DNA from: Stenotrophomonas indicatrix
Lineage (GTDB): Bacteria; Pseudomonadota; Gammaproteobacteria; Xanthomonadales; Xanthomonadaceae
Reading direction: 5' to 3'
NCBI RefSeq assembly: GCF_002750975.1
Contig: NZ_PEJS01000001.1
Coordinates: forward strand, 3,348,001-3,412,000
DNA length: 64,000 nt
A model generated the notes under the pieces. It saw only the letters and a program-made list of their open reading frames with translations. It did not search any database and had not been told where the DNA came from. Positions 1 through 64,000 of this stretch are shown here, piece after piece. Made by a program: the position numbers and the translations under genes. Within the stretch, counting starts at the first letter, position 1, and every line of letters begins with the position of its first letter.

Positions 1-281
1 ACCGGCATATCGATGACCGTCACCGAAGCAGCGTCGGCGTCTCCGGCCTGCTCGAAATGCCAGTCACGCAGATGCAACGGGCGACCGGCCGGATCGCCGT
101 AGCGTGCCGCCCGCAGGGTGCTGGCGACGGTCTGCCGGGTATCTGCACTGGCACGGCATTCGAGCACGGCGAGCAGGTTCTGCTGGAAGCGCAGGGCCTC
201 GGTCTGAGCCGGCTCTGCATCGGCATGACCGCAGCAGGCAACCAGCATCAGCACGCAAGCGCGGATCGTGCGAGGGAACAT
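1..281 (-). CDS. Partial secreted protein of unknown function (5' part only)
   Basis: Reading the minus strand from an ATG at 281, the frame stays open to the window edge (93 codons). The first 22 or so residues (MFPRTIRACVLMLVACCGHADA) form a signal peptide with a hydrophobic core ending in an A-x-A-like site. The mature part starts with an acidic, Gln-rich stretch (EPAQTEALRFQQNLLAVLEC) and contains one Cys. I recognise no family. The 3' end lies outside the window, so length and domain content are unknown. Confidence 0.6.
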   Translation of the reverse strand, partial: MFPRTIRACVLMLVACCGHADAEPAQTEALRFQQNLLAVLECRASADTRQTVASTLRAARYGDPAGRPLHLRDWHFEQAGDADAASVTVIDMP

Positions 282-341
282 GCAGGCTCTCCGGCCCCGG
301 GACAGCCCGCTATTGTGCCCGTGAACGCCCTGATTGGAAGC

Positions 342-374
342 CAGCAGCATCCACGCATGGCGTGGATGCTGCTG
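342..374. terminator. SMAG-like palindrome between two minus-strand genes
   Basis: A 15-bp perfect inverted repeat (arms 342-356 and 360-374, loop ATG) whose core CATCCACGC-ATG-GCGTGGATG is the same as the SMAG REP copies elsewhere in the window. It lies just after the stop of the SDR gene, so it may end that transcript. There is no T-tract. Confidence 0.6.
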
Positions 375-398
375 CACGAACCCAAGCCTCGCGTGCCT

Positions 399-1172
399 CT
401 ACTTTGTGGTGTAACCGCCATTGACCAGGATGGTCTGCCCGGTCATCCACCAACCGTCGGTCACCAGGAAGCGGATCCACGGCACGATGTCGGCGATGTC
501 GGTCAGACCGGTACGGGTGAATGCCGACAGCGCCGCGGCGGTCTTGTGATACGCCTGCGCATCGGCACTCTCGGCCGGATAGAAGAACGGCGTATCCATC
601 GGCCCGGGGCCGATCGCGGTCACCGAGATTCCACGTTCGCCAAACTCCTTCGATGCCGCGCGGGTGAAGTGTTCCACCGGCGCCTTGGTGCCCGCGTAGC
701 TGGAATAGAACGGCGTGAACGCGCCCAGCAGCGACGTGACCAGCGTGCAGATGCGGCCGCCGTCGTTGACATGGCGTCCTGCCTCCTTGAGGAAGAAGAA
801 GGCCGTCTTCGCATTGACCGCGCTCATCTGGTCGTACTCCGCTTCGCTGATGTCCAGCATCGGCTTCTTCAGAACTTTGCCGACGGTGTTGATGGCGATG
901 TCGGGGCGACCGACGGCGGCGACCGCGTCGGCGAACAGCCGCTCCATCGCAGCGGCCGAGGTCAGATCGGCCTGCAACGCCACGGCCTTGGCACCTGCGG
1001 CCTGCACCGCCGCAACGGTCGCCTCGGCATCGGCCTGGGTGGCGGCGCTGTTGTAGTGGATGACGATGGCCTTGGCGCCCTGTTCGGCGAAGTCGCGGGC
1101 GATCAGCCCGCCTAGGTTCTTGGCACCGCCGGCGATCAGCACGGTCTTGCCCTGGATACGGTGGTCGGTCAT
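399..1172 (-). CDS. SDR family oxidoreductase
   Basis: A 257-residue short-chain dehydrogenase/reductase, the usual length for classical SDRs. The start at 1172 (MTDHRIQGKTVLIAGG) puts the NAD(P)-binding motif GGAKNLGG near residue 15. An N-terminal extension to 1289 is open but would run into the divergent regulator and lacks SDR character. The active-site region holds the Ser loop (TLVTSLLGAF) and a Tyr-x-x-x-Lys (YAGTK). The substrate cannot be told from sequence. The gene is divergent from the LysR regulator at 1289, the usual arrangement for a regulator and its target, so induction by that protein is likely but inferred. Confidence 0.85.
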   Translation of the reverse strand: MTDHRIQGKTVLIAGGAKNLGGLIARDFAEQGAKAIVIHYNSAATQADAEATVAAVQAAGAKAVALQADLTSAAAMERLFADAVAAVGRPDIAINTVGKVLKKPMLDISEAEYDQMSAVNAKTAFFFLKEAGRHVNDGGRICTLVTSLLGAFTPFYSSYAGTKAPVEHFTRAASKEFGERGISVTAIGPGPMDTPFFYPAESADAQAYHKTAAALSAFTRTGLTDIADIVPWIRFLVTDGWWMTGQTILVNGGYTTK

Positions 1173-1238
1173 GGCATCGGTCTCGGGAAGAGGCTGCCGG
1201 GCTGGCAACCCTGTGCCGACGACGATATCGTGCAGAAA

Positions 1239-1257
1239 TTGCGGATAAAGACCGCAA
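1239..1257. promoter_or_regulatory. Candidate LysR-type operator in the divergent SDR/LysR promoter region
   Basis: An interrupted palindrome TTGCGG-N7-CCGCAA fits the T-N11-A type of LysR-family recognition box. It lies in the 116-bp gap between the divergent SDR (start 1172) and LysR (start 1289) genes, about 30 bp before the regulator start. The assignment rests on motif shape and position only. Confidence 0.45.
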
Positions 1258-1288
1258 CATTGACTTAACTTTCCAAAGCGGGCGAACA

Positions 1289-2197
1289 ATGGACCGGATC
1301 GAGCGTTTCCGCATCTTTGCCCGGGTGGTGGAGTGCACCAGCTTCACCCGCGCCGCCGACCAGCTCGGCCTGCCCCGCTCCACCGTCTCGGCGGCCGTGG
1401 CGGAACTCGAGCAGCGCCTGGGCACGCGCCTGCTGCAGCGCTCCACCCGCAGGGTCTCCACCACCCACGATGGCGACACGTTCTATGTTCGCTGCCTACG
1501 CCTGATTGCCGAGGTGGAAGACGCCGAGTCGCTGTTCCGCCAGGACGACGCACAGCCGAGTGGCCTGTTGAAGATCGATGTACCCAGCCGGATCGGCCGC
1601 CGCGTCATCGCCCCCGCGCTGCCGGACTTCTTCGCACGGCACCCCCAGGTCGAGCTGGACCTGGGCATGACCGATCGCGCGGTGAATCTGATCGAGGACG
1701 GCTGCGATGCGGTGCTGAGGGTGGGGCAGCTGGGTGACTCCAGTCTGGTGGCCCGCACACTGGGCCAGCTGGACTTCGTCAACGTTGCCGCGCCAGCGTA
1801 CCTGCACGCGCACGGCGTACCGCAGCACCCCACCGACCTGCAGCAGCACCGCGCGGTGAACTATGCGTCGCCTACCACGGCGCGGGTGGAGCCGTGGGAA
1901 TGGCAGGACGGCGCGCAGCTGCGCACGCTGCCGATGCCCGGCTGGGTGCGGGTGAACAGCGCCGAGGCGTCGATTGCCTGCTGCGTAGCAGGGCTGGGAC
2001 TGCTGCAGATTCCACGCTACGACGTGCAGGCCGAACTGCAAACCGGTGCACTGGTGGAAGTGATGCCCCAGCACGCGGCGCAGCCGCTGCCGGTGACCCT
2101 GTTGCTGCCGCACCGGCAGCATCGCGCGCAGCGTGTGCAGGTGTTCCTGGATTGGCTGGTGCCGCTGCTGCGTGAGCGGCTGCAGTTGCAGGGGTGA
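1289..2197 (+). CDS. LysR family transcriptional regulator
   Basis: A 302-residue LTTR. The N-terminal winged helix-turn-helix (about residues 1-60) reads MDRIERFRIFARVVECTSFT then RAADQLGLPRSTVSAAVAEL, the standard LTTR signature with the phrase QRLGTRLLQRSTRRV after it. The substrate-binding domain follows from about residue 90 (GLLKIDVPSRIGRRVIAPAL). It belongs to the CrgA-like group common in proteobacteria. It is divergent from the SDR gene and probably controls it and itself. The inducer is unknown. Confidence 0.9.
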   Translation: MDRIERFRIFARVVECTSFTRAADQLGLPRSTVSAAVAELEQRLGTRLLQRSTRRVSTTHDGDTFYVRCLRLIAEVEDAESLFRQDDAQPSGLLKIDVPSRIGRRVIAPALPDFFARHPQVELDLGMTDRAVNLIEDGCDAVLRVGQLGDSSLVARTLGQLDFVNVAAPAYLHAHGVPQHPTDLQQHRAVNYASPTTARVEPWEWQDGAQLRTLPMPGWVRVNSAEASIACCVAGLGLLQIPRYDVQAELQTGALVEVMPQHAAQPLPVTLLLPHRQHRAQRVQVFLDWLVPLLRERLQLQG

Positions 2198-2200
2198 TCG

Positions 2201-2218
2201 GCCGGGCGGCTGCCCGGC
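2201..2218 (+). terminator. Hairpin after the LysR gene
   Basis: Stem GCCGGGC / GCCCGGC with a 4-nt loop, beginning 4 nt after the LysR stop codon. There is no clear U-tract, so it is only a candidate terminator. Confidence 0.4.
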
Positions 2219-2290
2219 GCCCGCCGAGGCAACTGCAACTGCAAAAGCAACTACAAAAGCCGGAGCGGCTCTGGGTTGTTGCTTGGTTGG

Positions 2291-2390
2291 CGGGGAGGGG
2301 GCAGCTGGTGGGACACGCCGCAAGTACGTCCCTGTAGGCTCGGCCACGGCATCCATGCCGTGGACGGTCCCGCCAGCTGCCCCCTCCCCG
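2291..2390 (+). repeat. Self-complementary 100-bp element, copy A (GGACACGCCGYAA family)
   Basis: Outer arms 2291-2314 and 2367-2390 form a 24-bp stem with a single G.T pair. The enclosed part starts at 2311 with GGACACGCCGCAAGTACGTC, continues to GGCTCGG and carries an inner 20-nt hairpin at 2344-2363 (CCACGGCAT-CC-ATGCCGTGG). The same head is seen in copies B (2586-2694), D (43293-43475) and E (43621-43730), although the outer stems are unrelated in sequence. I know no name for this element. It is not of the SMAG type. Confidence 0.7.
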
Positions 2391-2420
2391 CCTTCGACAA
2401 TTTCCCGATGACGGTTGGTG

Positions 2421-2440
2421 GATCCACGCCGTGCGTGGAT
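2421..2440 (+). repeat. SMAG-like REP palindrome without its GTAG head
   Basis: GATCCACGCCGTGCGTGGAT has the inverted-repeat core of the SMAG family. The preceding bases are GGTG instead of GTAG. It lies between repeat copy A and the long palindrome at 2463. Confidence 0.6.
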
Positions 2441-2462
2441 GAGGTGTATCGGAAAGCAAGAA

Positions 2463-2503
2463 GGGGTCGGATCCGTTTTCCAATGGAAAACGGATCCGAC
2501 CCC
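2463..2503. repeat. Near-perfect 41-bp palindrome (20-bp arms, 1-nt loop)
   Basis: Arms 2463-2482 (GGGGTCGGATCCGTTTTCCA) and 2484-2503 are exact reverse complements around a single A. The inner AT-rich part (TTTTCC/GGAAAA) differs from the GC-rich REPs around it. It sits midway between copies A and B of the long hairpin family. It could act as a bidirectional terminator or be another class of dispersed palindrome. Confidence 0.65.
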
Positions 2504-2585
2504 AACCATCAGCACGCGGCTGTTGCTGTTGCTTTTCGCTCTTCTTCTTTCTCTTCCTGCGGTGCAGGCCACAGGAAACTGTCAG

Positions 2586-2694
2586 GGGCCGGTGGGTGGG
2601 TAGACTGGGCGGGGGTGTCAGCCGCATGGATGCGGCTGCCAAGCCTACAAGGACGTACTTGCGGCGTCCCCCGAACAGCCCACCCACCCGGCCC
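2586..2694 (-). repeat. Self-complementary element, copy B, inverted relative to copy A
   Basis: Outer arms near 2587-2600 (GGCCGGTGGGTGGG) and 2679-2693 pair with one bulged C. Read on the minus strand the interior carries GACGCCGCAAGTACGTCC, then TGTAGGCTTGG, nearly the same as copy A. An inner hairpin GCCGCAT-GG-ATGCGGC lies at 2621-2636. With copy A it forms an inverted pair around 2419-2503, filling most of the gene-free stretch 2198-2764. Confidence 0.65.
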
Positions 2695-2764
2695 GGACAA
2701 GCAATCCCGCTTCTGCCCACCACCGCAGAGGGGGCTCAGCCCGGTGGCCGGGAAACCCGGGGTA

Positions 2765-5700
2765 TCACGCCCCGGATTCGTCCGGCTTGACCCGGAACCA
2801 CGCCGCATACAGCGCCGGCAGGAACACCAGCGTCAGCACCGTGCCCACGATCAAACCGCCCATGATCGAAATCGCCATCGAGCCATAGAAAGCGCTGCGC
2901 GACAGCGGGATCATCGCCAGCACCGCCGCCAGCGCAGTCAGCACGATCGGGCGGAAACGCCGCACCGTCGCATCGATGATCGAATGCCAGCGGTCATGCC
3001 CGGCATCGATGTCCTGCTGGATCTGGTCGATCAGGATCACCGAGTTGCGCATGATCATGCCCGCCAGCGCGATGGTGCCCAGCAGCGCCACGAAGCCGAA
3101 CGGCGCGCGGAACAGCAACAGGAACAGCGTCGCGCCGATGATGCCCAGCGGAGCGGTCACCAGCACCATCGCCGCACGCGAGAAGCTGCGCAGCTGCAGC
3201 ATCAGCAACGTGGCCACCACGATCAGGAACAACGGCATGCCGGCCTTGATCGAGTTCTGCCCGCGAGCCGAATCCTCCACCGAGCCGCCGGTCTCCAGCA
3301 GGTAGCCGCTGGGCAGGTCGGCACGGATGCCATCCAGGGTCGGCACGATCTGCTGCACCACGTCCAGCGGCTGCATGCCATCGCTGATGTCGGCACGCAC
3401 GGTCACCGTCGGCAGGCGATTGCGGTGCCAGATGATGCCGTCCTCGAAGGCGTATTCCAGCCGCGCGACCTGCGACAGCGTCACCGCGGTACCACTGCTG
3501 GTCGGAATCGCCAGGCTGCCGAGCAGGTCCAGCTGCGCTCGCTCGTTGTCCGGGCCACGCAGCAGCATCTCGATCTGGCGGTTGCCTTCGCGATAGGTGC
3601 TCACGCTCATGCCCGACAACGAGCTGCTGAGGAACTGGCTGACCTGCGCACTGCTGACGCCCAGCGCGCGGGCGCGGTCCTGGTCGATCACCAGCCGCAC
3701 CACCTTGCTCGGCTCGCTCCAGTCCAGGTTCACGTTCATCACGTGCGGGTTCTCGCGCACCTTGGCCTCGACCTGGCGCGCGATCGCCTGCACCTGCGCG
3801 ATGTGCTCGCCGGACACGCGCATCTGCACCGGATAACCGACCGGCGGCCCGTTCTCCAGGCGCGTCACCCGCATCTGCACATCCGGGAACTGACTGATCA
3901 CGTCCTTCAGCATCCAGTCGCGGGTCGATTCGCGGGCCTTGGCGTCTTCGGTGAGCACCACGAACTGGGCGAAGTTGGTGGCCGGCAGCTGCTGGTCCAG
4001 CGGCAGGTAGAAGCGCGGCGAACCGGTGCCGACGTAGGCCACGTAGTTGCTGATGCCTTCGCGCCCCTTCAGCAGCTTCTCCAGCTTGTCGGCCTGTGCC
4101 TGGGTCGCGGCCAGCGACGCACCTTCGGCCAGCTCGATGTCCACCATGAGTTCCGGGCGGGTCGAGTCGGGGAAGAACTGCTGTGGCACGAAGCGGAACA
4201 GCATCAGCGAACCGATGAACAGGGCAATGGTCGCAGCGATCACCCACCAGCGATGGCGCAGGCAGGTATCCAGGAACGCCCGGAAGCGCGTGTAGAACGG
4301 CCGCTGGTACGGATCATGATCGTGCGCATGCTCCTTCGGTGCGATCCAGCGCGCGAGTGACGGATGCCGGTCGGCCCACTGCAGGCGCTTGGCGCGCCAG
4401 CGGCCGGCCAGGCTGTCCGGCTTCGGCAGCTGCGGGTTGAACAGGTCCGGCAGCATCTTGTCACCCAGGTACGGGATGAACAGCACTGCCGCGATCCACG
4501 ACACCACCAGCGCGATGGTCACCACCTGGAACAGCGAACGGGTGTACTCACCCGTGCTGGATGCCGCCGTGGCGATGGGCAGGAAGCCAGCGGCAGTGAT
4601 CAGGGTGCCGGTCAACATCGGGAAGGCGGTGGATTCCCAGGCGAAACTGGCCGCGCGCAGGCGGTCGTAGCCCTGCTCCATCTTGGTGGCCATCATCTCC
4701 ACCGCGATGATCGCATCGTCCACCAGCAGGCCCAGTGCCAGCACCAGTGCACCCAGCGAAATCTTGTGCAGGCCGATATCGAAGTAGTGCATGACGAAGA
4801 AGGTCATCGCCAGCACCAGCGGGATGGTCACGCCCACCACCAGGCCGGTACGCAGGCCCAGCGAGAAGAAGCTGACCAGCAGCACGATCACCACCGCTTC
4901 GGTGAGCACCTGCACGAACTCGCCCACCGACTCTTCCACCGCATGCGGCTGGTCGGACACCTTGCGCAGCTGCATACCGGCCGGCAGAGTCTTCTGCAGG
5001 CGTTCGAACTCGGCATCCAGGGTGGCACCGAGCTTGAGGATGTCACCGCCGTCCTTCATCGCCACCGCCAGGCCGATCGCATCCTGGCCCATGAAGCGCA
5101 TCTTCGGCGAGGCCGGATCGGCAAAGCCACGCTTGACCTCGGCGATGTCGCCCAGATGCAGCGTGCGTTCGCCGGCCTGGATCGGGAATTTGCGGATGTC
5201 CTCGATCGAATCGAACTGACCGGTCACGCGCAGCTGCACGCGGTCGGTCGGGGTTTCGAAGAAGCTGGTGGCGCTGACCGCGTTCTGGTCGGCCAGCGCC
5301 TGCTGCACCTGTTGCAGCGATACGCCCAGCGTGGCCAGCTTGGTGTTGGACAGCTCGATCCACACCTTCTCGTCCTGCAGGCCGACCAGGTCGATCTTGC
5401 CGACGTCGGGCACGCGCTGCAGCTCCAGCTGGATGCGGTCGGCATAGTCGCGCATCACCGCGTAGTCGAAGCCTTCGCCGGTCAACGCATAGATGTTGCC
5501 GAAGGTGTCGCCGAACTCATCGTTGTAGAAGGGCCCGACGATCTCCCTCGGCAGCGTCGCGCGGATATCGCCCACGCGCTTGCGCACCTGGTACCACAGG
5601 TCCGGAATCTGCTTGGAGCGCAGGCTGTCGCGCGCCATGAAGATCACCTGCGATTCGCCCGGCCGCGAGTACGAACGGATGAATTCGTACTCGCCGGTGT

Positions 5701-5926
5701 TCATCAGCGCTTTTTCGATCGGCTCGGTCACCTGCCGCGAGACCTGCTCGGCGGTGGCGCCCGGCCACATCGTGCGTACCACCATCGCCTTGAAGGTGAA
5801 GGGCGGATCTTCGGACTGGCCCAGGTGCTTGTACGACCAGGCACCGATGACGGCGAACGCCAGCATCGCGAACAACACCAGCGCACGGTTGCCCAGCGCC
5901 CATTCGGAGAGATTGAAGCGGCGCAC
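2765..5926 (-). CDS. smeP: RND efflux pump inner-membrane transporter SmeP
   Basis: A 1053-residue AcrB/HAE-type resistance-nodulation-division permease, full length for the family. The N-terminal transmembrane segment (ALVLFAMLAFAVIGAWSY) is followed by the first porter domain (PGATAEQVSRQVTEPIEKAL). A mid-protein membrane block holds the proton-relay segment GLLVDDAIIAVEMMATKMEQG with its paired Asp. The second half repeats this plan. Translation starts at a GTG at 5926, 3 nt after the smeO stop, so the two are one operon. By synteny it is SmeP of the S. maltophilia SmeOP-TolC pump, which exports several drug classes together with SmeO and TolC. The transporter family is certain. The gene name rests on the conserved five-gene order. 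Confidence 0.93.
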   Translation of the reverse strand: MRRFNLSEWALGNRALVLFAMLAFAVIGAWSYKHLGQSEDPPFTFKAMVVRTMWPGATAEQVSRQVTEPIEKALMNTGEYEFIRSYSRPGESQVIFMARDSLRSKQIPDLWYQVRKRVGDIRATLPREIVGPFYNDEFGDTFGNIYALTGEGFDYAVMRDYADRIQLELQRVPDVGKIDLVGLQDEKVWIELSNTKLATLGVSLQQVQQALADQNAVSATSFFETPTDRVQLRVTGQFDSIEDIRKFPIQAGERTLHLGDIAEVKRGFADPASPKMRFMGQDAIGLAVAMKDGGDILKLGATLDAEFERLQKTLPAGMQLRKVSDQPHAVEESVGEFVQVLTEAVVIVLLVSFFSLGLRTGLVVGVTIPLVLAMTFFVMHYFDIGLHKISLGALVLALGLLVDDAIIAVEMMATKMEQGYDRLRAASFAWESTAFPMLTGTLITAAGFLPIATAASSTGEYTRSLFQVVTIALVVSWIAAVLFIPYLGDKMLPDLFNPQLPKPDSLAGRWRAKRLQWADRHPSLARWIAPKEHAHDHDPYQRPFYTRFRAFLDTCLRHRWWVIAATIALFIGSLMLFRFVPQQFFPDSTRPELMVDIELAEGASLAATQAQADKLEKLLKGREGISNYVAYVGTGSPRFYLPLDQQLPATNFAQFVVLTEDAKARESTRDWMLKDVISQFPDVQMRVTRLENGPPVGYPVQMRVSGEHIAQVQAIARQVEAKVRENPHVMNVNLDWSEPSKVVRLVIDQDRARALGVSSAQVSQFLSSSLSGMSVSTYREGNRQIEMLLRGPDNERAQLDLLGSLAIPTSSGTAVTLSQVARLEYAFEDGIIWHRNRLPTVTVRADISDGMQPLDVVQQIVPTLDGIRADLPSGYLLETGGSVEDSARGQNSIKAGMPLFLIVVATLLMLQLRSFSRAAMVLVTAPLGIIGATLFLLLFRAPFGFVALLGTIALAGMIMRNSVILIDQIQQDIDAGHDRWHSIIDATVRRFRPIVLTALAAVLAMIPLSRSAFYGSMAISIMGGLIVGTVLTLVFLPALYAAWFRVKPDESGA

Positions 5927-5929
5927 GGG

Positions 5930-7066
5930 TCAGTGCCCCTTGTCTGCGGCCGGCGCCGGCTTGGCGGCCGACGGTGCCAGCACCGGGCGGTTCTGGCGGT
6001 CGACCGGCGTCACCACCTGGCCTTCGCGCAGCAGATGGCCGCCGGCAGCGACCACCCAGTCCGTCGCGCCCACGCCGGACACGACCGGCACAGCCTGCGC
6101 GCCGTAGGCACCCACCTGCACCGGCGTTGCCTTCAATGCACCGTTGGACGGATTGACCACCCACACGCTGGCCTTGCCATCACTGCCGCGCAGTACAGCC
6201 GCCAGCGGCAGCTGCAACGCACCACTGCGCCCGGCGGTGGCAAACACCCGCGCACTCTGGCCCAGTTCCACTTCGCTCAGTGCTTCCGGCGCCAGGCTCA
6301 CGCGCGTGGCATAGGTGCGCGCCTGTGCATCGGCGGCCGGGGCGATCTCGCGCAGGGTGCCCGGCAGCAGCTGGCCCGGACGGTTCCACAGTTCCACCTG
6401 CACCGACTGGCCGACCTTGTAGTCGCGGATGCTGCTTTCCGGCAGCGCGATCAGCACCTCACGGCCACCATCGGCGGCCAGGGTGAACACCGTCTGCCCC
6501 GCGCTCACGACCTGCCCGGCTTCGGCCTGGCGGCTGGCGATCACGCCATCGGCGGGTGCGCGCAGCTGCGCGTACTCGGCCTGGTTGCGGGCCACGGCGA
6601 GGTTGGCCCGGGCGGCGTTGGCCTGGCCCTGTGCAGCCTTGAATGCCGCCGTCTGCTGGTCCAGTGCCGAGCGGCTCACCAGTTGGTCTTCCGCCAGCTT
6701 GGCATAGCGCTTCTGGTCATCGCGCGCGCGCACCAGGTCTGCTTCCGCCGCCGCCAGCTGCGCCTGCGACGCCGCCGCCTGCGAGGCGTAGTCGGCCGCA
6801 TCCAGTTCGGCCAGCAGCTGGCCCTTCTTCACCCGCTCGCCTGCGTCGACGAGGCGCTTGACCAGGTTGCCGCCAACCCGGAACGAGAGTGGGCTTTCCT
6901 GGCGGGCACGCACCTCGCCGGGGTAGGCGGCCGCGGCCTGTCCATCCTGCGTGGTGGGATGCACCACCAGCACCGGGATGGCCGCCGCCGGCTCGGCGGC
7001 CTGCTTGCCGCACGCTGCCAACACCACGACCAGTACGCCTACGCCCAACCAACGCATGTTTTTCAT
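5930..7066 (-). CDS. smeO: RND efflux periplasmic adaptor (membrane fusion) lipoprotein SmeO
   Basis: A 378-residue periplasmic adaptor of the AcrA/MexA type. It bridges the SmeP permease and the TolC outer-membrane channel. I start at 7066 (MKNMRWLGVGVLVVVLAACGKQ), which gives a signal peptide with lipobox L-A-A-C; the frame is open to 7114 but without a good start context. The order is barrel and lipoyl half (FRVGGNLVKRLVDAGERVKKG), an Ala-rich coiled-coil hairpin (about residues 80-170), the second lipoyl half (ADGVIASRQAEAGQVVSAGQ), then barrel and membrane-proximal domains. The gene is divergent from the TetR repressor gene across a 123-bp gap. Confidence 0.92.
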   Translation of the reverse strand: MKNMRWLGVGVLVVVLAACGKQAAEPAAAIPVLVVHPTTQDGQAAAAYPGEVRARQESPLSFRVGGNLVKRLVDAGERVKKGQLLAELDAADYASQAAASQAQLAAAEADLVRARDDQKRYAKLAEDQLVSRSALDQQTAAFKAAQGQANAARANLAVARNQAEYAQLRAPADGVIASRQAEAGQVVSAGQTVFTLAADGGREVLIALPESSIRDYKVGQSVQVELWNRPGQLLPGTLREIAPAADAQARTYATRVSLAPEALSEVELGQSARVFATAGRSGALQLPLAAVLRGSDGKASVWVVNPSNGALKATPVQVGAYGAQAVPVVSGVGATDWVVAAGGHLLREGQVVTPVDRQNRPVLAPSAAKPAPAADKGH

Positions 7067-7189
7067 GAGGTACAGGACCTGAAAAGAAATCCGGGGGGAA
7101 CGCGCCGGCAACATACTGTTGCAACGCGGACATTAGTGAACCAGCCGGTATAGTATAAATATCGAACCGCTTGGTCTAGTATTAGCGGA
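7067..7189. promoter_or_regulatory. Divergent smeO / smeRo promoter-operator region
   Basis: A 123-bp gap between the start codons of smeO (minus) and smeRo (plus). It holds an AT-rich block TATAGTATAAATATCG at about 7150-7165 and the sequence CCGCTTGGTCTAGTATTAG just before smeRo. Such a short divergent region is the expected site of TetR-type autoregulation. I cannot define the operator halves with certainty. Confidence 0.45.
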
Positions 7190-7870
7190 ATGAGTTCTTC
7201 CACTTCCCGAAAGCCGACGGCCAAGCCCGCTGCCAAGGCTGCCGGTCCCGGGCGCCCCAAGGATCTGGGCAAGCGCGCGGCAATACTCGAGGCAGCCAAG
7301 ACACTGTTCATCGAACAGGGCTACAGCGGCGTGAGCATGGACAGCATTGCTGCCCAGGCCGGCGTCTCGAAGCTGACCGTTTACAGCCATTTCGGCGACA
7401 AAGAGACCCTGTTCTCCGAAGCTGTGCAGTCCAAGTGCATCGAGATGCTGCCCGACGCGCTGTTCGTGGCCGACGTCGAAGGCCCCCTGCGTGACCAGTT
7501 GCTGGGCATCGGCATGGCGTTCTTCGAGATGATCACCTCCGACGCGGCCCTGTCGATCCAGCGGATGATGATGGCGCCGGAGACCGACGAGCGCCTGCGC
7601 GAACTGTTCTGGCAGGCGGGCCCGCAACGCACCTGCGAGGCACTGGCCGACTTCATGCGTTCGCGTGCCGAGCGCGGCGAACTGGATATCCCCGACTGCT
7701 ACATCGCCGGCCAGCAGTTCCTGACCCTGGTGAAGGGCGAAGTGCACATGCATATGATGTGCGGCATGCCACTGTCCCCCGTCGAGACCGATGCTGCGAT
7801 CCATGTGGCCGCCAGTGTGGATTTCTTCCTGCGCGCCTACGCGCCGCGGGGGGCTGGGAATGCTGGATAA
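7190..7870 (+). CDS. smeRo: TetR/AcrR family repressor SmeRo
   Basis: A 226-residue TetR-family regulator. A basic, Lys/Ala/Pro-rich tail (residues 1-30) precedes the helix-turn-helix: AILEAAKTLFIEQGYSGVSM, then DSIAAQAGVSKLTVYSHFGD, the classical TetR signature ending in a Tyr-x-x-Phe. The C-terminal ligand domain resembles the AcrR_C-type fold (IQRMMMAPETDERLRELFWQ). In S. maltophilia the protein at this position, SmeRo, represses the smeOP and pcm-tolC transcription units; this is known from that species and transferred here by synteny. Confidence 0.9.
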   Translation: MSSSTSRKPTAKPAAKAAGPGRPKDLGKRAAILEAAKTLFIEQGYSGVSMDSIAAQAGVSKLTVYSHFGDKETLFSEAVQSKCIEMLPDALFVADVEGPLRDQLLGIGMAFFEMITSDAALSIQRMMMAPETDERLRELFWQAGPQRTCEALADFMRSRAERGELDIPDCYIAGQQFLTLVKGEVHMHMMCGMPLSPVETDAAIHVAASVDFFLRAYAPRGAGNAG

Positions 7871-8006
7871 CCAAAACTGAACGAACCGGAGGTCGCGATG
7901 ACTTCCGGCACTGCGACCCCGGCCACCCCGCAGCTGATGCTCTGGGCGCGCCGCCGGCCCCCGGCACCGGTAAAATGGCCGGCCCACTGCGCTGGATTTG
8001 AACCTC

Positions 8007-8654
8007 ATGACGATTGATTACGCCCACGCCCGCGAACTGATGGTGGAACAGCAGATCCGTCCCTGGGACGTGCTGGACATCAAGGTGCTCGACGTCCTGG
8101 CCCGCCTGCCGCGCGAGGCCTTCGTCGCCGACGCGCACCGGGCGCTGGCCTATGCCGATGTCGAACTGCCGATCGGCAACGGCCAGAAGATGATGAAGCC
8201 GGTCATCGAGGGCCGTACCCTGCAGGCACTGGATCTGCAGCCGGGTGACGAAGTGCTGGAAATCGGCACCGGCAGCGGCTTCCTGTCGGCCTGCATCGGC
8301 GCGCTGGCGCGCGACGTGCTGAGCCTGGAAATCGACCCGGAACTGGCCGCCGCTGCGCGCGCCCGCCTGGATGCCACCGGCCTGGGCACCAACGTGCGCG
8401 TGGAAGTGGCCGATGGCCTGGCCTGGCAGACCGAACGCCGCTTCGACGTGATCTGTGTCACTGGCGCCGTCGACGTGGTGCCGTCACAGTTTGCTTCGTG
8501 GTTGCGTCCGGGTGGTCGCCTGTATGTCATCCAGGGCCGTTCGCCGGCAATGGAAGCACTGCTGGTGAAGGCCGATGGCAGCACCGAGTCGCTGTTCGAG
8601 ACCGATATCGATTACCTGCGTGGTGCCGCCCCGGCCCCCCAGTTCCACCTCTGA
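8007..8654 (+). CDS. pcm: Protein-L-isoaspartate O-methyltransferase family protein
   Basis: A 215-residue PCMT-family methyltransferase. The frame is open from a TTG at 7998, but I start at the ATG at 8007 (MTIDYAHARELMVEQQIRPW). The SAM-binding region reads LQPGDEVLEIGTGSGFLSAC (near residues 75-95), and the PCMT-typical IGNGQKMMKP stands just before it. It ends 16 nt before tolC, and the two form an operon in S. maltophilia. In other bacteria such enzymes repair isoaspartyl residues; whether this one does so, or only travels with tolC, cannot be read from sequence. Confidence 0.85.
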   Translation: MTIDYAHARELMVEQQIRPWDVLDIKVLDVLARLPREAFVADAHRALAYADVELPIGNGQKMMKPVIEGRTLQALDLQPGDEVLEIGTGSGFLSACIGALARDVLSLEIDPELAAAARARLDATGLGTNVRVEVADGLAWQTERRFDVICVTGAVDVVPSQFASWLRPGGRLYVIQGRSPAMEALLVKADGSTESLFETDIDYLRGAAPAPQFHL

Positions 8655-8670
8655 GTCCAAGGAAGCCGCA

Positions 8671-10029
8671 ATGATCCGCCGATCCCTCGCTGTTGCGCTG
8701 GCCACTGCCCTGCTGCCGTTGTCCGCCCATGCCGCCGACCTGCTGCAGGTCTATGAAATGGCGCGCAATGGTGACCCGCAGCTGTCCGCCGCCGAATCCA
8801 CCCGGCTGTACGACAAGGAAGGCGCCGTGCAGGCGCGTGCTGCCCTGCTGCCGCAGATCAATGGCCAGGCCCAGTTGAGCCGCACCCGCACCGAAGCCGA
8901 CCATGACGCCAACTCCGGCACGGTCACCAGCAAGCGCCGCAACTACACGATCGACGGTTCGCAGACGCTGTTCAACTGGACGCAGATCAACAACCTGCGC
9001 TCGCAGCGCGAGCTGAGCAAGGCGGCTGATTTCACCCTCGACTCGGCCAACGACAATCTGATCGTGCGCACCTCGGCGGCCTACTTCAACGTGCTGGTGG
9101 CGATCGAATCGCTGAACGCCGCACAGACCAATGAAGCGGCCGCGAAGAAGCAGTTCGACTTCGCCGACAAGCGCCTGGAAGTGGGCCTGGCGCCGATCAC
9201 CGACGTGCATGAAGCACGCGCCCAGTACGACCAGGCGCGCGCCAACACCATCGTTGCGCAGAACACCCTGGCCGATAACTACCAGGCCCTGACCGAACTG
9301 ACCGGCCAGCCGGTGGTCAACCTGAAGGGCCTGCCGGCCGATTTCCGTCCGGAAGTGCCGGCCAACCGCGGCAACCTGGACCAGCTGGTGCAGCAGGCGA
9401 CCACGCAGAATCCGGCGCTGAAGGCGCAGGAGCTGAAGGTCGGTGCCGCCGAAGCCGGCGTGCAGGCCGCCCGTGGCGGTCACTACCCGACCCTGTCGCT
9501 GGGCGGCAGCTGGGGCAAGAGCGCAACCTGGGGCGACAGCGTCGGCGCCGGTTCGCTCTCCCCCGATGCACGCACCAACAGCATCGGCCTGACCCTGAGC
9601 GTGCCGATCTTCTCCGGCGGCGCCACCCAGTCCGGCGTGCGCCAGGCGCTGGCCCAGCGTGACATCGCCCAGGACGGTTTCGAGCAGCAGAAGCGCGCGC
9701 TGGACCGCAACACCCGCAATGCCTACCAGACCCTGGTGCAGGGCATCAGCGAAGTGGAAGCGCGCCGTTTGGCCGTGGTTTCCGCGCAGAGCGCCTACGA
9801 TGCCTCGCAGGTTGGCCTGGAAGTGGGTACCCGCACCGTGCTGGACGTGATCCAGAACCAGCGCATCCTGTTCTCGGCACAGCTGGATTACGCGCAGGCC
9901 CGCTACAACTTCCTGCAGAACCGCCTGCTGCTGAGCCAGGCCGTGGGTGGCCTGGATGTCGCCGAACTGCAGGACATCAACCGCCTGCTGACCCAGGACG
10001 CGGGCAACCCGTCGACGACCACGAACTGA
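8671..10029 (+). CDS. tolC: TolC family outer-membrane efflux channel
   Basis: A 452-residue outer-membrane factor. The signal peptide MIRRSLAVALATALLPLSAHA precedes ADLLQVYEMARNGDPQLSAA, the usual TolC start. Two homologous OEP repeats follow, with the motif LEVGLAPITDVHEARAQYDQ in the first half and VGTRTVLDVIQNQRILFSAQ in the second; these mark the helical barrel repeats. The length fits TolC. It lies 16 nt after pcm and is followed by a strong terminator at 10053. It is the expected channel partner of SmeO-SmeP and probably serves other exporters too. Confidence 0.93.
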   Translation: MIRRSLAVALATALLPLSAHAADLLQVYEMARNGDPQLSAAESTRLYDKEGAVQARAALLPQINGQAQLSRTRTEADHDANSGTVTSKRRNYTIDGSQTLFNWTQINNLRSQRELSKAADFTLDSANDNLIVRTSAAYFNVLVAIESLNAAQTNEAAAKKQFDFADKRLEVGLAPITDVHEARAQYDQARANTIVAQNTLADNYQALTELTGQPVVNLKGLPADFRPEVPANRGNLDQLVQQATTQNPALKAQELKVGAAEAGVQAARGGHYPTLSLGGSWGKSATWGDSVGAGSLSPDARTNSIGLTLSVPIFSGGATQSGVRQALAQRDIAQDGFEQQKRALDRNTRNAYQTLVQGISEVEARRLAVVSAQSAYDASQVGLEVGTRTVLDVIQNQRILFSAQLDYAQARYNFLQNRLLLSQAVGGLDVAELQDINRLLTQDAGNPSTTTN

Positions 10030-10052
10030 GTCGGCGCGGCCGGCCTGGTCAG

Positions 10053-10076
10053 AAAGCCACCCGCGAGGGTGGCTTT
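10053..10076 (+). terminator. Rho-independent terminator of pcm-tolC
   Basis: Perfect 10-bp stem AAAGCCACCC / GGGTGGCTTT with a GCGA tetraloop and a run of six T at 10074-10079, 23 nt after the tolC stop. Confidence 0.9.
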
Positions 10077-10115
10077 TTTATTGATTGCAGGTGGCCTGCG
10101 GTGTGGGGGGGTGCG

Positions 10116-11444
10116 CTAGCGCGAACGCCCGGCGCGCCGACGCAACAGGACGCCTGCCAACACGACCGCCAGCACCACCAGCACCGGTAGAAACAGCCGC
10201 GACGTGGCTGCCGGCAACAGGCACAGTGCGGTTGCCACTGGGGAGAGCAGCATCGGGATCAGCCGCCGTTCGCCGGCCGCGGCCCGCACCTGCCACTGGC
10301 TGCGGGCAACGCCGAGGCACACGGCGGCCAGGACCAGCAGGCCTGCAGGCCCCGGCAGCTGTGGAAGCCACCCCTCCGGCAGCGACAGCGCCAACGCCGC
10401 CGACAGCACGGTCAGCGCCAGCGTCAGCGTCAGCAGCAAAGGCGCACCGGTACCCACTTCGCCGGACTTCGGCGGCCAGACTTCCACCCCCAGCCGCGCG
10501 GCCAACAGCAGCAGCACCAACTGCAGGGCCGCCAGCCCCGCGCCGCCCGCCAACGGCAACAGTGGCAGCAACCACTGCAGCTGCGGGATCCCCTGCAACG
10601 CCACCGACAGCGGCCGCGTGCTGGCCAACGCGGCAAACTCGACGAGGCCCGACTGCAGCGCAGCCAATACCATCAGCCACAACATCGCCATCAGCACCGC
10701 TGCGCCAGCGGCTCTGGAAACCTGCGAACGAGGGCGCGGCACCCGCCCGGAAAACCCTGCCAGCAGACCTGCACCCAGCAGGACGCCGAGCAATGCCACG
10801 CCCGCTGCCAGCACGCCACCCAACCCGAAGCGATAGGGCGCGGTAGCCGATGGCAGCCACGGAATCCAATGCGCGTAGTGCACATGGCGTGCTGCCAGCA
10901 ACAACAGCAGCAGGCCCACGCCCAGCTTCACCGTCAACAGTGCACTGGCCAACAACAGCGCGCGCGGCGTCCGCAGCACTGCAGTGGCAGCCCCCAGCAG
11001 CAGCACCAGGATCGCCGCCGCCAGCGGCAAGGGCAGCCACTGCCCGGGTGCGGCGTCGATGACCTCGGCGGCTGCGTACAGATGACGCGCCATCGATTGC
11101 GCCAGCCCTGCGATGGTCGCCGTCAGTTCCAGCAGCAGGGCAATCACCAGTACGTCGGCAGGCAGCCTGCCCCAGGCGGCACGCAGCAGACCATGCAGAC
11201 CCGAAGCATCCGGCAGGCGCCGCATCGCCATGCGCAGGCAATACAGCATCGGCACTGCGCCCAACGCCGCCAGCAACAGGCTGAGGACAATGGCGGGCCC
11301 CGCCTGTGCCGCCGTGTGCTGCCCGACCAGGGCGACAACGCTGCCGCCCAACAGCAGGGTCAGCGCCACCACCAGCAGATGGTCGGTGCCCAGCCTCCCG
11401 GGCTTCGCGCTGGCGTGCAGCGCGCCTCCGTTGTCACCGATCAT
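10116..11444 (-). CDS. APC-superfamily amino-acid permease-like membrane protein
   Basis: A 442-residue polytopic membrane protein with about 12 hydrophobic segments, Leu/Ala/Val-rich throughout. The N-terminal part (LLVVALTLLLGGSVVALVGQ) and the following loop (LYCLRMAMRRLPDASGLHGL) resemble the first membrane segments of APC-type amino-acid and polyamine permeases. The sequence is divergent, and I cannot name a substrate. It is convergent with tolC and separated from waaA by 235 bp in which I see no feature. Codon use is typical of the chromosome. Confidence 0.65.
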   Translation of the reverse strand: MIGDNGGALHASAKPGRLGTDHLLVVALTLLLGGSVVALVGQHTAAQAGPAIVLSLLLAALGAVPMLYCLRMAMRRLPDASGLHGLLRAAWGRLPADVLVIALLLELTATIAGLAQSMARHLYAAAEVIDAAPGQWLPLPLAAAILVLLLGAATAVLRTPRALLLASALLTVKLGVGLLLLLLAARHVHYAHWIPWLPSATAPYRFGLGGVLAAGVALLGVLLGAGLLAGFSGRVPRPRSQVSRAAGAAVLMAMLWLMVLAALQSGLVEFAALASTRPLSVALQGIPQLQWLLPLLPLAGGAGLAALQLVLLLLAARLGVEVWPPKSGEVGTGAPLLLTLTLALTVLSAALALSLPEGWLPQLPGPAGLLVLAAVCLGVARSQWQVRAAAGERRLIPMLLSPVATALCLLPAATSRLFLPVLVVLAVVLAGVLLRRRAGRSR

Positions 11445-11679
11445 TCAAAGCTCCCTTGATGTCGCCCAAGCGTGGTCGACAACAGGCTGGCAGCCTGACG
11501 CGGTAAGCGGAATCGGAATCTGCGCCATACGAACGATGATGTGACAGCTTGCACGCCGTGGTCGGCGCGAGCGGTCCAGCTACGACAGATTCACCACCAT
11601 CAAGCAGGCTTGATGCAGGCGTTCACGACAGCGCAAAGGCGGGGCGCCCTTGAAACACCTGATGGCGACAGGCGGGGGC

Positions 11680-12978
11680 TCAGGCCAGCGGCGGCGGCAG
11701 GTGTGGAGCCACCAGCTGCAGGGTCCGCTGCAGCGCGCCGCGGCCATTGCTGACCAGCGTGCAACCGGCGCGGGCCATGTCTTCGCGCGCCTGCACGTCG
11801 TCGAGCAGGTGCAGCAGCAGATCACCCACCGCCTGCACGTCTTCGCCGATCAGCAGTGCACCGGCCTCGCGCATGCGCCGCGAGATCTCGGCGAAGTTGT
11901 GCAGATGCCGGCCGGTCACCGCTGCGGTGCCCATCGCTGCCGGTTCCAGCAGGTTGTGGCCGCCGATGGCCTGCAGGCTGCCACCGACGAAGGCCACCTG
12001 CGCACAGCCATAGAACGGCATCAGTTCGCCCAGCGTGTCGATGACGAAGACATCGCTACGCGCGTCCGGCCACTGCTGTGCGCGCCGCGTCGACACGTTC
12101 CAGCCCTGCTCGCGGGCCAGCGCCTCCACCTTGGGGAAGCGCTCCGGATGCCGCGGTGCCCACAGCAGCAGCAGGTCCGGATGCTGCTGGCGCAGGCGGC
12201 GGTGCAGGTCGATCACTGCCTGCTCTTCACCATCATGCGTGCTGGCCGCGATCCACACCGGGCGCGTGGCCGGCACATGGGCATGGAACTGTTCGATGAA
12301 GGGCTGCACGTCCGGCGTGGCGATGTCGAACTTCAGGTTGCCCAGTGCCTGCACCTGTTCCGGCGCCGCGCCCAGCTGCACGAACCGCGCAGCGTCATCC
12401 TGCGACTGTGCGGCCACGCAGGTGACCGTACGCAGCGCACGCCGGATCAACGCCGCCAGCACGCGGTAGCCGCGCAGCGATCGGGCCGACAGGCGCGCAT
12501 TGAGGATGTACACCGGAATGCGACGGTCGCGGCAGCCGAACAGCATGTTCGGCCACAGCTCGGTTTCCAGGATCAGCGCCAGGCTGGGCTGGAAGTGCCC
12601 CAGGAAGCGGTTGACGCTGCCCGGCACGTCGTACGGCAGGTACACATGGTCCAGCGCATCGCCCCACAGCGCGCGCACCCGTTCCGAGCCGGTCGGGGTG
12701 ATGGTGGTGATGACCCAGCGGATGTCCGGCCGCTGCGCGCGCAGCGCATTGACCAGCGGCGCAGCGGCGTTGACCTCGCCCACCGAGACCGCATGCAGCC
12801 AGACCCGGGGCTGGCCGCTGGGCTGCGGATAGGACGCATAGCGTTCATCCCAGCGCCGGAAGTATTCACGGACCCGGAAGCCGCGCCAGACCAGGTGGTA
12901 CACGGTGATCGGCAGCAGGAGGTACAGCACGGCCGAGTACAGGCCACGCAGGATCCATTCGACAGGGTCTTTACGCAT
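11680..12978 (-). CDS. waaA: 3-deoxy-D-manno-octulosonic acid (Kdo) transferase
   Basis: A 432-residue WaaA/KdtA, the enzyme that transfers Kdo from CMP-Kdo to lipid A precursor on the inner face of the cytoplasmic membrane. The start at 12978 (MRKDPVEWILRGLYSAVLYL) gives the family's N-terminal membrane anchor; the longer open frame upstream overlaps the opposite-strand lpxL gene and is rejected. Diagnostic segments are WLHAVSVGEVNAAAPLVNAL (Kdo-transferase N domain), LILETELWPNMLF, and the C-terminal FVGGSLQAIGGHNLLEPAAM. It is divergent from the lipid A acyltransferase at 13039, so two consecutive lipid A steps share a 60-bp promoter region. Confidence 0.93.
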   Translation of the reverse strand: MRKDPVEWILRGLYSAVLYLLLPITVYHLVWRGFRVREYFRRWDERYASYPQPSGQPRVWLHAVSVGEVNAAAPLVNALRAQRPDIRWVITTITPTGSERVRALWGDALDHVYLPYDVPGSVNRFLGHFQPSLALILETELWPNMLFGCRDRRIPVYILNARLSARSLRGYRVLAALIRRALRTVTCVAAQSQDDAARFVQLGAAPEQVQALGNLKFDIATPDVQPFIEQFHAHVPATRPVWIAASTHDGEEQAVIDLHRRLRQQHPDLLLLWAPRHPERFPKVEALAREQGWNVSTRRAQQWPDARSDVFVIDTLGELMPFYGCAQVAFVGGSLQAIGGHNLLEPAAMGTAAVTGRHLHNFAEISRRMREAGALLIGEDVQAVGDLLLHLLDDVQAREDMARAGCTLVSNGRGALQRTLQLVAPHLPPPLA

Positions 12979-13038
12979 GCGGCAAGGATACGGGAGCCCC
13001 CCGGGAAAGACACGCGGCCGGGTTGGTAGAATGGCGGC

Positions 13039-13956
13039 ATGTCCGATGCCACCACCGCCGTCCGTCCGTCGCTGCGTGATCCACGCAACTGGCCGATGTT
13101 TGCCGTCATGTTCACTGCCTTCGGGATCGCCCGGCTGCCGTGGACGCTGCAGCGCGTGCTGGGCCGCGGGGTCGGCTCGATCGCCTGGCGCCTGGCCGGC
13201 AGCCGCCGCCATGCCGCCGAGGTCAACCTCAAGCTGTGCTTCCCCGAGAAGGACGAGGCCTGGCGCAAGCGCCTGGTGCGCGACAGCTTCGACGCCTTGG
13301 GTGTGGGCATCTTCGAATGCGCGCGTTCCTGGTGGGGCAGCATCGACAGCATCCGTCCGCAGGTGCACATCGAAGGGCTGGAACATCTCAAGCAGATGCA
13401 GGCCGAAGGCCGCGGCGTGCTGCTGGTCTCGGGCCACTTCATGACCCTGGAGATGTGCGGCCGCCTGCTGTGCGACCACGTCGACCTGTCGGGCATGTAC
13501 CGCAAGCACAAGAACCCGGTGTACGAGTGGGCGGTGAAGTTCGGCCGCCTGCGCTATGCCAAGGCGATGTACGCCAACGAGGACATCCGCGCGACGGTGC
13601 GCCACCTGAAAAAGGGCGGCTTCCTCTGGTACGCACCCGACCAGGACATGCGCGGCAAGGACACCGTGTTCGTGCCGTTCTTCGGCCACACTGCCTCCAC
13701 CATCACCGCCACCCACCAGCTGGCGCGGATGACCGGTTGTGCGGTCATCCCCTACTTCCATCGCCGCGAAGGCGGGAAGTACTTCCTGAAGATCGGCGCG
13801 CCGCTGGAGAATTTCCCCAGCGAGGACGTCGAAGCCGATACCACGCGGGTCAACCAGGCCATCGAGCAGATGGTGCGCGAGGCACCGGACCAGTACCTGT
13901 GGATCCATCGCCGCTTCAAGCGCCAGCCCGGTGGGCGCAGCGATTTCTACAAGTGA
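13039..13956 (+). CDS. Lipid A late acyltransferase (LpxL/HtrB family)
   Basis: A 305-residue member of the LpxL/LpxM lysophospholipid-acyltransferase-like family, which adds a secondary acyl chain to Kdo2-lipid IVA at the inner membrane. The catalytic H-x4-E motif is seen as HFMTLE (His133, Glu138). Further family segments are EVNLKLCFPE near residue 61, FLWYAPDQDM and the C-terminal QYLWIHRRFKRQP. An N-terminal hydrophobic stretch anchors the protein. The partner gene waaA is divergent. Which acyl position and chain length it uses cannot be told from sequence, so I give no L/M/P letter. Confidence 0.9.
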   Translation: MSDATTAVRPSLRDPRNWPMFAVMFTAFGIARLPWTLQRVLGRGVGSIAWRLAGSRRHAAEVNLKLCFPEKDEAWRKRLVRDSFDALGVGIFECARSWWGSIDSIRPQVHIEGLEHLKQMQAEGRGVLLVSGHFMTLEMCGRLLCDHVDLSGMYRKHKNPVYEWAVKFGRLRYAKAMYANEDIRATVRHLKKGGFLWYAPDQDMRGKDTVFVPFFGHTASTITATHQLARMTGCAVIPYFHRREGGKYFLKIGAPLENFPSEDVEADTTRVNQAIEQMVREAPDQYLWIHRRFKRQPGGRSDFYK

Positions 13957-13980
13957 CGGGTGGCAGGGAAGGAACGTCCC

Positions 13981-14041
13981 ATCCACGCATGGCGTGGATC
14001 TACTGGGAATGCCGATCAGTAGATCCACGCCATGCGTGGAT
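13981..14041. repeat. Inverted pair of SMAG REPs at the 3' side of the RAYT gene
   Basis: One copy reads on the minus strand (13981-14003, ending in GATCTAC) and one on the plus strand (14019-14041, starting GTAGATCCACGCC). The 15-nt spacer makes the pair able to form one larger hairpin. They lie directly downstream of the transposase-like gene at 14065. Confidence 0.85.
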
Positions 14042-14064
14042 GTTCTCTCTTCCGATGCCGGAAT

Positions 14065-14514
14065 CTACAACGGCCAACGACACCAGGCGTGAGGGTAGTC
14101 CCCCAGCCCACCAGCCAATCCGGCCCGCACCGGATTGCCCAGGATGTACATCGCCTTGTCATGAAGGGATTCATCGGTACGCACCGCATGGTCGTGATAG
14201 CCGTGCTGCCAGAGCGGCCCTTTTCGTCCCGATATCCGGTTCAGCTGCCGGCTGCTGCGTGATTTCAGCAATGCCATGCACTGGGCCAGCGTTCCCTTCT
14301 GCAGCTCCATCAACCAGTGCAGGTGGTCGGGCATCACCACCCAGGCGAGGCTGTGGCTGATGCCGCTGCGTTCGACGAAGCGCAGCGCGTCCACCAGCAC
14401 AGCGACATTGCCTGCGTCGGAGAAGAATGGCTCCCGGCCGTGTGTTGTCGCGGTCAGGGAATAGACATTTCCCGTGCGGGAGTAGCGACCGTAGCGGAGT
14501 CTGGGGCTTGCCAT
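14065..14514 (-). CDS. REP-associated tyrosine transposase (RAYT)
   Basis: A 149-residue single-strand-DNA transposase-like protein of the TnpA_REP (Y1/HUH) type. The HUH motif is VVMPDHLHWLMEL (His64, His66). The catalytic Tyr is most likely Tyr107 in GYHDHAVRTDESL, followed by the family-typical YILGNPVRAGLA. RAYTs bind and cut REP hairpins with a GTAG-type 5' head, and here the gene is bracketed by REPs of exactly that type: two at 13981-14041 and five at 14616-14830. It looks intact, so REP mobilisation may still be possible. It is a domesticated single-copy gene type and not a classical IS. Confidence 0.9.
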   Translation of the reverse strand: MASPRLRYGRYSRTGNVYSLTATTHGREPFFSDAGNVAVLVDALRFVERSGISHSLAWVVMPDHLHWLMELQKGTLAQCMALLKSRSSRQLNRISGRKGPLWQHGYHDHAVRTDESLHDKAMYILGNPVRAGLAGGLGDYPHAWCRWPL

Positions 14515-14615
14515 GGGGACAGACTGCGGTTTGCCCGGTCATCCTTGCATTGGCGGACCACCCTGCGGCCAGTCGGGAAAAGCCGCGACACCGGCCAATG
14601 TTCATGGGAAAGCCC

Positions 14616-14830
14616 ATCCACGCATGGCGTGGATCTACTGCTCCCCCGCCAGACACGTCCCCGGAGATCCACGCCATGCGTGGATACGACCAGCCACCCC
14701 GCACAATCCAGTAGATCCACGCCATGCGTGGATAGGGCCCAACCCGCACACGCAAGTAGATCCACGCCATGCGTGGACGAGACGTTCCCCAACCCCGCGC
14801 GATTCAGTAGATCCACGCCATGCGTGGATG
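14616..14830. repeat. Array of five SMAG REPs upstream of the RAYT gene
   Basis: Copies lie at 14616-14638 (minus orientation), 14664-14687, 14711-14734, 14756-14778 and 14807-14830 (all plus). Three of the plus copies begin with GTAGATCCACGCCATGCG; the first has GAGATCC. The plus copies repeat every 45-51 bp with unrelated spacers. Together with 14515-14615, where I see nothing else, this fills the gap between the RAYT start and the end of the O-antigen-ligase-like gene. Confidence 0.9.
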
Positions 14831-14836
14831 CGGAAA

Positions 14837-16168
14837 TTACCCGGCGCCCGGCTGATCGTCCGGTTCGCGCGCCAGCAACGTGCCGACGAACAGCGCGGCG
14901 AGCAGGACGGTCAAGCCGCCCCAGAACGCGGAATAGAACGCCAGGTGCGTATTGAGCGGGAACACGGTGACCGCCAGTGCCAGCATTGCCGGGCGTGCAC
15001 GTTCGCGCGCCGGGGCCGGGGCGAAACGCCATGCCCGCCATGCCTGTGCCACCGCCGCCAGCCACAGCAGCAGCCCCAGCACACCTGTCTCGGCCAGGAT
15101 CTCCAGCACGATCTGATGGGCGTGCAGCGCGGGCATGGTGCCCCACACCGCCGGTCCTTCATCCGCAACGCAGTGGGGATAGGCATCGCGGAAGCCACGT
15201 GCACCGACACCATTGATCGGGTGTGCTTCGATCATGCAGGCCGCCGCACTCCAGATGCGGGTACGACCGGACAGAGCCTGCTCGACCCCGTCCTCGCCAC
15301 CGTCCCAGGCCATTGCCGTTCGCGCCACACGCTCACGCAGCTGCGGCACGCTGGCCGTCAACACGCCCGCCGTGAGCACAGCGGCCAGTGCCAGCAGACC
15401 CAGCCGCTTCCATCCCAGTTGGCGCACGCCGCTGTAGGCGACCACCAGGCCGAAGGTGATCCATGAGGCACGCGAGCCGGCCAGCAGCAGCACCACGCCC
15501 ACCGCGGCGACGGCCAGCAACCAGCCCGCATTGCCGAAACGGCGCGCCACCGGCAACAACAGGAACGGCGAAAGACTTGCCAGCACCTGGCCGAATTTCA
15601 GGTTGCACGGCCCAAGCGCGCCGCTGAGACGGTCGGCCAGCGCGGCTTCTTCAGCCGGGCACAATGCGTTGCCGCTGATGGCCAGCTTGATCTGCTGCAG
15701 CGACCAGAACCAGGGGCTGGTGCCTGCCAGTGCCTGCACCAGCGCATCGAGCGTCCACAGGCCGGTGATCACCGCCAACCCACCCAAGGTCAGGCGCCGC
15801 CGCTGCGGGGTGGCCACGGCGATCGCCACCAGCCACATGAAAGGCAGATAGCGCAGCCCGGCCGCAGCCTTGGTCCACGACGCCGAAGGGTCCACGGCAT
15901 CGAAGGCCGAGAAGGCCTGCGGCAACCAGTAGCCAAGGAAAAGAATCGATGTCAGTGCCCACGCTGCCGGGCTCAGCAGATGAGGGCGATGCTGCACCCG
16001 GCGGATGACCATGCGTGCGGCGGCGTACAACGCCCCCAGGCCCAGCACTGTTTCGGCAATACCCGGCAGCGGCCACAACGCAACGTAGGCCAGCACCCAC
16101 CAAGGTGCCCAGCGGCCGGCGCGCTCATCGCGCAGGGGCGGCGTGGCGTCAGCCAGCGAGGTCGGCAT
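14837..16168 (-). CDS. O-antigen ligase / polymerase family membrane protein (Wzy_C type)
   Basis: A 443-residue polytopic membrane protein. The start at 16168 (MPTSLADATPPLRDERAGRW) overlaps the end of the upstream glycosyltransferase gene by 20 nt. About 11 hydrophobic segments flank a long periplasmic loop with LSGRTRIWSAAACMIEAHPI followed by GVGARGFRDAYP and a later HAHQIVLEILAETG. These are the typical Wzy_C motifs of O-antigen ligases (WaaL) and polymerases. It follows a GT4 enzyme in one transcription unit, which supports a role in joining sugar chains to lipid A-core. Ligase versus polymerase cannot be settled from sequence. Confidence 0.8.
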   Translation of the reverse strand: MPTSLADATPPLRDERAGRWAPWWVLAYVALWPLPGIAETVLGLGALYAAARMVIRRVQHRPHLLSPAAWALTSILFLGYWLPQAFSAFDAVDPSASWTKAAAGLRYLPFMWLVAIAVATPQRRRLTLGGLAVITGLWTLDALVQALAGTSPWFWSLQQIKLAISGNALCPAEEAALADRLSGALGPCNLKFGQVLASLSPFLLLPVARRFGNAGWLLAVAAVGVVLLLAGSRASWITFGLVVAYSGVRQLGWKRLGLLALAAVLTAGVLTASVPQLRERVARTAMAWDGGEDGVEQALSGRTRIWSAAACMIEAHPINGVGARGFRDAYPHCVADEGPAVWGTMPALHAHQIVLEILAETGVLGLLLWLAAVAQAWRAWRFAPAPARERARPAMLALAVTVFPLNTHLAFYSAFWGGLTVLLAALFVGTLLAREPDDQPGAG

Positions 16169-17264
16169 AAAGACGGAGGGTATCGCGCTGCATGGCCTGC
16201 AGGGTAAACGGGATACGGCCCGGCAGCGACGGCGGCTGTGCCAGCAGGGCCAGCGCACGTTCACCCAGCAGCTGCGCATTGCCCAGCGGCACGGCGCCAC
16301 TGGGTTGCAGCTGCTGCAGCAGTTCGCCGACCCCACCATGGTTCCAACCCAGCACCGGGCGGCCGACCGACAACGCTTCGACCACGGTGCGACCAAAGGC
16401 TTCCGGTTTGTCCGACAGCTGCAGCACCAGATCGCTGGCGGCGTACGCCTGGGCGATGCGCGCAGTCGGCGTACTGATGTGCACCGCCCCGGTCACGCCC
16501 AGTGCGGCCGCCTGCCTGCGCAGCTCTGCCACATAGGCTTCCCGGCCAGGCTCGTCGGTGCCCAGCATCCACAACTGTGCCGGCACGCCTGCTGCACGGA
16601 CATCGGCAAGCAGCTGCAACGCGTGGGCGTGGCCTTTCAGGCGGGTGCCGCGACCGGGCAGTAGCAACAGCGGTCCGTCGACCTGGGCCAGCCACGGGTA
16701 GTCGGCCGCCAGCGCCAGCCGGGGACGCCGATCAGCGCGTGCCACGCGCGGGAACTGGCTGACATCCACCCCGCGCGGGATCACCTGCAGCCTGTCGTGC
16801 GGCACCGTCGGGTAATGCGTGTGTACGTAGTCGCGCACGCTGTTGGACACACAGATCACGCGTTCGCCGCTGGTCATCACCGCGCTGTAGCGGCTGGGCG
16901 AATTCAGCCCATGCACGGTAGTCACCCAATGCGGGCGTTGCGCCGGCTGCATCGCACGGATCGCGTACAGCCCCAGCCACGCCGGCAGGCGCGAACGGGC
17001 GTGGACGATGTCGGCGCCCACTTCGGTGAACAGGCGACGCAGGGTAGGCAGATGGCGCAGCGTCAGCAGCGACTTGCGGCCGATATCCAGGGTCAGGTGC
17101 TCGGCACCGCTGTCGAGCAGCGGCTGCACCAGGCGACCACCAGCGGACACCACCAGCGCGCGATGGCCGGCAGCGACCAGGGCCGCGGCGATTTCAAGGG
17201 TCGAGCGCTCGACACCGCCGGAGTGCAGCGCCGGCAGCAACTGCACCACGGTCAATCGGCGCAT
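16149..17264 (-). CDS. GT4 family glycosyltransferase
   Basis: A 371-residue GT-B-fold glycosyltransferase. The N-terminal half starts MRRLTVVQLLPALHSGGVER, typical of GT4 enzymes (the GG-V-E acceptor-side motif). The C-terminal donor half has LLLLPGRGTRLKGHAHALQL and the E-x7-E motif EAFGRTVVEALSVGRPVLG. The gene overlaps the following O-antigen-ligase-like gene by 20 nt, so the two are co-translated. It probably adds a sugar to the LPS core or O-chain at the cytoplasmic face. Donor and acceptor are unknown. Confidence 0.87.
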   Translation of the reverse strand: MRRLTVVQLLPALHSGGVERSTLEIAAALVAAGHRALVVSAGGRLVQPLLDSGAEHLTLDIGRKSLLTLRHLPTLRRLFTEVGADIVHARSRLPAWLGLYAIRAMQPAQRPHWVTTVHGLNSPSRYSAVMTSGERVICVSNSVRDYVHTHYPTVPHDRLQVIPRGVDVSQFPRVARADRRPRLALAADYPWLAQVDGPLLLLPGRGTRLKGHAHALQLLADVRAAGVPAQLWMLGTDEPGREAYVAELRRQAAALGVTGAVHISTPTARIAQAYAASDLVLQLSDKPEAFGRTVVEALSVGRPVLGWNHGGVGELLQQLQPSGAVPLGNAQLLGERALALLAQPPSLPGRIPFTLQAMQRDTLRLYADLAG

Positions 17265-17279
17265 CGAGGGGGCAGCCGT

Positions 17280-17477
17280 TTAGTCGGCCAGCACGAACAC
17301 GGCGCCGCAGTAAGCACACTGCGCTTGCCCGTTGGGTTCGTCTTCGATCGGCAGGTACACCCGCGGATGCGAGTTCCACAGCGCCATTTCCGGGGTCGGG
17401 CAGCTCAGCGGCAGATCGCTGCGGTGCACGGTGTAGCGCTTTTCGGCGTTGGCGGGCGCGGTGGCGGTATGGCTCAT
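17280..17477 (-). CDS. Small zinc-finger (zf-CHCC) protein
   Basis: A 65-residue protein starting at 17477 (MSHTATAPANAEKRYTVHRS). Its Cys/His ligands are the Cys in LPLSCPTPEMALWNSHPRVY, the His in that segment, and C-x-x-C in CAYCGAVFVL. This spacing matches the zf-CHCC family, related to the NDUFS6 subunit of mitochondrial complex I. Bacterial members are small and of unknown function. It lies 15 nt upstream of the glycosyltransferase start and may lead that operon. Confidence 0.8.
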   Translation of the reverse strand: MSHTATAPANAEKRYTVHRSDLPLSCPTPEMALWNSHPRVYLPIEDEPNGQAQCAYCGAVFVLAD

Positions 17478-17914
17478 GGCGGATGTCGATGAACGGATTG
17501 CGAGGCCTGCGATTCTAGCATCTGGGCCCGGCAAACACCGTGCGCGGCGTGGCCGCTGCGCGCGGCGGCCCGCTTGCAGCCTTCGCCGGTGCAGCCACGT
17601 GCGACCGCCCTGCCCCTCCCGCGCCGCCGTCGCCCTGCCCCCGTCGGCGGGAAATCCCAGGCAGGCCAGTCAGTTCCGCGCGGAATCGGTCGTCGTTCGA
17701 ATTTCCCGCATTTGGATCGAACTAAATGGCACTTGTCAGGGCGCTGCCGGCTGTTGCAGCATCGGCAGCGATCCATTCCTGACCCGATCGCATGGCCCGC
17801 CCCCCACCGGACCTGCATCGCCTCCCGACTGCCCTGCGGCGGACGGGGCGATGCTGTCCGTGGTGTTCGCCGATGCGGGTTCTGCCTGCCGCCTGCCCTA
17901 CCGGGAGACCCTGC
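17478..17914. other. 437-bp intergenic region upstream of the GH92 gene
   Basis: I find no convincing gene here. It should hold the promoters of the small zinc-finger gene (minus) and the mannosidase gene (plus). A relatively AT-rich patch at about 17690-17735 (TTCGAATTTCCCGCATTTGG) is the most promoter-like part. Long open frames crossing it are high-GC shadows. Confidence 0.5.
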
Positions 17915-20900
17915 ATGACCCTGTACGATCCGCGCCGCGCCCTGCTTCCGCTCGCCCTGGCCCTGGCCTGTGCGACCACTGCGACGCCGGTGCTGGCGCA
18001 AGGGCTGCAGACCTCCTTCGAGCCGGGCGAACCGGCACCGGCCAGGTCCGATGGCACCTTGTCCATCGACGTCGGCAGTGGCCCCGGCGCGCCGTACGCG
18101 GCCAAGCGCAACGTCGGCTACAGCGGCCTGCATGCGTTGCACTACAGCACCAGTGGCGGCCAGGCACGCCGCGAACTGTTCAAGACCGATCTGCCCATCG
18201 ACACCGACACCACGCTGTCCTGGCTGGTATTGCCGGAGATCGTCGGCAAGGACACCGTGGCCTCCACCTATGTCTCGCTGGACCTGCTGCTGGACGATGG
18301 CAGCCGCGTCTCCGCCAGTGGCGCGCGCGACCAGCACGGCGTAGCGCTGGGCGCACGGGCGCAGGGCGATTCGAAGACGTTGTACCCGCAGCAGTGGGCG
18401 CGCAAGGCGGTCAGGCTGGGCGACATGCCGGCGCTGAAGGGCCGCCGCGTGCTGGCCATCGAGCTCGAGGTGGCCAGCGCCAATGGCGCGCCTGTGTCGG
18501 GCTGGATCGACGACGTGCGCCTGGACGTGCAGCCACGGCAGGCGCCGCAGCGGGTCTCCAACTGGGTACTGACCACGCGCGGAACCCAGGCCAACGGCAC
18601 CTTCTCGCGCGGCAACAACTTCCCGGCCACTGCGGTACCGCACGGTTTCAACTTCTGGACGCCGGTGACCGATGCCGGCGCACTGAACTGGCTGTACCGC
18701 TGGAACGAGCAGAACGATGCGAAGAACCGGCCGCAGCTGCAGGCGTTGGCGCTGAGCCACCAGCCCAGCCCGTGGATGGGCGACCGCCAGACCTTCCAGG
18801 TGATGCCCTCCGCCACGCGCGGTGTGCCCGAAGCGGACCGCAGCAAGCGGGCGTTGTCCTTCGACCGCACGCAGGAAAACGCGCGCCCGTACCGCTACGA
18901 CGTGCGCTTCGACAACGGCATCGCCGCGTCCATCGCCCCCACCGACCATGCCGCGCTGTTCCGCTTCGAGTTCCCCGAAGGCGGCGACGCCAACCTGCTG
19001 TTCGACAACGTCGATGCCCGCGGCGGACTCACCCTCGATGCCGCCACGCAGACGTTGACCGGCTACACCGATACCCGCAGCGGCCTGTCCAACGGCGCCA
19101 CCCGCATGTACGTGGTGGCCAGCTTCGACAGGCCGTGGCGCAGCAGCGGCCAGATCGGCACCGGCCGCCCGACCGGCTACATCAAGTTCGACCCAGGCAG
19201 CGAGCGCCGGGTGACGATGCGCATCGCCACCTCGTTGATCTCCGTCGAGCAGGCGCGGCACAACCTGGCACTGGAAATCGCCGCCGCCGATACGCTGGAA
19301 AGCGTGGCCGGACGCGCACAGGATGCGTGGGATGCGCGCCTGGCCCGTTTCGACATCGGCAATGCCAGTGACGACCAGAAGACCACGCTGTACTCCAGCC
19401 TGTACCGGCTGTACCTGTACCCCAATTCCGGCCACGAGAATGTGGGCACCGCCGCCGCGCCCGAGTGGCGCTATGCCAGCCAGGCCAGCGCCGCCGATGA
19501 CAACACCGACGGCAGCGCGACGCGCAGCTTCGCACCGGTGCGCGACGGCAAGGTCTTCGTCAACAACGGCTTCTGGGACACGTTCCGCACCACCTGGCCG
19601 GCGTATGCGCTGTTCACCCCGGATGATGCCGGGCAGCTGGTACAGGGCTTCATCGAGCAGTACCGCGCCGGTGGCTGGGTCGCGCGCTGGTCCTCGCCGG
19701 GCTACGCGGACCTGATGGTCGGCACCAGCTCGGACGTCGCCTTCGCCGATGCGTGGCTGAAGGGCATCGGTGGCTTCGATCCGGAAGAGGCCTACGCCGC
19801 AGCGCTGAAGAACGCCACCGTGGTGCCACCGGACCGCCACGTCGGCCGCAAGGGCATGGATCGTTCGACGTTCCGCGGCTATGCCAGCGCCGACGTGCAT
19901 GAAGGCATGTCGTGGACGATGGAAGGTGCGCTCAATGATTTCGGCATCGCCAACATGGCCGATGCCCTGGCCAAGCGCGCGACCACACCGTCCGCACGCG
20001 AACGCTACGCCACCGAGGCCGACTACTTCCGCCACCGCGCCGGCAGCTACGCGACGTTGTTCGATCCGGCCGCCGGCTTCTTCCAGGGCCGCAGGCCCGA
20101 TGGCAGTTGGCGCCTGCAGGCCAAGGACTACGACCCGCGCGTGTGGGGCCACGACTACACCGAATCCAATGGCTGGACGTTCGCCTTCACCGCCGCGCAC
20201 GATGGCGAAGGCTTGGCCGCGCTGTACGGTGGCCGCGACAAGCTGGCCGCCAAGCTCGATACCTTCTTCGCCACCCCGGAAACCGCCGACGCCGCATTCG
20301 CCGGCTCCTACGGCGGCACCATCCATGAGATGACCGAAGCGCGCGACGTGCGCATGGGCATGTACGCGCACAGCAACCAGCCGGCACACCACATCCCGTG
20401 GATGTACCTGTATGCCGGGCAGCCGTGGAAGACCCAGCAGCATGTGCGCGAGATCCTGTCGCGGCTGTATGTCGGCAGCGAGATCGGCCAGGGCTATCCG
20501 GGCGACGAGGACAACGGCGAGACCTCGGCGTGGTACGTGCTGGCCTCGCTGGGCCTGTATCCGCTGCGCATGGGTGCGCCGGAGTACGTGATTGGTTCGC
20601 CGGCGTTCCAGCATGCGCGCGTCGAGCTGCAGGGCGGCGCGGTGTTGACCGTCAATGCACCGCAGAATTCGCCGGAGAACGTGTACGTGCAGTCGCTGAA
20701 GATCAACGGCAAGCCGTGGAGCAAAACCTGGGTGCCGCACGAAGTGATCGCCAAGGGTGCAACCCTGGACTTCGTGATGGGCCCGCAGCCGTCACGCTGG
20801 GGCAGCGGCGCGGATGATGTACCGCGCTCGCTGACCGCCCGTGGCCAGCGCCCGCAGTTGCTGCACGATCTGCTCGGCAACGGCGCGCAGGCGGCACTGG

Positions 20901-21259
20901 CTGATGGCCGTGCCCTGCCCGCGCTGATCGACGACGATGCCAACACGGCCGTGCCGCTGGGCGGCGGCGTGACCATCGCACTGAGCCACGTGGGCGATGG
21001 CGTACCGACGATGTACACGCTGACCAGCGGTGACGGCACGATCCGTGGCGGTGAGTGGACGCTGGAAGCGCGTGCCGGCAACGGGCGCTGGGTAACGCTG
21101 GACCAGCGACGCGGCGAAGACTTCACCTCGGCGCGGCAGACCCGCCCGTTCCGTATCGCCTCGCCCTCACGCTACGCCGAGTACCGTCTGCGCCTGGCTG
21201 CGCCGGGGCGCCTGCAGCTGGCCGAGATCGAACTGTTGGCGCCCTCCCCCCTACAATGA
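17915..21259 (+). CDS. Secreted GH92 family alpha-mannosidase
   Basis: An 1114-residue exported glycoside hydrolase of family 92 (Ca-dependent exo-alpha-mannosidases, mostly alpha-1,2). The start at 17915 gives the signal peptide MTLYDPRRALLPLALALACA, ending near VLAQ. A carbohydrate-binding-like beta domain occupies about residues 30-190. The GH92 beta-sandwich and helical barrel follow, with NNGFWDTFRTTWPAYALFTP, ESNGWTFAFTAAHDGEGLAA, the Asp/Glu-rich loop GYPGDEDNGETSAWYVLASL and GLYPLRMGAPEYVIGSP. A C-terminal beta domain ends the protein. It likely trims high-mannose glycans. It is translationally coupled (ATGA) to the metallopeptidase gene downstream. Confidence 0.92.
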   Translation: MTLYDPRRALLPLALALACATTATPVLAQGLQTSFEPGEPAPARSDGTLSIDVGSGPGAPYAAKRNVGYSGLHALHYSTSGGQARRELFKTDLPIDTDTTLSWLVLPEIVGKDTVASTYVSLDLLLDDGSRVSASGARDQHGVALGARAQGDSKTLYPQQWARKAVRLGDMPALKGRRVLAIELEVASANGAPVSGWIDDVRLDVQPRQAPQRVSNWVLTTRGTQANGTFSRGNNFPATAVPHGFNFWTPVTDAGALNWLYRWNEQNDAKNRPQLQALALSHQPSPWMGDRQTFQVMPSATRGVPEADRSKRALSFDRTQENARPYRYDVRFDNGIAASIAPTDHAALFRFEFPEGGDANLLFDNVDARGGLTLDAATQTLTGYTDTRSGLSNGATRMYVVASFDRPWRSSGQIGTGRPTGYIKFDPGSERRVTMRIATSLISVEQARHNLALEIAAADTLESVAGRAQDAWDARLARFDIGNASDDQKTTLYSSLYRLYLYPNSGHENVGTAAAPEWRYASQASAADDNTDGSATRSFAPVRDGKVFVNNGFWDTFRTTWPAYALFTPDDAGQLVQGFIEQYRAGGWVARWSSPGYADLMVGTSSDVAFADAWLKGIGGFDPEEAYAAALKNATVVPPDRHVGRKGMDRSTFRGYASADVHEGMSWTMEGALNDFGIANMADALAKRATTPSARERYATEADYFRHRAGSYATLFDPAAGFFQGRRPDGSWRLQAKDYDPRVWGHDYTESNGWTFAFTAAHDGEGLAALYGGRDKLAAKLDTFFATPETADAAFAGSYGGTIHEMTEARDVRMGMYAHSNQPAHHIPWMYLYAGQPWKTQQHVREILSRLYVGSEIGQGYPGDEDNGETSAWYVLASLGLYPLRMGAPEYVIGSPAFQHARVELQGGAVLTVNAPQNSPENVYVQSLKINGKPWSKTWVPHEVIAKGATLDFVMGPQPSRWGSGADDVPRSLTARGQRPQLLHDLLGNGAQAALADGRALPALIDDDANTAVPLGGGVTIALSHVGDGVPTMYTLTSGDGTIRGGEWTLEARAGNGRWVTLDQRRGEDFTSARQTRPFRIASPSRYAEYRLRLAAPGRLQLAEIELLAPSPLQ

Positions 21260-22011
21260 CGTCCATGCGCCTACGTTTGCTCCCCCTCGCTCTTGCCGCC
21301 CTTGTATTTCCCAGCCTCAGCCACGCACAACCGCAGACCCAGGCCTTCGATGGCCAGGTCAGCCGTGACGGGGTGACCCTGTACTACCAGGATGCCACCG
21401 GCGCGCTGGCCGCGCCGGTGCGCAAGCGCATCATCGATACGTTCTACTTTGCTTACCTGCGCGAGCGTGCGGACTTCCGCCCGGCCGCGCCGAACGAGGT
21501 GCGCATCGTGATCGATCCGGCGTACAACGGCGTCGCCTTCGTCGGCGACAAGGACAAGGCCAGCACGATCACGATCAATCCGGGCTGGCTGGTCCAGCAC
21601 CCGGATGACATCGATCTGGTCACCCACGAAGCGATGCACATCGTGCAGGGCTACCCCAGCTATGGCGACAAGCGCGTGCCGGGCTGGCTGGTGGAGGGCA
21701 TTGCCGACTACGCCCGCGATCGCTACGGCATGAACAACGCCGCTGCCGGCTGGGCGTTGCCGGACAAGCTGAGCCAGGGCCAGACGGTGGAAAGCGGCTA
21801 CCGGGTGACCGGTGCCTTCCTGAAGTGGGCCGAAGCGGCGCACCCGGGACTGGTGCTGGCACTGGACAAGGATCTGCGCGACGGGCGCTATGCGCCGGCG
21901 CTGTGGCAGAAACACACCGGCAAGACCCTGCCGGCGCTGTGGGCGGAGTATGCCAAACCGCGCTCCCCGGCCCCTGCGCCGCCGCCCGCGCGGCGCGCGA
22001 AGCGGCGGTAA
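21256..22011 (+). CDS. Basic secretory protein (BSP) family metallopeptidase
   Basis: A 251-residue exported protein of the plant-type basic secretory protein family. The ATG at 21256 overlaps the GH92 stop (ATGA); a second ATG at 21265 is also possible, and both give a signal peptide (MRLRLLPLALAALVFPSLSHA). The zinc-binding HExxH is seen as VTHEAMHIVQGYPSYGDKRV, with the family's PGWLVEGIADYARDRYGM after it. The C-terminus is Pro/Ala/Arg-rich. With the mannosidase it forms a two-gene secretion unit that could deglycosylate and then cleave glycoproteins; that cooperation is inference. Confidence 0.88.
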   Translation: MTSMRLRLLPLALAALVFPSLSHAQPQTQAFDGQVSRDGVTLYYQDATGALAAPVRKRIIDTFYFAYLRERADFRPAAPNEVRIVIDPAYNGVAFVGDKDKASTITINPGWLVQHPDDIDLVTHEAMHIVQGYPSYGDKRVPGWLVEGIADYARDRYGMNNAAAGWALPDKLSQGQTVESGYRVTGAFLKWAEAAHPGLVLALDKDLRDGRYAPALWQKHTGKTLPALWAEYAKPRSPAPAPPPARRAKRR

Positions 22012-22021
22012 GCTCGACGTT

Positions 22022-22040
22022 GCCGGGGCGATGCCCCGGC
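22022..22040 (+). terminator. Hairpin after the GH92-BSP operon
   Basis: Stem GCCGGGGC / GCCCCGGC with loop GAT, followed by TTT, starting 11 nt after the BSP stop codon. Confidence 0.55.
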
Positions 22041-22255
22041 TTTCAACGCAACTGCACGAAGCCGGCGTACAGCGCGAACAACTGCTGGAAATACCGCTTG
22101 CTCACTCGACTGCGCATGACACTGCTCCGCCCATGGAAAGTTGGTCGGGCCCAGGGTGGGAAGGCCGGTCCGGTCCCTTCCCACGGCCAGGCCGCGTGGG
22201 CGTATTGGGCCGCAGCGAGGTTGCAGGGCGATTACCGGACGGCTGCAGTTCTCCG

Positions 22256-22475
22256 GTAGAGCCGGGGCATGCCCGGCGGAACACGGGAAGCGCCGCGCTG
22301 CGCGCTCGCCGGGCCATGCCCGGCGGAATACAGAAAGTGCCGCGCTGCGCGCTCGCCGGCCAACGGCCGGCACTACCGTTTCCGCGCTGCTTCTCCGGTA
22401 GCGCCGGGCCATGCCCGGCGGAATACGGGAAGCGCCGCGCTGCGCGGTTGCCGGCCAGCGGCCGGCACTACCGTT
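22256..22475. repeat. Mosaic REP array (GTAG-GCCGGGCC type)
   Basis: Five palindromes: GTAGAGCCGGGGCATGCCCG at 22256, a head-less copy at 22307, an inverted variant with a GCCGGC core ending in ACTAC at about 22353-22375, GTAGCGCCGGGCCATGCCCG at 22397, and another inverted GCCGGC copy at about 22449-22473. Between them a linker of about 33 bp containing CGCCGCGCTGCGCG is repeated three times (about 22277, 22325, 22421), so the array grew by duplication of REP plus linker. In 22041-22255 I see no convincing gene. Confidence 0.85.
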
Positions 22476-22490
22476 TCCGCGTTGCGGAAA

Positions 22491-22520
22491 CAGAAACGCG
22501 CCCCGTGGGGCGCGTTTCTG
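22491..22520. terminator. Strong bidirectional hairpin after maeB
   Basis: CAGAAACGCGCCCC and its exact reverse complement meet around GT, giving a 14-bp stem with A/T-rich outer ends. It lies 23 nt past the maeB stop on the minus strand, where the outer arm supplies a U-rich 3' end. Confidence 0.85.
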
Positions 22521-22542
22521 CAGATCGCAGCGGAACGAAGAC

Positions 22543-24834
22543 TTATGCCTTCTTTTCCGCTTCGATCTGCTTGCGGATCTGCGCATCAACCGCGGCGATC
22601 GCGGTCATGTTCAGGATCCGGCGCGAGGTCGCGCTGGTGGTCAGGATGTGCACCGGCTTGTTGACGCCCATCAGGATCGGACCGATCGCCACGCCATCGG
22701 TGAACACGCGCACCAGGTTGTAGGCGATGTTGGCCGCTTCCAGGTTCGGCAGCACGAACAGGTTGGCACGGCCCTGCAGGGTCGAGCCCGGCAGCAGCTT
22801 CTGGCGCAGGGCTTCATCCCATGCGGTGTCGCCCTGCATTTCGCCGTCCACGTTCAGACGCGGGTTGCGCTTGAGCAGCAGCTCGCGCACCTGGCGCATC
22901 TTCAGCGCATCCTTCGAATCGTGGCTGCCGAAGTTGGAGTGCGACAGCAGTGCCACCTTCGGTTCGACGCCGAACAACTTCATGCGGTAAGCGGCCTGCA
23001 GGGTCGCTTCGCACAGCTGCTCTGCGGTCGGGTCTTCCTGCACGTGCGTATCGACGAAGAAGAACACACCCTGCTGGTTGATCACGCCGGTCATCGCCGA
23101 GGTCGAGGTGACCTTCGATTCCAGCGGCAGCACGCTGCGCACGTAACCCAGCTTCTTGTGGAAGCGGCCGACGATGCCGGTCAGCATCGCATCGGCTTCG
23201 CCACGGGCCACCATCACTGCAGCGATCAGGGTCGGGCGCGAACGCATCAGGTTCTTGGCGGCGGCCACGGTGACGCCACGACGGCCGGTCAGGCCGTGGT
23301 AGTACTGCCAGTATTCGTTGAAGCGCGGATCGTCATTGATGTTGGTGACTTCAATGTTCTCGCCGATCTTCAGGCGCAGGCCGAGGCGCTCGATGCGCGA
23401 TTCGATCACTTCCGGGCGGCCGATCAGGATCGGATGTGCCAGGCCGTCGTCGACCACGTTCTGCACCGCCTGCAGCACCACTTCTTCTTCGCCCTCGGCA
23501 TACACCACGCGCTGCTTGTCGCTGCGCGCGCGATCGTAGACCGGCTTCATCATCAGGCTGGTGCGGTAGACGAACTGCGACAGCTTCTGCCGGTAGGCTT
23601 CCATGTCGGCGATCGGACGGGCGGCCACGCCCGAATCCATCGCGGCCTGGGCCACGGCGGCCGACAGCTCCACCAGCAGGCGGCGGTCGAACGGACGCGG
23701 GATCAGGTATTCGCGGCCGAAGCTGGGGGTCTCACCGCCATAGGCAGAGCCCATGTCGGTGGCGGCGCGGCGGGCCAGCGCGGCGATCGCGCGCACGCAG
23801 GCGATCTTCATTTCCTCGTTGATCGCGGTCGCACCGACGTCCAGCGCACCGCGGAACAGGTACGGGAAGCACAGCACGTTGTTGACCTGGTTCGGGTAGT
23901 CCGAACGGCCGGTACCGATGATCGCGTCCGGACGCGCGGCGCGCACCAGTTCCGGCATGATTTCCGGGGTCGGGTTGGCCAGGGCGAAGATCACCGGGTC
24001 CGGCGCCATCGTCTTGACCATCTCGGCGGTCAGGATGCCCGGCGCCGACAGGCCCAGGAAGATGTCCGCGCCATCGACGATCTCGGCCAGGGTGCGCTTG
24101 TCGGTGTCGCGCGCATAGCGCAGCTTTTCCGGGTCCAGGTCGGTACGGCCGGTGTGGATCACGCCTTCGCGGTCGAAGGCCAGGATGTTCTCCGGCTTCA
24201 GGCCCAGCTGCACCAGCATGTTCACGCAGGAAATGCCGGCCGCGCCCATGCCCGTGGTCGCCAGCTTCACTTCTTCGATCTTCTTGCCGGTGATCGCCAT
24301 GGCGTTCAGCACCGCAGCACCGACGATGATCGCCGTGCCGTGCTGGTCGTCATGGAACACCGGGATCTTCATGCGCTCGCGCAGCTTGCGCTCGACGATG
24401 AAGCACTCCGGTGCCTTGATGTCTTCCAGGTTGATGCCGCCGAAGGTCGGCTCCAGCGAGGCGATGATGTCGACCAGCTTGTCCGGGTCGTTCTCGTCCA
24501 CTTCGATGTCGAACACATCGATGCCGGCGAACTTCTGGAACAGCACGCCCTTGCCTTCCATCACCGGCTTGCCGGCCAGCGCGCCGATGTTGCCCAGGCC
24601 CAGCACCGCGGTGCCGTTGGAGATCACCGCCACCAGGTTGCCGCGGGCGGTCAGCTCGCTGGCCTGCTGCGGATCGGCCTTGATCGCTTCACAGGCGTAC
24701 GCCACGCCCGGCGAATACGCCAGCGACAGGTCGCGCTGGGTCAGCATGGGCTTGGTAGCGGAAACCTTGATCTTGCCGGGCGGAGACATCCGGTGGTAAT
24801 CGAGGGCGGCCTGTTTGAAATCTTCGTTGGACAT
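22543..24834 (-). CDS. maeB: NADP-dependent malic enzyme (MaeB type, with phosphotransacetylase-like domain)
   Basis: A 763-residue two-part enzyme. Residues 1 to about 430 are the malic enzyme, converting malate to pyruvate and CO2: [35 protein letters not shown], and the metal-site segment [11 protein letters not shown]. The NADP fold has [20 protein letters not shown]. Residues from about 430 to 763 form a phosphotransacetylase-like domain ([20 protein letters not shown], then [10 protein letters not shown]) that in this family is regulatory and usually not catalytic. Length fits MaeB. The dctA gene follows upstream on the same strand, linking C4-dicarboxylate uptake to its conversion to pyruvate. 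Confidence 0.95.
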
Positions 24835-25011
24835 CGATGTGGGTTACATGAATGGGCAGAAGGGACAGGGGATCATACCCCCGTTGGAGCGGTCGGACCT
24901 GTCGCTATGCTGTCGCAGTGATGCTGCGACCGCACAATTCCATGGCGTATGCGACGTTACCAGAGCACAGCTTCGGCGCTGGCGATGACAGCCGTGGGAC
25001 GCCTTGAAACG

Positions 25012-25048
25012 CTGCGGGGCCGTGCCACTGTCGTGACCGGCCCCGCAG
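25012..25048 (-). terminator. Hairpin downstream of dctA
   Basis: Arms CTGCGGGGCCG (25012-25022) and CGGCCCCGCAG (25038-25048) are an 11-bp perfect inverted repeat with a 15-nt loop, 15 nt beyond the dctA stop. No T-tract. Confidence 0.55.
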
Positions 25049-25063
25049 TACCACACACCCGGA

Positions 25064-26419
25064 TCAGCCCTTGGCGGGCAGCGCCTCGGTCATCGCCAGC
25101 GGCACGGCATCGACCGGCGGCGGCAGTTCGCTTTCGCGACCATCCAGCGCCAGCTTCAGGCGGTCGCGGTCCAGCGCACCTTCCCAGCGCGAGACCACCA
25201 CCGTGGCCACCGCGTTGCCGATGAAGTTGGTCAGCGAGCGGCACTCGCTCATGAAGCGGTCCACGCCCAGGATCAGCGCCATGCCGGCCACCGGCACTTC
25301 CGGCACCACTGCCAGGGTGGCGGCCAGGGTGATGAAGCCGGCACCGGTGACGCCGGCAGCGCCCTTGGAGCTGAGCATCGCCACCAGCAGCAGCGCGATC
25401 TGGTGGCCCAGGGTCAGCTCGGTGTTGGTGGCCTGGGCGATGAACAGCGCGGCCAGGGTCATGTAGATGTTGGTGCCGTCCAGGTTGAACGAGTAACCGG
25501 TGGGGACCACCAGGCCGACCACCGACTTGCTGCAGCCGGCACGTTCCATCTTCTCCATCAGCGACGGCAGCGCCGACTCCGACGACGAGGTGCCCAGCAC
25601 CAGCAGCAGCTCGGCCTTCAGGTAACGGGCCAGCTTGAACACCGAGAAGCCACACAGGCGGCAGACCACGCCCAGGATCACCGCAACGAACAGGAACGCG
25701 GTGAGGTAGAACGAGCCGACCAGCCAGGCCAGGTTGACCAGCGAGCCGACGCCGTACTTGCCGATGGTGAAGGCGATGGCACCGAAGGCACCGATCGGCG
25801 CGGCCTTCATCAGGATGTGCACCAGCTTGAACACCGGCGCGACCAGCGCTTCCAGGAAGTTCTGGATCGGCTTGCCCTTCTCGCCCACCGAGGCCAGCGC
25901 GATGCCGAACAGCACCGCCACGAACAGCACCTGCAGGATGTTGCCGTCAACGAAGGCGCTGATCAGCGTCTTCGGGATGATGTCCATCAGGAAGCCGACC
26001 AGGGTCAGGTCGTGCGACTTCTCGACATAGCTGTGCACCGCGGTCTGGTCCAGCTCGGCCGGGTTGATGTTCATGCCGGCGCCGGGCTGCACCACGTGCG
26101 CCACGATCATGCCGACGATCAGCGCCAGCGTGGAGAAGAACAGGAAATACGCCATCGCCTTGGCGAACACCCGGCCCACCGTGCGCAGGTGCGTCATGCC
26201 GGCGATGCCGGTGACGATGGTCAGGAAGATCACCGGGGCGATGATCATCTTCACCAGGTTGATGAAGGCATCGCCGAGCGGCTTCATCTTCTCGCCGATC
26301 AGCGGCTCGTAGTGGCCGAGGACAGCACCCAGGACGATCGCCACGATCACCTGGAAATACAGTTGGCGGTAGAGCGGCAACGGCTTGCTGGGCACCGGCG
26401 CAGCGGTCGGGATGTGCAT
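25064..26419 (-). CDS. dctA: C4-dicarboxylate transporter DctA
   Basis: A 451-residue DAACS-family symporter that takes up succinate, fumarate and malate across the cytoplasmic membrane. The start at 26419 ([20 protein letters not shown]) precedes [20 protein letters not shown]. Family motifs are the serine-rich hairpin [40 protein letters not shown] (helix 7 NxDGxxxY) and [14 protein letters not shown]. Length is that of DctA. It is divergent from an OprO/P-like porin, and the hybrid kinase at 27989 is the likely regulator. Confidence 0.95.
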
Positions 26420-26750
26420 GGCGGACTCCGGAAGGGGCGTTTTCAGGCACGTACGGCCCCGGAAATGCACGGGAACCGTTACCGTGGAAACTGACCGCAC
26501 GCCCCGTGACTGCAGGCGCAGGGGTGCGACCAATGGACGCCTTTGTACGCGCCGGGCACGCCGGCGCAGATAACCTATTGGTACTAGCCCCCCGGTTCAG
26601 GTGGCTGCGCTGCCTACACTGGCGCCGCACCCCTGATCGCGGGGACGCCGGTGGCCCGACCTGAACGGCCGGGCGCGTCATTGCGAAAGTTCCGGCCATC
26701 GCGGCCGTTGTTGTCCTGTCCACACGCAATCCGAGAGAGCCGCACCACCC
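26420..26750. promoter_or_regulatory. 331-bp divergent dctA / porin promoter region
   Basis: No gene is seen here. The most AT-rich patch, ATAACCTATTGGTACTAGCC at 26571-26590, is followed by a CCCCCC run and lies near the middle of the gap. It is a reasonable site for a response-regulator box and for promoters of either gene. No exact -35/-10 or -24/-12 pair can be assigned. Confidence 0.4.
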
Positions 26751-27920
26751 ATGCGCCCGATTCCCACCTTGCTGGCCCTTTCCCTGGCCGCCCTCCCCGC
26801 CTTCGCATCCGCTGCGGATTTCGACAACTGGCCGACCAAGTACGCCTTCGGCGACGGCACCGAGCTGGCCGCTACCGCCAACATCGCCTACGACTACAAC
26901 GACTTCTCGTCCGCCAGCGGCATCGAGGATGACGATGCGGTGCGTCGCAAGGAGTTCGGCGCGACCCTGAAAAAGAAGGGCGTGTACGACGCGATGGTCT
27001 ACTACGATTTCCAGGCCGATACCTGGCTGGACGTGTTCGTGCGCTTGGAGAGCAAGGCGTTCTTCGGCCGCGATGTCGGCCGCTTCCGCTTCGGCTACAT
27101 GAAGACCCCGGTCGGCCTGGATGCCAACACCTCCTCGCGCGCCGGCAGCTTCCTGGAAACCGCGCTGCCCGTGCAGGCGTTCTACGCAGGCCGCCGCACC
27201 GGCGTGGAATGGGTGCTGGAGCGTCCGCAGTACCTGCTGCAGGCCGGCGCCTATGGCGGCAAGGACCTGCAGGGCGACAACCCCGGCACCACCCAGGCGG
27301 TGCGTGCGGTGTGGACGCCGGTGAAGGCACCGGGCGATGTGATCCACCTCGGCCTGGCCTATTCGCAGGAAAATCCGCGCGGTTACCACGATGGCCGCGA
27401 CGTGCACCACGAAGCCAGCGCGCGCCTGCGGGCCCGTCCGGAAGCCGGCCTGACCGACATCCGCCTGGTCGATTCGGGGGCGCTGGTCACCGCCGACCAG
27501 ATCCGCCGCACCGGCCTGGAAGGCATCTGGATCCGCGGTCCGTTCTCGCTGCAGGCCGAAGCGCTGCAGGCCACCGTCACCCGCAATGATGGCAAGCCCG
27601 ACTACACCGGCCACGGTCAGTACGCGATGGCCAGCTGGGTGCTGACCGGCGAATCACGCCCTTACAACGCCGGCGCCGTTGCCAACATCAAGCCGGCGCA
27701 CGACTACGGTGCGGTGGAACTGGTGGCCCGCTACAGCCGCCTGGACCTGGACGACGGCAGCATCCTTGGTGGCCGCCAGCACGACCTGACCCTGGGCGCG
27801 AACTGGTACCTGACCAGCCACTTCAAGTTCCAGGCCAACTACGTGAAGGTCGACGCCAGCCGTCGCGGTGTGCGCAGCACCCCGGAGATCTTCGAACTTC
27901 GCGCGCAGATGCACTTCTGA
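26751..27920 (+). CDS. OprO/OprP-like outer-membrane porin (phosphate-selective porin family)
   Basis: A 389-residue porin. The signal peptide MRPIPTLLALSLAALPAFAS is followed by a mature N-terminus starting ADFDNWPTKYAFGDGTEL. Family segments are LRFGYMKTPVGL-like FRFGYMKTPVGLDANTSSRA, and the C-terminal strand ends in Phe (FELRAQMHF), as expected for BAM-dependent outer-membrane barrels. Despite the family name, members carry various anions. Its divergence from dctA suggests it lets C4-dicarboxylates through the outer membrane; this is inference. It is paralogous in plan to the porin at 37440. Confidence 0.87.
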   Translation: MRPIPTLLALSLAALPAFASAADFDNWPTKYAFGDGTELAATANIAYDYNDFSSASGIEDDDAVRRKEFGATLKKKGVYDAMVYYDFQADTWLDVFVRLESKAFFGRDVGRFRFGYMKTPVGLDANTSSRAGSFLETALPVQAFYAGRRTGVEWVLERPQYLLQAGAYGGKDLQGDNPGTTQAVRAVWTPVKAPGDVIHLGLAYSQENPRGYHDGRDVHHEASARLRARPEAGLTDIRLVDSGALVTADQIRRTGLEGIWIRGPFSLQAEALQATVTRNDGKPDYTGHGQYAMASWVLTGESRPYNAGAVANIKPAHDYGAVELVARYSRLDLDDGSILGGRQHDLTLGANWYLTSHFKFQANYVKVDASRRGVRSTPEIFELRAQMHF

Positions 27921-27938
27921 TCCCTTCCACGCGTCAGA

Positions 27939-27967
27939 TCCCGGCGGGCGTGCATGCCACGCCCGCC
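27939..27967 (+). terminator. Hairpin between the porin and the hybrid kinase
   Basis: A 12-bp perfect stem CCGGCGGGCGTG / CACGCCCGCCGG with a 5-nt loop, 18 nt after the porin stop. No T-tract, so read-through into the kinase gene is possible. Confidence 0.5.
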
Positions 27968-27988
27968 GGCCCTGCGTAGACTGCCGCC

Positions 27989-30640
27989 ATGTACTGGCTC
28001 AGCCGCCACCGCCTGCAGTTGCTGACCGTTCTGGTGATGGTGGCCGGCACCGTGCTGTGCGCGGCTGCCGCAGGCCACTATGCCTGGCGTCGCGCACTGG
28101 GCACCGAAAGCGCGCAGGTGCAGCGCCAGCTGCAGCTGTATGGCCAGGGCCTGCAACAGCGCATCGACCGGTTCGGCACCCTGCCGCAGGTGATGGCGCT
28201 GGACCCGGACCTGCTGCATGCGCTGCAGGTGCCGCCCCAGCCCGCCGAGCGGCAGCGCCTGAACCTCAAACTGCAGCGCGCCAACCAGGTTACCCGCACC
28301 TCGACACTGACCCTGGTCGGCCGCGATGGCGTGGCCGTGGCCGCCAGCAACTGGGACCAGCCGACCAGCAACGTCGGCGAGGATTACAGCTACCGTCCGT
28401 ACTACCAGCAGGCGCTGGCCCATGGTCGTGGTCGCTTCTACGGCATCGGCATGACCACCGGCGTGCCCGGCTACTTCATGTCCGAGGCCATCCTCGATGC
28501 CGACAGCCAGCGCATCGGCGTGATCGTGATCAAGATCGAGCTGTCGGCGCTGGAACAGGAATGGTTGAACAGCCCGGATGTGGTGCTGACCAGCGACAAC
28601 CACGACGTGGTGTTCCTGGCCAACCGCGATGCCTGGCGCTACCGCCTGCTGCGCCCGCTCGGCACGGAGGAACGCCGCGAGATGCGCGCGGCGCGGCAGT
28701 ACGCCGACCGCTCGCTGCAGCCGCTGCGCGTGCGCACCGAGGACGTGCTGGCCGATGGCGGCCGCATGGTGCGCCTGCTCGACCCGGCACTGCCGCAGGC
28801 GATGCTGTGGCAGACCCTGCCGCTGCCCGACGAAGACTGGAGCCTGCACCTGCTGCACGACGCCAGCGCGGCCACCAGCGCCGGCCGCGGCGCGGCAGTG
28901 GCCGGCGCCGCCGCTTGGCTGGCGCTGGGTTTCCTGGTGCTGTTCGTGCAGCAACGGCGTCGCCTGTCCAAGCACCGCCAGCGCAGCCGGCGTGAACTGG
29001 AAACCCTGCTCAAGCAGCATGCACAGGAACTGCGGACCGCCCAGGACGGCTTGCTGGAAGCCGCGACCGATGCCGACGTTGGCTTGAGCCGCAGCCTCGA
29101 ACATCTGCCGCAGGGCGTGGTGGTGATCGACAAGGAACAGCGTCTGGTCGCGTGGAATTCGCGCTATCTGGAGCTGTTCCGCTTCCCGGCGGGGCTGGTG
29201 CGGGTGGGCCGTCCGATCGAGGAACTGTTCCGCTTCAACGCACGTCGCGGCCTGTTGGGGCCCGGCCCGATCGACGAGGCCATCGAACGCCGCCTGACCC
29301 ACCTGCGCAGTGGCCGCCCACACATGCGCGAGAGCGAGAAGGACGACGGCACGGTGCTGGAGATCCGCGGCAACCCGCTGCCCGACGGTGGCTTCGTCAC
29401 CAGCTATGCCGACATCACCAGCTACAAGAACGCTGCACGCGAGCTGCGTTCGCTCGCCGATGCGCTGGAACACCGCGTGGCCGAACGCACCCAGGATCTG
29501 GACGAAGCCCGCCGCGAAGCCGAGCAGGCCAACCGTTACAAGACCCGCTTCGTCGCCTCGGCCGTGCACGACCTGCTGCAGCCGCTGAACGCCGCGCGCA
29601 TGTTCGTGTCGGTGCTGCGCGGCAAGCTCACCGACCCCGAACAGCAACAGACCAGCGACCATATCGACGCCGCACTGGCCGCGCAGGACGCGATCCTCAA
29701 CAGCCTGCTGGATATTTCACGGCTGGAGTCGGGGTCGTTGCAGGTACGGGTGCGCGCATTCGCGCTGTCTCCCTTGCTGGAAACCCTGGCGCGCGAGTTC
29801 GGCATCGCCGCACAGAGCCGCGGCCTGCAGCTGGACTGGGTGGACACCCGTGCGGTGATCGTCAGCGACGAAGCACTGCTGCGGCGCATCCTGCAGAACT
29901 TCCTGTCCAATGCACTGCGCTATACGCCACGTGGCCGCGTGCTGATCGGCTGCCGGCGTGCAGGCGACCAGCTGCGCATCGAGGTGCATGACCAGGGACC
30001 AGGCATTCCGGAAAGCCTGCAGGGCGAGATCTTCGAAGAATTCCGGCGCCTGAACGACGGCGTGGAGCAGGAACGTGGCGCCGGCCTGGGCCTGGCCATC
30101 GTCGAACGCATCGGTCGACTGCTCGGCCACCGCATCAGCCTGCGTTCCACGCTGGGCAAGGGCAGCGTATTCACGGTGAGCGTGGCACTCGGGCGCGCCG
30201 ACGAGGTGATTGCGCCGCCGACGGCGCCGGTCGTCGCGACCGAACCGTCCGATGACAGCCCGCTGCGCGAATGTCGGGTCTGGAGCATCGATGATGACCC
30301 CCACGTCTGTGCGGCAACCCGTGCTCTGCTGGAACGCTGGGGCTGCCATGTGGAACTTGCCGATGGCCCCCAGGGGGCACTGGAAATCGCCAGTGCGCTG
30401 AACGTGCCGCAGCTGTTGCTGCTGGACGTACGCATGGGGCAATGGCACGGACCGGACCTGTATGAAGCGCTGTGCACGCTGTGGAAGGCGCGGCCACCGG
30501 TGATCCTGGTGACCGCTGAGCGCGATGATGCGCTGAAAGTGCATGCTGCCGAGAACGGCTGGGGCTTCCTGCTCAAGCCCGTGCGGCCGCCGGCGCTGCG
30601 GGCGTTGATGACGCAGCTGCTGTTGCGGCATCGGCGATAG
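27989..30640 (+). CDS. Membrane-bound hybrid sensor histidine kinase / response regulator
   Basis: An 883-residue hybrid kinase. A first membrane segment (about residues 10-30) and a second (about 295-320) bracket a periplasmic sensor of the double-Cache type (GRDGVAVAASNWDQPTSNVG). A PAS-like domain follows near 370-460 (LEHLPQGVVVIDKEQRLVAW), then a coiled stretch and the HisKA box with SAVHDLLQPLNAARM (His near 527). The ATPase domain has NFLSNALRY, DQGPGIP and GAGLGLAIVER. The C-terminal receiver is complete (IDDDPHV; Asp near 812 in LLLDVRM; VTA; LKPVRP). The matching output is probably the LuxR-type regulator at 33294, now separated by three foreign-looking genes. Target genes are likely dctA and the porin; this is inferred from position. 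Confidence 0.9.
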   Translation: MYWLSRHRLQLLTVLVMVAGTVLCAAAAGHYAWRRALGTESAQVQRQLQLYGQGLQQRIDRFGTLPQVMALDPDLLHALQVPPQPAERQRLNLKLQRANQVTRTSTLTLVGRDGVAVAASNWDQPTSNVGEDYSYRPYYQQALAHGRGRFYGIGMTTGVPGYFMSEAILDADSQRIGVIVIKIELSALEQEWLNSPDVVLTSDNHDVVFLANRDAWRYRLLRPLGTEERREMRAARQYADRSLQPLRVRTEDVLADGGRMVRLLDPALPQAMLWQTLPLPDEDWSLHLLHDASAATSAGRGAAVAGAAAWLALGFLVLFVQQRRRLSKHRQRSRRELETLLKQHAQELRTAQDGLLEAATDADVGLSRSLEHLPQGVVVIDKEQRLVAWNSRYLELFRFPAGLVRVGRPIEELFRFNARRGLLGPGPIDEAIERRLTHLRSGRPHMRESEKDDGTVLEIRGNPLPDGGFVTSYADITSYKNAARELRSLADALEHRVAERTQDLDEARREAEQANRYKTRFVASAVHDLLQPLNAARMFVSVLRGKLTDPEQQQTSDHIDAALAAQDAILNSLLDISRLESGSLQVRVRAFALSPLLETLAREFGIAAQSRGLQLDWVDTRAVIVSDEALLRRILQNFLSNALRYTPRGRVLIGCRRAGDQLRIEVHDQGPGIPESLQGEIFEEFRRLNDGVEQERGAGLGLAIVERIGRLLGHRISLRSTLGKGSVFTVSVALGRADEVIAPPTAPVVATEPSDDSPLRECRVWSIDDDPHVCAATRALLERWGCHVELADGPQGALEIASALNVPQLLLLDVRMGQWHGPDLYEALCTLWKARPPVILVTAERDDALKVHAAENGWGFLLKPVRPPALRALMTQLLLRHRR

Positions 30641-30890
30641 ACGACTCCTCCACGAAGGACATCGCCGTGCCACTGTCCGAGTGGCGTTGCTCCCTGCTGA
30701 CTCCGCACCGAATCTCCTCGCCTCTTCGCGCTATATCCGCAGAGTGAGAAAGAGCGAGATGCGCAGCATAGACCCATAAGGCGTGGACAAATTCCGAGCA
30801 AAGACAAGCAGTCCCCTGACAGACCTACGCTGCTGAAGTACGGAATATCTAGTTCCCCGGCAGATCGGCCGACCACAACGTAGGTAAATA

Positions 30891-31139
30891 ATGGACAAGT
30901 GTTCTCTTGGTAGCGTTGTTCTTGCAGCTGGCTTGGCACTGGCAACCGGCGATGCAAGTGCAGAAAGTGAAACAACCTTCAATGGCGTGAGGTACCGCTG
31001 CACAAACAGCTGTGTCGTCAATGTTGACACTTCCGGAGCTTGGAAAGTCACCGATTGCTGTGGCGGACGCGTAAGAACAGTGTTCCAGACAACCCGACCG
31101 CCGGACTGCAATGGGCCGTTTGATTGTCCCATTGATTGA
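30891..31139 (+). CDS. Small secreted Cys-rich protein of unknown function
   Basis: An 82-residue protein with a signal peptide (MDKCSLGSVVLAAGLALATG, cleavage near DASA-ES). The mature part of about 57 residues has six Cys, in the order YRC, NSC, DCC, DC and DC, so up to three disulphides are possible in the periplasm or outside. It ends overlapping the next frame. GC content is lower than the flanks, and the 250 bp upstream hold no other gene; the start follows GTAGGTAAATA, a weak ribosome site. I recognise no family. It heads a three-gene set with a possible lipoprotein and a glycosyltransferase. Confidence 0.6.
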   Translation: MDKCSLGSVVLAAGLALATGDASAESETTFNGVRYRCTNSCVVNVDTSGAWKVTDCCGGRVRTVFQTTRPPDCNGPFDCPID

Positions 31140-31168
31140 CAGCCACAGCCCGCGACCGAGGATCCACC

Positions 31169-31831
31169 GTGAGTTCCAATCACATACCCAGTTCGATCAT
31201 ACAAATCTCACGCCTGATCACTGCAACACTGCTATGCATGTGCTGCGGAGGATGTACCGATGACAGAGCGTCAGGTGCCAGCACCATTTTTGATAAGACC
31301 GAGGCAGACGCACAAATCAATCAAGCGAGATCGAGCGATCTCAGCACACAGCCCTTGGCTACGCGATCAAAAACAGACAACTCGGCGGCGACCATCCATC
31401 GCGCAGTCTCATCACTCGAACATCTTCAGTCAGAATCCGCACTCATCTTCGACGGCGGAATCTCAAGCCAGATTGCCGGAGACCTCCTGCGCTCCGGCAG
31501 AAGCACGTCAGACGCGATCGACCGCATGACCCAGGACGCTGCTTCCAGCACCGAGGCACAGGATCTCGCAAAGCACTACCGATCCTCAATAACACGCGCA
31601 ATGAGTGAGGACGCCGTACTGGAGCGTCTGTCATGCGGCCTTAGCATCTGCATCGGCATCGCTCGAGCCAGAAGCAATGCCGACCATGAAGCCTGGGGGC
31701 GTAGGCTTGCATCAGACACGTCCTCCCCGACCTACAGCTACGCCGAAGCATCTGAGAATCTCGGCGCAGGATATGAGAACAGATTCATATTCTCCACCGA
31801 TCCAGCGATGAATTCGATCAGCGGCAATTAA
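31169..31831 (+). CDS. Hypothetical protein, possible lipoprotein
   Basis: About 220 residues from a GTG at 31169, chosen because GAGGA lies 7 nt before it; the frame is also open from a TTG at 31136 that overlaps the previous gene's stop. The N-terminus has a hydrophobic stretch, IIQISRLITATLLCMCCGGC, rich in Cys and resembling a signal peptide with a poor lipobox. The mature part is polar, Ser/Ala-rich and mainly helical in character, with a later hydrophobic Cys-containing patch LSCGLSICIGIARAR. No known domain is recognised. Codon use is unlike the high-GC neighbours, suggesting transfer together with the adjoining genes. Confidence 0.55.
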   Translation: MSSNHIPSSIIQISRLITATLLCMCCGGCTDDRASGASTIFDKTEADAQINQARSSDLSTQPLATRSKTDNSAATIHRAVSSLEHLQSESALIFDGGISSQIAGDLLRSGRSTSDAIDRMTQDAASSTEAQDLAKHYRSSITRAMSEDAVLERLSCGLSICIGIARARSNADHEAWGRRLASDTSSPTYSYAEASENLGAGYENRFIFSTDPAMNSISGN

Positions 31832-31889
31832 TCCTTCAACCAGACTGAAGCATCCCAATGCATCAGGTCGCAAAAGGCCCGCATCCCTG

Positions 31890-33248
31890 ATGAATCTGGA
31901 AAGAACCATCTTTGTACAGATACCAAGCTATCGAGACGTTCAGTTGTTACCCACGCTGAAGGATATGATAGGAAACGCGACTTCACCATTTCTGTTGCGC
32001 ATTGTCGTCTGCTGGCAACACGGAGCCGAGCAGGACCTCCAGACCTTTGAAGCGAACGGATTTGAATTGACCCATACAGCAAGCGAAGAAGGCTCGACAG
32101 TCCACTTCTTACGGATGCATGGTGCAAACATCGAGTTGATCGACATGGACTATGTTCACTCCGAGGGATGCGGATGGGCAAGAAACCTGGCCCAGCGGCG
32201 CTACCGGGGTGAGCACTACAATCTTCAGATCGACTCGCACCACCGCTTTTCAGGCGAATGGGACGTCAAGATGAAGAGCCTACTCGAGCTTCTAAGGGTA
32301 CGCTCACCAAAACCGCTTCTAACAGGATATCCCCCCAGCTTCGAGCCTGACACCTATCCTTCGGGAAGGCAGGAGTACACAGCTGCAATCATCGTCGACT
32401 CCTTCTCGCCAAGCGGTGTAGTCAAATTTCGATCTGTCCGCCTCCCCTCTCCAGCTCATGGCGAGATCGCATTCAAGGCGAAATTCGTAGCCGGCGGATT
32501 CATCTTCTCCGACGGGAGCTTCACACAGGAAGTAATGAGCGACCCTGATCATTTCTTCTGCACGGAAGAGATCGCAACATCCATACGAGCGTTCACAAAG
32601 GGATATGAGTTCTACCATCCATATGTACCCCTACTGTGGCATCTGTACGACAACCATGCCCCAAAGGTCTGGGACGACCAGTCAGAGCCGCCAGCAGCCA
32701 ACTCCGCCACCTCCATGACACTCGAAGATCGCTCCAGCGCGGCGCTACGAAAGACACTCGCTCTGGTCGGCCTTCTTGCGGGATCCGATATAGAAGACTT
32801 AGGAATCTTTGGACTGGGCTCACAGCGCACATTGCTTCAATATGAGCGATACGCTGGAATCAACTTTCGACTCCGAGCAGTTCGCAAGGAATCCCTTACT
32901 GTCCAAGAACCAATCAGTTTGTCTGAGACCATTGAGGAGAATGAATGGAAGCGGAGTCTCGTCTACTTCCGCGCAATGCGAGTCCACATTTTCTGCACCA
33001 CTCGCTGTCCTTCCTTCCCGGCCTCGGTGCTCGTCTCTTCCTACTCGTCGGATGGCGCAAGGCAGTCCACCCGCGAGTTGTCCAAGCCCGAAATGAAAGC
33101 TCTTTCAAGAGAAGGTCAAGTCGAGTATGTCGACACACTCAGGGCACCGCTAGACCAACTGCCTGTCCGCTATGCGGTACATGTGCGCAGCGACGATACG
33201 CCGACGGACCATCAGCTTTCGATCTTCGTTGAAGAGGTCCTTCTCTGA
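31890..33248 (+). CDS. GlcNAc-type glycosyltransferase (UDP-GlcNAc:polypeptide family, PF11397-like)
   Basis: A 452-residue protein whose N-terminal 260 residues match the GlcNAc-transferase family that includes the Skp1-hydroxyproline GlcNAc-transferase of Dictyostelium. Signature segments are TIFVQIPSYRDVQLLPTLKD, GWARNLAQRRYRGEHYNLQI followed by DSHHRF (the metal-binding D-x-H form), and later HFFCTEEIATSIRAF and YHPYVPLLWHLYDN. The C-terminal 190 residues have no recognised domain. The protein lacks a signal peptide, so it should act in the cytosol. Lower GC and strain-island context point to horizontal transfer. The acceptor is unknown; the two small exported products upstream are only possible candidates. 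Confidence 0.7.
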   Translation: MNLERTIFVQIPSYRDVQLLPTLKDMIGNATSPFLLRIVVCWQHGAEQDLQTFEANGFELTHTASEEGSTVHFLRMHGANIELIDMDYVHSEGCGWARNLAQRRYRGEHYNLQIDSHHRFSGEWDVKMKSLLELLRVRSPKPLLTGYPPSFEPDTYPSGRQEYTAAIIVDSFSPSGVVKFRSVRLPSPAHGEIAFKAKFVAGGFIFSDGSFTQEVMSDPDHFFCTEEIATSIRAFTKGYEFYHPYVPLLWHLYDNHAPKVWDDQSEPPAANSATSMTLEDRSSAALRKTLALVGLLAGSDIEDLGIFGLGSQRTLLQYERYAGINFRLRAVRKESLTVQEPISLSETIEENEWKRSLVYFRAMRVHIFCTTRCPSFPASVLVSSYSSDGARQSTRELSKPEMKALSREGQVEYVDTLRAPLDQLPVRYAVHVRSDDTPTDHQLSIFVEEVLL

Positions 33249-33293
33249 CGGCAGCAGTAGACGAAGGATTTCCGCCTGAACGCTCTGCCTTGT

Positions 33294-33950
33294 TCAACCA
33301 TCCATCCCTGCCCGCGCATCGCCTTCCGGCTCCAGCGCCTTCACCAGCACTGCCGCCTGCGTGCGGCTGTGGCATTCGAGCTTCTTCAGGATGGCGGTCA
33401 CGTGCACCTTCACCGTGTTTTCGGCCAGGCCCAGCTCATAGGCGATCTGCTTGTTGAGCAGCCCGTCGGCCAGGCACAGCAGCACCCGGAACTGCTGTGG
33501 CGTCAGCTGCGCCAGGCGGCTGGCCAGCAACGCGTCGGCCTCGGAACGCTCAGCGGCCATCGCCGGGAACCACAGGCCACCATCGAGCACCGCTGCCACC
33601 GCTTCACCGATGGTTTCGGCAGGCGCGGACTTGGGAATGAAACCGGCCGCGCCGAACTGCTGCGCGCGACGGATCACCCGCGGGTGGTCGTTGGAGGACA
33701 GGATCACCACCGGAATGTCCGGGTGCGAACCGCGCACGTGCAGCAGCGCGGAGAATCCATGTGCGCCCGGCATGGTCAGGTCCAGCAGCACCAGATCCAC
33801 ATCGGGCTGTGCGTCCAGCGAGGTGGCCAGTGCTTCGGCGCTGGCAACCTCGCGTACCTGCGCCAGCGGCAGACTCTGCCGCAACGACTGCACCACCGCC
33901 GAACGCAGCAGCGGATGGTCATCGGCGATCAGGATGGTGTATTCGCTCAT
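33294..33950 (-). CDS. LuxR/NarL-family response regulator
   Basis: A 218-residue two-component regulator. The receiver (residues 1-120) has IADDHPLL, the phosphoacceptor Asp in LVLLDLTMPGAHG, SSN and the Lys in GFIPKSAPAE. The LuxR-type helix-turn-helix (about 145-210) reads LTPQQFRVLLCLADGLLNKQ followed by IAYELGLAENTVKVHVTAIL. It resembles the AgmR/ExaE group that pairs with soluble or membrane hybrid kinases. It faces the hybrid kinase gene at 27989 across the low-GC insert, so the two were probably convergent neighbours before the insertion. Confidence 0.9.
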   Translation of the reverse strand: MSEYTILIADDHPLLRSAVVQSLRQSLPLAQVREVASAEALATSLDAQPDVDLVLLDLTMPGAHGFSALLHVRGSHPDIPVVILSSNDHPRVIRRAQQFGAAGFIPKSAPAETIGEAVAAVLDGGLWFPAMAAERSEADALLASRLAQLTPQQFRVLLCLADGLLNKQIAYELGLAENTVKVHVTAILKKLECHSRTQAAVLVKALEPEGDARAGMDG

Positions 33951-33980
33951 GCGGCCATTGTACGGGCAGCGAACTGCCTC

Positions 33981-34003
33981 CGCCGGGCATGGCCCGGCGC
34001 TAC
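33981..34003 (-). repeat. REP palindrome (GTAGCGCCGGGCC type)
   Basis: Minus-strand reading gives GTAGCGCCGGGCCATGCCCG then GCG. It lies between the response-regulator start and the end of the solute-binding-protein gene. Confidence 0.8.
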
Positions 34004-34022
34004 CGGAGCACCAGTACGGGCG

Positions 34023-35078
34023 CTACCGCCCCGCCGGCTCCACGCTGCTGCGCCATGCATCCAGGAACTGGCGGCGCTTGAGCGCATCCAGGTAGACCAG
34101 CAGGCCGGGGCCGAGCTGGATCGGGCGACGGCTGCGGCCAGGGGCATCCCCGCCGCCTGCATCGCTGCGCACGATCGGCATCAGCCGCGCTTCCCGCGCA
34201 AGCACCTGCTGGCCGCGCGGCGACAGCAGGTAATCGAGGAAACGCCGCGCTTCCTGCGGGTGCGCGCCGGTGCGCGGAATCACCGCCGTACGCAGCACCA
34301 CCAGCGTGTAGTCTTCCGGCTCGACGATGGCCAGCGGTGCGCCCGCATCGATACGCGCCTGCGCATACGAGCCCAGCACGTTGTAAACCAGCGACAACTG
34401 GCCGCTGGCCACCTGGTCCAGCAGCACCCCGGTACGCTCCTCGCGCACCACCGCGTTGTCGCCCAGCGCACCGAGCAACGCGCCGGCGATGCTGCCGCGC
34501 TGGGCGTCCTGGGTCGCCAGCAGGTAGCCCACGCTGCTGCGTTCGATATCGTAGGTGCCAACCTTGCCGCGCAACGGCGCCCCCTCCGCGCGCAGCAGGT
34601 CCAGCAGCTGTCGACGCGTGTGCGGCGCTTTCGCCGCCGGCAGACTGCGGGTGTTGTAGACCATCACCACCGGTTCGTAGCTGATGCCGAATGCCTCGCC
34701 ACGCCATTGCGCCCACGCTGGCAGCGCCTGGGTCTGCAGCGAGCGGTGTGGCAACGCGTGGCCGTCGTTGACCAGCTTGGTCTGCAGGTCCATGCCGCTG
34801 GAGATCAGCAGGTCCGGCGACGCAGGCCCGCTGCGGTCGCGCAGGTAACGCGCGTACAGGCCCTGGGTGATGATGTCTTCGTACACCACCTCGCTGCCCG
34901 GATGCAGCCGCTGGTAGTCGGCGATGACCTCGGCGAAGACCTCGATATCGGTGGTGCCGTGGATGCGCAGCTGCGCGGTGGCGGCGCCCTGGGCGGGGAA
35001 GCGGCGTACATCGCCCGGCGCGGCAAGGACCGGCACCGCCAGCAACAGGGCAACAACAACGACGAACAGGCGGATCAT
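34023..35078 (-). CDS. Periplasmic ABC-type solute-binding protein (iron/anion PBP2 type)
   Basis: A 351-residue exported binding protein. The signal peptide MIRLFVVVVALLLAVPVLAA is followed by a type 2 periplasmic binding fold: LRIHGTTDIEVFAEVIADYQ, then VVYEDIITQGLYARYL, PDLLISSGMDLQTKLVNDG, YEPVVMVYNTR and PRTGAHPQEARRFLDYLLSP, as in Fbp/AfuA-like proteins. No ABC permease or ATPase gene is near. Its start overlaps the stop of the TctE-like kinase gene (ATGA), so it belongs to that operon and may present a ligand to the kinase. Ligand unknown. Confidence 0.82.
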   Translation of the reverse strand: MIRLFVVVVALLLAVPVLAAPGDVRRFPAQGAATAQLRIHGTTDIEVFAEVIADYQRLHPGSEVVYEDIITQGLYARYLRDRSGPASPDLLISSGMDLQTKLVNDGHALPHRSLQTQALPAWAQWRGEAFGISYEPVVMVYNTRSLPAAKAPHTRRQLLDLLRAEGAPLRGKVGTYDIERSSVGYLLATQDAQRGSIAGALLGALGDNAVVREERTGVLLDQVASGQLSLVYNVLGSYAQARIDAGAPLAIVEPEDYTLVVLRTAVIPRTGAHPQEARRFLDYLLSPRGQQVLAREARLMPIVRSDAGGGDAPGRSRRPIQLGPGLLVYLDALKRRQFLDAWRSSVEPAGR

Positions 35079-36466
35079 GTGCTGCTCCGGGGCAGGCGGA
35101 TGGTGGCGACCAGGCCACCCTGCGGTCGATTGCTGAGATCGATCTGGCCGCCATGGCTGTCGACCACCCGCTTGACGATGGCCAGGCCAAGGCCTGCACC
35201 GCCGGAGGGTGCGCCTTCGCCTCGCGCGAAACGCTCGAACACGCGTTCGGCATCGGCGGCGGCGATGCCGGTGCCGTGGTCGGCGATGGTCAGCACGGCC
35301 TGCCCGCCTTCAGCGGTCAGCGCGATCTGCAAGGGGCCATCGCCGCCGTACTTCAGCGCGTTGTCGACCAGATTCTTGATGGCTTCGCGCAGCAGCAGCG
35401 CGTCGCCATGCACCTGCACCGGCTCGGCCGTCATCGCCAGCTGCACGCGCGGGGCGGGCCCTGCCTGCGGCAGCGCTTCATGCAGGGCCTGGTGCACGGT
35501 CTCGGCCAGGTCCACGGTGGCGAAGCGCTGCAGATGTGACCGATGGATCACGCTGGCATCGCTGAGCAGCTGGTTGAGCAGCCGGCTCATGTGGGTGGCG
35601 TTGCGCTCGATCGCCTGCAGGCTGCGCCGCATGTCTTCCGGATCGTCGTCGTCCAGCGCCAGCTGTGCCTGCGCACGCAGCGCGGCCAACGGCGTGCGCA
35701 TCTGGTGCGCGGCCTCGGCCATGAACGCGCGCAGGGTTTCATTGCTGCTGGACAGGCGCTCCATGAAGCGGTTCAGCGCGGCCACCATCTGGTCCATCTC
35801 GCGTGGCACGCGCGCATCGAGCGGTTTCAGGTCGGACGGCTCACGGCGTGACAGCTCGCGCTCGACCCGCACCAGCGGCCGGAACGCGCGGTGCACGCCG
35901 AACGCCACCAGTGCCAGCAGCAATCCCGACAACACGCCGATGGCCAACAGCGCGCGGGTGACCAGTTCCTGCGCCACCGCTTCGCGTGCACGCCGGGTCT
36001 GCCCCACCTGCACCTGCACCTCGCCCTGCGCGGAGGCCGCGGCAAAGCTGCGGCCGACCACCACGAAACGCACGATCTCGCCGCTGTAGGGCGCATCGAA
36101 CAACTGCGGTTGCGTGCCCGGCCGCCGCGGCGACGCAGGCAGGTCACCGTAGCCGGTGATCAGGTTGCCGCGGCTGTCGGCGATCCGGTAGAACACGCGG
36201 TCTTCCGGCGCCATCGCAAGAAGGTCCAGCGCGGCATACGGAAGGTCCACCTGCCACTGGCCATCGACCAATGCCACCGAATCGGCGATCGACAGGGCCG
36301 AAGACACCAGCAGATGGTCGTAGGAGCGGTTGGCGGCGCGTTGGCCGTAGTCGCGTGCAGCGAACAGCAGCGCCACCGCGAACACCGCCAGCAACGCGCC
36401 CAGGTACAGCAGCAGGGTGCGCCGCAGCGACCCGGGGGCGGCACTTGCGCTGCGCGCGTCAGCCAT
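35075..36466 (-). CDS. TctE-like sensor histidine kinase
   Basis: A 463-residue membrane kinase. The start at 36466 (MADARSASAAPGSLRRTLLL) overlaps the end of the response-regulator gene by 8 nt. A first membrane segment (LLLYLGALLAVFAVALLFAA) is followed by a periplasmic sensor of the 2CSK_N type (YDHLLVSSALSIADSVALVD), typical of TctE, and a second membrane segment (LLAIGVLSGLLLALVAFGVH). HAMP, HisKA (MAEAAHQMRTPLAALRAQAQ) and ATPase motifs (NLVDNALKYGG, DHGTGI, GAGLGLAIVK) complete it. In other bacteria TctDE senses tricarboxylates such as citrate; the CitMHS transporter nearby agrees. Confidence 0.9.
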   Translation of the reverse strand: MADARSASAAPGSLRRTLLLYLGALLAVFAVALLFAARDYGQRAANRSYDHLLVSSALSIADSVALVDGQWQVDLPYAALDLLAMAPEDRVFYRIADSRGNLITGYGDLPASPRRPGTQPQLFDAPYSGEIVRFVVVGRSFAAASAQGEVQVQVGQTRRAREAVAQELVTRALLAIGVLSGLLLALVAFGVHRAFRPLVRVERELSRREPSDLKPLDARVPREMDQMVAALNRFMERLSSSNETLRAFMAEAAHQMRTPLAALRAQAQLALDDDDPEDMRRSLQAIERNATHMSRLLNQLLSDASVIHRSHLQRFATVDLAETVHQALHEALPQAGPAPRVQLAMTAEPVQVHGDALLLREAIKNLVDNALKYGGDGPLQIALTAEGGQAVLTIADHGTGIAAADAERVFERFARGEGAPSGGAGLGLAIVKRVVDSHGGQIDLSNRPQGGLVATIRLPRSST

Positions 36467-37148
36467 CGGCATCGGCCGGGCCGTCGCTGGCTTCAAGCAG
36501 ATAGCCGACACCACGCACCGTGGTGATGCGCAGCGGCGCGCCCGCCAGCTTTCTGCGCAGGCGACCGATGTACAGCTCGATGGCATTCGGCCCGGCTTCG
36601 TCATCGAAGCCGAACAGGCCATTGCCGATCTCATCCTTGCCCACCACCTGGCCCAAGCGCCCGACCAGGATCTCCAGCAGGCGATACTCGCGGTTGGGCA
36701 GCTCGATCGGCTCGCCATCCAGGGTCACCCGGTGCGCAGCGTTGTCGAACTGGAAGCCGCCGATCTGCACCACTTCGCTGGCTTGCCCGCGTGCACGTCG
36801 CAGCAGCACGCGGCAGCGCGCTTCGAATTCACGGAAGTCGAATGGCTTGCCGAGGTAGTCGTCAGCACCGACATCGAGTGCCTGCACGCGATCTTCGATG
36901 CCATCGCGTGCGGTCAGCATCAGCACCGGTGTGCTGTCACCACGCTCGCGCATGCCGGCCAGCACCCGCAGCCCATCCAGTTTTGGCAGGCCGATATCCA
37001 GCACCACCAGATCGAAACTCTGGTAACGCAGCACGCTGGCGGCGGCCAGGCCGTCGGCCTGCCAGTCCACCGCGTGACCACTGCGGCGCATGCGACGGAT
37101 GATCGCATCGGCCAGGTCCGGGTTGTCTTCGACCAGCAGCAGGCGCAT
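36459..37148 (-). CDS. TctD-like OmpR-family response regulator
   Basis: A 229-residue regulator. The receiver has LLVEDNPDLADAI, Asp51 in LVVLDIGLPKLDG, the Thr in LMLTARD, and the Lys in DDYLGKPFDFREFEAR. The winged helix (about 130-222) contains LPNREYRLLEILVGRLGQVV, then VELYIGRLRRKL-like IELYIGRLRRKL and ITTVRGVGYLLE. The start at 37148 follows a GGAGGG-containing region. It is divergent from the porin at 37440, with an inverted REP pair in the gap. It likely activates the porin-citM-SDR genes in response to the TctE signal. Confidence 0.9.
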   Translation of the reverse strand: MRLLLVEDNPDLADAIIRRMRRSGHAVDWQADGLAAASVLRYQSFDLVVLDIGLPKLDGLRVLAGMRERGDSTPVLMLTARDGIEDRVQALDVGADDYLGKPFDFREFEARCRVLLRRARGQASEVVQIGGFQFDNAAHRVTLDGEPIELPNREYRLLEILVGRLGQVVGKDEIGNGLFGFDDEAGPNAIELYIGRLRRKLAGAPLRITTVRGVGYLLEASDGPADADG

Positions 37149-37190
37149 GGGCACAACAGTGGGAGGGGAAACGAATGCTACCGCATGGCG

Positions 37191-37313
37191 CCGCTGCGCT
37201 CGCCGGGCATGGCCGGGCGCTACCGATGCTGACCTGTTCCGCCGGTCATGGATCGGCGCCCCCGGGTGCATCGTCGCCGGGTAGCGCCGGGCCATGCCCG
37301 GCGAGCGCAGCGG
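37191..37313. repeat. Inverted REP pair in the tctD / porin promoter region
   Basis: Left arm 37191-37224 starts CCGCTGCGCTCGCCGGGCAT and the right arm 37280-37313 ends with its exact 20-nt complement. The rest of each arm is a GTAGCGCCGGGCC-type REP with small differences. The arms are 55 bp apart, between two divergent start codons, where REPs are usually not found. Confidence 0.8.
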
Positions 37314-37439
37314 AGACCATTTACGCTGCACCGCACAAACCGCTGACAGGACGATGACAGCTTGCGCGACACAGACTGCGGCCGCGCACCGTCCGGTGCC
37401 CACGATTGCCGCGCGCCTGGCGCGCACCTGGGAGGGTTT

Positions 37440-38612
37440 GTGGAATTGAGCATTGCCTGGCGGCGTCCTGCCGCCATGATGGCCCTGGCTGCGCTGGCCG
37501 CGCCGGCCTTTGCCGAAGACGAGCGTCCAGTGACCGCCACGGTGGGCGGCCGCCTGCACCTGGACTTCGCCACCTTCGACAACGACAACCGGGGTACGCC
37601 GAACAAGGACGACACCGAGATCCGCCGCGCCTGGGTTGACGTGTCCGGCAAGTTCTTCGTGGTCGATTACAAGCTGGAAGCCGATTTCTCCGGCGACCGT
37701 GTCGAGGCCAAGGACGTCTACCTGAGCCGCAGCTTCGGCGATGCCGGCCGCCTCACCGTGGGCCAGTTCAAGCAGTATTTCTCGCTGGACGACCGCACCG
37801 GTTCCAACTACGGCAGCTTCCTGGAGCGCGGCAACGCCGGCACCACGCTGGCGCCGCTGTACCGGCTGGGCGCCTCGTGGCAGGCCAATCCGGGCGATTT
37901 CACCTGGGCGGCCAGCGTGTACAGCCTGGAGAGCATCGACGCCTGGCAGGTCAAGGGCCGCGCTGCGGGTGGACGCGTTACCTGGGCGCCGTCACCCAGC
38001 GAGGGCGACGTGCTGCACCTGGGCCTGTCGCTGGCCCGCGAGGCCTATGACAACCCGGGCGGCAACGGCACCCCGGGCCTGAAGATCCGTCCGCGTCCGG
38101 CCGGCCATCTGTCCGACGAAAGCCGCCTGACCCTGGTCGACTTCTCCGCCGGCCGCGATACCGACGTCAACAAGTGGTCGCTGGAATATGCGCAGGTGCG
38201 CGGCCCGCTGTCATGGCAGGGCGAGTTCAGCGGCGCCACCTTCGATGATGGCGCCCAGCGCGGTGACGTGATGGCCGCCTACGGCATGCTCAGCTGGTTC
38301 GTTACCGGCGAAAGCCGCGCCTACGACCGCAAGACCGGCCGCTTCGCCCGGGTCAAGAACATCCGCCACAAGGCCGGTGCCTTCGAAGTGGCCCTGCGCT
38401 ACGACCAGATGTGGGGCGCGCAGCACCTCGATGGTGCGCCGGACCTGCGCCGGGGCAGCACCGAAGGCTGGACGCTGGGCGGCAACTGGTACCTGCGCGA
38501 CAACCTGCGCTTCATGCTCAACGTGATCGAAAGCCGCAACCGCGACCGCCTGGCCGGCACCACGGTGGATCGCACGCGCGCGGTCACCGGGCGCCTGCAG
38601 TTTGATTTCTAA
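37440..38612 (+). CDS. OprO/OprP-like outer-membrane porin
   Basis: About 390 residues from a GTG at 37440, which has GGAGGG just upstream (37431-37436). A TTG at 37446 or ATG at 37476 are alternative starts, and all give the signal peptide ending LAALAAPAFA. Mature features are VGGRLHLDFATFDNDNRGTP, the Asp/Arg-rich RRAWVDVSGKFFVVDYKLEA, and FKQYFSLDDRTGSNYGSFLE, with a final strand ending in Phe (VTGRLQFDF). The order with CitMHS 75 bp downstream and TctD divergent upstream makes a citrate or other tricarboxylate pore likely; this is inference. Confidence 0.85.
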   Translation: MELSIAWRRPAAMMALAALAAPAFAEDERPVTATVGGRLHLDFATFDNDNRGTPNKDDTEIRRAWVDVSGKFFVVDYKLEADFSGDRVEAKDVYLSRSFGDAGRLTVGQFKQYFSLDDRTGSNYGSFLERGNAGTTLAPLYRLGASWQANPGDFTWAASVYSLESIDAWQVKGRAAGGRVTWAPSPSEGDVLHLGLSLAREAYDNPGGNGTPGLKIRPRPAGHLSDESRLTLVDFSAGRDTDVNKWSLEYAQVRGPLSWQGEFSGATFDDGAQRGDVMAAYGMLSWFVTGESRAYDRKTGRFARVKNIRHKAGAFEVALRYDQMWGAQHLDGAPDLRRGSTEGWTLGGNWYLRDNLRFMLNVIESRNRDRLAGTTVDRTRAVTGRLQFDF

Positions 38613-38687
38613 ACGCGTTTCCCCCGGGCGCGCACGCTCCCGAGCCCCTTCCACGTCCCACGTCCTGTTTCCTCTAGGAGTCCGCAG

Positions 38688-40019
38688 ATGATGCTGAGCA
38701 TCCTCGGCTTTGGCATGGTCATTACGTTCATGTACTTGATCATGAGCAAACGACTGTCGCCGCTCGTTGCCCTGATCACCATTCCCATCATCTTCGCCCT
38801 GATCGGTGGCTTCGCCGCCGGCATCGACGAGATGATGCTGGAAGGCATCAAGAAGATCGCGCCGACCGGCGTGATGCTGATGTTCGCCATCCTCTACTTC
38901 GGCGTGATGATCGATGCAGGCCTGTTCGATCCGCTGGTGCGGATCATCCTGCGCTTCGTCAAGGGCGACCCGATGAAGATCGTGCTTGGCACCGCCGTAT
39001 TGGCGATGCTGATCTCGCTCGACGGCGATGGCTCGACCACCTACATGATCACCGTCTCGGCGATGCTGCCGCTGTACCAGCGGCTGGGCATGAACGCGCT
39101 GAACATGACCTGCGTGACCATTCTCGCCGGTGGCGTGATGAACCTGACCCCGTGGGGCGGCCCGACCGCACGCGCGGCCACCGCACTGCACGTGGATCCT
39201 GCCGATGTGTTCGTGCCACTGATTCCCTCGATGGTGATCGCCTGCGCCGGCGTGCTGCTGCTGGCCTGGTACCTGGGCCTGAAGGAGCGTCGTCGCCTGG
39301 GCGTGGTGACCCTGCCCAAGGGCGGCAGCTGGATGGACAACAGCGTGTCCGATGACGGCAACACGCTGCCGACCGTGGAAGACGCCGAAGACACCAAGCG
39401 CCCCAAGCTGCTGTGGGTGAACCTGGTGCTGACCCTGGCGCTGATGAGCGCGCTCATCATCGGTGTGCTGCCGATGCCGGTGTTGTTCATGATCGGCTTC
39501 GCCATCGCGCTGGTGATCAACTACCCGAACCTGGCCGAACAGCGCCGCCGCGTGGTCAGCCATGCCGGCAGCGTGCTGTCGGTGGTGGCGCTGATCTTCG
39601 CCGCAGGCATCTTCACCGGCATCCTCAACAACACCGGCATGGTCGAGGCGATGTCGCACAGCTTCCTGGCGATCATCCCAGACAGCTGGGGCCCGTACCT
39701 GGCGGTGATCACCGCCGTGGCCTCGATGCCGTTCACCTTCTTCATGTCCAACGACGCGTTCTACTTCGGCGTGCTGCCGATCCTGTCCGAGGCGGCCGGC
39801 AACTACGGCATCACCCCGGTGGAAATGGCCCGCGCGTCGCTGGCCGGGCAGCCGGTGCACCTGCTCAGCCCGCTGGTGCCTTCCACCTATCTGCTGGTGG
39901 GGCTGGCCAAGGTTGAATTCGCCGACCACCAGAAATTCACCCTGAAGTGGGCGATCGCCATTTCGCTGCTGCTGATGATCGGCGGCCTGTTGTTCGGGCT
40001 CTATCCCTTCACGGCCTGA
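38688..40019 (+). CDS. CitMHS-family citrate/metal-ion proton symporter
   Basis: A 443-residue polytopic carrier of the CitMHS family, which imports citrate as a complex with Mg2+ or another divalent metal. Typical segments are MMLSILGFGMVITFMYLIMS, APTGVMLMFAILYFGVMIDA, LISLDGDGSTTYMITVSAML, the conserved MNLTPWGGPTARAATAL and FTFFMSNDAFYFGVLPIL. Length and about 12 membrane segments fit. TAGGAGT precedes the ATG. It sits in a probable operon between a porin and an SDR gene, and the TctDE pair next door is the expected regulator. Which metal complex is used cannot be read. Confidence 0.92.
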   Translation: MMLSILGFGMVITFMYLIMSKRLSPLVALITIPIIFALIGGFAAGIDEMMLEGIKKIAPTGVMLMFAILYFGVMIDAGLFDPLVRIILRFVKGDPMKIVLGTAVLAMLISLDGDGSTTYMITVSAMLPLYQRLGMNALNMTCVTILAGGVMNLTPWGGPTARAATALHVDPADVFVPLIPSMVIACAGVLLLAWYLGLKERRRLGVVTLPKGGSWMDNSVSDDGNTLPTVEDAEDTKRPKLLWVNLVLTLALMSALIIGVLPMPVLFMIGFAIALVINYPNLAEQRRRVVSHAGSVLSVVALIFAAGIFTGILNNTGMVEAMSHSFLAIIPDSWGPYLAVITAVASMPFTFFMSNDAFYFGVLPILSEAAGNYGITPVEMARASLAGQPVHLLSPLVPSTYLLVGLAKVEFADHQKFTLKWAIAISLLLMIGGLLFGLYPFTA

Positions 40020-40044
40020 TTTCCTTACCAAGGAGCGTTCTGCA

Positions 40045-40785
40045 ATGACTCTTCGCATCGCCTACGTCACCAGCGGGATGGGCAGTGTCGGCACTGCCAT
40101 CTGCCAGAGCCTGGCCCGTTCCGGCCATACCGTGGTCGCCGGCTGCGCGCCCAACTCGCCGCGCAAGGCCAACTGGTTGCGCGAGCAGCGCGAACAGGGC
40201 TTTGATTTCATCGCCTCCGAAGGCAACGCCACCGATTGGGCGTCGACCACGGCGGCCTTCGCCAAGGTGCGTGCCGAGGTCGGCGAGGTGGACGTGCTGG
40301 TCAACAACTCCGGCGGCAGCCGCGACCTGCTGTTCCGGCAGATGACGGTGGAGGACTGGAATGCAGTGATCGCCTCCAATCTCAATTCGCTGTTCAACCT
40401 GACCAAGCAGGTGGTCGATGGCATGGCCACGCGTGGCTGGGGCCGCATCATCAACATCGGTTCGGTCAGCGCCCACAAGGGCCAGATCGGCCAGGTGAAC
40501 TACGCCACGGCAAAAGCCGCGATGCACGGTTTCAGCCGTGCGCTGGCCGCTGAAGTCGCCTCGCGCGGGGTCACCGTCAACACGCTGTCGCCGGGCTACA
40601 TCGCCAGCCAGGCGATCAGCAGCTTCCCACCGGACGTGCTGGATCGACTGGCCGCGTCGGTACCGGTGCGGCGCCTGGGTCGCCCGGAAGAAGTGGCCGG
40701 CCTGTGTGCCTGGCTGGCTTCGGATGAAGCCTCCTACGTGACCGGTGCCGACTATCCGGTCAACGGTGGCCTGTACATGGGCTAG
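40045..40785 (+). CDS. SDR oxidoreductase of acetoacetyl-CoA reductase (PhaB) type
   Basis: A 246-residue classical SDR starting 25 nt after citM with AAGGAG upstream. The cofactor motif is TSGMGSVGTAI, followed by VLVNNSGGSRDLLFRQMTVE (NNSG). The catalytic Ser, Tyr and Lys are in NIGSVSAHKGQIGQVNYATA then K. The segment LSPGYIASQAI and the C-terminal VTGADYPVNGGLYMG match the PhaB/FabG group, in which PhaB reduces acetoacetyl-CoA with NADPH. No PHA synthase is in the window, so another 3-oxoacyl substrate is possible. Confidence 0.85.
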   Translation: MTLRIAYVTSGMGSVGTAICQSLARSGHTVVAGCAPNSPRKANWLREQREQGFDFIASEGNATDWASTTAAFAKVRAEVGEVDVLVNNSGGSRDLLFRQMTVEDWNAVIASNLNSLFNLTKQVVDGMATRGWGRIINIGSVSAHKGQIGQVNYATAKAAMHGFSRALAAEVASRGVTVNTLSPGYIASQAISSFPPDVLDRLAASVPVRRLGRPEEVAGLCAWLASDEASYVTGADYPVNGGLYMG

Positions 40786-40791
40786 CCCTCT

Positions 40792-40845
40792 CCGCGCAGG
40801 GCGTGGGTCTGCTTCCCTCCCCCGATGGATTCACGCCCTGCGCGG
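40792..40845 (+). terminator. Long-loop hairpin after the citM-SDR genes
   Basis: CCGCGCAGGGCGTG (40792-40805) and CACGCCCTGCGCGG (40832-40845) are exact complements around a 26-nt loop, 7 nt after the SDR stop. Confidence 0.55.
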
Positions 40846-40946
40846 CTTCCCCCACGACGCCGTTCGTTGGTTTTCCGTAAACAAGGTTTCATGTTCCGTT
40901 CGCATAGTGGCCGTGCACCACGCCCCCGGGCCGGTGACCATCCCCC

Positions 40947-43250
40947 ATGCAATGGACCATCATGCAGACCCGATACCTGACGATCGCCGTGGCGATCGCG
41001 CTTTCCGCCGCCAGCGCCCATGCCGCTGAAGCCACCGACGCCACCGCCGACACCGCGCTGAGCGCGCAGACGCTGGATACCGTCTCGGTCATCGGCCAGG
41101 GCGAGACCCGCCAGGTGCAGCGCATCACCACCGTCGACAAGCAGGTGCTGCCGCCGGGTACCAGCGGCCAGAAGATCCTCGACCGCCTGCCCGGCGTGTC
41201 GGTGCAGTCCAACGATGCATTCGGTGCCAATGAGGAATCGCAGACCATCAGCCTGCGTGGCTTCGACAAGAGCCGCCTGGGTTACACGCTGGACGGCATC
41301 CCGCTGGGCGACAACAGCTACGGCAACTACAACGGCCTGAGCATCGCCCGTGCACTGATCGCCGAGAACCTGGCCGGCGCCGAGCTGTCGCAGGGCATCG
41401 GCTCGCTGGGCGTGGCCTCGACCAGCAACCTTGGCGGCACCATCCAGTACTTCTCGATGGACCCGTCCACCGAATTCGGCGGCCGCGCCAGCATCACCGT
41501 CGGCGATGACAACCAGCGCCGCGGCTACCTGCGGGTGGACACCGGCGACATCAACGGCTTCTCGGCCTACGTGTCCGGCGTGCACCAGGACCAGGACATG
41601 TGGGCCGCGCCGTACCAGAACCAGACCACCCGCCAGTTCAATGCCAAGGCAGTATGGAACGTGGGCGACAACCGCTTCGGTGCCTTCGTCGCCACCTCGC
41701 GCGCCAGCCAGGCCAACTATGCCTACCTGTCCAAGGACATGCTGGCGCGCGGGCTGGGCTATGACTGGAATATCTATGCACCGGACTGGGATCGCGCCGT
41801 CGCGGCTGCATACTGCGCACCGGGCACCTACAACAAGGCACGCTGTGCGTTCAGTGGCGGCGTCAACAGCATCGACGATGCCTACTACCAGAGCCGTGCG
41901 CTGCGCGATGACAACCTGTACTCGATCGAGGCCGACATCCGCCTGGGTGAACAGGGCCGCCTGAAACTACTGGGCTACCACCACGAAAACCGAGGCCAGG
42001 GCCACTGGTGGGCACCGGGCCAGCCGTCCTACCCGGGCACCGACAGGATGCTGCCGATCTCGATCCGCAGCACCAACTACACCATCAACCGCGATGGCGT
42101 GACCGCTGCGCTGTCGTGGACGCTGGGCATCCACGAACTGGAAGCCGGCGTGTGGTACGAGCAGAACGACCATAACGTTTCGCGCAACTTCTACTACATC
42201 AGCGGCCCGTTCCTGGACGACCTGTACCTGCAGAATCCGGACCGTCGCCTGTTCAACCAGGACTTCGACATCCGTACCCGCCAGTTCTATGTGCAGGACC
42301 GCATGCGCTTCCTCGACCAGCGCCTGACCGTGGACGTGGGCATCAAGAGCCCCAAAACACGCATGAGCGCCAAGGCCCAGCCGGGCGTGGAAACCAGCAT
42401 CGCCTCGGGTACGCTGACCGCCAAGGAATCGGTGCTGCCGCAGCTGGGCGTGGGCTTCAAGCTCAACGCCAACAATGAAGTGTTCGCCTCGTACGCCGAG
42501 AACATCGCCGCCTTCGTTGGCGGCGGCAGCGGCGGCCCGCTGCAGGTGTCGCCGGAATCGTTCGCGGCCAGCGCCGGCCTGGAGCCGGAGAAGTCCAAGA
42601 GCCTGGAAGCTGGTTTCCGTACCTTCGGCGAGAAATACCAGGCGTCGATCGCGGCCTACAACGTGAAGTTCGACAACCGTCTGCTGTCGTTGAACCCGTG
42701 CTCGAGCATCGAGGTAGGCACGCGTCCGGAATGCGTGACGCGCTTCATCAACGTCGGCTCGGTGAAGAGCCATGGCGCAGAGCTGACCTTCATCCTCAAG
42801 CCGGTCGATGGCCTGCAGTGGTACAACGCGCTGTCCTGGAACAAGACCACCTACGAGGATGACTACACCTCGGGCGGTGCGATCGTACCGGTGGCCGGCA
42901 AGATCACCGTGGATACGCCGCAGCGCATGGCGTCCAGCGAGATCAGCTGGAACCGCGATGGCTTCTTCGCCAGCCTGCGCGCCAAGTACACCGGCAAGCG
43001 GTACTACACCTACACCAACGACCAGTCGGTGCCGGGCGTGACCACCTTCGATGCCGGCGCCGGCTACGACTTCGGCCCGGGCATGGGCCTGCGCAACGTG
43101 CGGGTGTCGTTGAACGCGACCAACCTGACCAACAAGCGCTATGCGGGCCAGCTGAGTTCGTTCGCACCGACCGATCCGAAGGGCACGCGGTATGCAATCC
43201 ATGCGAGTGCGCCGCGGCAGATCTTCATGACGGTGGCGGCGGAGTTCTAA
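40947..43250 (+). CDS. TonB-dependent outer-membrane receptor
   Basis: A 767-residue TonB-dependent receptor. ATGs at 40947 and 40962 both precede the signal peptide (MQTRYLTIAVAIALSAASAH, cleaved after HAAEA). A TonB-box-like LDTVSVIGQ is followed by the plug domain: PGTSGQKILDRLPGVSVQSN, SQTISLRGFDKSRLGYTLDG, GVASTSNLGGTIQY. A barrel of about 600 residues follows, ending in Phe (IFMTVAAEF). The late NATNLTNKRYAG is a receptor hallmark. There is no FecA-like signalling extension, so it does not regulate through an anti-sigma factor. Substrate is unknown; closeness to the citrate-type genes hints at a metal-citrate complex but is weak evidence. Confidence 0.92.
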   Translation: MQWTIMQTRYLTIAVAIALSAASAHAAEATDATADTALSAQTLDTVSVIGQGETRQVQRITTVDKQVLPPGTSGQKILDRLPGVSVQSNDAFGANEESQTISLRGFDKSRLGYTLDGIPLGDNSYGNYNGLSIARALIAENLAGAELSQGIGSLGVASTSNLGGTIQYFSMDPSTEFGGRASITVGDDNQRRGYLRVDTGDINGFSAYVSGVHQDQDMWAAPYQNQTTRQFNAKAVWNVGDNRFGAFVATSRASQANYAYLSKDMLARGLGYDWNIYAPDWDRAVAAAYCAPGTYNKARCAFSGGVNSIDDAYYQSRALRDDNLYSIEADIRLGEQGRLKLLGYHHENRGQGHWWAPGQPSYPGTDRMLPISIRSTNYTINRDGVTAALSWTLGIHELEAGVWYEQNDHNVSRNFYYISGPFLDDLYLQNPDRRLFNQDFDIRTRQFYVQDRMRFLDQRLTVDVGIKSPKTRMSAKAQPGVETSIASGTLTAKESVLPQLGVGFKLNANNEVFASYAENIAAFVGGGSGGPLQVSPESFAASAGLEPEKSKSLEAGFRTFGEKYQASIAAYNVKFDNRLLSLNPCSSIEVGTRPECVTRFINVGSVKSHGAELTFILKPVDGLQWYNALSWNKTTYEDDYTSGGAIVPVAGKITVDTPQRMASSEISWNRDGFFASLRAKYTGKRYYTYTNDQSVPGVTTFDAGAGYDFGPGMGLRNVRVSLNATNLTNKRYAGQLSSFAPTDPKGTRYAIHASAPRQIFMTVAAEF

Positions 43251-43292
43251 GTCGAAAGCGGGCGCTGCGGCGCGTTGATTGTTCCTGCATGG

Positions 43293-43475
43293 CGTGGGTA
43301 GGCAGGCCCATGCAGGACACGCCGTAAACCCATCCATGGGGGCTCGATGGCGCCTTGCTCGCGTGCGCTGTCCTGCGCACACGGCAAGACCGGGGTTGGG
43401 CGTCCTGCCCAACCCGCCAGTCGCATGCGACTGGCCCATGGCGCCAACGGTCCTGCATGGGCCTGCCTACCCGCG
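43293..43475 (+). repeat. Self-complementary 183-bp element, copy D (GGACACGCCGYAA family) with nested hairpins
   Basis: Outer arms 43296-43318 and 43450-43472 are a perfect 23-bp stem, extendable by three pairs past one wobble. The head at 43315 reads GGACACGCCGTAAACCCATC then CATGGGGGCTCG. A second helix TGGCGCC (43348-43354) / GGCGCCA (43440-43446) encloses three hairpins: GTGCGC/GCGCAC (43363-43380), GGGTTGGGC/GCCCAACCC (43393-43415) and the palindrome GCCAGTCGCATGCGACTGGC (43416-43435). The result is a cloverleaf-like fold. There is no coding frame. Confidence 0.7.
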
Positions 43476-43527
43476 CTGGACAGTTCCCCGCGCCGGCGCG
43501 GAGGCAATGGAAAGCAAGAGCAAAAGC

Positions 43528-43566
43528 AAAAGCAAAGAGCCGGGCAGTGCCCGGCTCTTTGCTTTT
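43528..43566. terminator. 18-bp perfect palindrome with A/T-rich ends (bidirectional terminator)
   Basis: AAAAGCAAAGAGCCGGGC (43528-43545) and its exact complement (43549-43566) flank AGT. The outer A-run and T-run make it a good intrinsic terminator in both directions, as needed between the TonB receptor (plus) and the QEGLA gene (minus). It lies centrally between hairpin copies D and E. Confidence 0.8.
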
Positions 43567-43620
43567 CAAGCGCAATCCCTTCGGCGCGGTGATGTGCTGC
43601 CGCCCGCGCGGGAAACTGTC

Positions 43621-43730
43621 TGGCGGCGGTGGGGCACCCTGGCCAGGACCGTGAGGCGCATGGATGCGCCGATCGAGCCCCCATGGATGGGTTTACGGCG
43701 TGTCCTGGCCAGGGTGCCCCACCGCCGCCA
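43621..43730 (-). repeat. Self-complementary 110-bp element, copy E, inverted relative to copy D
   Basis: Outer arms 43621-43649 and 43702-43730 are a perfect 29-bp inverted repeat (TGGCGGCGGTGGGGCACCCT then GGCCAGGAC). Read on the minus strand the interior starts GGACACGCCGTAAACCCATC and goes on CATGGGGGCTCGAT, identical to copy D for 34 nt, then the inner hairpin GGCGCAT-CC-ATGCGCC (43655-43670). Copies D, the palindrome and E account for most of the gene-free stretch 43251-43775. Confidence 0.75.
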
Positions 43731-43775
43731 ACCGATATCAATCGAGGCGCCAGCGCATCATCCCGCCAACGCATT

Positions 43776-45029
43776 TCATTCCGGCGCCAGCTGGTCCATC
43801 CGGATGCGGTTGGCGAACAGCGAGAACGCCAGCATGCCAGCCAGGCCGTTGGCCCGGCTCATCCAGTGCGGCAGCCAGCGCGGTGGCTTCAGCACACCCG
43901 ATTCGAACAGCGGGGCGAACGCAATCGCATCGGTCAGGCTCATCTTGCCGGCGAACAACCAGCGGCAGACCTGCAGGCGATCCTCGGCCAGCATGTGGCG
44001 GAAGAAGGTATGCACCGACACCAGCCCGCGCAGGTACACCGTGTCCTTGGTGAAGGCCAGGCCGCCACTTGGCGGCACTCCGCGGAACACCCGCTGCGCC
44101 GAGGCGAAGCTCTCTTCCGGGTTCTGCCCGGCATCGCAGAAGTAGCGGAACACCTCGATGAAGTCCGCACCTTCGCGCGCCATCGCGATCGCCTCGGTTC
44201 GCAGGCTGATGCGCTTCAGGCGCTCGATGTCGATGCTGCCGGTGATCTGCTCGGCAAACGTCGCCAGTCCTTCCTGGGTGGCCGTCACCCGTGGCGAGGA
44301 CAGCGCCAGGCTCGGCAGCACCGGCTGCGCGCGACCGTTCAACGCCGTCAACGAATGCACCAGCGCTTCATGATGGAACAACTGCGCGCGATCGTAGGCG
44401 CTGAAACGCGCACTGGTGCGCAGGCGGATGCGGGTCGGTCCGGCAGCCGCCTTCGAGACCAGCTCCGGGTCCAGCTGCACCTGGATGATGCGTGATTCAA
44501 AGAACGCATCGAGATCATTCTGCAGCTGCAGCTGCAGGGCGATGGCCGAGACCGGCACCTGCTCTTCCGGTGCCAGCAGCTCGTGATCCAGTTCGGCAGC
44601 AATCTGGATGAAGTGGCGCGCCGCATCGCGCGTGCTCGGTCCGTTGCCCGGCAAAGGCTGCTCGGGTGACCCGAACAACTGCATCGAACAGGCATCCACG
44701 GCCGCGGTACCGAGGCCTTCCAGCAGCTGCGCTGCCAGATCCCAGCTCTGCGCGGATTGCCGCACGTAATGGCCCAGCGGATGGCTTTCGTCACACTCGG
44801 CAGCGAGCGCGGCCAGCGCGCGACGCTCGTCGCTGAAGTCCAGCTTCGGGTAGTCGACCACCGGCAGCGTCGGCCGGCCACGGGCCACGCTGTCCAGGAA
44901 GGGTGCCTGCAGTGTCGCCGGCCAGCTGGTCAGGCCCAGCAGGCGGATGCCTCCTACGGCCTCGACCAGGCGCGCATCGAGCGCTGCATGGTGGGCCACG
45001 TCACGGTCCAGCGTCGCGGTCGGTTCCAT
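43776..45029 (-). CDS. QEGLA-motif (DUF1704) putative metallopeptidase
   Basis: A 417-residue protein of the family annotated as flavohemoglobin expression-modulating QEGLA motif protein, related to eukaryotic MATCAP/KIAA0895 proteins. The start at 45029 (MEPTATLDRDVAHHAALDAR) avoids the REPs upstream. The zinc-site helix is FHHEALVHSLTALNG (HExxxH) and the name-giving motif appears as TATQEGLATFAEQITG. Family relatives in animals are tyrosine carboxypeptidases; the bacterial role is unknown. No signal peptide, so it should be cytosolic. Confidence 0.87.
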   Translation of the reverse strand: MEPTATLDRDVAHHAALDARLVEAVGGIRLLGLTSWPATLQAPFLDSVARGRPTLPVVDYPKLDFSDERRALAALAAECDESHPLGHYVRQSAQSWDLAAQLLEGLGTAAVDACSMQLFGSPEQPLPGNGPSTRDAARHFIQIAAELDHELLAPEEQVPVSAIALQLQLQNDLDAFFESRIIQVQLDPELVSKAAAGPTRIRLRTSARFSAYDRAQLFHHEALVHSLTALNGRAQPVLPSLALSSPRVTATQEGLATFAEQITGSIDIERLKRISLRTEAIAMAREGADFIEVFRYFCDAGQNPEESFASAQRVFRGVPPSGGLAFTKDTVYLRGLVSVHTFFRHMLAEDRLQVCRWLFAGKMSLTDAIAFAPLFESGVLKPPRWLPHWMSRANGLAGMLAFSLFANRIRMDQLAPE

Positions 45030-45060
45030 GGGCGGACTATAACGCCCTGCCCGCGCGTTG

Positions 45061-45194
45061 GTAGGTGCCAACCTTGGTTGGCATCCGCCGACGGCGGGCT
45101 TCGGACACCTCCGTGCCAACCAAGGTTGGCACCCACCAAGAGCGGGCAGAGGCCGGCTTCGGACGCCTCCGTGCCAACCAAGGTTGGCACCTAC
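45061..45194. repeat. Three GTAG REPs with a GGTGCCAACC core
   Basis: Copies at 45061-45085 (plus, GTAGGTGCCAACCTTGGTTG), 45113-45133 (minus) and 45171-45194 (minus, ending CACCTAC). The two minus copies are 58 bp apart with similar linkers containing CTTCGGAC and CCTCC, indicating a local duplication. They lie between the rsgA stop and the QEGLA gene start. Confidence 0.85.
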
Positions 45195-45221
45195 CGGAAG
45201 CGGGTTTCCGGCACCGCGGGG

Positions 45222-46322
<1,101 letters not shown>

Positions 46323-46443
46323 CGCCGCCATTCTACCTGTGTGGTGCCGCCCAGCCCAATGTTGGCGGGCCCTGCGGCCCTTGCCATGCGCTGCAGCAAT
46401 TCCGCTACCATGGAAGCCCCATGCCTTTTGCGGCCCACCGCCC

Positions 46444-47718
46444 ATGTCCACTCCCTCGCCCAAACCCCTGGTCATCCGCGAGCGCCTTTCCGAAGTGCGC
46501 TACGAAATCCGCGGAGAACTGGCACGGCGAGCCCGGGAGCTGGAAGCGCAGGGCCACAAGCTGATCAAGCTCAACATCGGCAATCCCGGCGCTTTCGGCT
46601 TCCGTGCACCGGAACACCTGCAGCGCGCGATCGCCGATGACATGGGTCGCACCGATCCGTATACCCACCAGCAGGGCTTGCCGGTCGCCCGCGAGGCCAT
46701 CGCCGCCGCCTACGCCCGCCGTGGCGCACCGGATGCCCATCCGGACCGCGTGTTCGTCGGCAACGGTGTCAGCGAGCTGATCGACCTGTCGCTGCGTGCG
46801 CTGCTCAACCCGGGCGATGAAGTGCTGGTGCCCTCGCCGGACTACCCGCTGTGGTCGGCCTCGACCATCCTCAACGATGGCCGCCCGGTGTATTACCGCT
46901 GCGCCGCCGAGAACGGCTTCCAGCCGGACCCGAGCGAGATCGAGACGCTGGTGTCCTCGCGCACCCGCGCCATCGTGCTGATCAATCCGAACAACCCCAG
47001 CGGTGCCAGCTACCCGCGCGAGCTGCTGGAGCAGGTGGTGGAGATCGCGCGCCGCCACAACCTGCTGCTGCTGGTCGATGAGATCTACGACCAGATCCTG
47101 TACGACGACGCGGTGTTCCAGCCGGTCGCACCGCTGGCCGGTGACCATCCCTGCCTGACCTTCGGCGGCCTGAGCAAGGTGCACCGCGCCTGCGGCTGGC
47201 GGGTGGGCTGGGCGCACCTCAGCGGCGACGACGCGCGGCTGGGCGACTTCCGCGCCGCGCTGGACCTGCTGGGCGCGCTGCGCCTGTGCGCCAACGTGCC
47301 GGGCCAGTACGCCATCGACGCCGCAGTGAACGGTCCGGACACCATTTCGGAGCTGTGCGCACCGGGTGGCCGCCTGTATGAAACCCGTCGTGCGGTGATC
47401 GAAGCCTGCGAGGCCAGCGAGCACCTGTCGCTGGTTGCCCCCGCCGGCGCGCTGTATGCGTTCCCGGCCGTGGTCGGTGCCGCTGCCAAGGGCTTCGACG
47501 ATCATAATTTCGCGCTGGACCTGATGAACAACGACGGCGTGCTGGTGGTGCCGGGCTCGAGCTTCAACGTGCCTTACCGCCATCACTTCCGCGTGACCCT
47601 GCTGCCGGAGGCGTCGGTGATGCGCGACGTGTTCGCCCGTATCGACCGCGCCCTCGCCCGCCGTGCCGAAGACGCCACCAAGGTGGTGCCGATGAAGCCC
47701 CGCCGGTCGGTGGCTTGA
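46444..47718 (+). CDS. Class I/II pyridoxal-phosphate aminotransferase, AlaA-like
   Basis: A 424-residue fold-type I aminotransferase close to glutamate-pyruvate transaminase AlaA. The start at 46444 reads MSTPSPKPLVIRERLSEVRY. Key parts are IKLNIGNPGAFGF, the PLP-phosphate loop region VFVGNGVSELIDLSLRALLN, LINPNNPSGASYP, LLVDEIYDQILYDDAVF and the PLP-binding Lys in FGGLSKVHRACGWRVGW. The late FRVTLLPE carries the substrate-binding Arg. It would make alanine from pyruvate and glutamate in the cytosol. The GDSL-hydrolase gene follows after 3 nt. Confidence 0.9.
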   Translation: MSTPSPKPLVIRERLSEVRYEIRGELARRARELEAQGHKLIKLNIGNPGAFGFRAPEHLQRAIADDMGRTDPYTHQQGLPVAREAIAAAYARRGAPDAHPDRVFVGNGVSELIDLSLRALLNPGDEVLVPSPDYPLWSASTILNDGRPVYYRCAAENGFQPDPSEIETLVSSRTRAIVLINPNNPSGASYPRELLEQVVEIARRHNLLLLVDEIYDQILYDDAVFQPVAPLAGDHPCLTFGGLSKVHRACGWRVGWAHLSGDDARLGDFRAALDLLGALRLCANVPGQYAIDAAVNGPDTISELCAPGGRLYETRRAVIEACEASEHLSLVAPAGALYAFPAVVGAAAKGFDDHNFALDLMNNDGVLVVPGSSFNVPYRHHFRVTLLPEASVMRDVFARIDRALARRAEDATKVVPMKPRRSVA

Positions 47719-47721
47719 TCG

Positions 47722-48339
47722 ATGGGCTTGTCGTATCTGGCCCTGGGCGATTCCTACACCATCGGTGAAGCGGTCGCGGTCGACGGCCGCTGGCCGCATC
47801 AGCTCGCCGCCGCCCTGCGCGCGCAGGGCATCGCGCTGGGCGACCCGCAGACCATCGCCACCACCGGCTGGACCACCGACGAGCTCGACGCCGGCATCAA
47901 CGACGTTGCGCCGCAAGGGCCGTTCGACTTCGTCAGCCTGCTGATCGGCGTCAACAACCAGTATCGCGGGCGTCCGCTGGACGAGTACCAGGTGCAGTTC
48001 CAAGCCCTGCTGCAGCGCGCGATTGGTTTTGCCGGCGGCCGTGCGGACCGGGTCCTGGTGCTGTCCTTCCCGGACTGGGGCACCACGCCGTACGGTGCAG
48101 GCAGCGGTCGCGACCTGGGCCAGATCGAACTGGAAACCGACGAGTTCAACGCTGCCGCCGAGGTGATCAGCACCCAGCAGGGCGTGGCCTTCGTCGATAT
48201 CACCGATATCAGCCGCGACACCGGCGCTGACCCGGCGATGATCGCCGAGGATGGCCTGCACCCGTCCGCACGGATGTACGCGCTGTGGAGCGCGCGTGCG
48301 CTGCCGGTGGCCGCACACCTGTTGGGCAGGACGGACTGA
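47722..48339 (+). CDS. SGNH/GDSL hydrolase family protein
   Basis: A 205-residue cytosolic esterase/lipase-like protein. The catalytic Ser is in block I (YLALGDSYTIGEA), the Gly block in TTGWTTDELDAGI, the Asn in LIGVNNQYRG, and the Asp-x-x-His in MIAEDGLHPSARMYALW. All four SGNH blocks are present. There is no signal peptide. It begins 3 nt after the aminotransferase gene and ends 4 nt before the methyltransferase gene, so the three form a tight operon. Substrate unknown. Confidence 0.88.
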   Translation: MGLSYLALGDSYTIGEAVAVDGRWPHQLAAALRAQGIALGDPQTIATTGWTTDELDAGINDVAPQGPFDFVSLLIGVNNQYRGRPLDEYQVQFQALLQRAIGFAGGRADRVLVLSFPDWGTTPYGAGSGRDLGQIELETDEFNAAAEVISTQQGVAFVDITDISRDTGADPAMIAEDGLHPSARMYALWSARALPVAAHLLGRTD

Positions 48340-48343
48340 GACG

Positions 48344-49057
48344 ATGGACGGCACGCCACGGAACGGCACGCCCCTGCCCTGCTCGCCGCTGGATGCCGGG
48401 CAGGCGCGCCTGATCGCCGAGTCCTTCCGGCCGATGCAGGCCTGGGGCAGCCGCCGCGATTACTACTACACGCGCGGCAAGCTGGGCAGCGACCCGCTGT
48501 ATGACGGCGTGCTGCAGCACCTTCCCGATGACGGCCAGCCGGTGCTCGACCTGGGCTGCGGGCTGGGCCTGTTCGCGCATGTGCTGCGCCAGCGCGGTCG
48601 CCAGCAGGGGTACCTCGGGGTGGACGTGGACAGCGACAAGATCGCCCGTGCGCAGCGCGCCGGCAGCGGCCTGGCCGACGTACGGTTCGACTGTCTGGAT
48701 GTGCAGGCGCCGTTGCCGGCGCATGGTGGGCATGTGCTGCTGCTGGATGTGCTGCAGTACCTGGACGAAGCGCCGCAACTGGAGCTGCTGCGCGCGGTGA
48801 GCGCGCGGGTCGCGCCCGGTGGCCGCCTGCTGCTGCGCACACCGCTGGCGACCGGCGACCGCCGCGACCGCACCACGCGGGTGGCTGACCGCCTTGCCTG
48901 GCTGGTCGGCTGGATGGGCACGCAACCGCGCCACTACCCGGATCCGCAGCGGCTGCAGGCCACGCTGGCGGCTGCCGGCATGCAGGTGGCTCCGTTGCGT
49001 CCGCTGCATGGGCGCACGCCGTTCAACAGCTGGTTGCTGGTGGCCGAGCGCTTATAG
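48344..49057 (+). CDS. Class I SAM-dependent methyltransferase
   Basis: A 237-residue methyltransferase starting at 48344 (MDGTPRNGTPLPCSPLDAGQ). The SAM-binding motif I is PVLDLGCGLGLFAHVLRQRG, followed by GVDVDSDKIARAQRA (acidic loop), VLLLDVLQYLDEAPQL and ARVAPGGRLLLRTPL. The last gene of the aminotransferase-hydrolase operon and the last one with host-like GC before the low-GC island. Substrate unknown. Confidence 0.85.
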   Translation: MDGTPRNGTPLPCSPLDAGQARLIAESFRPMQAWGSRRDYYYTRGKLGSDPLYDGVLQHLPDDGQPVLDLGCGLGLFAHVLRQRGRQQGYLGVDVDSDKIARAQRAGSGLADVRFDCLDVQAPLPAHGGHVLLLDVLQYLDEAPQLELLRAVSARVAPGGRLLLRTPLATGDRRDRTTRVADRLAWLVGWMGTQPRHYPDPQRLQATLAAAGMQVAPLRPLHGRTPFNSWLLVAERL

Positions 49058-49167
49058 AGACGCTCTGACGCGGCGACCCGCGTAAGCGAGTCGCAAATGA
49101 CCGCAAGCCGGAACAGAAAAATCCCTTAGGCCCGGCTGAAAGCGACGAACTGAATTCATCCGCACAT

Positions 49168-49335
49168 TCACGATCTCTTGAGTTGCCCTCTGGCGGGGCC
49201 GGCGCTTCGTGCTTCCTGGATTGTTTCAAGCAGCGAAGATAAAGCCGCAATGAAGTCAGAGGCGCCATGACTGACACCATCAACTTTTTCTTCGAAAGCC
49301 AGCAATTCTGCGGAGTTGGAGGAACGCCAGGCGCC
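49168..49335 (-). pseudogene. Possible remnant of a minus-strand gene at the left edge of the island
   Basis: On the minus strand a frame from 49335 to a stop at 49168 encodes a protein-like, helical stretch containing AELLAFEEKVDGVSHGASDF and IAALSSLLETIQEARSAG. A TTG at 49305 would give a 45-residue product, but no good ribosome site is seen, and a stop codon closes the frame upstream. It may be the tail of a gene cut off by the island. A 29-codon frame on the plus strand (49267-49356) overlaps it. The rest of 49058-49555 holds nothing I can assign except the precursor gene's upstream region. Confidence 0.3.
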
Positions 49336-49555
49336 TCACTGCTCCCTTCCACATAATCTCTCAGAGACAGCCCTATCTGCATGGGTAGGGAGAGGCCGTG
49401 ACAGTTCGGTCTGCGGACGACAATTCACGCCCCGCTCTGCGCACCTATCGCAACTCAATGCACAAATCAACAGTCTCGCCATCCAATTGACAGTCCACGC
49501 ACCAACTGGCAAAAAAAAATTGCCCAATGTGGGCTATCAAAAGGACATAAAGCAG

Positions 49556-49720
49556 ATGACTACTCCGGAAAACGTGAGGGTGCTGGGACGACAGGTGGCG
49601 CGCGAGCTGACCCGAGAGGAAATTGACATGGTGTCCGGCGGGAGAAACACCAACTGCAATACGTCCATGCAGTGCATTCAGAACGATGACTTCATTGACA
49701 TCCCACCGACGTTCGGCTAA
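49556..49720 (+). CDS. Putative RiPP precursor peptide with double-glycine leader (graspetide type)
   Basis: A 54-residue peptide. The start at 49556 has AAAGGA 10 nt upstream; an open extension to 49316 lacks this. The leader (residues 1-29) ends ELTREEIDMVSGG, a classical double-glycine site cut by C39 peptidases after Gly29. The 25-residue core has nucleophilic side chains Thr32, Thr36, Ser37, two Cys (34 and 40), and a cluster of acids Asp44, Asp45 and Asp48, ending in a Pro-rich tail. Thr/Ser before a run of Asp is what ATP-grasp enzymes join as esters in graspetides. Ligase and exporter genes follow directly. No family name is assigned; the crosslinks are inference. Confidence 0.75.
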   Translation: MTTPENVRVLGRQVARELTREEIDMVSGGRNTNCNTSMQCIQNDDFIDIPPTFG

Positions 49721-49739
49721 TTCCACCATTCATTAACCG

Positions 49740-49771
49740 GAAAGAGGCGGAAAAACAATTCCGCCTCTTTC
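49740..49771 (+). terminator. Hairpin between precursor and ligase genes (attenuator)
   Basis: A 12-bp perfect stem, GAAAGAGGCGGA / TCCGCCTCTTTC, with an 8-nt A-rich loop, 20 nt after the precursor stop. It can act as a partial terminator that lowers enzyme relative to precursor mRNA, or protect the precursor transcript's 3' end. Confidence 0.7.
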
Positions 49772-49819
49772 TGAAATTCTGGTGAATGTATCGAAGCCAA
49801 TTCTACGGAATATCAAACC

Positions 49820-50932
49820 ATGACAATCCTGATTGTCGGATTCAAGGAAGACATCCACGGAGACGCGGTCTCATGGGCGCTTAATCATCAAAAGATTCCT
49901 CACCATCTCGTTCACTTCTCGAATTTTCCAACACAGCAACCCATAACCATTTCGATATCGAAGGCGGATGATCTTACTCAATCCATAGTGTTCGGGGAAA
50001 CAGACGCCACCAAAGAAAACATTATTAACCTGAGGAATGCCACCGCCATATGGCTAAGAAGACCCAATACATCCGTCTTCGAGCTAAGCGGCGTCCATTC
50101 CGGCGACCTGCACTACGTGGCCGGTGAGTGCCGGTCGTTCTGCGCCGGCCTCATTGCCAACCTCCCAGAAAGCTGCAAATGGATAAACCCTCTGCCCGCT
50201 CACTACGTTGCCGGAAGCAAGGCCCGTCAACTGAATTTGGCCGCCGCTTCGGGTCTCAAAATCCCTACGACCCTGATGAGCAACAGCGCTAGCGAAATCC
50301 GAAAGTTTGTCTCCAGGCAGAAGGGCGGAACAGTGTACAAACCACTTCATCCCGGATTTTGGAATGAGTCCAATCGGTCACTTGTCCAATACACCACCCC
50401 CGTGACCAACGAGATGCTAGAAAACAGCGGAGCACTGGAGCTATGCCCGGGAATATATCAAGAAGAAATTCAAAAAAAATATGAAATTCGAGCAAATTTC
50501 CTTGGATCAAAAATTGTTTCGGCAAAGATAGAATCGCAGGCTCAAGAAAACACAAAATCCGATTGGCGCGTTGACCTGCTGAACAAAGTCTCCATCGAGC
50601 CATATGAAATTCCCGGGGAGATCGCGGACAAAATCGAATGCCTCATGAAGAAAATGAATCTTCGCTTTGGATGCATTGATCTTGTAAGAGACGAGGATGG
50701 AGATTATGTGTTTCTTGAAGTTAACGAGCAGGGGCAGTTCCTCTGGATCGAGGAGAGATGCCCGGAGATAGCGATTCTCGGAGAGTTCTGCGACTTCCTA
50801 TGTCGCGAAAGCGGAATAACCTTCACTCCTGAGCAATGGCCCAATCTTTCCGATTATCTAGCCTCGGAGAGATTCAGCACGACACACAAAATGTCGCTCG
50901 AACTAGAAATAAATCAGGCTCGCGCGCTGTGA
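49820..50932 (+). CDS. ATP-grasp ligase of the microviridin/graspetide maturase type
   Basis: A 370-residue ATP-grasp enzyme, expected to activate Asp/Glu side chains of the precursor as acyl-phosphates and close them onto Thr/Ser (esters) or Lys (amides). Visible features are the nucleotide-binding Lys in TVYKPLHPG (Lys174), YEIRANFLGSKIVSAKIESQ with DWR at 248-250, CIDLVRDEDGDYVFLEVNEQ and GQFLWIEE, carrying the Mg ligands Glu300 and Asn302. The ESQ...DWR...EVN.GQ.LWIE series is the signature of MvdC/MvdD-like maturases. It is slightly longer than usual (about 320-330). Low GC like the neighbours. The stop overlaps the start of the next gene (GTGA). Confidence 0.8.
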   Translation: MTILIVGFKEDIHGDAVSWALNHQKIPHHLVHFSNFPTQQPITISISKADDLTQSIVFGETDATKENIINLRNATAIWLRRPNTSVFELSGVHSGDLHYVAGECRSFCAGLIANLPESCKWINPLPAHYVAGSKARQLNLAAASGLKIPTTLMSNSASEIRKFVSRQKGGTVYKPLHPGFWNESNRSLVQYTTPVTNEMLENSGALELCPGIYQEEIQKKYEIRANFLGSKIVSAKIESQAQENTKSDWRVDLLNKVSIEPYEIPGEIADKIECLMKKMNLRFGCIDLVRDEDGDYVFLEVNEQGQFLWIEERCPEIAILGEFCDFLCRESGITFTPEQWPNLSDYLASERFSTTHKMSLELEINQARAL

Positions 50933-51795
50933 AATCGAGAGCTACAGCTGCGACCATGATGGCAGTGGCGACATTCATCTCCACATTCGCAATAATATAT
51001 TTATTGTTTTTCCACAATCAAGAAGACCCGGCCAACGAAAATTGTGAAGCCGTTCCAACCGCATGGAATAGCATGCCGAGAATCATTATTTTCGGAGAAA
51101 TTCATGGAACAAATGAAGCGCCGCGTTTTGTTGCGGAGCTTGTGTGCAACATTGCCAGAAGCGCACCAGTTACGGTTGGCATCGAACACCCGCCAAGCGA
51201 ACAGTCAACGCTTGATGATTTCATGAAAGCCAAGACCCAAAAGGAGAAAAACGAAGTAATTTCTTCTTCCCCATTCTGGAACCGTGATTTCCAAGACGGA
51301 AAGACTAGTTCTGCGATGCTACAGATGCTGGAGAGGATTAAACAACTAAAGCATACTGGCGCGAAAATTTACATTCGGGCGATAGGGGGTGAGGGACCTG
51401 GTCAAACCGACGAAATTTTTAGAAACATCATGAGTTCGGAGCAAGAATCAGGTACCAAGATCGTAGCACTAGTTGGAAACGGGCACGCAAGAAAGATCCA
51501 CATGCAGGCCGATGCATCCGATAGAAGCAAAACTTCTCCCATCGACCTCAAGGTCATCGAAATAGAATACTCGAGCGGCAGTGCATGGACATGCGCGCCA
51601 ACATGCCAAATCCAGAAATTTGGCCAAGATAATCTCGGTGAGAAAGAAATATCGCTGAAAGTACGGACCTCGCCTGCACACGCAGCTGGGCATCCTGACT
51701 GGATCTATCTTGGTCGGTCACATGCATCCCCCCCGGGGTACCTCAGGGCCCGAACGATAACAGCCAAGCAAATGAGCTATGAATCAGCTGAATAA
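50929..51795 (+). CDS. Membrane-anchored TIKI/TraB-like (GxxH-motif) protein
   Basis: A 288-residue protein starting at a GTG that overlaps the ligase stop (GTGA); the frame is open further upstream, but that would overlap the ligase gene by 97 bp. Residues 11-28 are one membrane segment with the rest probably periplasmic. Motifs are IIIFGEIHGTNEAPRFVAEL (GEIH, 56-59), VGIEHPP (Glu86, His87) and VALVGNGHARKIH (GNGH, 183-186). Paired GxxH motifs are the mark of the TIKI/TraB/ChaN-like superfamily; eukaryotic TIKI is a membrane metalloprotease and enterococcal TraB/PrgY blocks peptide pheromone. A role in immunity or further peptide processing is therefore possible but unproven. Confidence 0.6.
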   Translation: MKSRATAATMMAVATFISTFAIIYLLFFHNQEDPANENCEAVPTAWNSMPRIIIFGEIHGTNEAPRFVAELVCNIARSAPVTVGIEHPPSEQSTLDDFMKAKTQKEKNEVISSSPFWNRDFQDGKTSSAMLQMLERIKQLKHTGAKIYIRAIGGEGPGQTDEIFRNIMSSEQESGTKIVALVGNGHARKIHMQADASDRSKTSPIDLKVIEIEYSSGSAWTCAPTCQIQKFGQDNLGEKEISLKVRTSPAHAAGHPDWIYLGRSHASPPGYLRARTITAKQMSYESAE

Positions 51796-53098
51796 GGACG
51801 CACGTCCCGATATGTCAGCCGAAGGTGGCGCGCAGCTTTTTCGTAAAGAAGCAGTATCTGCAACACGAAGAGATTCGTATGGATGTGTCAGTCCCCCGTT
51901 ACCTAGGCTGGGCTGGCAAACAGCGGCCTTTTCATTCCTAGCAGTTTGCGCCGTCATTGCCGCGATATTTTTTGGAAATGTAGAGCAGAAGGCGCGCGTA
52001 CATGGGCGCATGATTCCGGCCTCGGGGCTAAATTCCACACTATCGCCCGCATCCGGAACAATTATTAAGGCCATCGTCGAAGAAGGGCAATTCGTATCCT
52101 CCGGAGACGTTGTTATGGTCATTTCTACCGACAGGAATGGCTTTTCGTTGGACGGTACAGTTGCAGAAAGAGTAGCCGCATCGCTGCAAAAACAGGCGGC
52201 CGGTCTACGTCAATCTTTTGCTGACCGATCCATCTCAATGCAGCACGAGAAAAATGCATTGCAGGGCCGCGCGGCCATAATTCAGCAGGAGCTGGCTGCG
52301 GCCAAGCGAGAGGTAGAGCTGCGATCTCGGCAGAGCGAGATCGCCTTGGAGAATCTTACGAGAATTCGACCGCTGCAGAAGGAAAGAATACTCAGCGAGA
52401 TCCAGATCCGGCAATATGAGAACACATTGCTCGATGCAGATTCCAGGAAAATTTCCGCTGAAAGAGACGTGTTGCGGCTGAGACGCGAACTGGGAGACAC
52501 CATTGGATTAATCTCCGAACTTCCAGTGACGTTAAGCAATCAGCAGGGTGAAATTGAACTGAAGCTAAAGGATGTCGAACAGAGTATAGCTAAAAATGAT
52601 TTACAGCAGTCCATAGTCGTCAAGGCGTCTATATCAGGGACGATATCAGCCATCGGATTCAATACCGGAGAATCCGTAAGAGAGGGACAACGACTATTTT
52701 CCATTATTCCCGCAGGAGATAGCTTGTATGCAGAGCTATGGGTAAATTCTCGAGCGATGGAACAACTTAGCAATGAAAGCGTCGTGTATATACGTTACGG
52801 CGCCCAGGCAAGAGGACTCCAACGCAGTCAGAAAGGCGAAATTATCGAGCTAGGGAGAACCCCATTTACTCCTTCGGAAATAACCTCAAAAGCGGGATTG
52901 AAATTTGAGCAGCCCGCATTCAGGATTGTGGCAGCCCCTCTTGGAAGTCTTCCCAGAGATAATCTTGACCATATCAACCTTCGCCCTGGCAGTGCCGTAG
53001 AAGCAGACTTGATACTTGGAAGAAAGCACATCTATGAGCTACTTATTCCAGCGCGTAGCGGGAGATTCAACACAAGCGTCGAAAATCGGAGCGATTAG
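51779..53098 (+). CDS. HlyD/CvaA-family peptide-export membrane fusion protein
   Basis: A 439-residue adaptor of the colicin V (CvaA) type that links an inner-membrane ABC exporter to an outer-membrane channel. One membrane segment (FSFLAVCAVIAAIFFGNVEQ, about 50-68) is followed by a lipoyl half (GRMIPASGLNSTLSPASGTI), a long coiled coil (about 130-270, rich in Glu/Lys/Arg/Leu/Gln), then a second lipoyl half (ASISGTISAIGFNTGESVRE) and a beta-barrel. It overlaps the previous gene by 17 nt and ends 3 nt before the exporter start. No TolC-type gene is in the island, so the chromosomal TolC may complete the channel. Confidence 0.87.
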   Translation: MNQLNKDARPDMSAEGGAQLFRKEAVSATRRDSYGCVSPPLPRLGWQTAAFSFLAVCAVIAAIFFGNVEQKARVHGRMIPASGLNSTLSPASGTIIKAIVEEGQFVSSGDVVMVISTDRNGFSLDGTVAERVAASLQKQAAGLRQSFADRSISMQHEKNALQGRAAIIQQELAAAKREVELRSRQSEIALENLTRIRPLQKERILSEIQIRQYENTLLDADSRKISAERDVLRLRRELGDTIGLISELPVTLSNQQGEIELKLKDVEQSIAKNDLQQSIVVKASISGTISAIGFNTGESVREGQRLFSIIPAGDSLYAELWVNSRAMEQLSNESVVYIRYGAQARGLQRSQKGEIIELGRTPFTPSEITSKAGLKFEQPAFRIVAAPLGSLPRDNLDHINLRPGSAVEADLILGRKHIYELLIPARSGRFNTSVENRSD

Positions 53099-53101
53099 TT
53101 G

Positions 53102-55201
53102 ATGCAGAACCGATACACCAAGAGCTCTATGCGGCAACTGCCGATCATCCAACAGAGCGAAATGGCCGAGTGCGGACTCGCTTGTCTTGCAATGATCGCG
53201 AAATATTATGGCCATGATCTGGATCTAGCGGCCCTGCGTCGCCGCCATCCTATTTCATCTAGAGGCGCGAGTCTTTCTCAAATCATGAGCATCGCCGATA
53301 GACTTGGATTGGAGGCACGCGCCGTTCGGGCGGAGGTGGAGTACGTCAGGCGGCTAAGGTCACCGTCCATCCTGCACTGGGGCCTCAACCACTTTGTCGT
53401 CCTCAAGAAAGTACAGGGAACTGAATTTTGTATACATGACCCGGCCCGAGGGGAGGTTAGAATTTCCGCCCAGGAATTCAATAGAAAATTTACCGGGGTC
53501 CTTCTCGAGATTAGTTGCACCAACTCGTTCTCCCCAGTATCTGAAAAATCGAAAATATCGATAAATAAGATAATTGGAAGGATTGACGGAATTAAACTGG
53601 CAGCACTCCAGCTAATTGCGTTAGCGCTTTCGCTCGAACTACTAACTTTGATTGCCCCCCTTATCATGCAGGTGGTAATTGACCATGTCCTTGGCTCGAA
53701 CGACTTGGAATTGCTGGCACTGACAGGCATTTCATTTGCTGGCTTAGTAGTATTTCAATCAGCGATCTCCTCAGCGAGAGGGCTATTCCTTTCCAGTCTC
53801 GGCGCTTCTTTCAATGCCCACCTTGTCAAGAATCTCTCTGGGCATTTATTAAATCTTCCGCTGACCTTCTTTGAAAGAAGAACCATGGGCGGGGTTTTAT
53901 CCAGATTCCTCTCAATTAATTCGATCCAGCAGTCACTTACCGTGAGCCTTCTCGAGTCTGTACTGGATAGCCTGATGATAGTTTCGGCCCTGCTATTGAT
54001 GGCATTCTACAGCCCTGTCTCCGCCCTTTCCGTAATCATAGCTTTTGCCTTTTATCTAGTCCTGCGCCTTATCGGTTTTCGTCGCCTTAGACAAATGAAA
54101 GAGCATCAACTGGCCTCGATAGCTCTACAGCAAACGCTCATGATCGAGGCTGTGGGCGGTATTCAGACGCTAAAATTGGGCAATCATCAGCAAGTGCGCC
54201 ACAACAGCATCAGCAATGCCACGTTCGAAATTGCGAACCATGATGCGGCTATAGGCGGAGTTCTGGCCAACTTCTCTGCGCTTTCCAAACTGATATTTGG
54301 ATTGCAGCGAATAGCGCTGATATGTCTGTGCGCATGGATGGTAGTGCACCAGCGGATGAGTGCGGGCTCTCTTGTTGTTGTTATTTCCTACTCCGAGCTA
54401 TTCATTAACAGAGGCGCAGCGTTAATCGACAAAATAATCGATCTTCGACTAGTCGGGATGCATGTTGAGAGAATTTCCGACATCGCTCTGGAGCCAACGG
54501 AGATCGATCTGGACTCTACCTACAGCGGCCCTGCGCCCTCAGCAGATCTCCAGATTGAGAACGTCAGCTTTCGATACTCCGAGGCCGACCCCTGGATTAT
54601 TCGAAACTGCTCCTTAAAAATCGCGGAAGGCCAAAGCATCGCCATCACGGGCGCCTCTGGATGCGGAAAAACAACGCTTGCAAAGCTATTAACGGGACTA
54701 CTACGACCAACCGAAGGCCGCATCTTGATTGGAGGTGTTGACATTTATCATATGGGCTTATCTGCATATCGGCGGCAATTAAGCACGGTGATGCAGGAGG
54801 ATGTACTCTTCTTTGGATCGATCGCAGACAACATCTCATTCTTTGACATGGATGCGGAAAGCTCATCAATTCACAACGCAGCAGCAGCCGCACAAGTCCA
54901 CAATGAAATTATTCGCATGCCAATGGGCTACGAAACTTTAGTGCGCGACATGGGATCTTCCCTATCTGGCGGCCAGAAGCAGAGAATTCTCCTAGCCAGG
55001 GCACTCTACAGAAAACCGAGAATACTGCTCTTAGATGAGGCGACGAGCCACCTAGACATTGGAAATGAAAAAGAAATTAATAGATATATCTCAAGCACTG
55101 CTGCAACCCGCATAATCATCGCGCATCGTCCTGAAACAATAAGAAGTGCGGATCGGGTTATAGAGCTGCGAAACGGTTCCGTTCGCCAGGACGTTTCCTG
55201 A
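53102..55201 (+). CDS. C39-peptidase-containing ABC exporter (bacteriocin-type PCAT)
   Basis: A 699-residue peptidase-containing ABC transporter that removes double-glycine leaders and exports the core peptide. The peptidase (1-130) has an intact triad, Cys24 in QQSEMAECGLACLAMIAKYY, His97 in LHWGLNHFVVL and Asp113 in IHDPARG, with Gln18 as oxyanion residue. Six membrane segments follow (about 160-420). The ATPase has Walker A GASGCGKTTLAK, the signature SLSGGQKQRILLARALYRKP and Walker B ILLLDEATSHLD with the H-loop IIIAHRPETI. It matches the Gly-Gly site of the precursor at 49556. The closest named relatives are CvaB and RaxB. Confidence 0.92.
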   Translation: MQNRYTKSSMRQLPIIQQSEMAECGLACLAMIAKYYGHDLDLAALRRRHPISSRGASLSQIMSIADRLGLEARAVRAEVEYVRRLRSPSILHWGLNHFVVLKKVQGTEFCIHDPARGEVRISAQEFNRKFTGVLLEISCTNSFSPVSEKSKISINKIIGRIDGIKLAALQLIALALSLELLTLIAPLIMQVVIDHVLGSNDLELLALTGISFAGLVVFQSAISSARGLFLSSLGASFNAHLVKNLSGHLLNLPLTFFERRTMGGVLSRFLSINSIQQSLTVSLLESVLDSLMIVSALLLMAFYSPVSALSVIIAFAFYLVLRLIGFRRLRQMKEHQLASIALQQTLMIEAVGGIQTLKLGNHQQVRHNSISNATFEIANHDAAIGGVLANFSALSKLIFGLQRIALICLCAWMVVHQRMSAGSLVVVISYSELFINRGAALIDKIIDLRLVGMHVERISDIALEPTEIDLDSTYSGPAPSADLQIENVSFRYSEADPWIIRNCSLKIAEGQSIAITGASGCGKTTLAKLLTGLLRPTEGRILIGGVDIYHMGLSAYRRQLSTVMQEDVLFFGSIADNISFFDMDAESSSIHNAAAAAQVHNEIIRMPMGYETLVRDMGSSLSGGQKQRILLARALYRKPRILLLDEATSHLDIGNEKEINRYISSTAATRIIIAHRPETIRSADRVIELRNGSVRQDVS

Positions 55202-55296
55202 GGTCAATGAGCGGGGTAATCGGTGCATGCCCGGCACACTGCAATGCACTGGTTCTGCCGTTGAGCATGTCCCCGCAGTTGCCCTACTGCATGCGC

Positions 55297-56103
55297 TTAG
55301 ACGTGATCTCGAGGGGAGGCTGAATTACTGCAGGGCAACCCCGCCTTCAGGCCGCGCTCGTCCAGCACCTGCAGCACCTGTTCGATGATGGCCAGGTTGT
55401 GGCCATGTGCGGCACCTTCATGCAGCAGCACGATCGCGCCCGGGCGCAGGTCCGGGAGCAGACGCGCCAGCACGCCATCCGGGGTGCAGCCGACGCCGTC
55501 ATAACCGCGGGCGCTCCAGCCAACGCGCACCAGGCCCAGCTTGCGCAGTACCGGCGCCACGAACGGGTTGGTCATGCCCACCACCGAGCGGTACCAGCGC
55601 ACCCGTCGCCCACTCACCGCCTGCAGTGCCTGCTGGCAGCCCTCGATTTCCGCCGCCATCGTGCCCGGGCCCAGCCGCCAGAAGCGCGCCTGCGGATGGC
55701 TGTGGCTGTGGTTGCCGAGGTCGTGTCCGCGACGCAGGATCTCCTCCACCAGGGCCGGATGCGCCAATACGCGCTCGCCGACCAGGAAAAAGGTCGCCTT
55801 CGCCTGGTGCCGGTCCAGCAGATCCAGCACCGCCGGGGTCTGTTCACTGGGGCCGTCATCGATGGTCAGCCAGACGCTGTTGCCGGCCTCGGGCAACCGG
55901 CTCAGCACCGGCGCGTAGAAGCGGCTGTTGGGCAGGAACACCGGCACCATGAACAACGCGTGGCTTGCCACCATCAGGGCCAGACCCCAGTGCCAGCCCG
56001 CCAGCACCCAGACCAGGATCACGGCCAGCTGCGACAGCACCAGCCAGGGCACCCAGCGCCAGGGCCGGGTCGGGATGCGATGCAATGTTCCTGCGTTGGT
56101 CAT
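55297..56103 (-). CDS. Polysaccharide deacetylase family protein (NodB domain)
   Basis: A 268-residue protein starting at 56103 (MTNAGTLHRIPTRPWRWVPW); an ATG 15 nt upstream is also possible. Two hydrophobic segments near residues 18-55 make it membrane-bound. The NodB homology domain has motif 1 VWLTIDDGPSEQTPAVLDLL (catalytic Asp pair), motif 2 HDLGNHSHSHPQARFW (metal His), motif 3 near RWYRSVVGMTNPFV, and the late GAIVLLHEGAAHG. It deacetylates an N-acetylated sugar or a related amide. GC is host-like again, marking the right end of the island; I see nothing in 55202-55296. Confidence 0.87.
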   Translation of the reverse strand: MTNAGTLHRIPTRPWRWVPWLVLSQLAVILVWVLAGWHWGLALMVASHALFMVPVFLPNSRFYAPVLSRLPEAGNSVWLTIDDGPSEQTPAVLDLLDRHQAKATFFLVGERVLAHPALVEEILRRGHDLGNHSHSHPQARFWRLGPGTMAAEIEGCQQALQAVSGRRVRWYRSVVGMTNPFVAPVLRKLGLVRVGWSARGYDGVGCTPDGVLARLLPDLRPGAIVLLHEGAAHGHNLAIIEQVLQVLDERGLKAGLPCSNSASPRDHV

Positions 56104-56154
56104 GCCCCATGATGCCATGGGGGGTAGAATTGATGATTCGAATTTTTCGGACCC

Positions 56155-57090
56155 ATGACTGCCATGTCCCTCGATCCCGCCCTGCGTTCGCGCATCGAAA
56201 CCATCCTCAACGACAACCGCGTCGTGCTGTTCATGAAGGGCCAGCCGTCGATGCCGCAGTGCGGCTTCTCGGCCAAGGCCGTGGGTGCCCTGCAGGACCT
56301 GGGCGTGGAGTTCGCCCACGTCAACGTGCTGGCTGACGCGGAGATCCGTGAAGGCATCAAGGCCTATGGCGACTGGCCGACCATCCCCCAGCTGTACATC
56401 GACGGCGAACTGGTCGGCGGCAGCGACATCGTGCTGCAGATGGCCGCCAGCGGTGAGCTGAGCAGCGTGCTGGGCCTGGCTGCACCGGACCGCACCCCGC
56501 CGCGCATCACCGTCACCCCGGCCGCGGTGGAAATGCTGAAGGGCGCGCTGGCCGATTCGCCGGGTGCGTCGCTGCAATTGGGCATCGATGCCCGCTTCCA
56601 GCCGAACTTCCAGCTGGCCCCGTACGATGAAGGCGCGATCGCCGCCGAGTCCAACGGCCTGCGCGTGCAGTTCGACCTGGCCAGCGCCCGCCGCGCCGAT
56701 GGCATCACCATCGACTGGGTCGACGACATCCGTGGCAAGGGCCTGGCGATCGACAACCCGAACGCGCCCAAGCCGGTGCAGGAAATCAGCGTGCGTGATG
56801 CCGACGACCTGGTGCGTGCCGGCAACGTGATGCTGGTGGACGTGCGCCCGGCCGAAGAACGCGCCATTGCCGCTGTCGGCGTGCCGTTCAAGAGCTTCGA
56901 TGGCAACGGCCGCGCCGAGCTGGAAGCCCTGCCCAAGGACACCGCCCTGGCCTTCCTGTGCCATCACGGTGGCCGCAGCGCGCAGGCAGCAGAGCAGTTC
57001 CGTGCGCTGGGCTTCAGCAAGGTGTTCAACGTCACCGGCGGCATCGATGCCTGGTCGGACGAAGTGGACAACGGCGTGCCGAAGTACTGA
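56155..57090 (+). CDS. Monothiol glutaredoxin fused to an A-type-carrier-like domain and a rhodanese domain
   Basis: A 311-residue three-domain protein. Residues 5-105 are a Grx4-type monothiol glutaredoxin (VVLFMKGQPSMPQCGFSAKA; active site CGFS; WPTIPQLYIDGELVGGSDI). Residues about 115-195 look like an IscA/HesB A-type Fe-S carrier (RITVTPAAVEMLKGALADSP) but have lost the Cys ligands. Residues about 205-305 are a rhodanese domain with active-site Cys in FLCHHGGRSAQAAEQF. It probably handles Fe-S clusters or sulfur transfer. Starts at 56155 or 56164 are possible. Confidence 0.88.
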   Translation: MTAMSLDPALRSRIETILNDNRVVLFMKGQPSMPQCGFSAKAVGALQDLGVEFAHVNVLADAEIREGIKAYGDWPTIPQLYIDGELVGGSDIVLQMAASGELSSVLGLAAPDRTPPRITVTPAAVEMLKGALADSPGASLQLGIDARFQPNFQLAPYDEGAIAAESNGLRVQFDLASARRADGITIDWVDDIRGKGLAIDNPNAPKPVQEISVRDADDLVRAGNVMLVDVRPAEERAIAAVGVPFKSFDGNGRAELEALPKDTALAFLCHHGGRSAQAAEQFRALGFSKVFNVTGGIDAWSDEVDNGVPKY

Positions 57091-57113
57091 TCGGCTGCGC
57101 TTGATGCATAGGA

Positions 57114-57139
57114 AAAACGCCGGCGAAAGCCGGCGTTTT
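57114..57139 (+). terminator. Intrinsic terminator of the glutaredoxin gene
   Basis: Stem AAAACGCCGGC / GCCGGCGTTTT with a GAAA tetraloop and a short T-rich 3' end, 24 nt after the stop. Confidence 0.88.
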
Positions 57140-57150
57140 CTGTTGAGCCC

Positions 57151-57173
57151 ATCCACGCATGGCGTGGATCTAC
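57151..57173 (-). repeat. Single SMAG REP
   Basis: Minus-strand reading gives GTAGATCCACGCCATGCGTG then GAT, identical to the copies around the RAYT gene. It follows the glutaredoxin terminator and precedes the end of the DUF924 gene. Confidence 0.88.
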
Positions 57174-57210
57174 TCCTTCCGTGCCCCAAGCGCGGGGGCT
57201 GACGTTCCGG

Positions 57211-57750
57211 TTACCCGGCAAACCCGCCTTCGGCCAGGTAATCCAGTTCTTCCGGCGACGGAATGCGGCCAAGCACCGCATTGCGGTGCGGGAACCGGCC
57301 GAAGCGGCGGATGATGTCGCGGTGCAGTTCGGCGTACTGCAGGTATTCCTTGTCACCCAGCACGTCGAACATCGCGACCGAGCGGTCCTGGTCCAGCGGA
57401 TCTTCGGAGTGCTCGAACGGCAGGTAGATGAAGGCGCGCAGCTTGGGGACCAGCTGCAGGTCCAGCCCCTCTTCGATCGCGCGCGTGGCGTAGTGCCGTG
57501 CCAGGCCATCGGTGGCATAGGAATGGGCCGTGCCGCGGAAGCAGTTGCGCGGGAACTGGTCCAGCAGCAGCATCAGCGCCAGCGCGCCCTCGGCGCTGCC
57601 CAGCCAGTGCTCGCGCGCGCGCGATGCGGCAGCGTGGTGTTCGTCCGCGAACAGCGTACGGAACCGCGCGTCGAACGCATCATCGCGGGTGAACCACTTT
57701 TCAGGGCCCGCGTCTTTCCAGAAATCCACCACTTGCGCGGCAACGTCCAT
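57211..57750 (-). CDS. DUF924 family protein
   Basis: A 179-residue protein starting at an ATG at 57750 (MDVAAQVVDFWKDAGPEKWF), typical of DUF924. Conserved segments are ALMLLLDQFPRNCFRGTAHS (the LxxFPRNxxRGT signature), RAFIYLPFEHSEDPLDQDRS and FGRFPHRNAVLGR. The fold is helical, TPR-like, and the function is unknown. Probably cytosolic. Confidence 0.85.
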   Translation of the reverse strand: MDVAAQVVDFWKDAGPEKWFTRDDAFDARFRTLFADEHHAAASRAREHWLGSAEGALALMLLLDQFPRNCFRGTAHSYATDGLARHYATRAIEEGLDLQLVPKLRAFIYLPFEHSEDPLDQDRSVAMFDVLGDKEYLQYAELHRDIIRRFGRFPHRNAVLGRIPSPEELDYLAEGGFAG

Positions 57751-57793
57751 CACCTACTCCCCAGGGCCGGCGCGCCGCGCCAGGCCATCATCA

Positions 57794-58570
57794 TCATTCG
57801 TCGAAGCGCAGGTGGCGGACCGACTTGCCGTTGCGCCGGATAAGCTTAAGCGCCTCGATGCCGATCTGGATATGGTTTTCCACGAACTGCGAGCTGACCT
57901 TGGCGTCGGACGCCTCGGTTTTCACCCCGTCCGGGATCATCGGCTGGTCTGAAACCAGCAGCAGGGCCCCGCTGGGAATGTGGTTGGCGAAGCCGGCAGC
58001 GAAGATCGTCGCGGTTTCCATGTCGATGGCCATGCAGCGCATCGCCCGCAGCCGCTCCTTGAAGGCCTCGTCGTGCTCCCAGACCCGGCGGTTGGTGGTG
58101 TAGACGGTGCCGGTCCAGTAATCATGGCCGAGGTCGCGGATCATGGTCGAAACCGCACGCTGCAGGGCGAAGGCCGGCAAGGCCGGCACTTCCGGCGGCA
58201 GGTAGTCGCCCGAGGTCCCCTCGCCGCGGATGGCCGCGATCGGCAGCACCAGGTCGCCCAGCTCGTTCTTGCGTTTCAGCCCGCCGCACTTGCCCAGGAA
58301 CAGCACGGCCTTGGGCATCACCGCCGACAGCAGATCCATGATGATCGCGGCATTGGGGCTGCCCATGCCGAAGTTGATCATGGTGATGCCGTCGATGGTG
58401 GCGGTGGCCATCGGCCGGTCCAGGCCGATCACCGGCGCCCCGGTCAGCGCGGAGAACGTATGCAGGTAGCCCCCGAAGTTGGTCAGCAGGATGTGCTGGC
58501 CGAACTGGTCCAGAGGCACGCCGGTATAGCGCGGAAGCCAGTTGTCGACGATGTCCTGCTTGCTCTTCAT
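57794..58570 (-). CDS. AMP nucleosidase-type phosphorylase-family protein
   Basis: A 258-residue protein of the nucleoside phosphorylase (PNP/UDP) family that matches the C-terminal part of AMP nucleosidase, which splits AMP into adenine and ribose 5-phosphate. Features are ITMINFGMGSPNAAIIMDLL, VLFLGKCGGLKRKNELGDLV (phosphate/ribose loop), MRCMAIDMETATIFAAGFAN (the MExA substrate motif) and LLLVSDQPM with the late Asp. The E. coli enzyme has an extra N-terminal domain missing here. It may therefore act on AMP or a related nucleoside. Confidence 0.8.
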   Translation of the reverse strand: MKSKQDIVDNWLPRYTGVPLDQFGQHILLTNFGGYLHTFSALTGAPVIGLDRPMATATIDGITMINFGMGSPNAAIIMDLLSAVMPKAVLFLGKCGGLKRKNELGDLVLPIAAIRGEGTSGDYLPPEVPALPAFALQRAVSTMIRDLGHDYWTGTVYTTNRRVWEHDEAFKERLRAMRCMAIDMETATIFAAGFANHIPSGALLLVSDQPMIPDGVKTEASDAKVSSQFVENHIQIGIEALKLIRRNGKSVRHLRFDE

Positions 58571-58649
58571 GGGCGCTCCGGTACGGCGTGGGGCCGATAT
58601 TGTAGGCCCCCGCCCGCCCCCGCCATACATGCGGCTGCGGCAACGAAGA

Positions 58650-58671
58650 AGGGCGGCCCTGCGGCCGCCCT
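58650..58671 (-). terminator. Hairpin after the autotransporter gene
   Basis: Stem AGGGCGGCC / GGCCGCCCT with a 4-nt loop, 30 nt past the autotransporter stop on the minus strand; on that strand it is followed by TTCTTCG. Confidence 0.6.
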
Positions 58672-58700
58672 CCCGGGGTTTGCCTTGGCAACCGGCAGGC

Positions 58701-61700
58701 TTAGAAACGCACGGACCAACGCAGATTGGCGCCATGGTCACGGCTTTCATCGCCGAACTGGCCGGTGTAGCCCAGTTCCAGCTGCTGGTTGGCCGTCAGC
58801 CAGGCCGACAGGCCCAGTTCGGCCACCACCGCGCTGTCGGCGATCGGCGCACCGCTGACCGCGAAGGTATCGCCGCCGCTGGCAAAGCCCAGCTTGGCCA
58901 TCGGGTTGCGGTCGCCCGAAGCGTGGCGATACCCCACCCCGCCGCGCACGTGCAGCCAGCTGTCCTGCTGGAACGAAGCCTTCAGACCCTTGTCAAAGCG
59001 CACACCGGCCGTAGCCAGGGTGGTGCGGCTATCGTCCACGTCACCCTGCAGGGCCGCCGCGCCACCGCGCTCGTTGATCGACTTCATGTCCACTTCAACA
59101 CGTGCCACCTGCAGGTACGGCTCCAGGCCTGCCTCGCGGCCGCCGAAACGGTAACCCGCTTCGATGAAGGCCTGGCGGGTACGCCCGTCGTAGCGCGCGC
59201 TGAGCGTATCGCTGTAGCCGGCGAATGCCAGTTCGCGGGTGCTGTCGATGTCGTGCTCGCTCCACGCCAGGCCGCCACGCAGACCAAAACCGCCCCAGTT
59301 GTGGCTGGCGTATGCACCGAAGTGGGTGTTGTCGATCTTCGACTTCGCCCGACGGCCGTCCTGCTGCTTGACGTCGGTGCGGCCGGTGCCGGCCAGCAGG
59401 CCCACCTGCCAACCACCGAACTGGCGGTCCACGCCCATCAGCAGGCCGTTGCTGTTGGCCTCGGTGCGGGCAGTGTTGGCATTGCCATCCAGCGTGCCAC
59501 TGCCACCGATTGCCTGCACCCACACACCGGTCGCGGCCGCTTCGTCACCGCCCGGAGAGGTCGCACCCGCACGACGCGACAGCGCCGCATCGCGGACATG
59601 GCGGCTGCCTTCGACCAGCGCGATCGACGTGGCTGCATGCAGTTCACCGCTGAGGCTGTCCAGCGCTGCGCCCACCTGCTGCGGGAACAGCGTGGTCAAC
59701 GGCTTGGGCAGCCCCTGGTTGATCGCCAGCGTATCGACCACGGTAGCCACGGCATGCTGGTTTGCGGTGTTGGCCGAGCTGGCCAGCGAGTTGCCGCGGG
59801 TCACTTCAATGCGTGCGCCGGTGGCGCCGTAGGCCAGGTTGAACTGCATGAACGGAGAGAACGTGCTGAAGTCGGTGATGGCGAACTGTCCGTTCACGCC
59901 GCCATCGGCACGGATGAAGTTGAACTGCTCACCCAGGTAGTAGATGCCCGGCTCCGGCAGCGCCACCAGGGTGCCGCCGAGCGTGGCGGTGCCGGTGACA
60001 TGCAGCTGGTCGCTGCGGCTGCCCGGTGCCACCTCGGCCTGGTACACGCCGGTCTCTGTCTGCACGTAGTCGCCGTTGATGGTCAGCGTGCCGATGGAAT
60101 TGCCCGGTGCGATGGTGCCGGCCACGGTGGTGTCCCCCAGCTGGCCAACACCCTTCAGCGTGCCCTTCTGGCCGACGAAGGTGGTGCCGCCGGTCTGCAC
60201 GCCGTTGAAGGACAGCACGCCGCCATTGATGGTCAGGTTGGAACCGTCTAGCACGCCACTGACGTTGACCCGGCTGATGCCGCCCTGGGTGTTCAATGCA
60301 GTGTTCTTCAGCGTGCCGTTCAACAGGAAGGTGCCACCGGCCACGTCCACTGCGCTGGTCAGCGTATTGACGCCATCCAGTTCCAGCACGCCTTCGCGCA
60401 CCACAGCACCGTTGAAGCTGTTGTCGCCGCTCAGGCGCAGCCAGCCGGCACCACTCTTGGTCAGCTTACCCGGGCCACCGATATCGTTGGTCCAGTCATC
60501 CCAGGCGTCACCTTCCCAGACCTTCAGGCCGCCGGCCTTCTGGTTCATCACTACGTTGGTATCCACGCGCAGCGAACCGTAGCCCTCGATGGCCTTGGCC
60601 AGGTTCATCAGGCCCCAACCGTAGACGTCGTCCACGCCGGCCGCACCGAGGTCGGTGGCGGTGGTCAGCAGCACGTCGCGCACCTGCGCGTTGTCCAGGT
60701 ACGGGAAGCGTTCGAACAGCAGGCCCAGGGCACCGGTAACGTGGGGTGCGGCCATGGAGGTGCCGGTCATCAGATCGTAGCTGTAGGTCGGCACGCGCTC
60801 GAGCACGTCGAGCAGGACGTTGCCCTGTGAATCCTGGAGCAGCTGTGCATCCAGCGCCGAATCGGCACCGTAGACCGTGGACAGGATGTCGGTGCCCGGG
60901 GCGGCCAGGCACCAGTTGGCGCTGTAGCCGCAACGGTTGGAACTGACGTCGAGCATGTACCCGGCGGCACTGTCCTGGCGCACGTTGACCACGCTCAGCC
61001 AGTTCTGCTCGATATCGGCAAACAGGCGCGGCAGCGTGGCGTAGATTCCGGCAATCGGCGCGGCTTCCGGCGTGGCTGCGTTGGCGTTGTTGTTGCCCGC
61101 GGCCCACACTTGGATCATGCCCTTGCTGCGCGAGCCCTCGGCGAAGATGTCCAGATACTCGGCGTTGGCGGCATACAGCTGGTCCTGGGTGGCCAGATCG
61201 GTGGGCTCGTTGGTCAGCCCCCAGCTGTGGTTGACCGCACGCACGTCCTGGGCGTTCATCTGCGCGTACATGCTCTCAAACGCACTGCCGTCCGGGCCCA
61301 CGCCGCCCACGGTGACGACGCGGTAGTCGCCGCCGCCCACGTCCGTCCACATCTGGGCGCTGTTGAAGAACAGCTTGGCCGCGGTCAGGTCCGCGCCGAA
61401 GGCCACGCCATGGGTACCGTTGCCGTCGCGGTTGGCCGCGATGGTGCCGGCCACGTGGGTGCCATGGGTCTGGAAGGCGATCCCCGCCTGCTGGTAGCGC
61501 GGATCAGACTCGATGATGTCGCGGATCGCCTGCGGAACGCTGTCGTCGTAGACAACGTAATCGATCGACACGTCATCGCCGTCGCTGGCGAAGCAGGCAT
61601 CGGGCCCGTCGATCAGCGTGGTGTTGGTGCAGCGGCTGCCGTCGAGCAACAGATCGGCGATGCGCAGGCTGCGGTGATCCTTGCCGGCGAACTCGTCATG

Positions 61701-62117
61701 GTCCAGGCCCGAGCCGCTGTCGAACACGCCCAGGCGGATGCCGGCACCGGTCAAGCCACGCGCGTATGCGGCGTCGGCATTGACGGCCTGCAGGCCCCAG
61801 TCACGGTTGAATTCGCTGGTGCGCCAGCTGGCACGATCGCCGGCCTTGCCCATCACCGGCGTTTCCGGGGTGGTGGCCGGCGGTGCAACCATTGCAACCG
61901 CTGCAACCGGCGCGGCGAAGGCCGACTGCGAAGGCGCAGCGAATGCAGCCTGCAGGCTGCGCTGGTACTGGTAGCGGGACAGGTCGTCGAGGTTGCCCTG
62001 CGCCAGTGCCGGCAGGGTGGCTGCCATCAGCAGCGAGCCTACGATGGCCGATGCGAGCGGGGAAGGCAGGAAGGAACGACGGAGAGAGGTGGAGCGATAC
62101 GACGTTGCAGCAGTCAT
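58701..62117 (-). CDS. Autotransporter subtilisin-like (S8) serine protease
   Basis: An 1138-residue type V secreted protease. An extended signal peptide (MTAATSYRSTSLRRSFLPSP to about residue 40) is followed by an Ala-rich prosegment. The S8 domain has the triad Asp133 (GVFDSGSGLDHDEF), His218 (THGTHVAGTIAA) and Ser454 (TGTSMAAPHV), with oxyanion Asn in WAAGNNN. A beta-helix passenger repeat region (about 540-740) contains GGPGKLTKSGAGWLRLSGDN, the autotransporter-associated repeat. The C-terminal 270 residues are the outer-membrane barrel, ending in Phe (GANLRWSVRF). It is likely exported to the surface and may release itself. The 255 bp to the next gene should hold promoters in both directions. 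Confidence 0.93.
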   Translation of the reverse strand: MTAATSYRSTSLRRSFLPSPLASAIVGSLLMAATLPALAQGNLDDLSRYQYQRSLQAAFAAPSQSAFAAPVAAVAMVAPPATTPETPVMGKAGDRASWRTSEFNRDWGLQAVNADAAYARGLTGAGIRLGVFDSGSGLDHDEFAGKDHRSLRIADLLLDGSRCTNTTLIDGPDACFASDGDDVSIDYVVYDDSVPQAIRDIIESDPRYQQAGIAFQTHGTHVAGTIAANRDGNGTHGVAFGADLTAAKLFFNSAQMWTDVGGGDYRVVTVGGVGPDGSAFESMYAQMNAQDVRAVNHSWGLTNEPTDLATQDQLYAANAEYLDIFAEGSRSKGMIQVWAAGNNNANAATPEAAPIAGIYATLPRLFADIEQNWLSVVNVRQDSAAGYMLDVSSNRCGYSANWCLAAPGTDILSTVYGADSALDAQLLQDSQGNVLLDVLERVPTYSYDLMTGTSMAAPHVTGALGLLFERFPYLDNAQVRDVLLTTATDLGAAGVDDVYGWGLMNLAKAIEGYGSLRVDTNVVMNQKAGGLKVWEGDAWDDWTNDIGGPGKLTKSGAGWLRLSGDNSFNGAVVREGVLELDGVNTLTSAVDVAGGTFLLNGTLKNTALNTQGGISRVNVSGVLDGSNLTINGGVLSFNGVQTGGTTFVGQKGTLKGVGQLGDTTVAGTIAPGNSIGTLTINGDYVQTETGVYQAEVAPGSRSDQLHVTGTATLGGTLVALPEPGIYYLGEQFNFIRADGGVNGQFAITDFSTFSPFMQFNLAYGATGARIEVTRGNSLASSANTANQHAVATVVDTLAINQGLPKPLTTLFPQQVGAALDSLSGELHAATSIALVEGSRHVRDAALSRRAGATSPGGDEAAATGVWVQAIGGSGTLDGNANTARTEANSNGLLMGVDRQFGGWQVGLLAGTGRTDVKQQDGRRAKSKIDNTHFGAYASHNWGGFGLRGGLAWSEHDIDSTRELAFAGYSDTLSARYDGRTRQAFIEAGYRFGGREAGLEPYLQVARVEVDMKSINERGGAAALQGDVDDSRTTLATAGVRFDKGLKASFQQDSWLHVRGGVGYRHASGDRNPMAKLGFASGGDTFAVSGAPIADSAVVAELGLSAWLTANQQLELGYTGQFGDESRDHGANLRWSVRF

Positions 62118-62372
62118 CGGGGATTACGTCCTTGATTCCATGGATTGTTTCAGGTGCTGCTCCCTCATGGAGCTGTGTGGGAACACCTGCGCGGCGAGAC
62201 AGCGCGCGCTCACCCGCATGACGCTATCGGCGGGCGTCACGAGAACTTAATACATTTTTCACATACTTGATGTCGGAAAAGTCCCTACTGCGCCCCTGCC
62301 CAACGTCACTTGGCAAACCGCCGCCGTCCCGGCTAGCGTCGGTGGGTTGAACACGCTGCCAAGGGGATCTGC

Positions 62373-63782
62373 ATGACATCGACGTTGTTGCGCGCCGGGT
62401 TGGGTCTGGCGCTGGTATCGCTGAGCACGGCGCCGGCCGTGGGCGCTTCGCGCTTCGTGGCCGATCCCTACCCGAGCACCTACCAGGCGCACCCCGATGG
62501 GCCGCTGCTGATCCAGAACGCAACGGTGCTGACCGGCACCGGCCAGCGCCTCGACAACGCCGATGTGCTGCTGCGCGATGGCCGCATCGTCGCCGTCGGC
62601 GATGCGCTGCAGGTCGATGCCAGCGTCACCCGCATCAACGCCGACGGCAAGTGGGTGACGCCCGGCCTGATCGACGTGCACTCGCACCTGGGCGTCTATC
62701 CCAGCCCCGGTGTCGGCGCGCACAGCGACGGCAACGAGATGACCGCGCCGGTCACCGCCAACGTCTGGGCCGAGCATTCGGTATGGCCGCAGGACCCCGG
62801 TTTCCAGGCGGCACTGGCAGGCGGAGTGACCAGCATGCAGGTGCTGCCCGGCTCGGCCAACCTGGTCGGTGGCCGCGGCGTAACGCTGAAGAACGTGCCT
62901 GCCACCACCTACCAGGCGATGAAGTTCCCCGGCGCGCCGTGGGGCCTGAAGATGGCCTGCGGCGAAAACCCCAAGCGCGTCTACGGTGGCGGCAAGGGCG
63001 TGGCACCTGCAACGCGGATGGGCAACGTGGCCGGTTACCGCGCAGCCTTCATCGACGCGGCCGACTACATCGCCAAGAACAAGCCGAAGCCGGCCAAGCG
63101 CAAGGGCTGGTTCGGCAGCGACAAGGGCGACAGCGCCGGTGATGCCGGCGGCAAGCGCGACCTCAAGCTGGATACGCTCGCCGGTGCGATCCAGGGCGAT
63201 ATCCGCGTGCACATCCACTGCTATCGCGCCGATGAAATGGCCACCATGCTCGACCTGTCCAAGGAATTCGGCTTCAAGGTGGCCGCCTTCCACCACGGCG
63301 TGGAGGCCTACAAACTAGCAGACCGGCTGGCGGCCGAAGGCGTGTGCGGGGCACTGTGGGCCGACTGGTGGGGCTTCAAGATGGAAGCCTTCGACGGCAT
63401 CGCCGAGAACATCGCGCTGGTCGACCGGCCGAAGAACAGCTGCGCCATCGTCCACTCCGACTCGCCCGAGGGCATCCAGCGCCTGAACCAGGAAGCAGCC
63501 AAGGTGATGGCCGCCGCGCGCCGCGCGCACATGCCGGAGATCGCGCCGGAACGCGCGATCACCTGGATGACCGCCAACGCCGCCAAGGCGCTGGGCATCG
63601 AGGCGCAGACCGGCACGCTGGAGGCCGGAAAGATGGCCGACGTGGTGATCTGGAACGGCAATCCCTTCAGTTCGTATGCACTGGCCGAACAGGTGTTCGT
63701 CGACGGCCGCCGTGTGTACGACCGCAGCACGCCACCGGCAACGCCGCGGTCGGATTTCCAGCTTGGACAGGAGTTGCGCTGA
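62373..63782 (+). CDS. Secreted amidohydrolase-superfamily protein
   Basis: A 469-residue exported amidohydrolase with signal peptide MTSTLLRAGLGLALVSLSTA (cleavage near VGAS). The N-terminal small beta domain has LLIQNATVLTGTGQRLDNAD, followed by the first metal site GLIDVHSHLGVYP. Later parts are HIHCYRADEM, FHHGVEAYKLADRL and AIVHSDSPEGIQRLNQEAAK (metal Asp), and the closing TGTLEAGKMADVVIWNGNPF, all typical of imidazolonepropionase-like members. It lies one base before an overlapping second amidohydrolase. Substrate unknown; a role in peptide or amide breakdown outside the cytosol is likely. Confidence 0.88.
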   Translation: MTSTLLRAGLGLALVSLSTAPAVGASRFVADPYPSTYQAHPDGPLLIQNATVLTGTGQRLDNADVLLRDGRIVAVGDALQVDASVTRINADGKWVTPGLIDVHSHLGVYPSPGVGAHSDGNEMTAPVTANVWAEHSVWPQDPGFQAALAGGVTSMQVLPGSANLVGGRGVTLKNVPATTYQAMKFPGAPWGLKMACGENPKRVYGGGKGVAPATRMGNVAGYRAAFIDAADYIAKNKPKPAKRKGWFGSDKGDSAGDAGGKRDLKLDTLAGAIQGDIRVHIHCYRADEMATMLDLSKEFGFKVAAFHHGVEAYKLADRLAAEGVCGALWADWWGFKMEAFDGIAENIALVDRPKNSCAIVHSDSPEGIQRLNQEAAKVMAAARRAHMPEIAPERAITWMTANAAKALGIEAQTGTLEAGKMADVVIWNGNPFSSYALAEQVFVDGRRVYDRSTPPATPRSDFQLGQELR

Positions 63783-64000
63783 TGGGCATGTTGAACAAGC
63801 GCCGCCGGGCATGGCCCGGCGCTACCTTGGTTGCGCTGTTGGTGATGACAACCGCAGCCTCGGCGCAGGACCTGCTGGTGCGCGGTGCGACCGTCGCTAC
63901 CGCCAGCGCACGTGGCAACGTGGAAGATGCCGATGTGCTGGTGCAGGGCGGCATCATCCGTGCGGTGGGCCGGGGCCTGTCCGCACCGGCCGGTGTGCCG
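63782..64000 (+). CDS. Second amidohydrolase-superfamily protein (5' part only)
   Basis: The ATG shares its A with the previous stop (TGATG), so translation is coupled. The first 73 codons are in the window and the frame is open at the edge. A basic n-region and hydrophobic core (LVALLVMTTAASAQ) form a signal peptide; the mature start DLLVRGATVATASARGNVED, then ADVLVQGGIIRAVGRGL, is the amidohydrolase small domain, like the neighbour. The n-region is encoded by a REP palindrome. Confidence 0.82.
   Translation, partial: MGMLNKRRRAWPGATLVALLVMTTAASAQDLLVRGATVATASARGNVEDADVLVQGGIIRAVGRGLSAPAGVP
63803..63825 (-). repeat. REP palindrome inside a coding sequence
   Basis: The 23-bp CGCCGGGC-AT-GGCCCGGCG palindrome ending in CTAC (GTAGCGCCGGGCC type) lies in codons 8-15 of the second amidohydrolase gene and encodes part of its signal-peptide n-region (about RRAWPGAT). 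It is identical to the copy at 33981-34003. Confidence 0.85.

Follow-up and report, generated by a model that had tools for sequence, protein, structure and literature searches.

An apparently acquired graspetide-type gene cluster of Stenotrophomonas indicatrix encoding a TIKI-superfamily protein with a possible role in self-protection

Introduction

Precursor peptides that share their leader with the one described here include the THATGPNGDDPADPG precursors, which we take to be thatisin-like, and the core pattern of graspetide group 16 is TxxTxxxxDDxxD. The names thatisin and group 16 are those used in the portion of PMC13097080 available to us. Gra-8, a group 19 graspetide of Lysobacter capsici, has conserved C-terminal acceptors and displayed up to three water losses by mass spectrometry, according to the accessible part of PMC9576775, and the branch 4 loci delineated by Makarova and coworkers combine a precursor of cluster 2716, an ATP-grasp enzyme, a C39 protein, and an erythromycin-esterase homologue for which those authors, in the available text, propose a function in modification or resistance (PMC8939145). 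In the parts of the literature at hand, the self-protection of graspetide producers is left at conjecture, and graspetide synthetases have already been reported to form non-native thioesters (PMC13097080 and PMC12291112, in part).

Results

The window, by which we mean the whole 64-kb stretch of DNA analyzed, carries five consecutive genes on the plus strand at 49556-55201; their order and reading-frame coordinates were as given in the initial annotation, with a refined start for the TIKI gene. The features are as follows.

49052..55333, no strand: low-GC island (GC 0.497), flanked by a methyltransferase gene and by a gene that we take, by eye from its motif, for a putative polysaccharide deacetylase gene
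49556..49720, plus strand: precursor peptide, 54 aa (leader-family profile; close homologues P0211 and P0227)
49556-49642, plus strand: precursor leader, C-terminal end SGG
49643-49717, plus strand: precursor core, RNTNCNTSMQCIQNDDFIDIPPTFG
49738..49773, plus strand: 15-bp hairpin between the precursor and ligase genes (folding energy against shuffles)
49820..50932, plus strand: ATP-grasp graspetide-type ligase, 370 aa (NCBIfam matches below cut-off; PDB matches; clade)
50929..51795, plus strand: TIKI-superfamily hydrolase with an N-terminal hydrophobic anchor, 288 aa (catalytic residues; PDB fold matches)
51779..53098, plus strand: HlyD-family periplasmic adaptor (PF13437, 60.5 bits; cut-off, 22.2)
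53099..55201, plus strand: C39 peptidase/ABC exporter (PF03412, 124.9 bits; PF00664; PF00005), alternative ATG at 53102
8731..9993, plus strand, outside the island: TolC-type outer-membrane channel gene (TIGR01844, 413 bits; cut-off, 225)

The sharp drop in GC content that had been remarked upon is borne out by comparison with the left (0.685) and right (0.670) flanks, and outside the island no 6-kb interval of the 64-kb sequence fell below 0.619 (183 overlapping intervals). GC3 was 0.48 to 0.55 in the four large island genes, compared to 0.87 to 0.88 in the two neighboring genes tested. The island is missing from the same site in all 29 relatives compared (L093-L121), these being the best 29, besides the genome's own, among the 88 genomes in which a flank was matched, and the flanks there lie approximately 70 to 450 nt apart; the five-gene cassette was apparently acquired. 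No flanking repeats were found, only two-copy or paired matches, all at 93% or below, and promoter-like (7 observed against 5.5 expected; standard deviation, 2.5) and terminator-like (9 observed against 7.3 expected) matches occurred at chance levels. The viral contigs scanned yielded no relative, and a scan of genome contigs returned one weak match of 54 residues (L002).

The precursor, whose ATG is preceded by AAGGA, has the Gly-Gly leader initially ascribed to it. It is a short peptide with a conserved leader encoded next to the ligase, its core combines conserved Ser/Thr/Lys donors with Asp/Glu acceptors, and conservation of this short frame, on which the first interpretation had been made to depend, was found: the leader-family profile retrieved 231 proteins at an E value of ≤0.01, and precursors of the same leader family, identified by one pattern, are present in 17 of 60 ATP-grasp stretches. 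The core TNCNTxxQCIxNDDFI is kept in the close homologues P0211 and P0227, so that two Cys residues are conserved across the three closest precursors; P0211 and the ligase P0004 are probably on the same contig, since each comes from one contig of length 6195 and the source is the same. A T-x-C...D-D motif is common to the precursors beside the window, L037, L220, and L122 ligases and to P0211 and P0227, and in an alignment of six precursors T32, C34, and D44 are invariant and D-D is present in each. Among 120 listed members of the 231-protein family the motif occurs in three, the window's own precursor, P0211, and P0227, a count made in the very sequences from which the motif was derived. In the core of G138 there is just one Ser/Thr/Lys, alongside three Cys residues. 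The calculated [M+H]+ of the unmodified window core is 2844.239; loss of one or two waters would bring it to 2826.228 or 2808.217, and a disulfide would lower it by a further 2.016. Between the precursor and ligase genes, the region 49721-49819 has a folding energy of -34.1 kcal/mol, against -16.2 for shuffles (z, -6.0), and its hairpin is a possible attenuator or mRNA stabilizer; L220 and L122 likewise have hairpins at this position (z of -3.3 in both), and L036 is unremarkable (z, -1.5).

The ligase is akin to known graspetide synthetases, with PDB matches to 5ig9 (123 bits) and CdnC (103 bits). It had been described as MvdC/D type, and the motifs LRRP and EVNxxGQ are indeed present, but membership of the MvdC and MvdD families does not stand: NCBIfam models TIGR04187/04184/04185 all matched below their cut-offs (MvdD, 175 of 475 bits; MvdC, 162 of 425; SAV_5884, 196 of 350), and microviridin-type ligases lie elsewhere in the tree. 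Taken literally, this is the placement that the initial annotation had set down as fatal to its proposal; graspetide synthetases extend well beyond MvdC/D, however, so that the graspetide reading is not thereby refuted. The ligases of the window, L037, L220, and L122 group in one clade, with a support of 0.977, that takes in no other located locus, and the clade's 21 members also include P0001-P0004 and 13 metagenome proteins whose neighbors are out of view. By sequence, this ligase clade, the core motif, and a TIKI gene appear to go together, an association that is new here; the ligase-TIKI linkage in L122 is inferred from genes that lie on two contig ends.

The TIKI gene most likely starts at GTG 50929, overlapping the ligase stop, since its 97% homologue P0121 begins there; the ATG at 50836 was accordingly rejected. 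The protein had been called a TIKI-like membrane protein, and this description holds. In addition to its anchor it has the two-Glu/two-His set of the superfamily (E57, H59, E86, and H186), which RRSP requires according to the available part of PMC6254334; across an alignment of 20 proteins E86 and H186 do not vary, H59 hardly does, and E57 is replaced by Asp in L037 and L091. All seven PDB matches at an E value of ≤0.001 are TIKI/Ere proteins (HopBA1, BcR135, EreC, and PMT), although fits of the structural model are loose, with TM-scores by query of 0.33 to 0.53, rmsd of 6.3 to 16.9, and identities of 8 to 12% in the seven best; mean pLDDT is 70, with blocks of 76 to 92 over residues 51 to 190. 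TIKI matches occur in 2 of 105 ATP-grasp stretches, some of which overlap (L166 and L184) or share one genome and many of which (L162-L186 and L219-L238) reach at most approximately 1.5 kb past the match, so that remoter TIKI genes would escape; on this count, TIKI proteins are no general part of graspetide loci. The linked TIKI proteins do not form a monophyletic group. Comparison of this genome with PFBMAA-4 gives an identity of 58% for the TIKI proteins (84% covered) and of 85% for the ligases, and from this one pair the TIKI protein would seem to diverge faster than the ligase.

In G058, a TIKI frame adjoins a ligase remnant (31 of 56 residues identical to P0003), and no precursor, HlyD, or C39 match was found at that site. 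The 319-aa TIKI query encounters two stops inside its match and the 288-aa form none; the stops thus lie upstream of the TIKI frame, which is stop free. This arrangement is the one expected of an orphan immunity gene, but the gene could have another role, since 65 of the 91 genomes in the genus have TIKI homologues, mostly distant ones.

The dedicated export pair proposed at the outset is likewise present. The exporter unites a C39 domain with ABC membrane and ATPase domains, and its triad C24/H97/D113 (numbered from ATG 53102) was assigned by motif, without alignment to a solved C39 structure; the genome's only other C39 match sits in a 268-aa frame. The TolC-type channel is a candidate third exporter part.

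Discussion

We suggest, with slightly better than even confidence in the explanation as a whole, that the island is an acquired graspetide cluster in which the TIKI protein serves as a self-protection hydrolase. The graspetide reading itself is very probable: the ligase is related to solved graspetide ligases and the precursor and its core are conserved, and gene set, motifs, and clade point the same way. Action of the TIKI protein on the cluster product as a self-protection hydrolase is more tentative, and we place it a little short of an even chance. Ere enzymes open macrolide lactones, and it is by analogy with these relatives that we propose self-protection by ring opening.

The ligase would bind the leader (RxLGR..ARELTxEE) and activate core Asp side chains, and attack by conserved Thr would generate one or two omega-ester rings linking the T-x-C region to the D-D pair. 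A disulfide would most likely form outside the cytoplasm between the two Cys residues of the window core, the C39 domain would remove the leader by cutting after SGG, and the product would leave through C39/HlyD and a TolC-type channel. The TIKI protein, predicted to sit on the inner membrane and face the periplasm, would open the ester ring or cut the product, most likely for self-protection. It is also conceivable, if rather improbable, that both Thr and Cys are natively joined to Asp, giving a lactone and thiolactone graspetide with the TIKI protein as the first dedicated ring-opening self-resistance enzyme; this variant takes T-x-C and D-D as four ring residues and draws on the non-native thioesters mentioned above and on the G138 core, with its one Ser/Thr/Lys and three Cys residues.

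The main rival retains the graspetide cluster but assigns the TIKI protein to maturation, as a peptidase of the periplasm that would trim the peptide once C39 has cleaved it. We consider this unlikely, though a serious contender: TIKI gene and core type are associated, some TIKI enzymes are proteases, as exemplified by RRSP (PMC6254334, in part), and Makarova et al., in the available text, suggest leader cleavage or maturation by Tiki/TraB peptidases in CPR branch 2 (PMC8939145), but leader removal is already covered by the C39 peptidase, and G058 has kept its TIKI gene beside a ligase remnant where precursor and exporter matches are absent. A noncatalytic TIKI protein within a graspetide cluster, binding heme or metal in the manner of ChaN or conferring immunity by binding, is distinctly less plausible. 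The best Pfam match is Cofac_haem_bdg/ChaN (PF04187), at 24.5 bits and hence below the cut-off of 27.7, and the Asp substituted for E57 in two proteins would suit such a role, but the near-complete conservation of the other three residues and the presence of EreC and BcR135 among the fold matches speak for catalysis.

C39/HlyD export is typical of disulfide microcin-like bacteriocins, and the two Cys residues kept in the three closest precursors would accord with such a product, the ligase then performing other work, such as amino-acid addition. We give this interpretation very little credence, since the ligase aligns to side-chain macrocyclases over much of its length and T and D-D are conserved alongside Cys. 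For the preferred graspetide reading with a self-protective TIKI protein, the conjunction of ligase clade, core motif, and Ere/TIKI-type hydrolase makes ring-opening self-protection a hypothesis that can be tested with three small proteins, and, given the conserved Cys, mass measurement could also test for a natural thioester.

The initial annotation knew of no described Stenotrophomonas product with this gene set. In open-licence PMC, no paper joining graspetides and Stenotrophomonas was found among the matches listed, and none joined RiPP, ATP-grasp, and biosynthetic gene cluster with the genus. The claim to novelty was nevertheless too strong, given that Gra-8 has been made (PMC9576775, in part) and that related precursors are present in other Stenotrophomonas genomes, with strong matches in G059 and G082 and with P0132 recorded in 234 contigs. 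The likeness of Gra-8 to the window cluster is one of description, not of precursor sequence; Lysobacter capsici belongs to the same bacterial order as the host. Thatisin and the THATGPNGDDPADPG precursors share with the window the leader family, the GG site, C39 and HlyD neighbors, and an ATP-grasp ligase, but their cores are Cys free and of the form T-x-x-T...D-D-x-x-D, and no TIKI match was found in the stretches carrying THATGPNGDDPADPG precursors; the group 16 pattern is seen in L047, L048, and L051, and the window precursor, which departs from it, is not a group 16 (thatisin) member. Microviridin-type ligases, represented by 5ig9 and 5ig8 (presumably MdnC and MdnB, respectively), 7m4s (AMdnB), and 7mgv (CdnC), show ATP-grasp homology to the window ligase at 96 to 123 bits and occupy another part of the tree. 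The closest published gene set found is that of the Makarova branch 4 loci, as far as the available text describes them, a likeness of gene content and cluster numbers only. EreC, BcR135, RRSP, and ChaN have in common with the window protein the TIKI fold and the two-Glu/two-His set, and it differs from them in its membrane anchor and its graspetide context.

Cassette layout and probable export

The initial annotation placed five consecutive genes at 49556-55201, and all five were located there, on the + strand. The product of the first, and the outer channel that would complete the export line, are as follows.

Cassette, + strand: precursor of 54 aa, leader ending in VSGG, core RNTNCNTSMQCIQNDDFIDIPPTFG
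8731-9993 of the window: TolC-type channel

Precursor and ligase genes are separated by a 99-nt spacer with a strong hairpin at 49738-49773 (z -6.0); the spacers of L220 and L122, loci whose ligases group with that of the window, both scored z -3.3 (as good a fold arose in none of 200 shuffles for L220 and in 3 for L122), and that of another fetched stretch, L036, was unremarkable (z -1.5; 16 of 200 shuffles). The GTG start of the gene encoding the TIKI-superfamily hydrolase (TIKI) overlaps the ligase stop, the TIKI and HlyD genes overlap by 17 nt, and the exporter directly abuts HlyD, a spacing that fits a single transcript; promoter-like matches did not exceed chance level. Cys, His, and Asp of the C39 domain occupy the expected motifs, and just one further C39 match turned up in the genome, within a 268-aa frame.

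The GC content of positions 49052-55333 is 0.497, versus 0.685 and 0.670 in the flanks. The adjoining methyltransferase gene has a match, in some cases short, in 88 of 91 genus genomes; at the 29 best loci among these 88, besides that of the genome itself, the cluster was absent without exception, the right-hand flank following some 70 to 450 nt after the methyltransferase gene. Since the flanks are joined without the cluster at 29/29 loci and ligase matches occur in 4/91 genomes (the three other than our own at 28-32% identity), the cassette appears to be a rare acquisition. Public data contain close copies of the ligase, namely, P0001 (97%), P0002 from Stenotrophomonas sp. PFBMAA-4 (85%), P0003 (55%), and P0004 (54%).

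Placement of the ligase

Matches of the ligase to NCBIfam models fall under the curated cut-offs; against graspetide ligases of the PDB it scored 123 bits with 5ig9, 103 with CdnC, 102 with AMdnB, and 96 with 5ig8, followed by 9bou (68) and 7drm (36). Matches were found in 63/398 genomes of the order sample, 68/395 of the family sample, and 22/369 of the class sample, which overlap and include the genome itself. A FastTree phylogeny of 213 sequences (193 in a first version), built on ligase residues 67-330, grouped the window ligase with those of L122, L220, and L037 and 17 listed proteins, 21 members in all (clade support, 0.977); four microviridin-type references, all fragments, were placed elsewhere. 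Support is low at some deeper nodes (0.33 and 0.45), so trust should be limited to this inner clade.

In genomes G380, G361, and G372, and in family matches with open frames of approximately 1000-1100 aa (L038, L039, and L041), the ATP-grasp matches fall within very long frames that adjoin ABC-transporter matches; these are perhaps fusions or merely long frames.

Precursor family and core motif

A profile built from 12 precursors retrieved, at E<=0.01, 231 proteins (120 of them listed); they share a common leader and carry cores of several types, including THATGPNGDDPADPG, CTKSTCSASDNNSCDLDQC, and GTSQPTDSW. The window type, TNCNTxxQCIxNDDFI, recurs in P0211 and P0227. P0211 and the ligase P0004 each lie on a single 6195-base contig from one source and are therefore probably neighbors. 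The cores beside other clade ligases are VMYTNCNDPTTPGGALADDF (L220), GPTKPPFNTYCWQGSGPSIWDDWRA (L037), and DTMCDNGHACVFDDCEIVR (L122). All six precursors carry T-x-C and D-D, with T32, C34, and D44 invariant in their alignment; the motif was derived from these same sequences, so that its presence there is no independent test, and what is informative is that the remaining 117 of the 120 listed family proteins lack it.

A separate Stenotrophomonas precursor type, GTSQPTDSW..., is represented by P0132 (recorded in 234 contigs), P0140, and locus L052, where it lies close to ATP-grasp, HlyD, and C39 genes.

The TIKI gene and its linkage to clade ligases

Among 105 fetched stretches, a TIKI match lay near the ligase in L037 and L220, in addition to the window. 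In genome G138, the genes are cut off at two contig ends, a TIKI gene with HlyD and C39 behind it at one (L088) and a clade ligase together with its precursor at a second (L122); if these ends meet, the gene order is that of the window. The order in L037 is precursor, TIKI, ligase, one further frame, HlyD, and C39. In genome G1082 it is TIKI, precursor, and ligase; a few kilobases away, C39 and HlyD lie beside a second, opposite-strand ligase. The loci in G1082 and in genome G058 are as follows.

L239 (G1082:C1:45000-62000), 8451-16987, opposite strands: two ATP-grasp genes with approximately 2.5 kb between them; TIKI and precursor accompany one, and C39 and HlyD accompany the second
L076 (G058:C3:214000-232000), 8767-9836: TIKI-type gene, lipoprotein-like signal by eye

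The G058 frame is free of stops, is 42% identical over residues 26-272, and adjoins a ligase C-terminal remnant (31/56 identical to P0003); exporter and precursor matches were sought at this locus and none was found. It looks like an orphan from a decayed cluster. No single clade unites the linked TIKI proteins, which thus reflect either fast divergence or more than one recruitment. TIKI homologues occur in 65 of 91 genus genomes, which weakens any argument from mere presence.

The TIKI protein has a hydrophobic N-terminal stretch and the residues E57xH59, E86, and H186, a set corresponding to E3900, H3902, E3930, and H4030, which were found to be required for RRSP catalysis (PMC6254334). An alignment of 20 homologues shows no change at E86 or H186 and almost none at H59; position 57 is Asp in L037 and L091. 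An AlphaFold2 model from seven sequences reached a mean pLDDT of 70, with blocks of 76-92 in residues 51-190, and had seven PDB matches at E<=0.001, namely, HopBA1, BcR135 (three), EreC, and PMT (two), all loose fits (TM-score by query, 0.33-0.53); these proteins are placed within the TIKI/erythromycin esterase (Ere) group (PMC6254334).

Interpretation and relation to known systems

Most economically, the locus is read as a graspetide cluster, with a product that would bear at least one Thr-Asp ester ring and would be exported through C39, HlyD, and TolC. For TIKI, we prefer a role in protecting the producer from its own product because of the enzyme's probable periplasmic orientation and the hydrolysis of esters by Ere members of the superfamily, because it accompanies one core type, and because in G058 it seems to have outlasted the rest of the cluster.

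The cluster belongs to a known class, the graspetides, for which a product, Gra-8, has been obtained from a gene cluster of Lysobacter (PMC9576775). No paper on the T-x-C/D-D precursor group was found among the open-licence PMC papers listed, and the group may fall within an already numbered graspetide group. The self-protection idea is not original to this work: Makarova et al. propose either modification or resistance as the role of an erythromycin-esterase homologue at two branch 4 loci and also name Tiki/TraB peptidases for CPR branch 2 (PMC8939145), and Carter et al. note that neighboring proteases may act in maturation or resistance. What this analysis adds is the association of TIKI with the ligase at the level of a clade, together with a common core motif.
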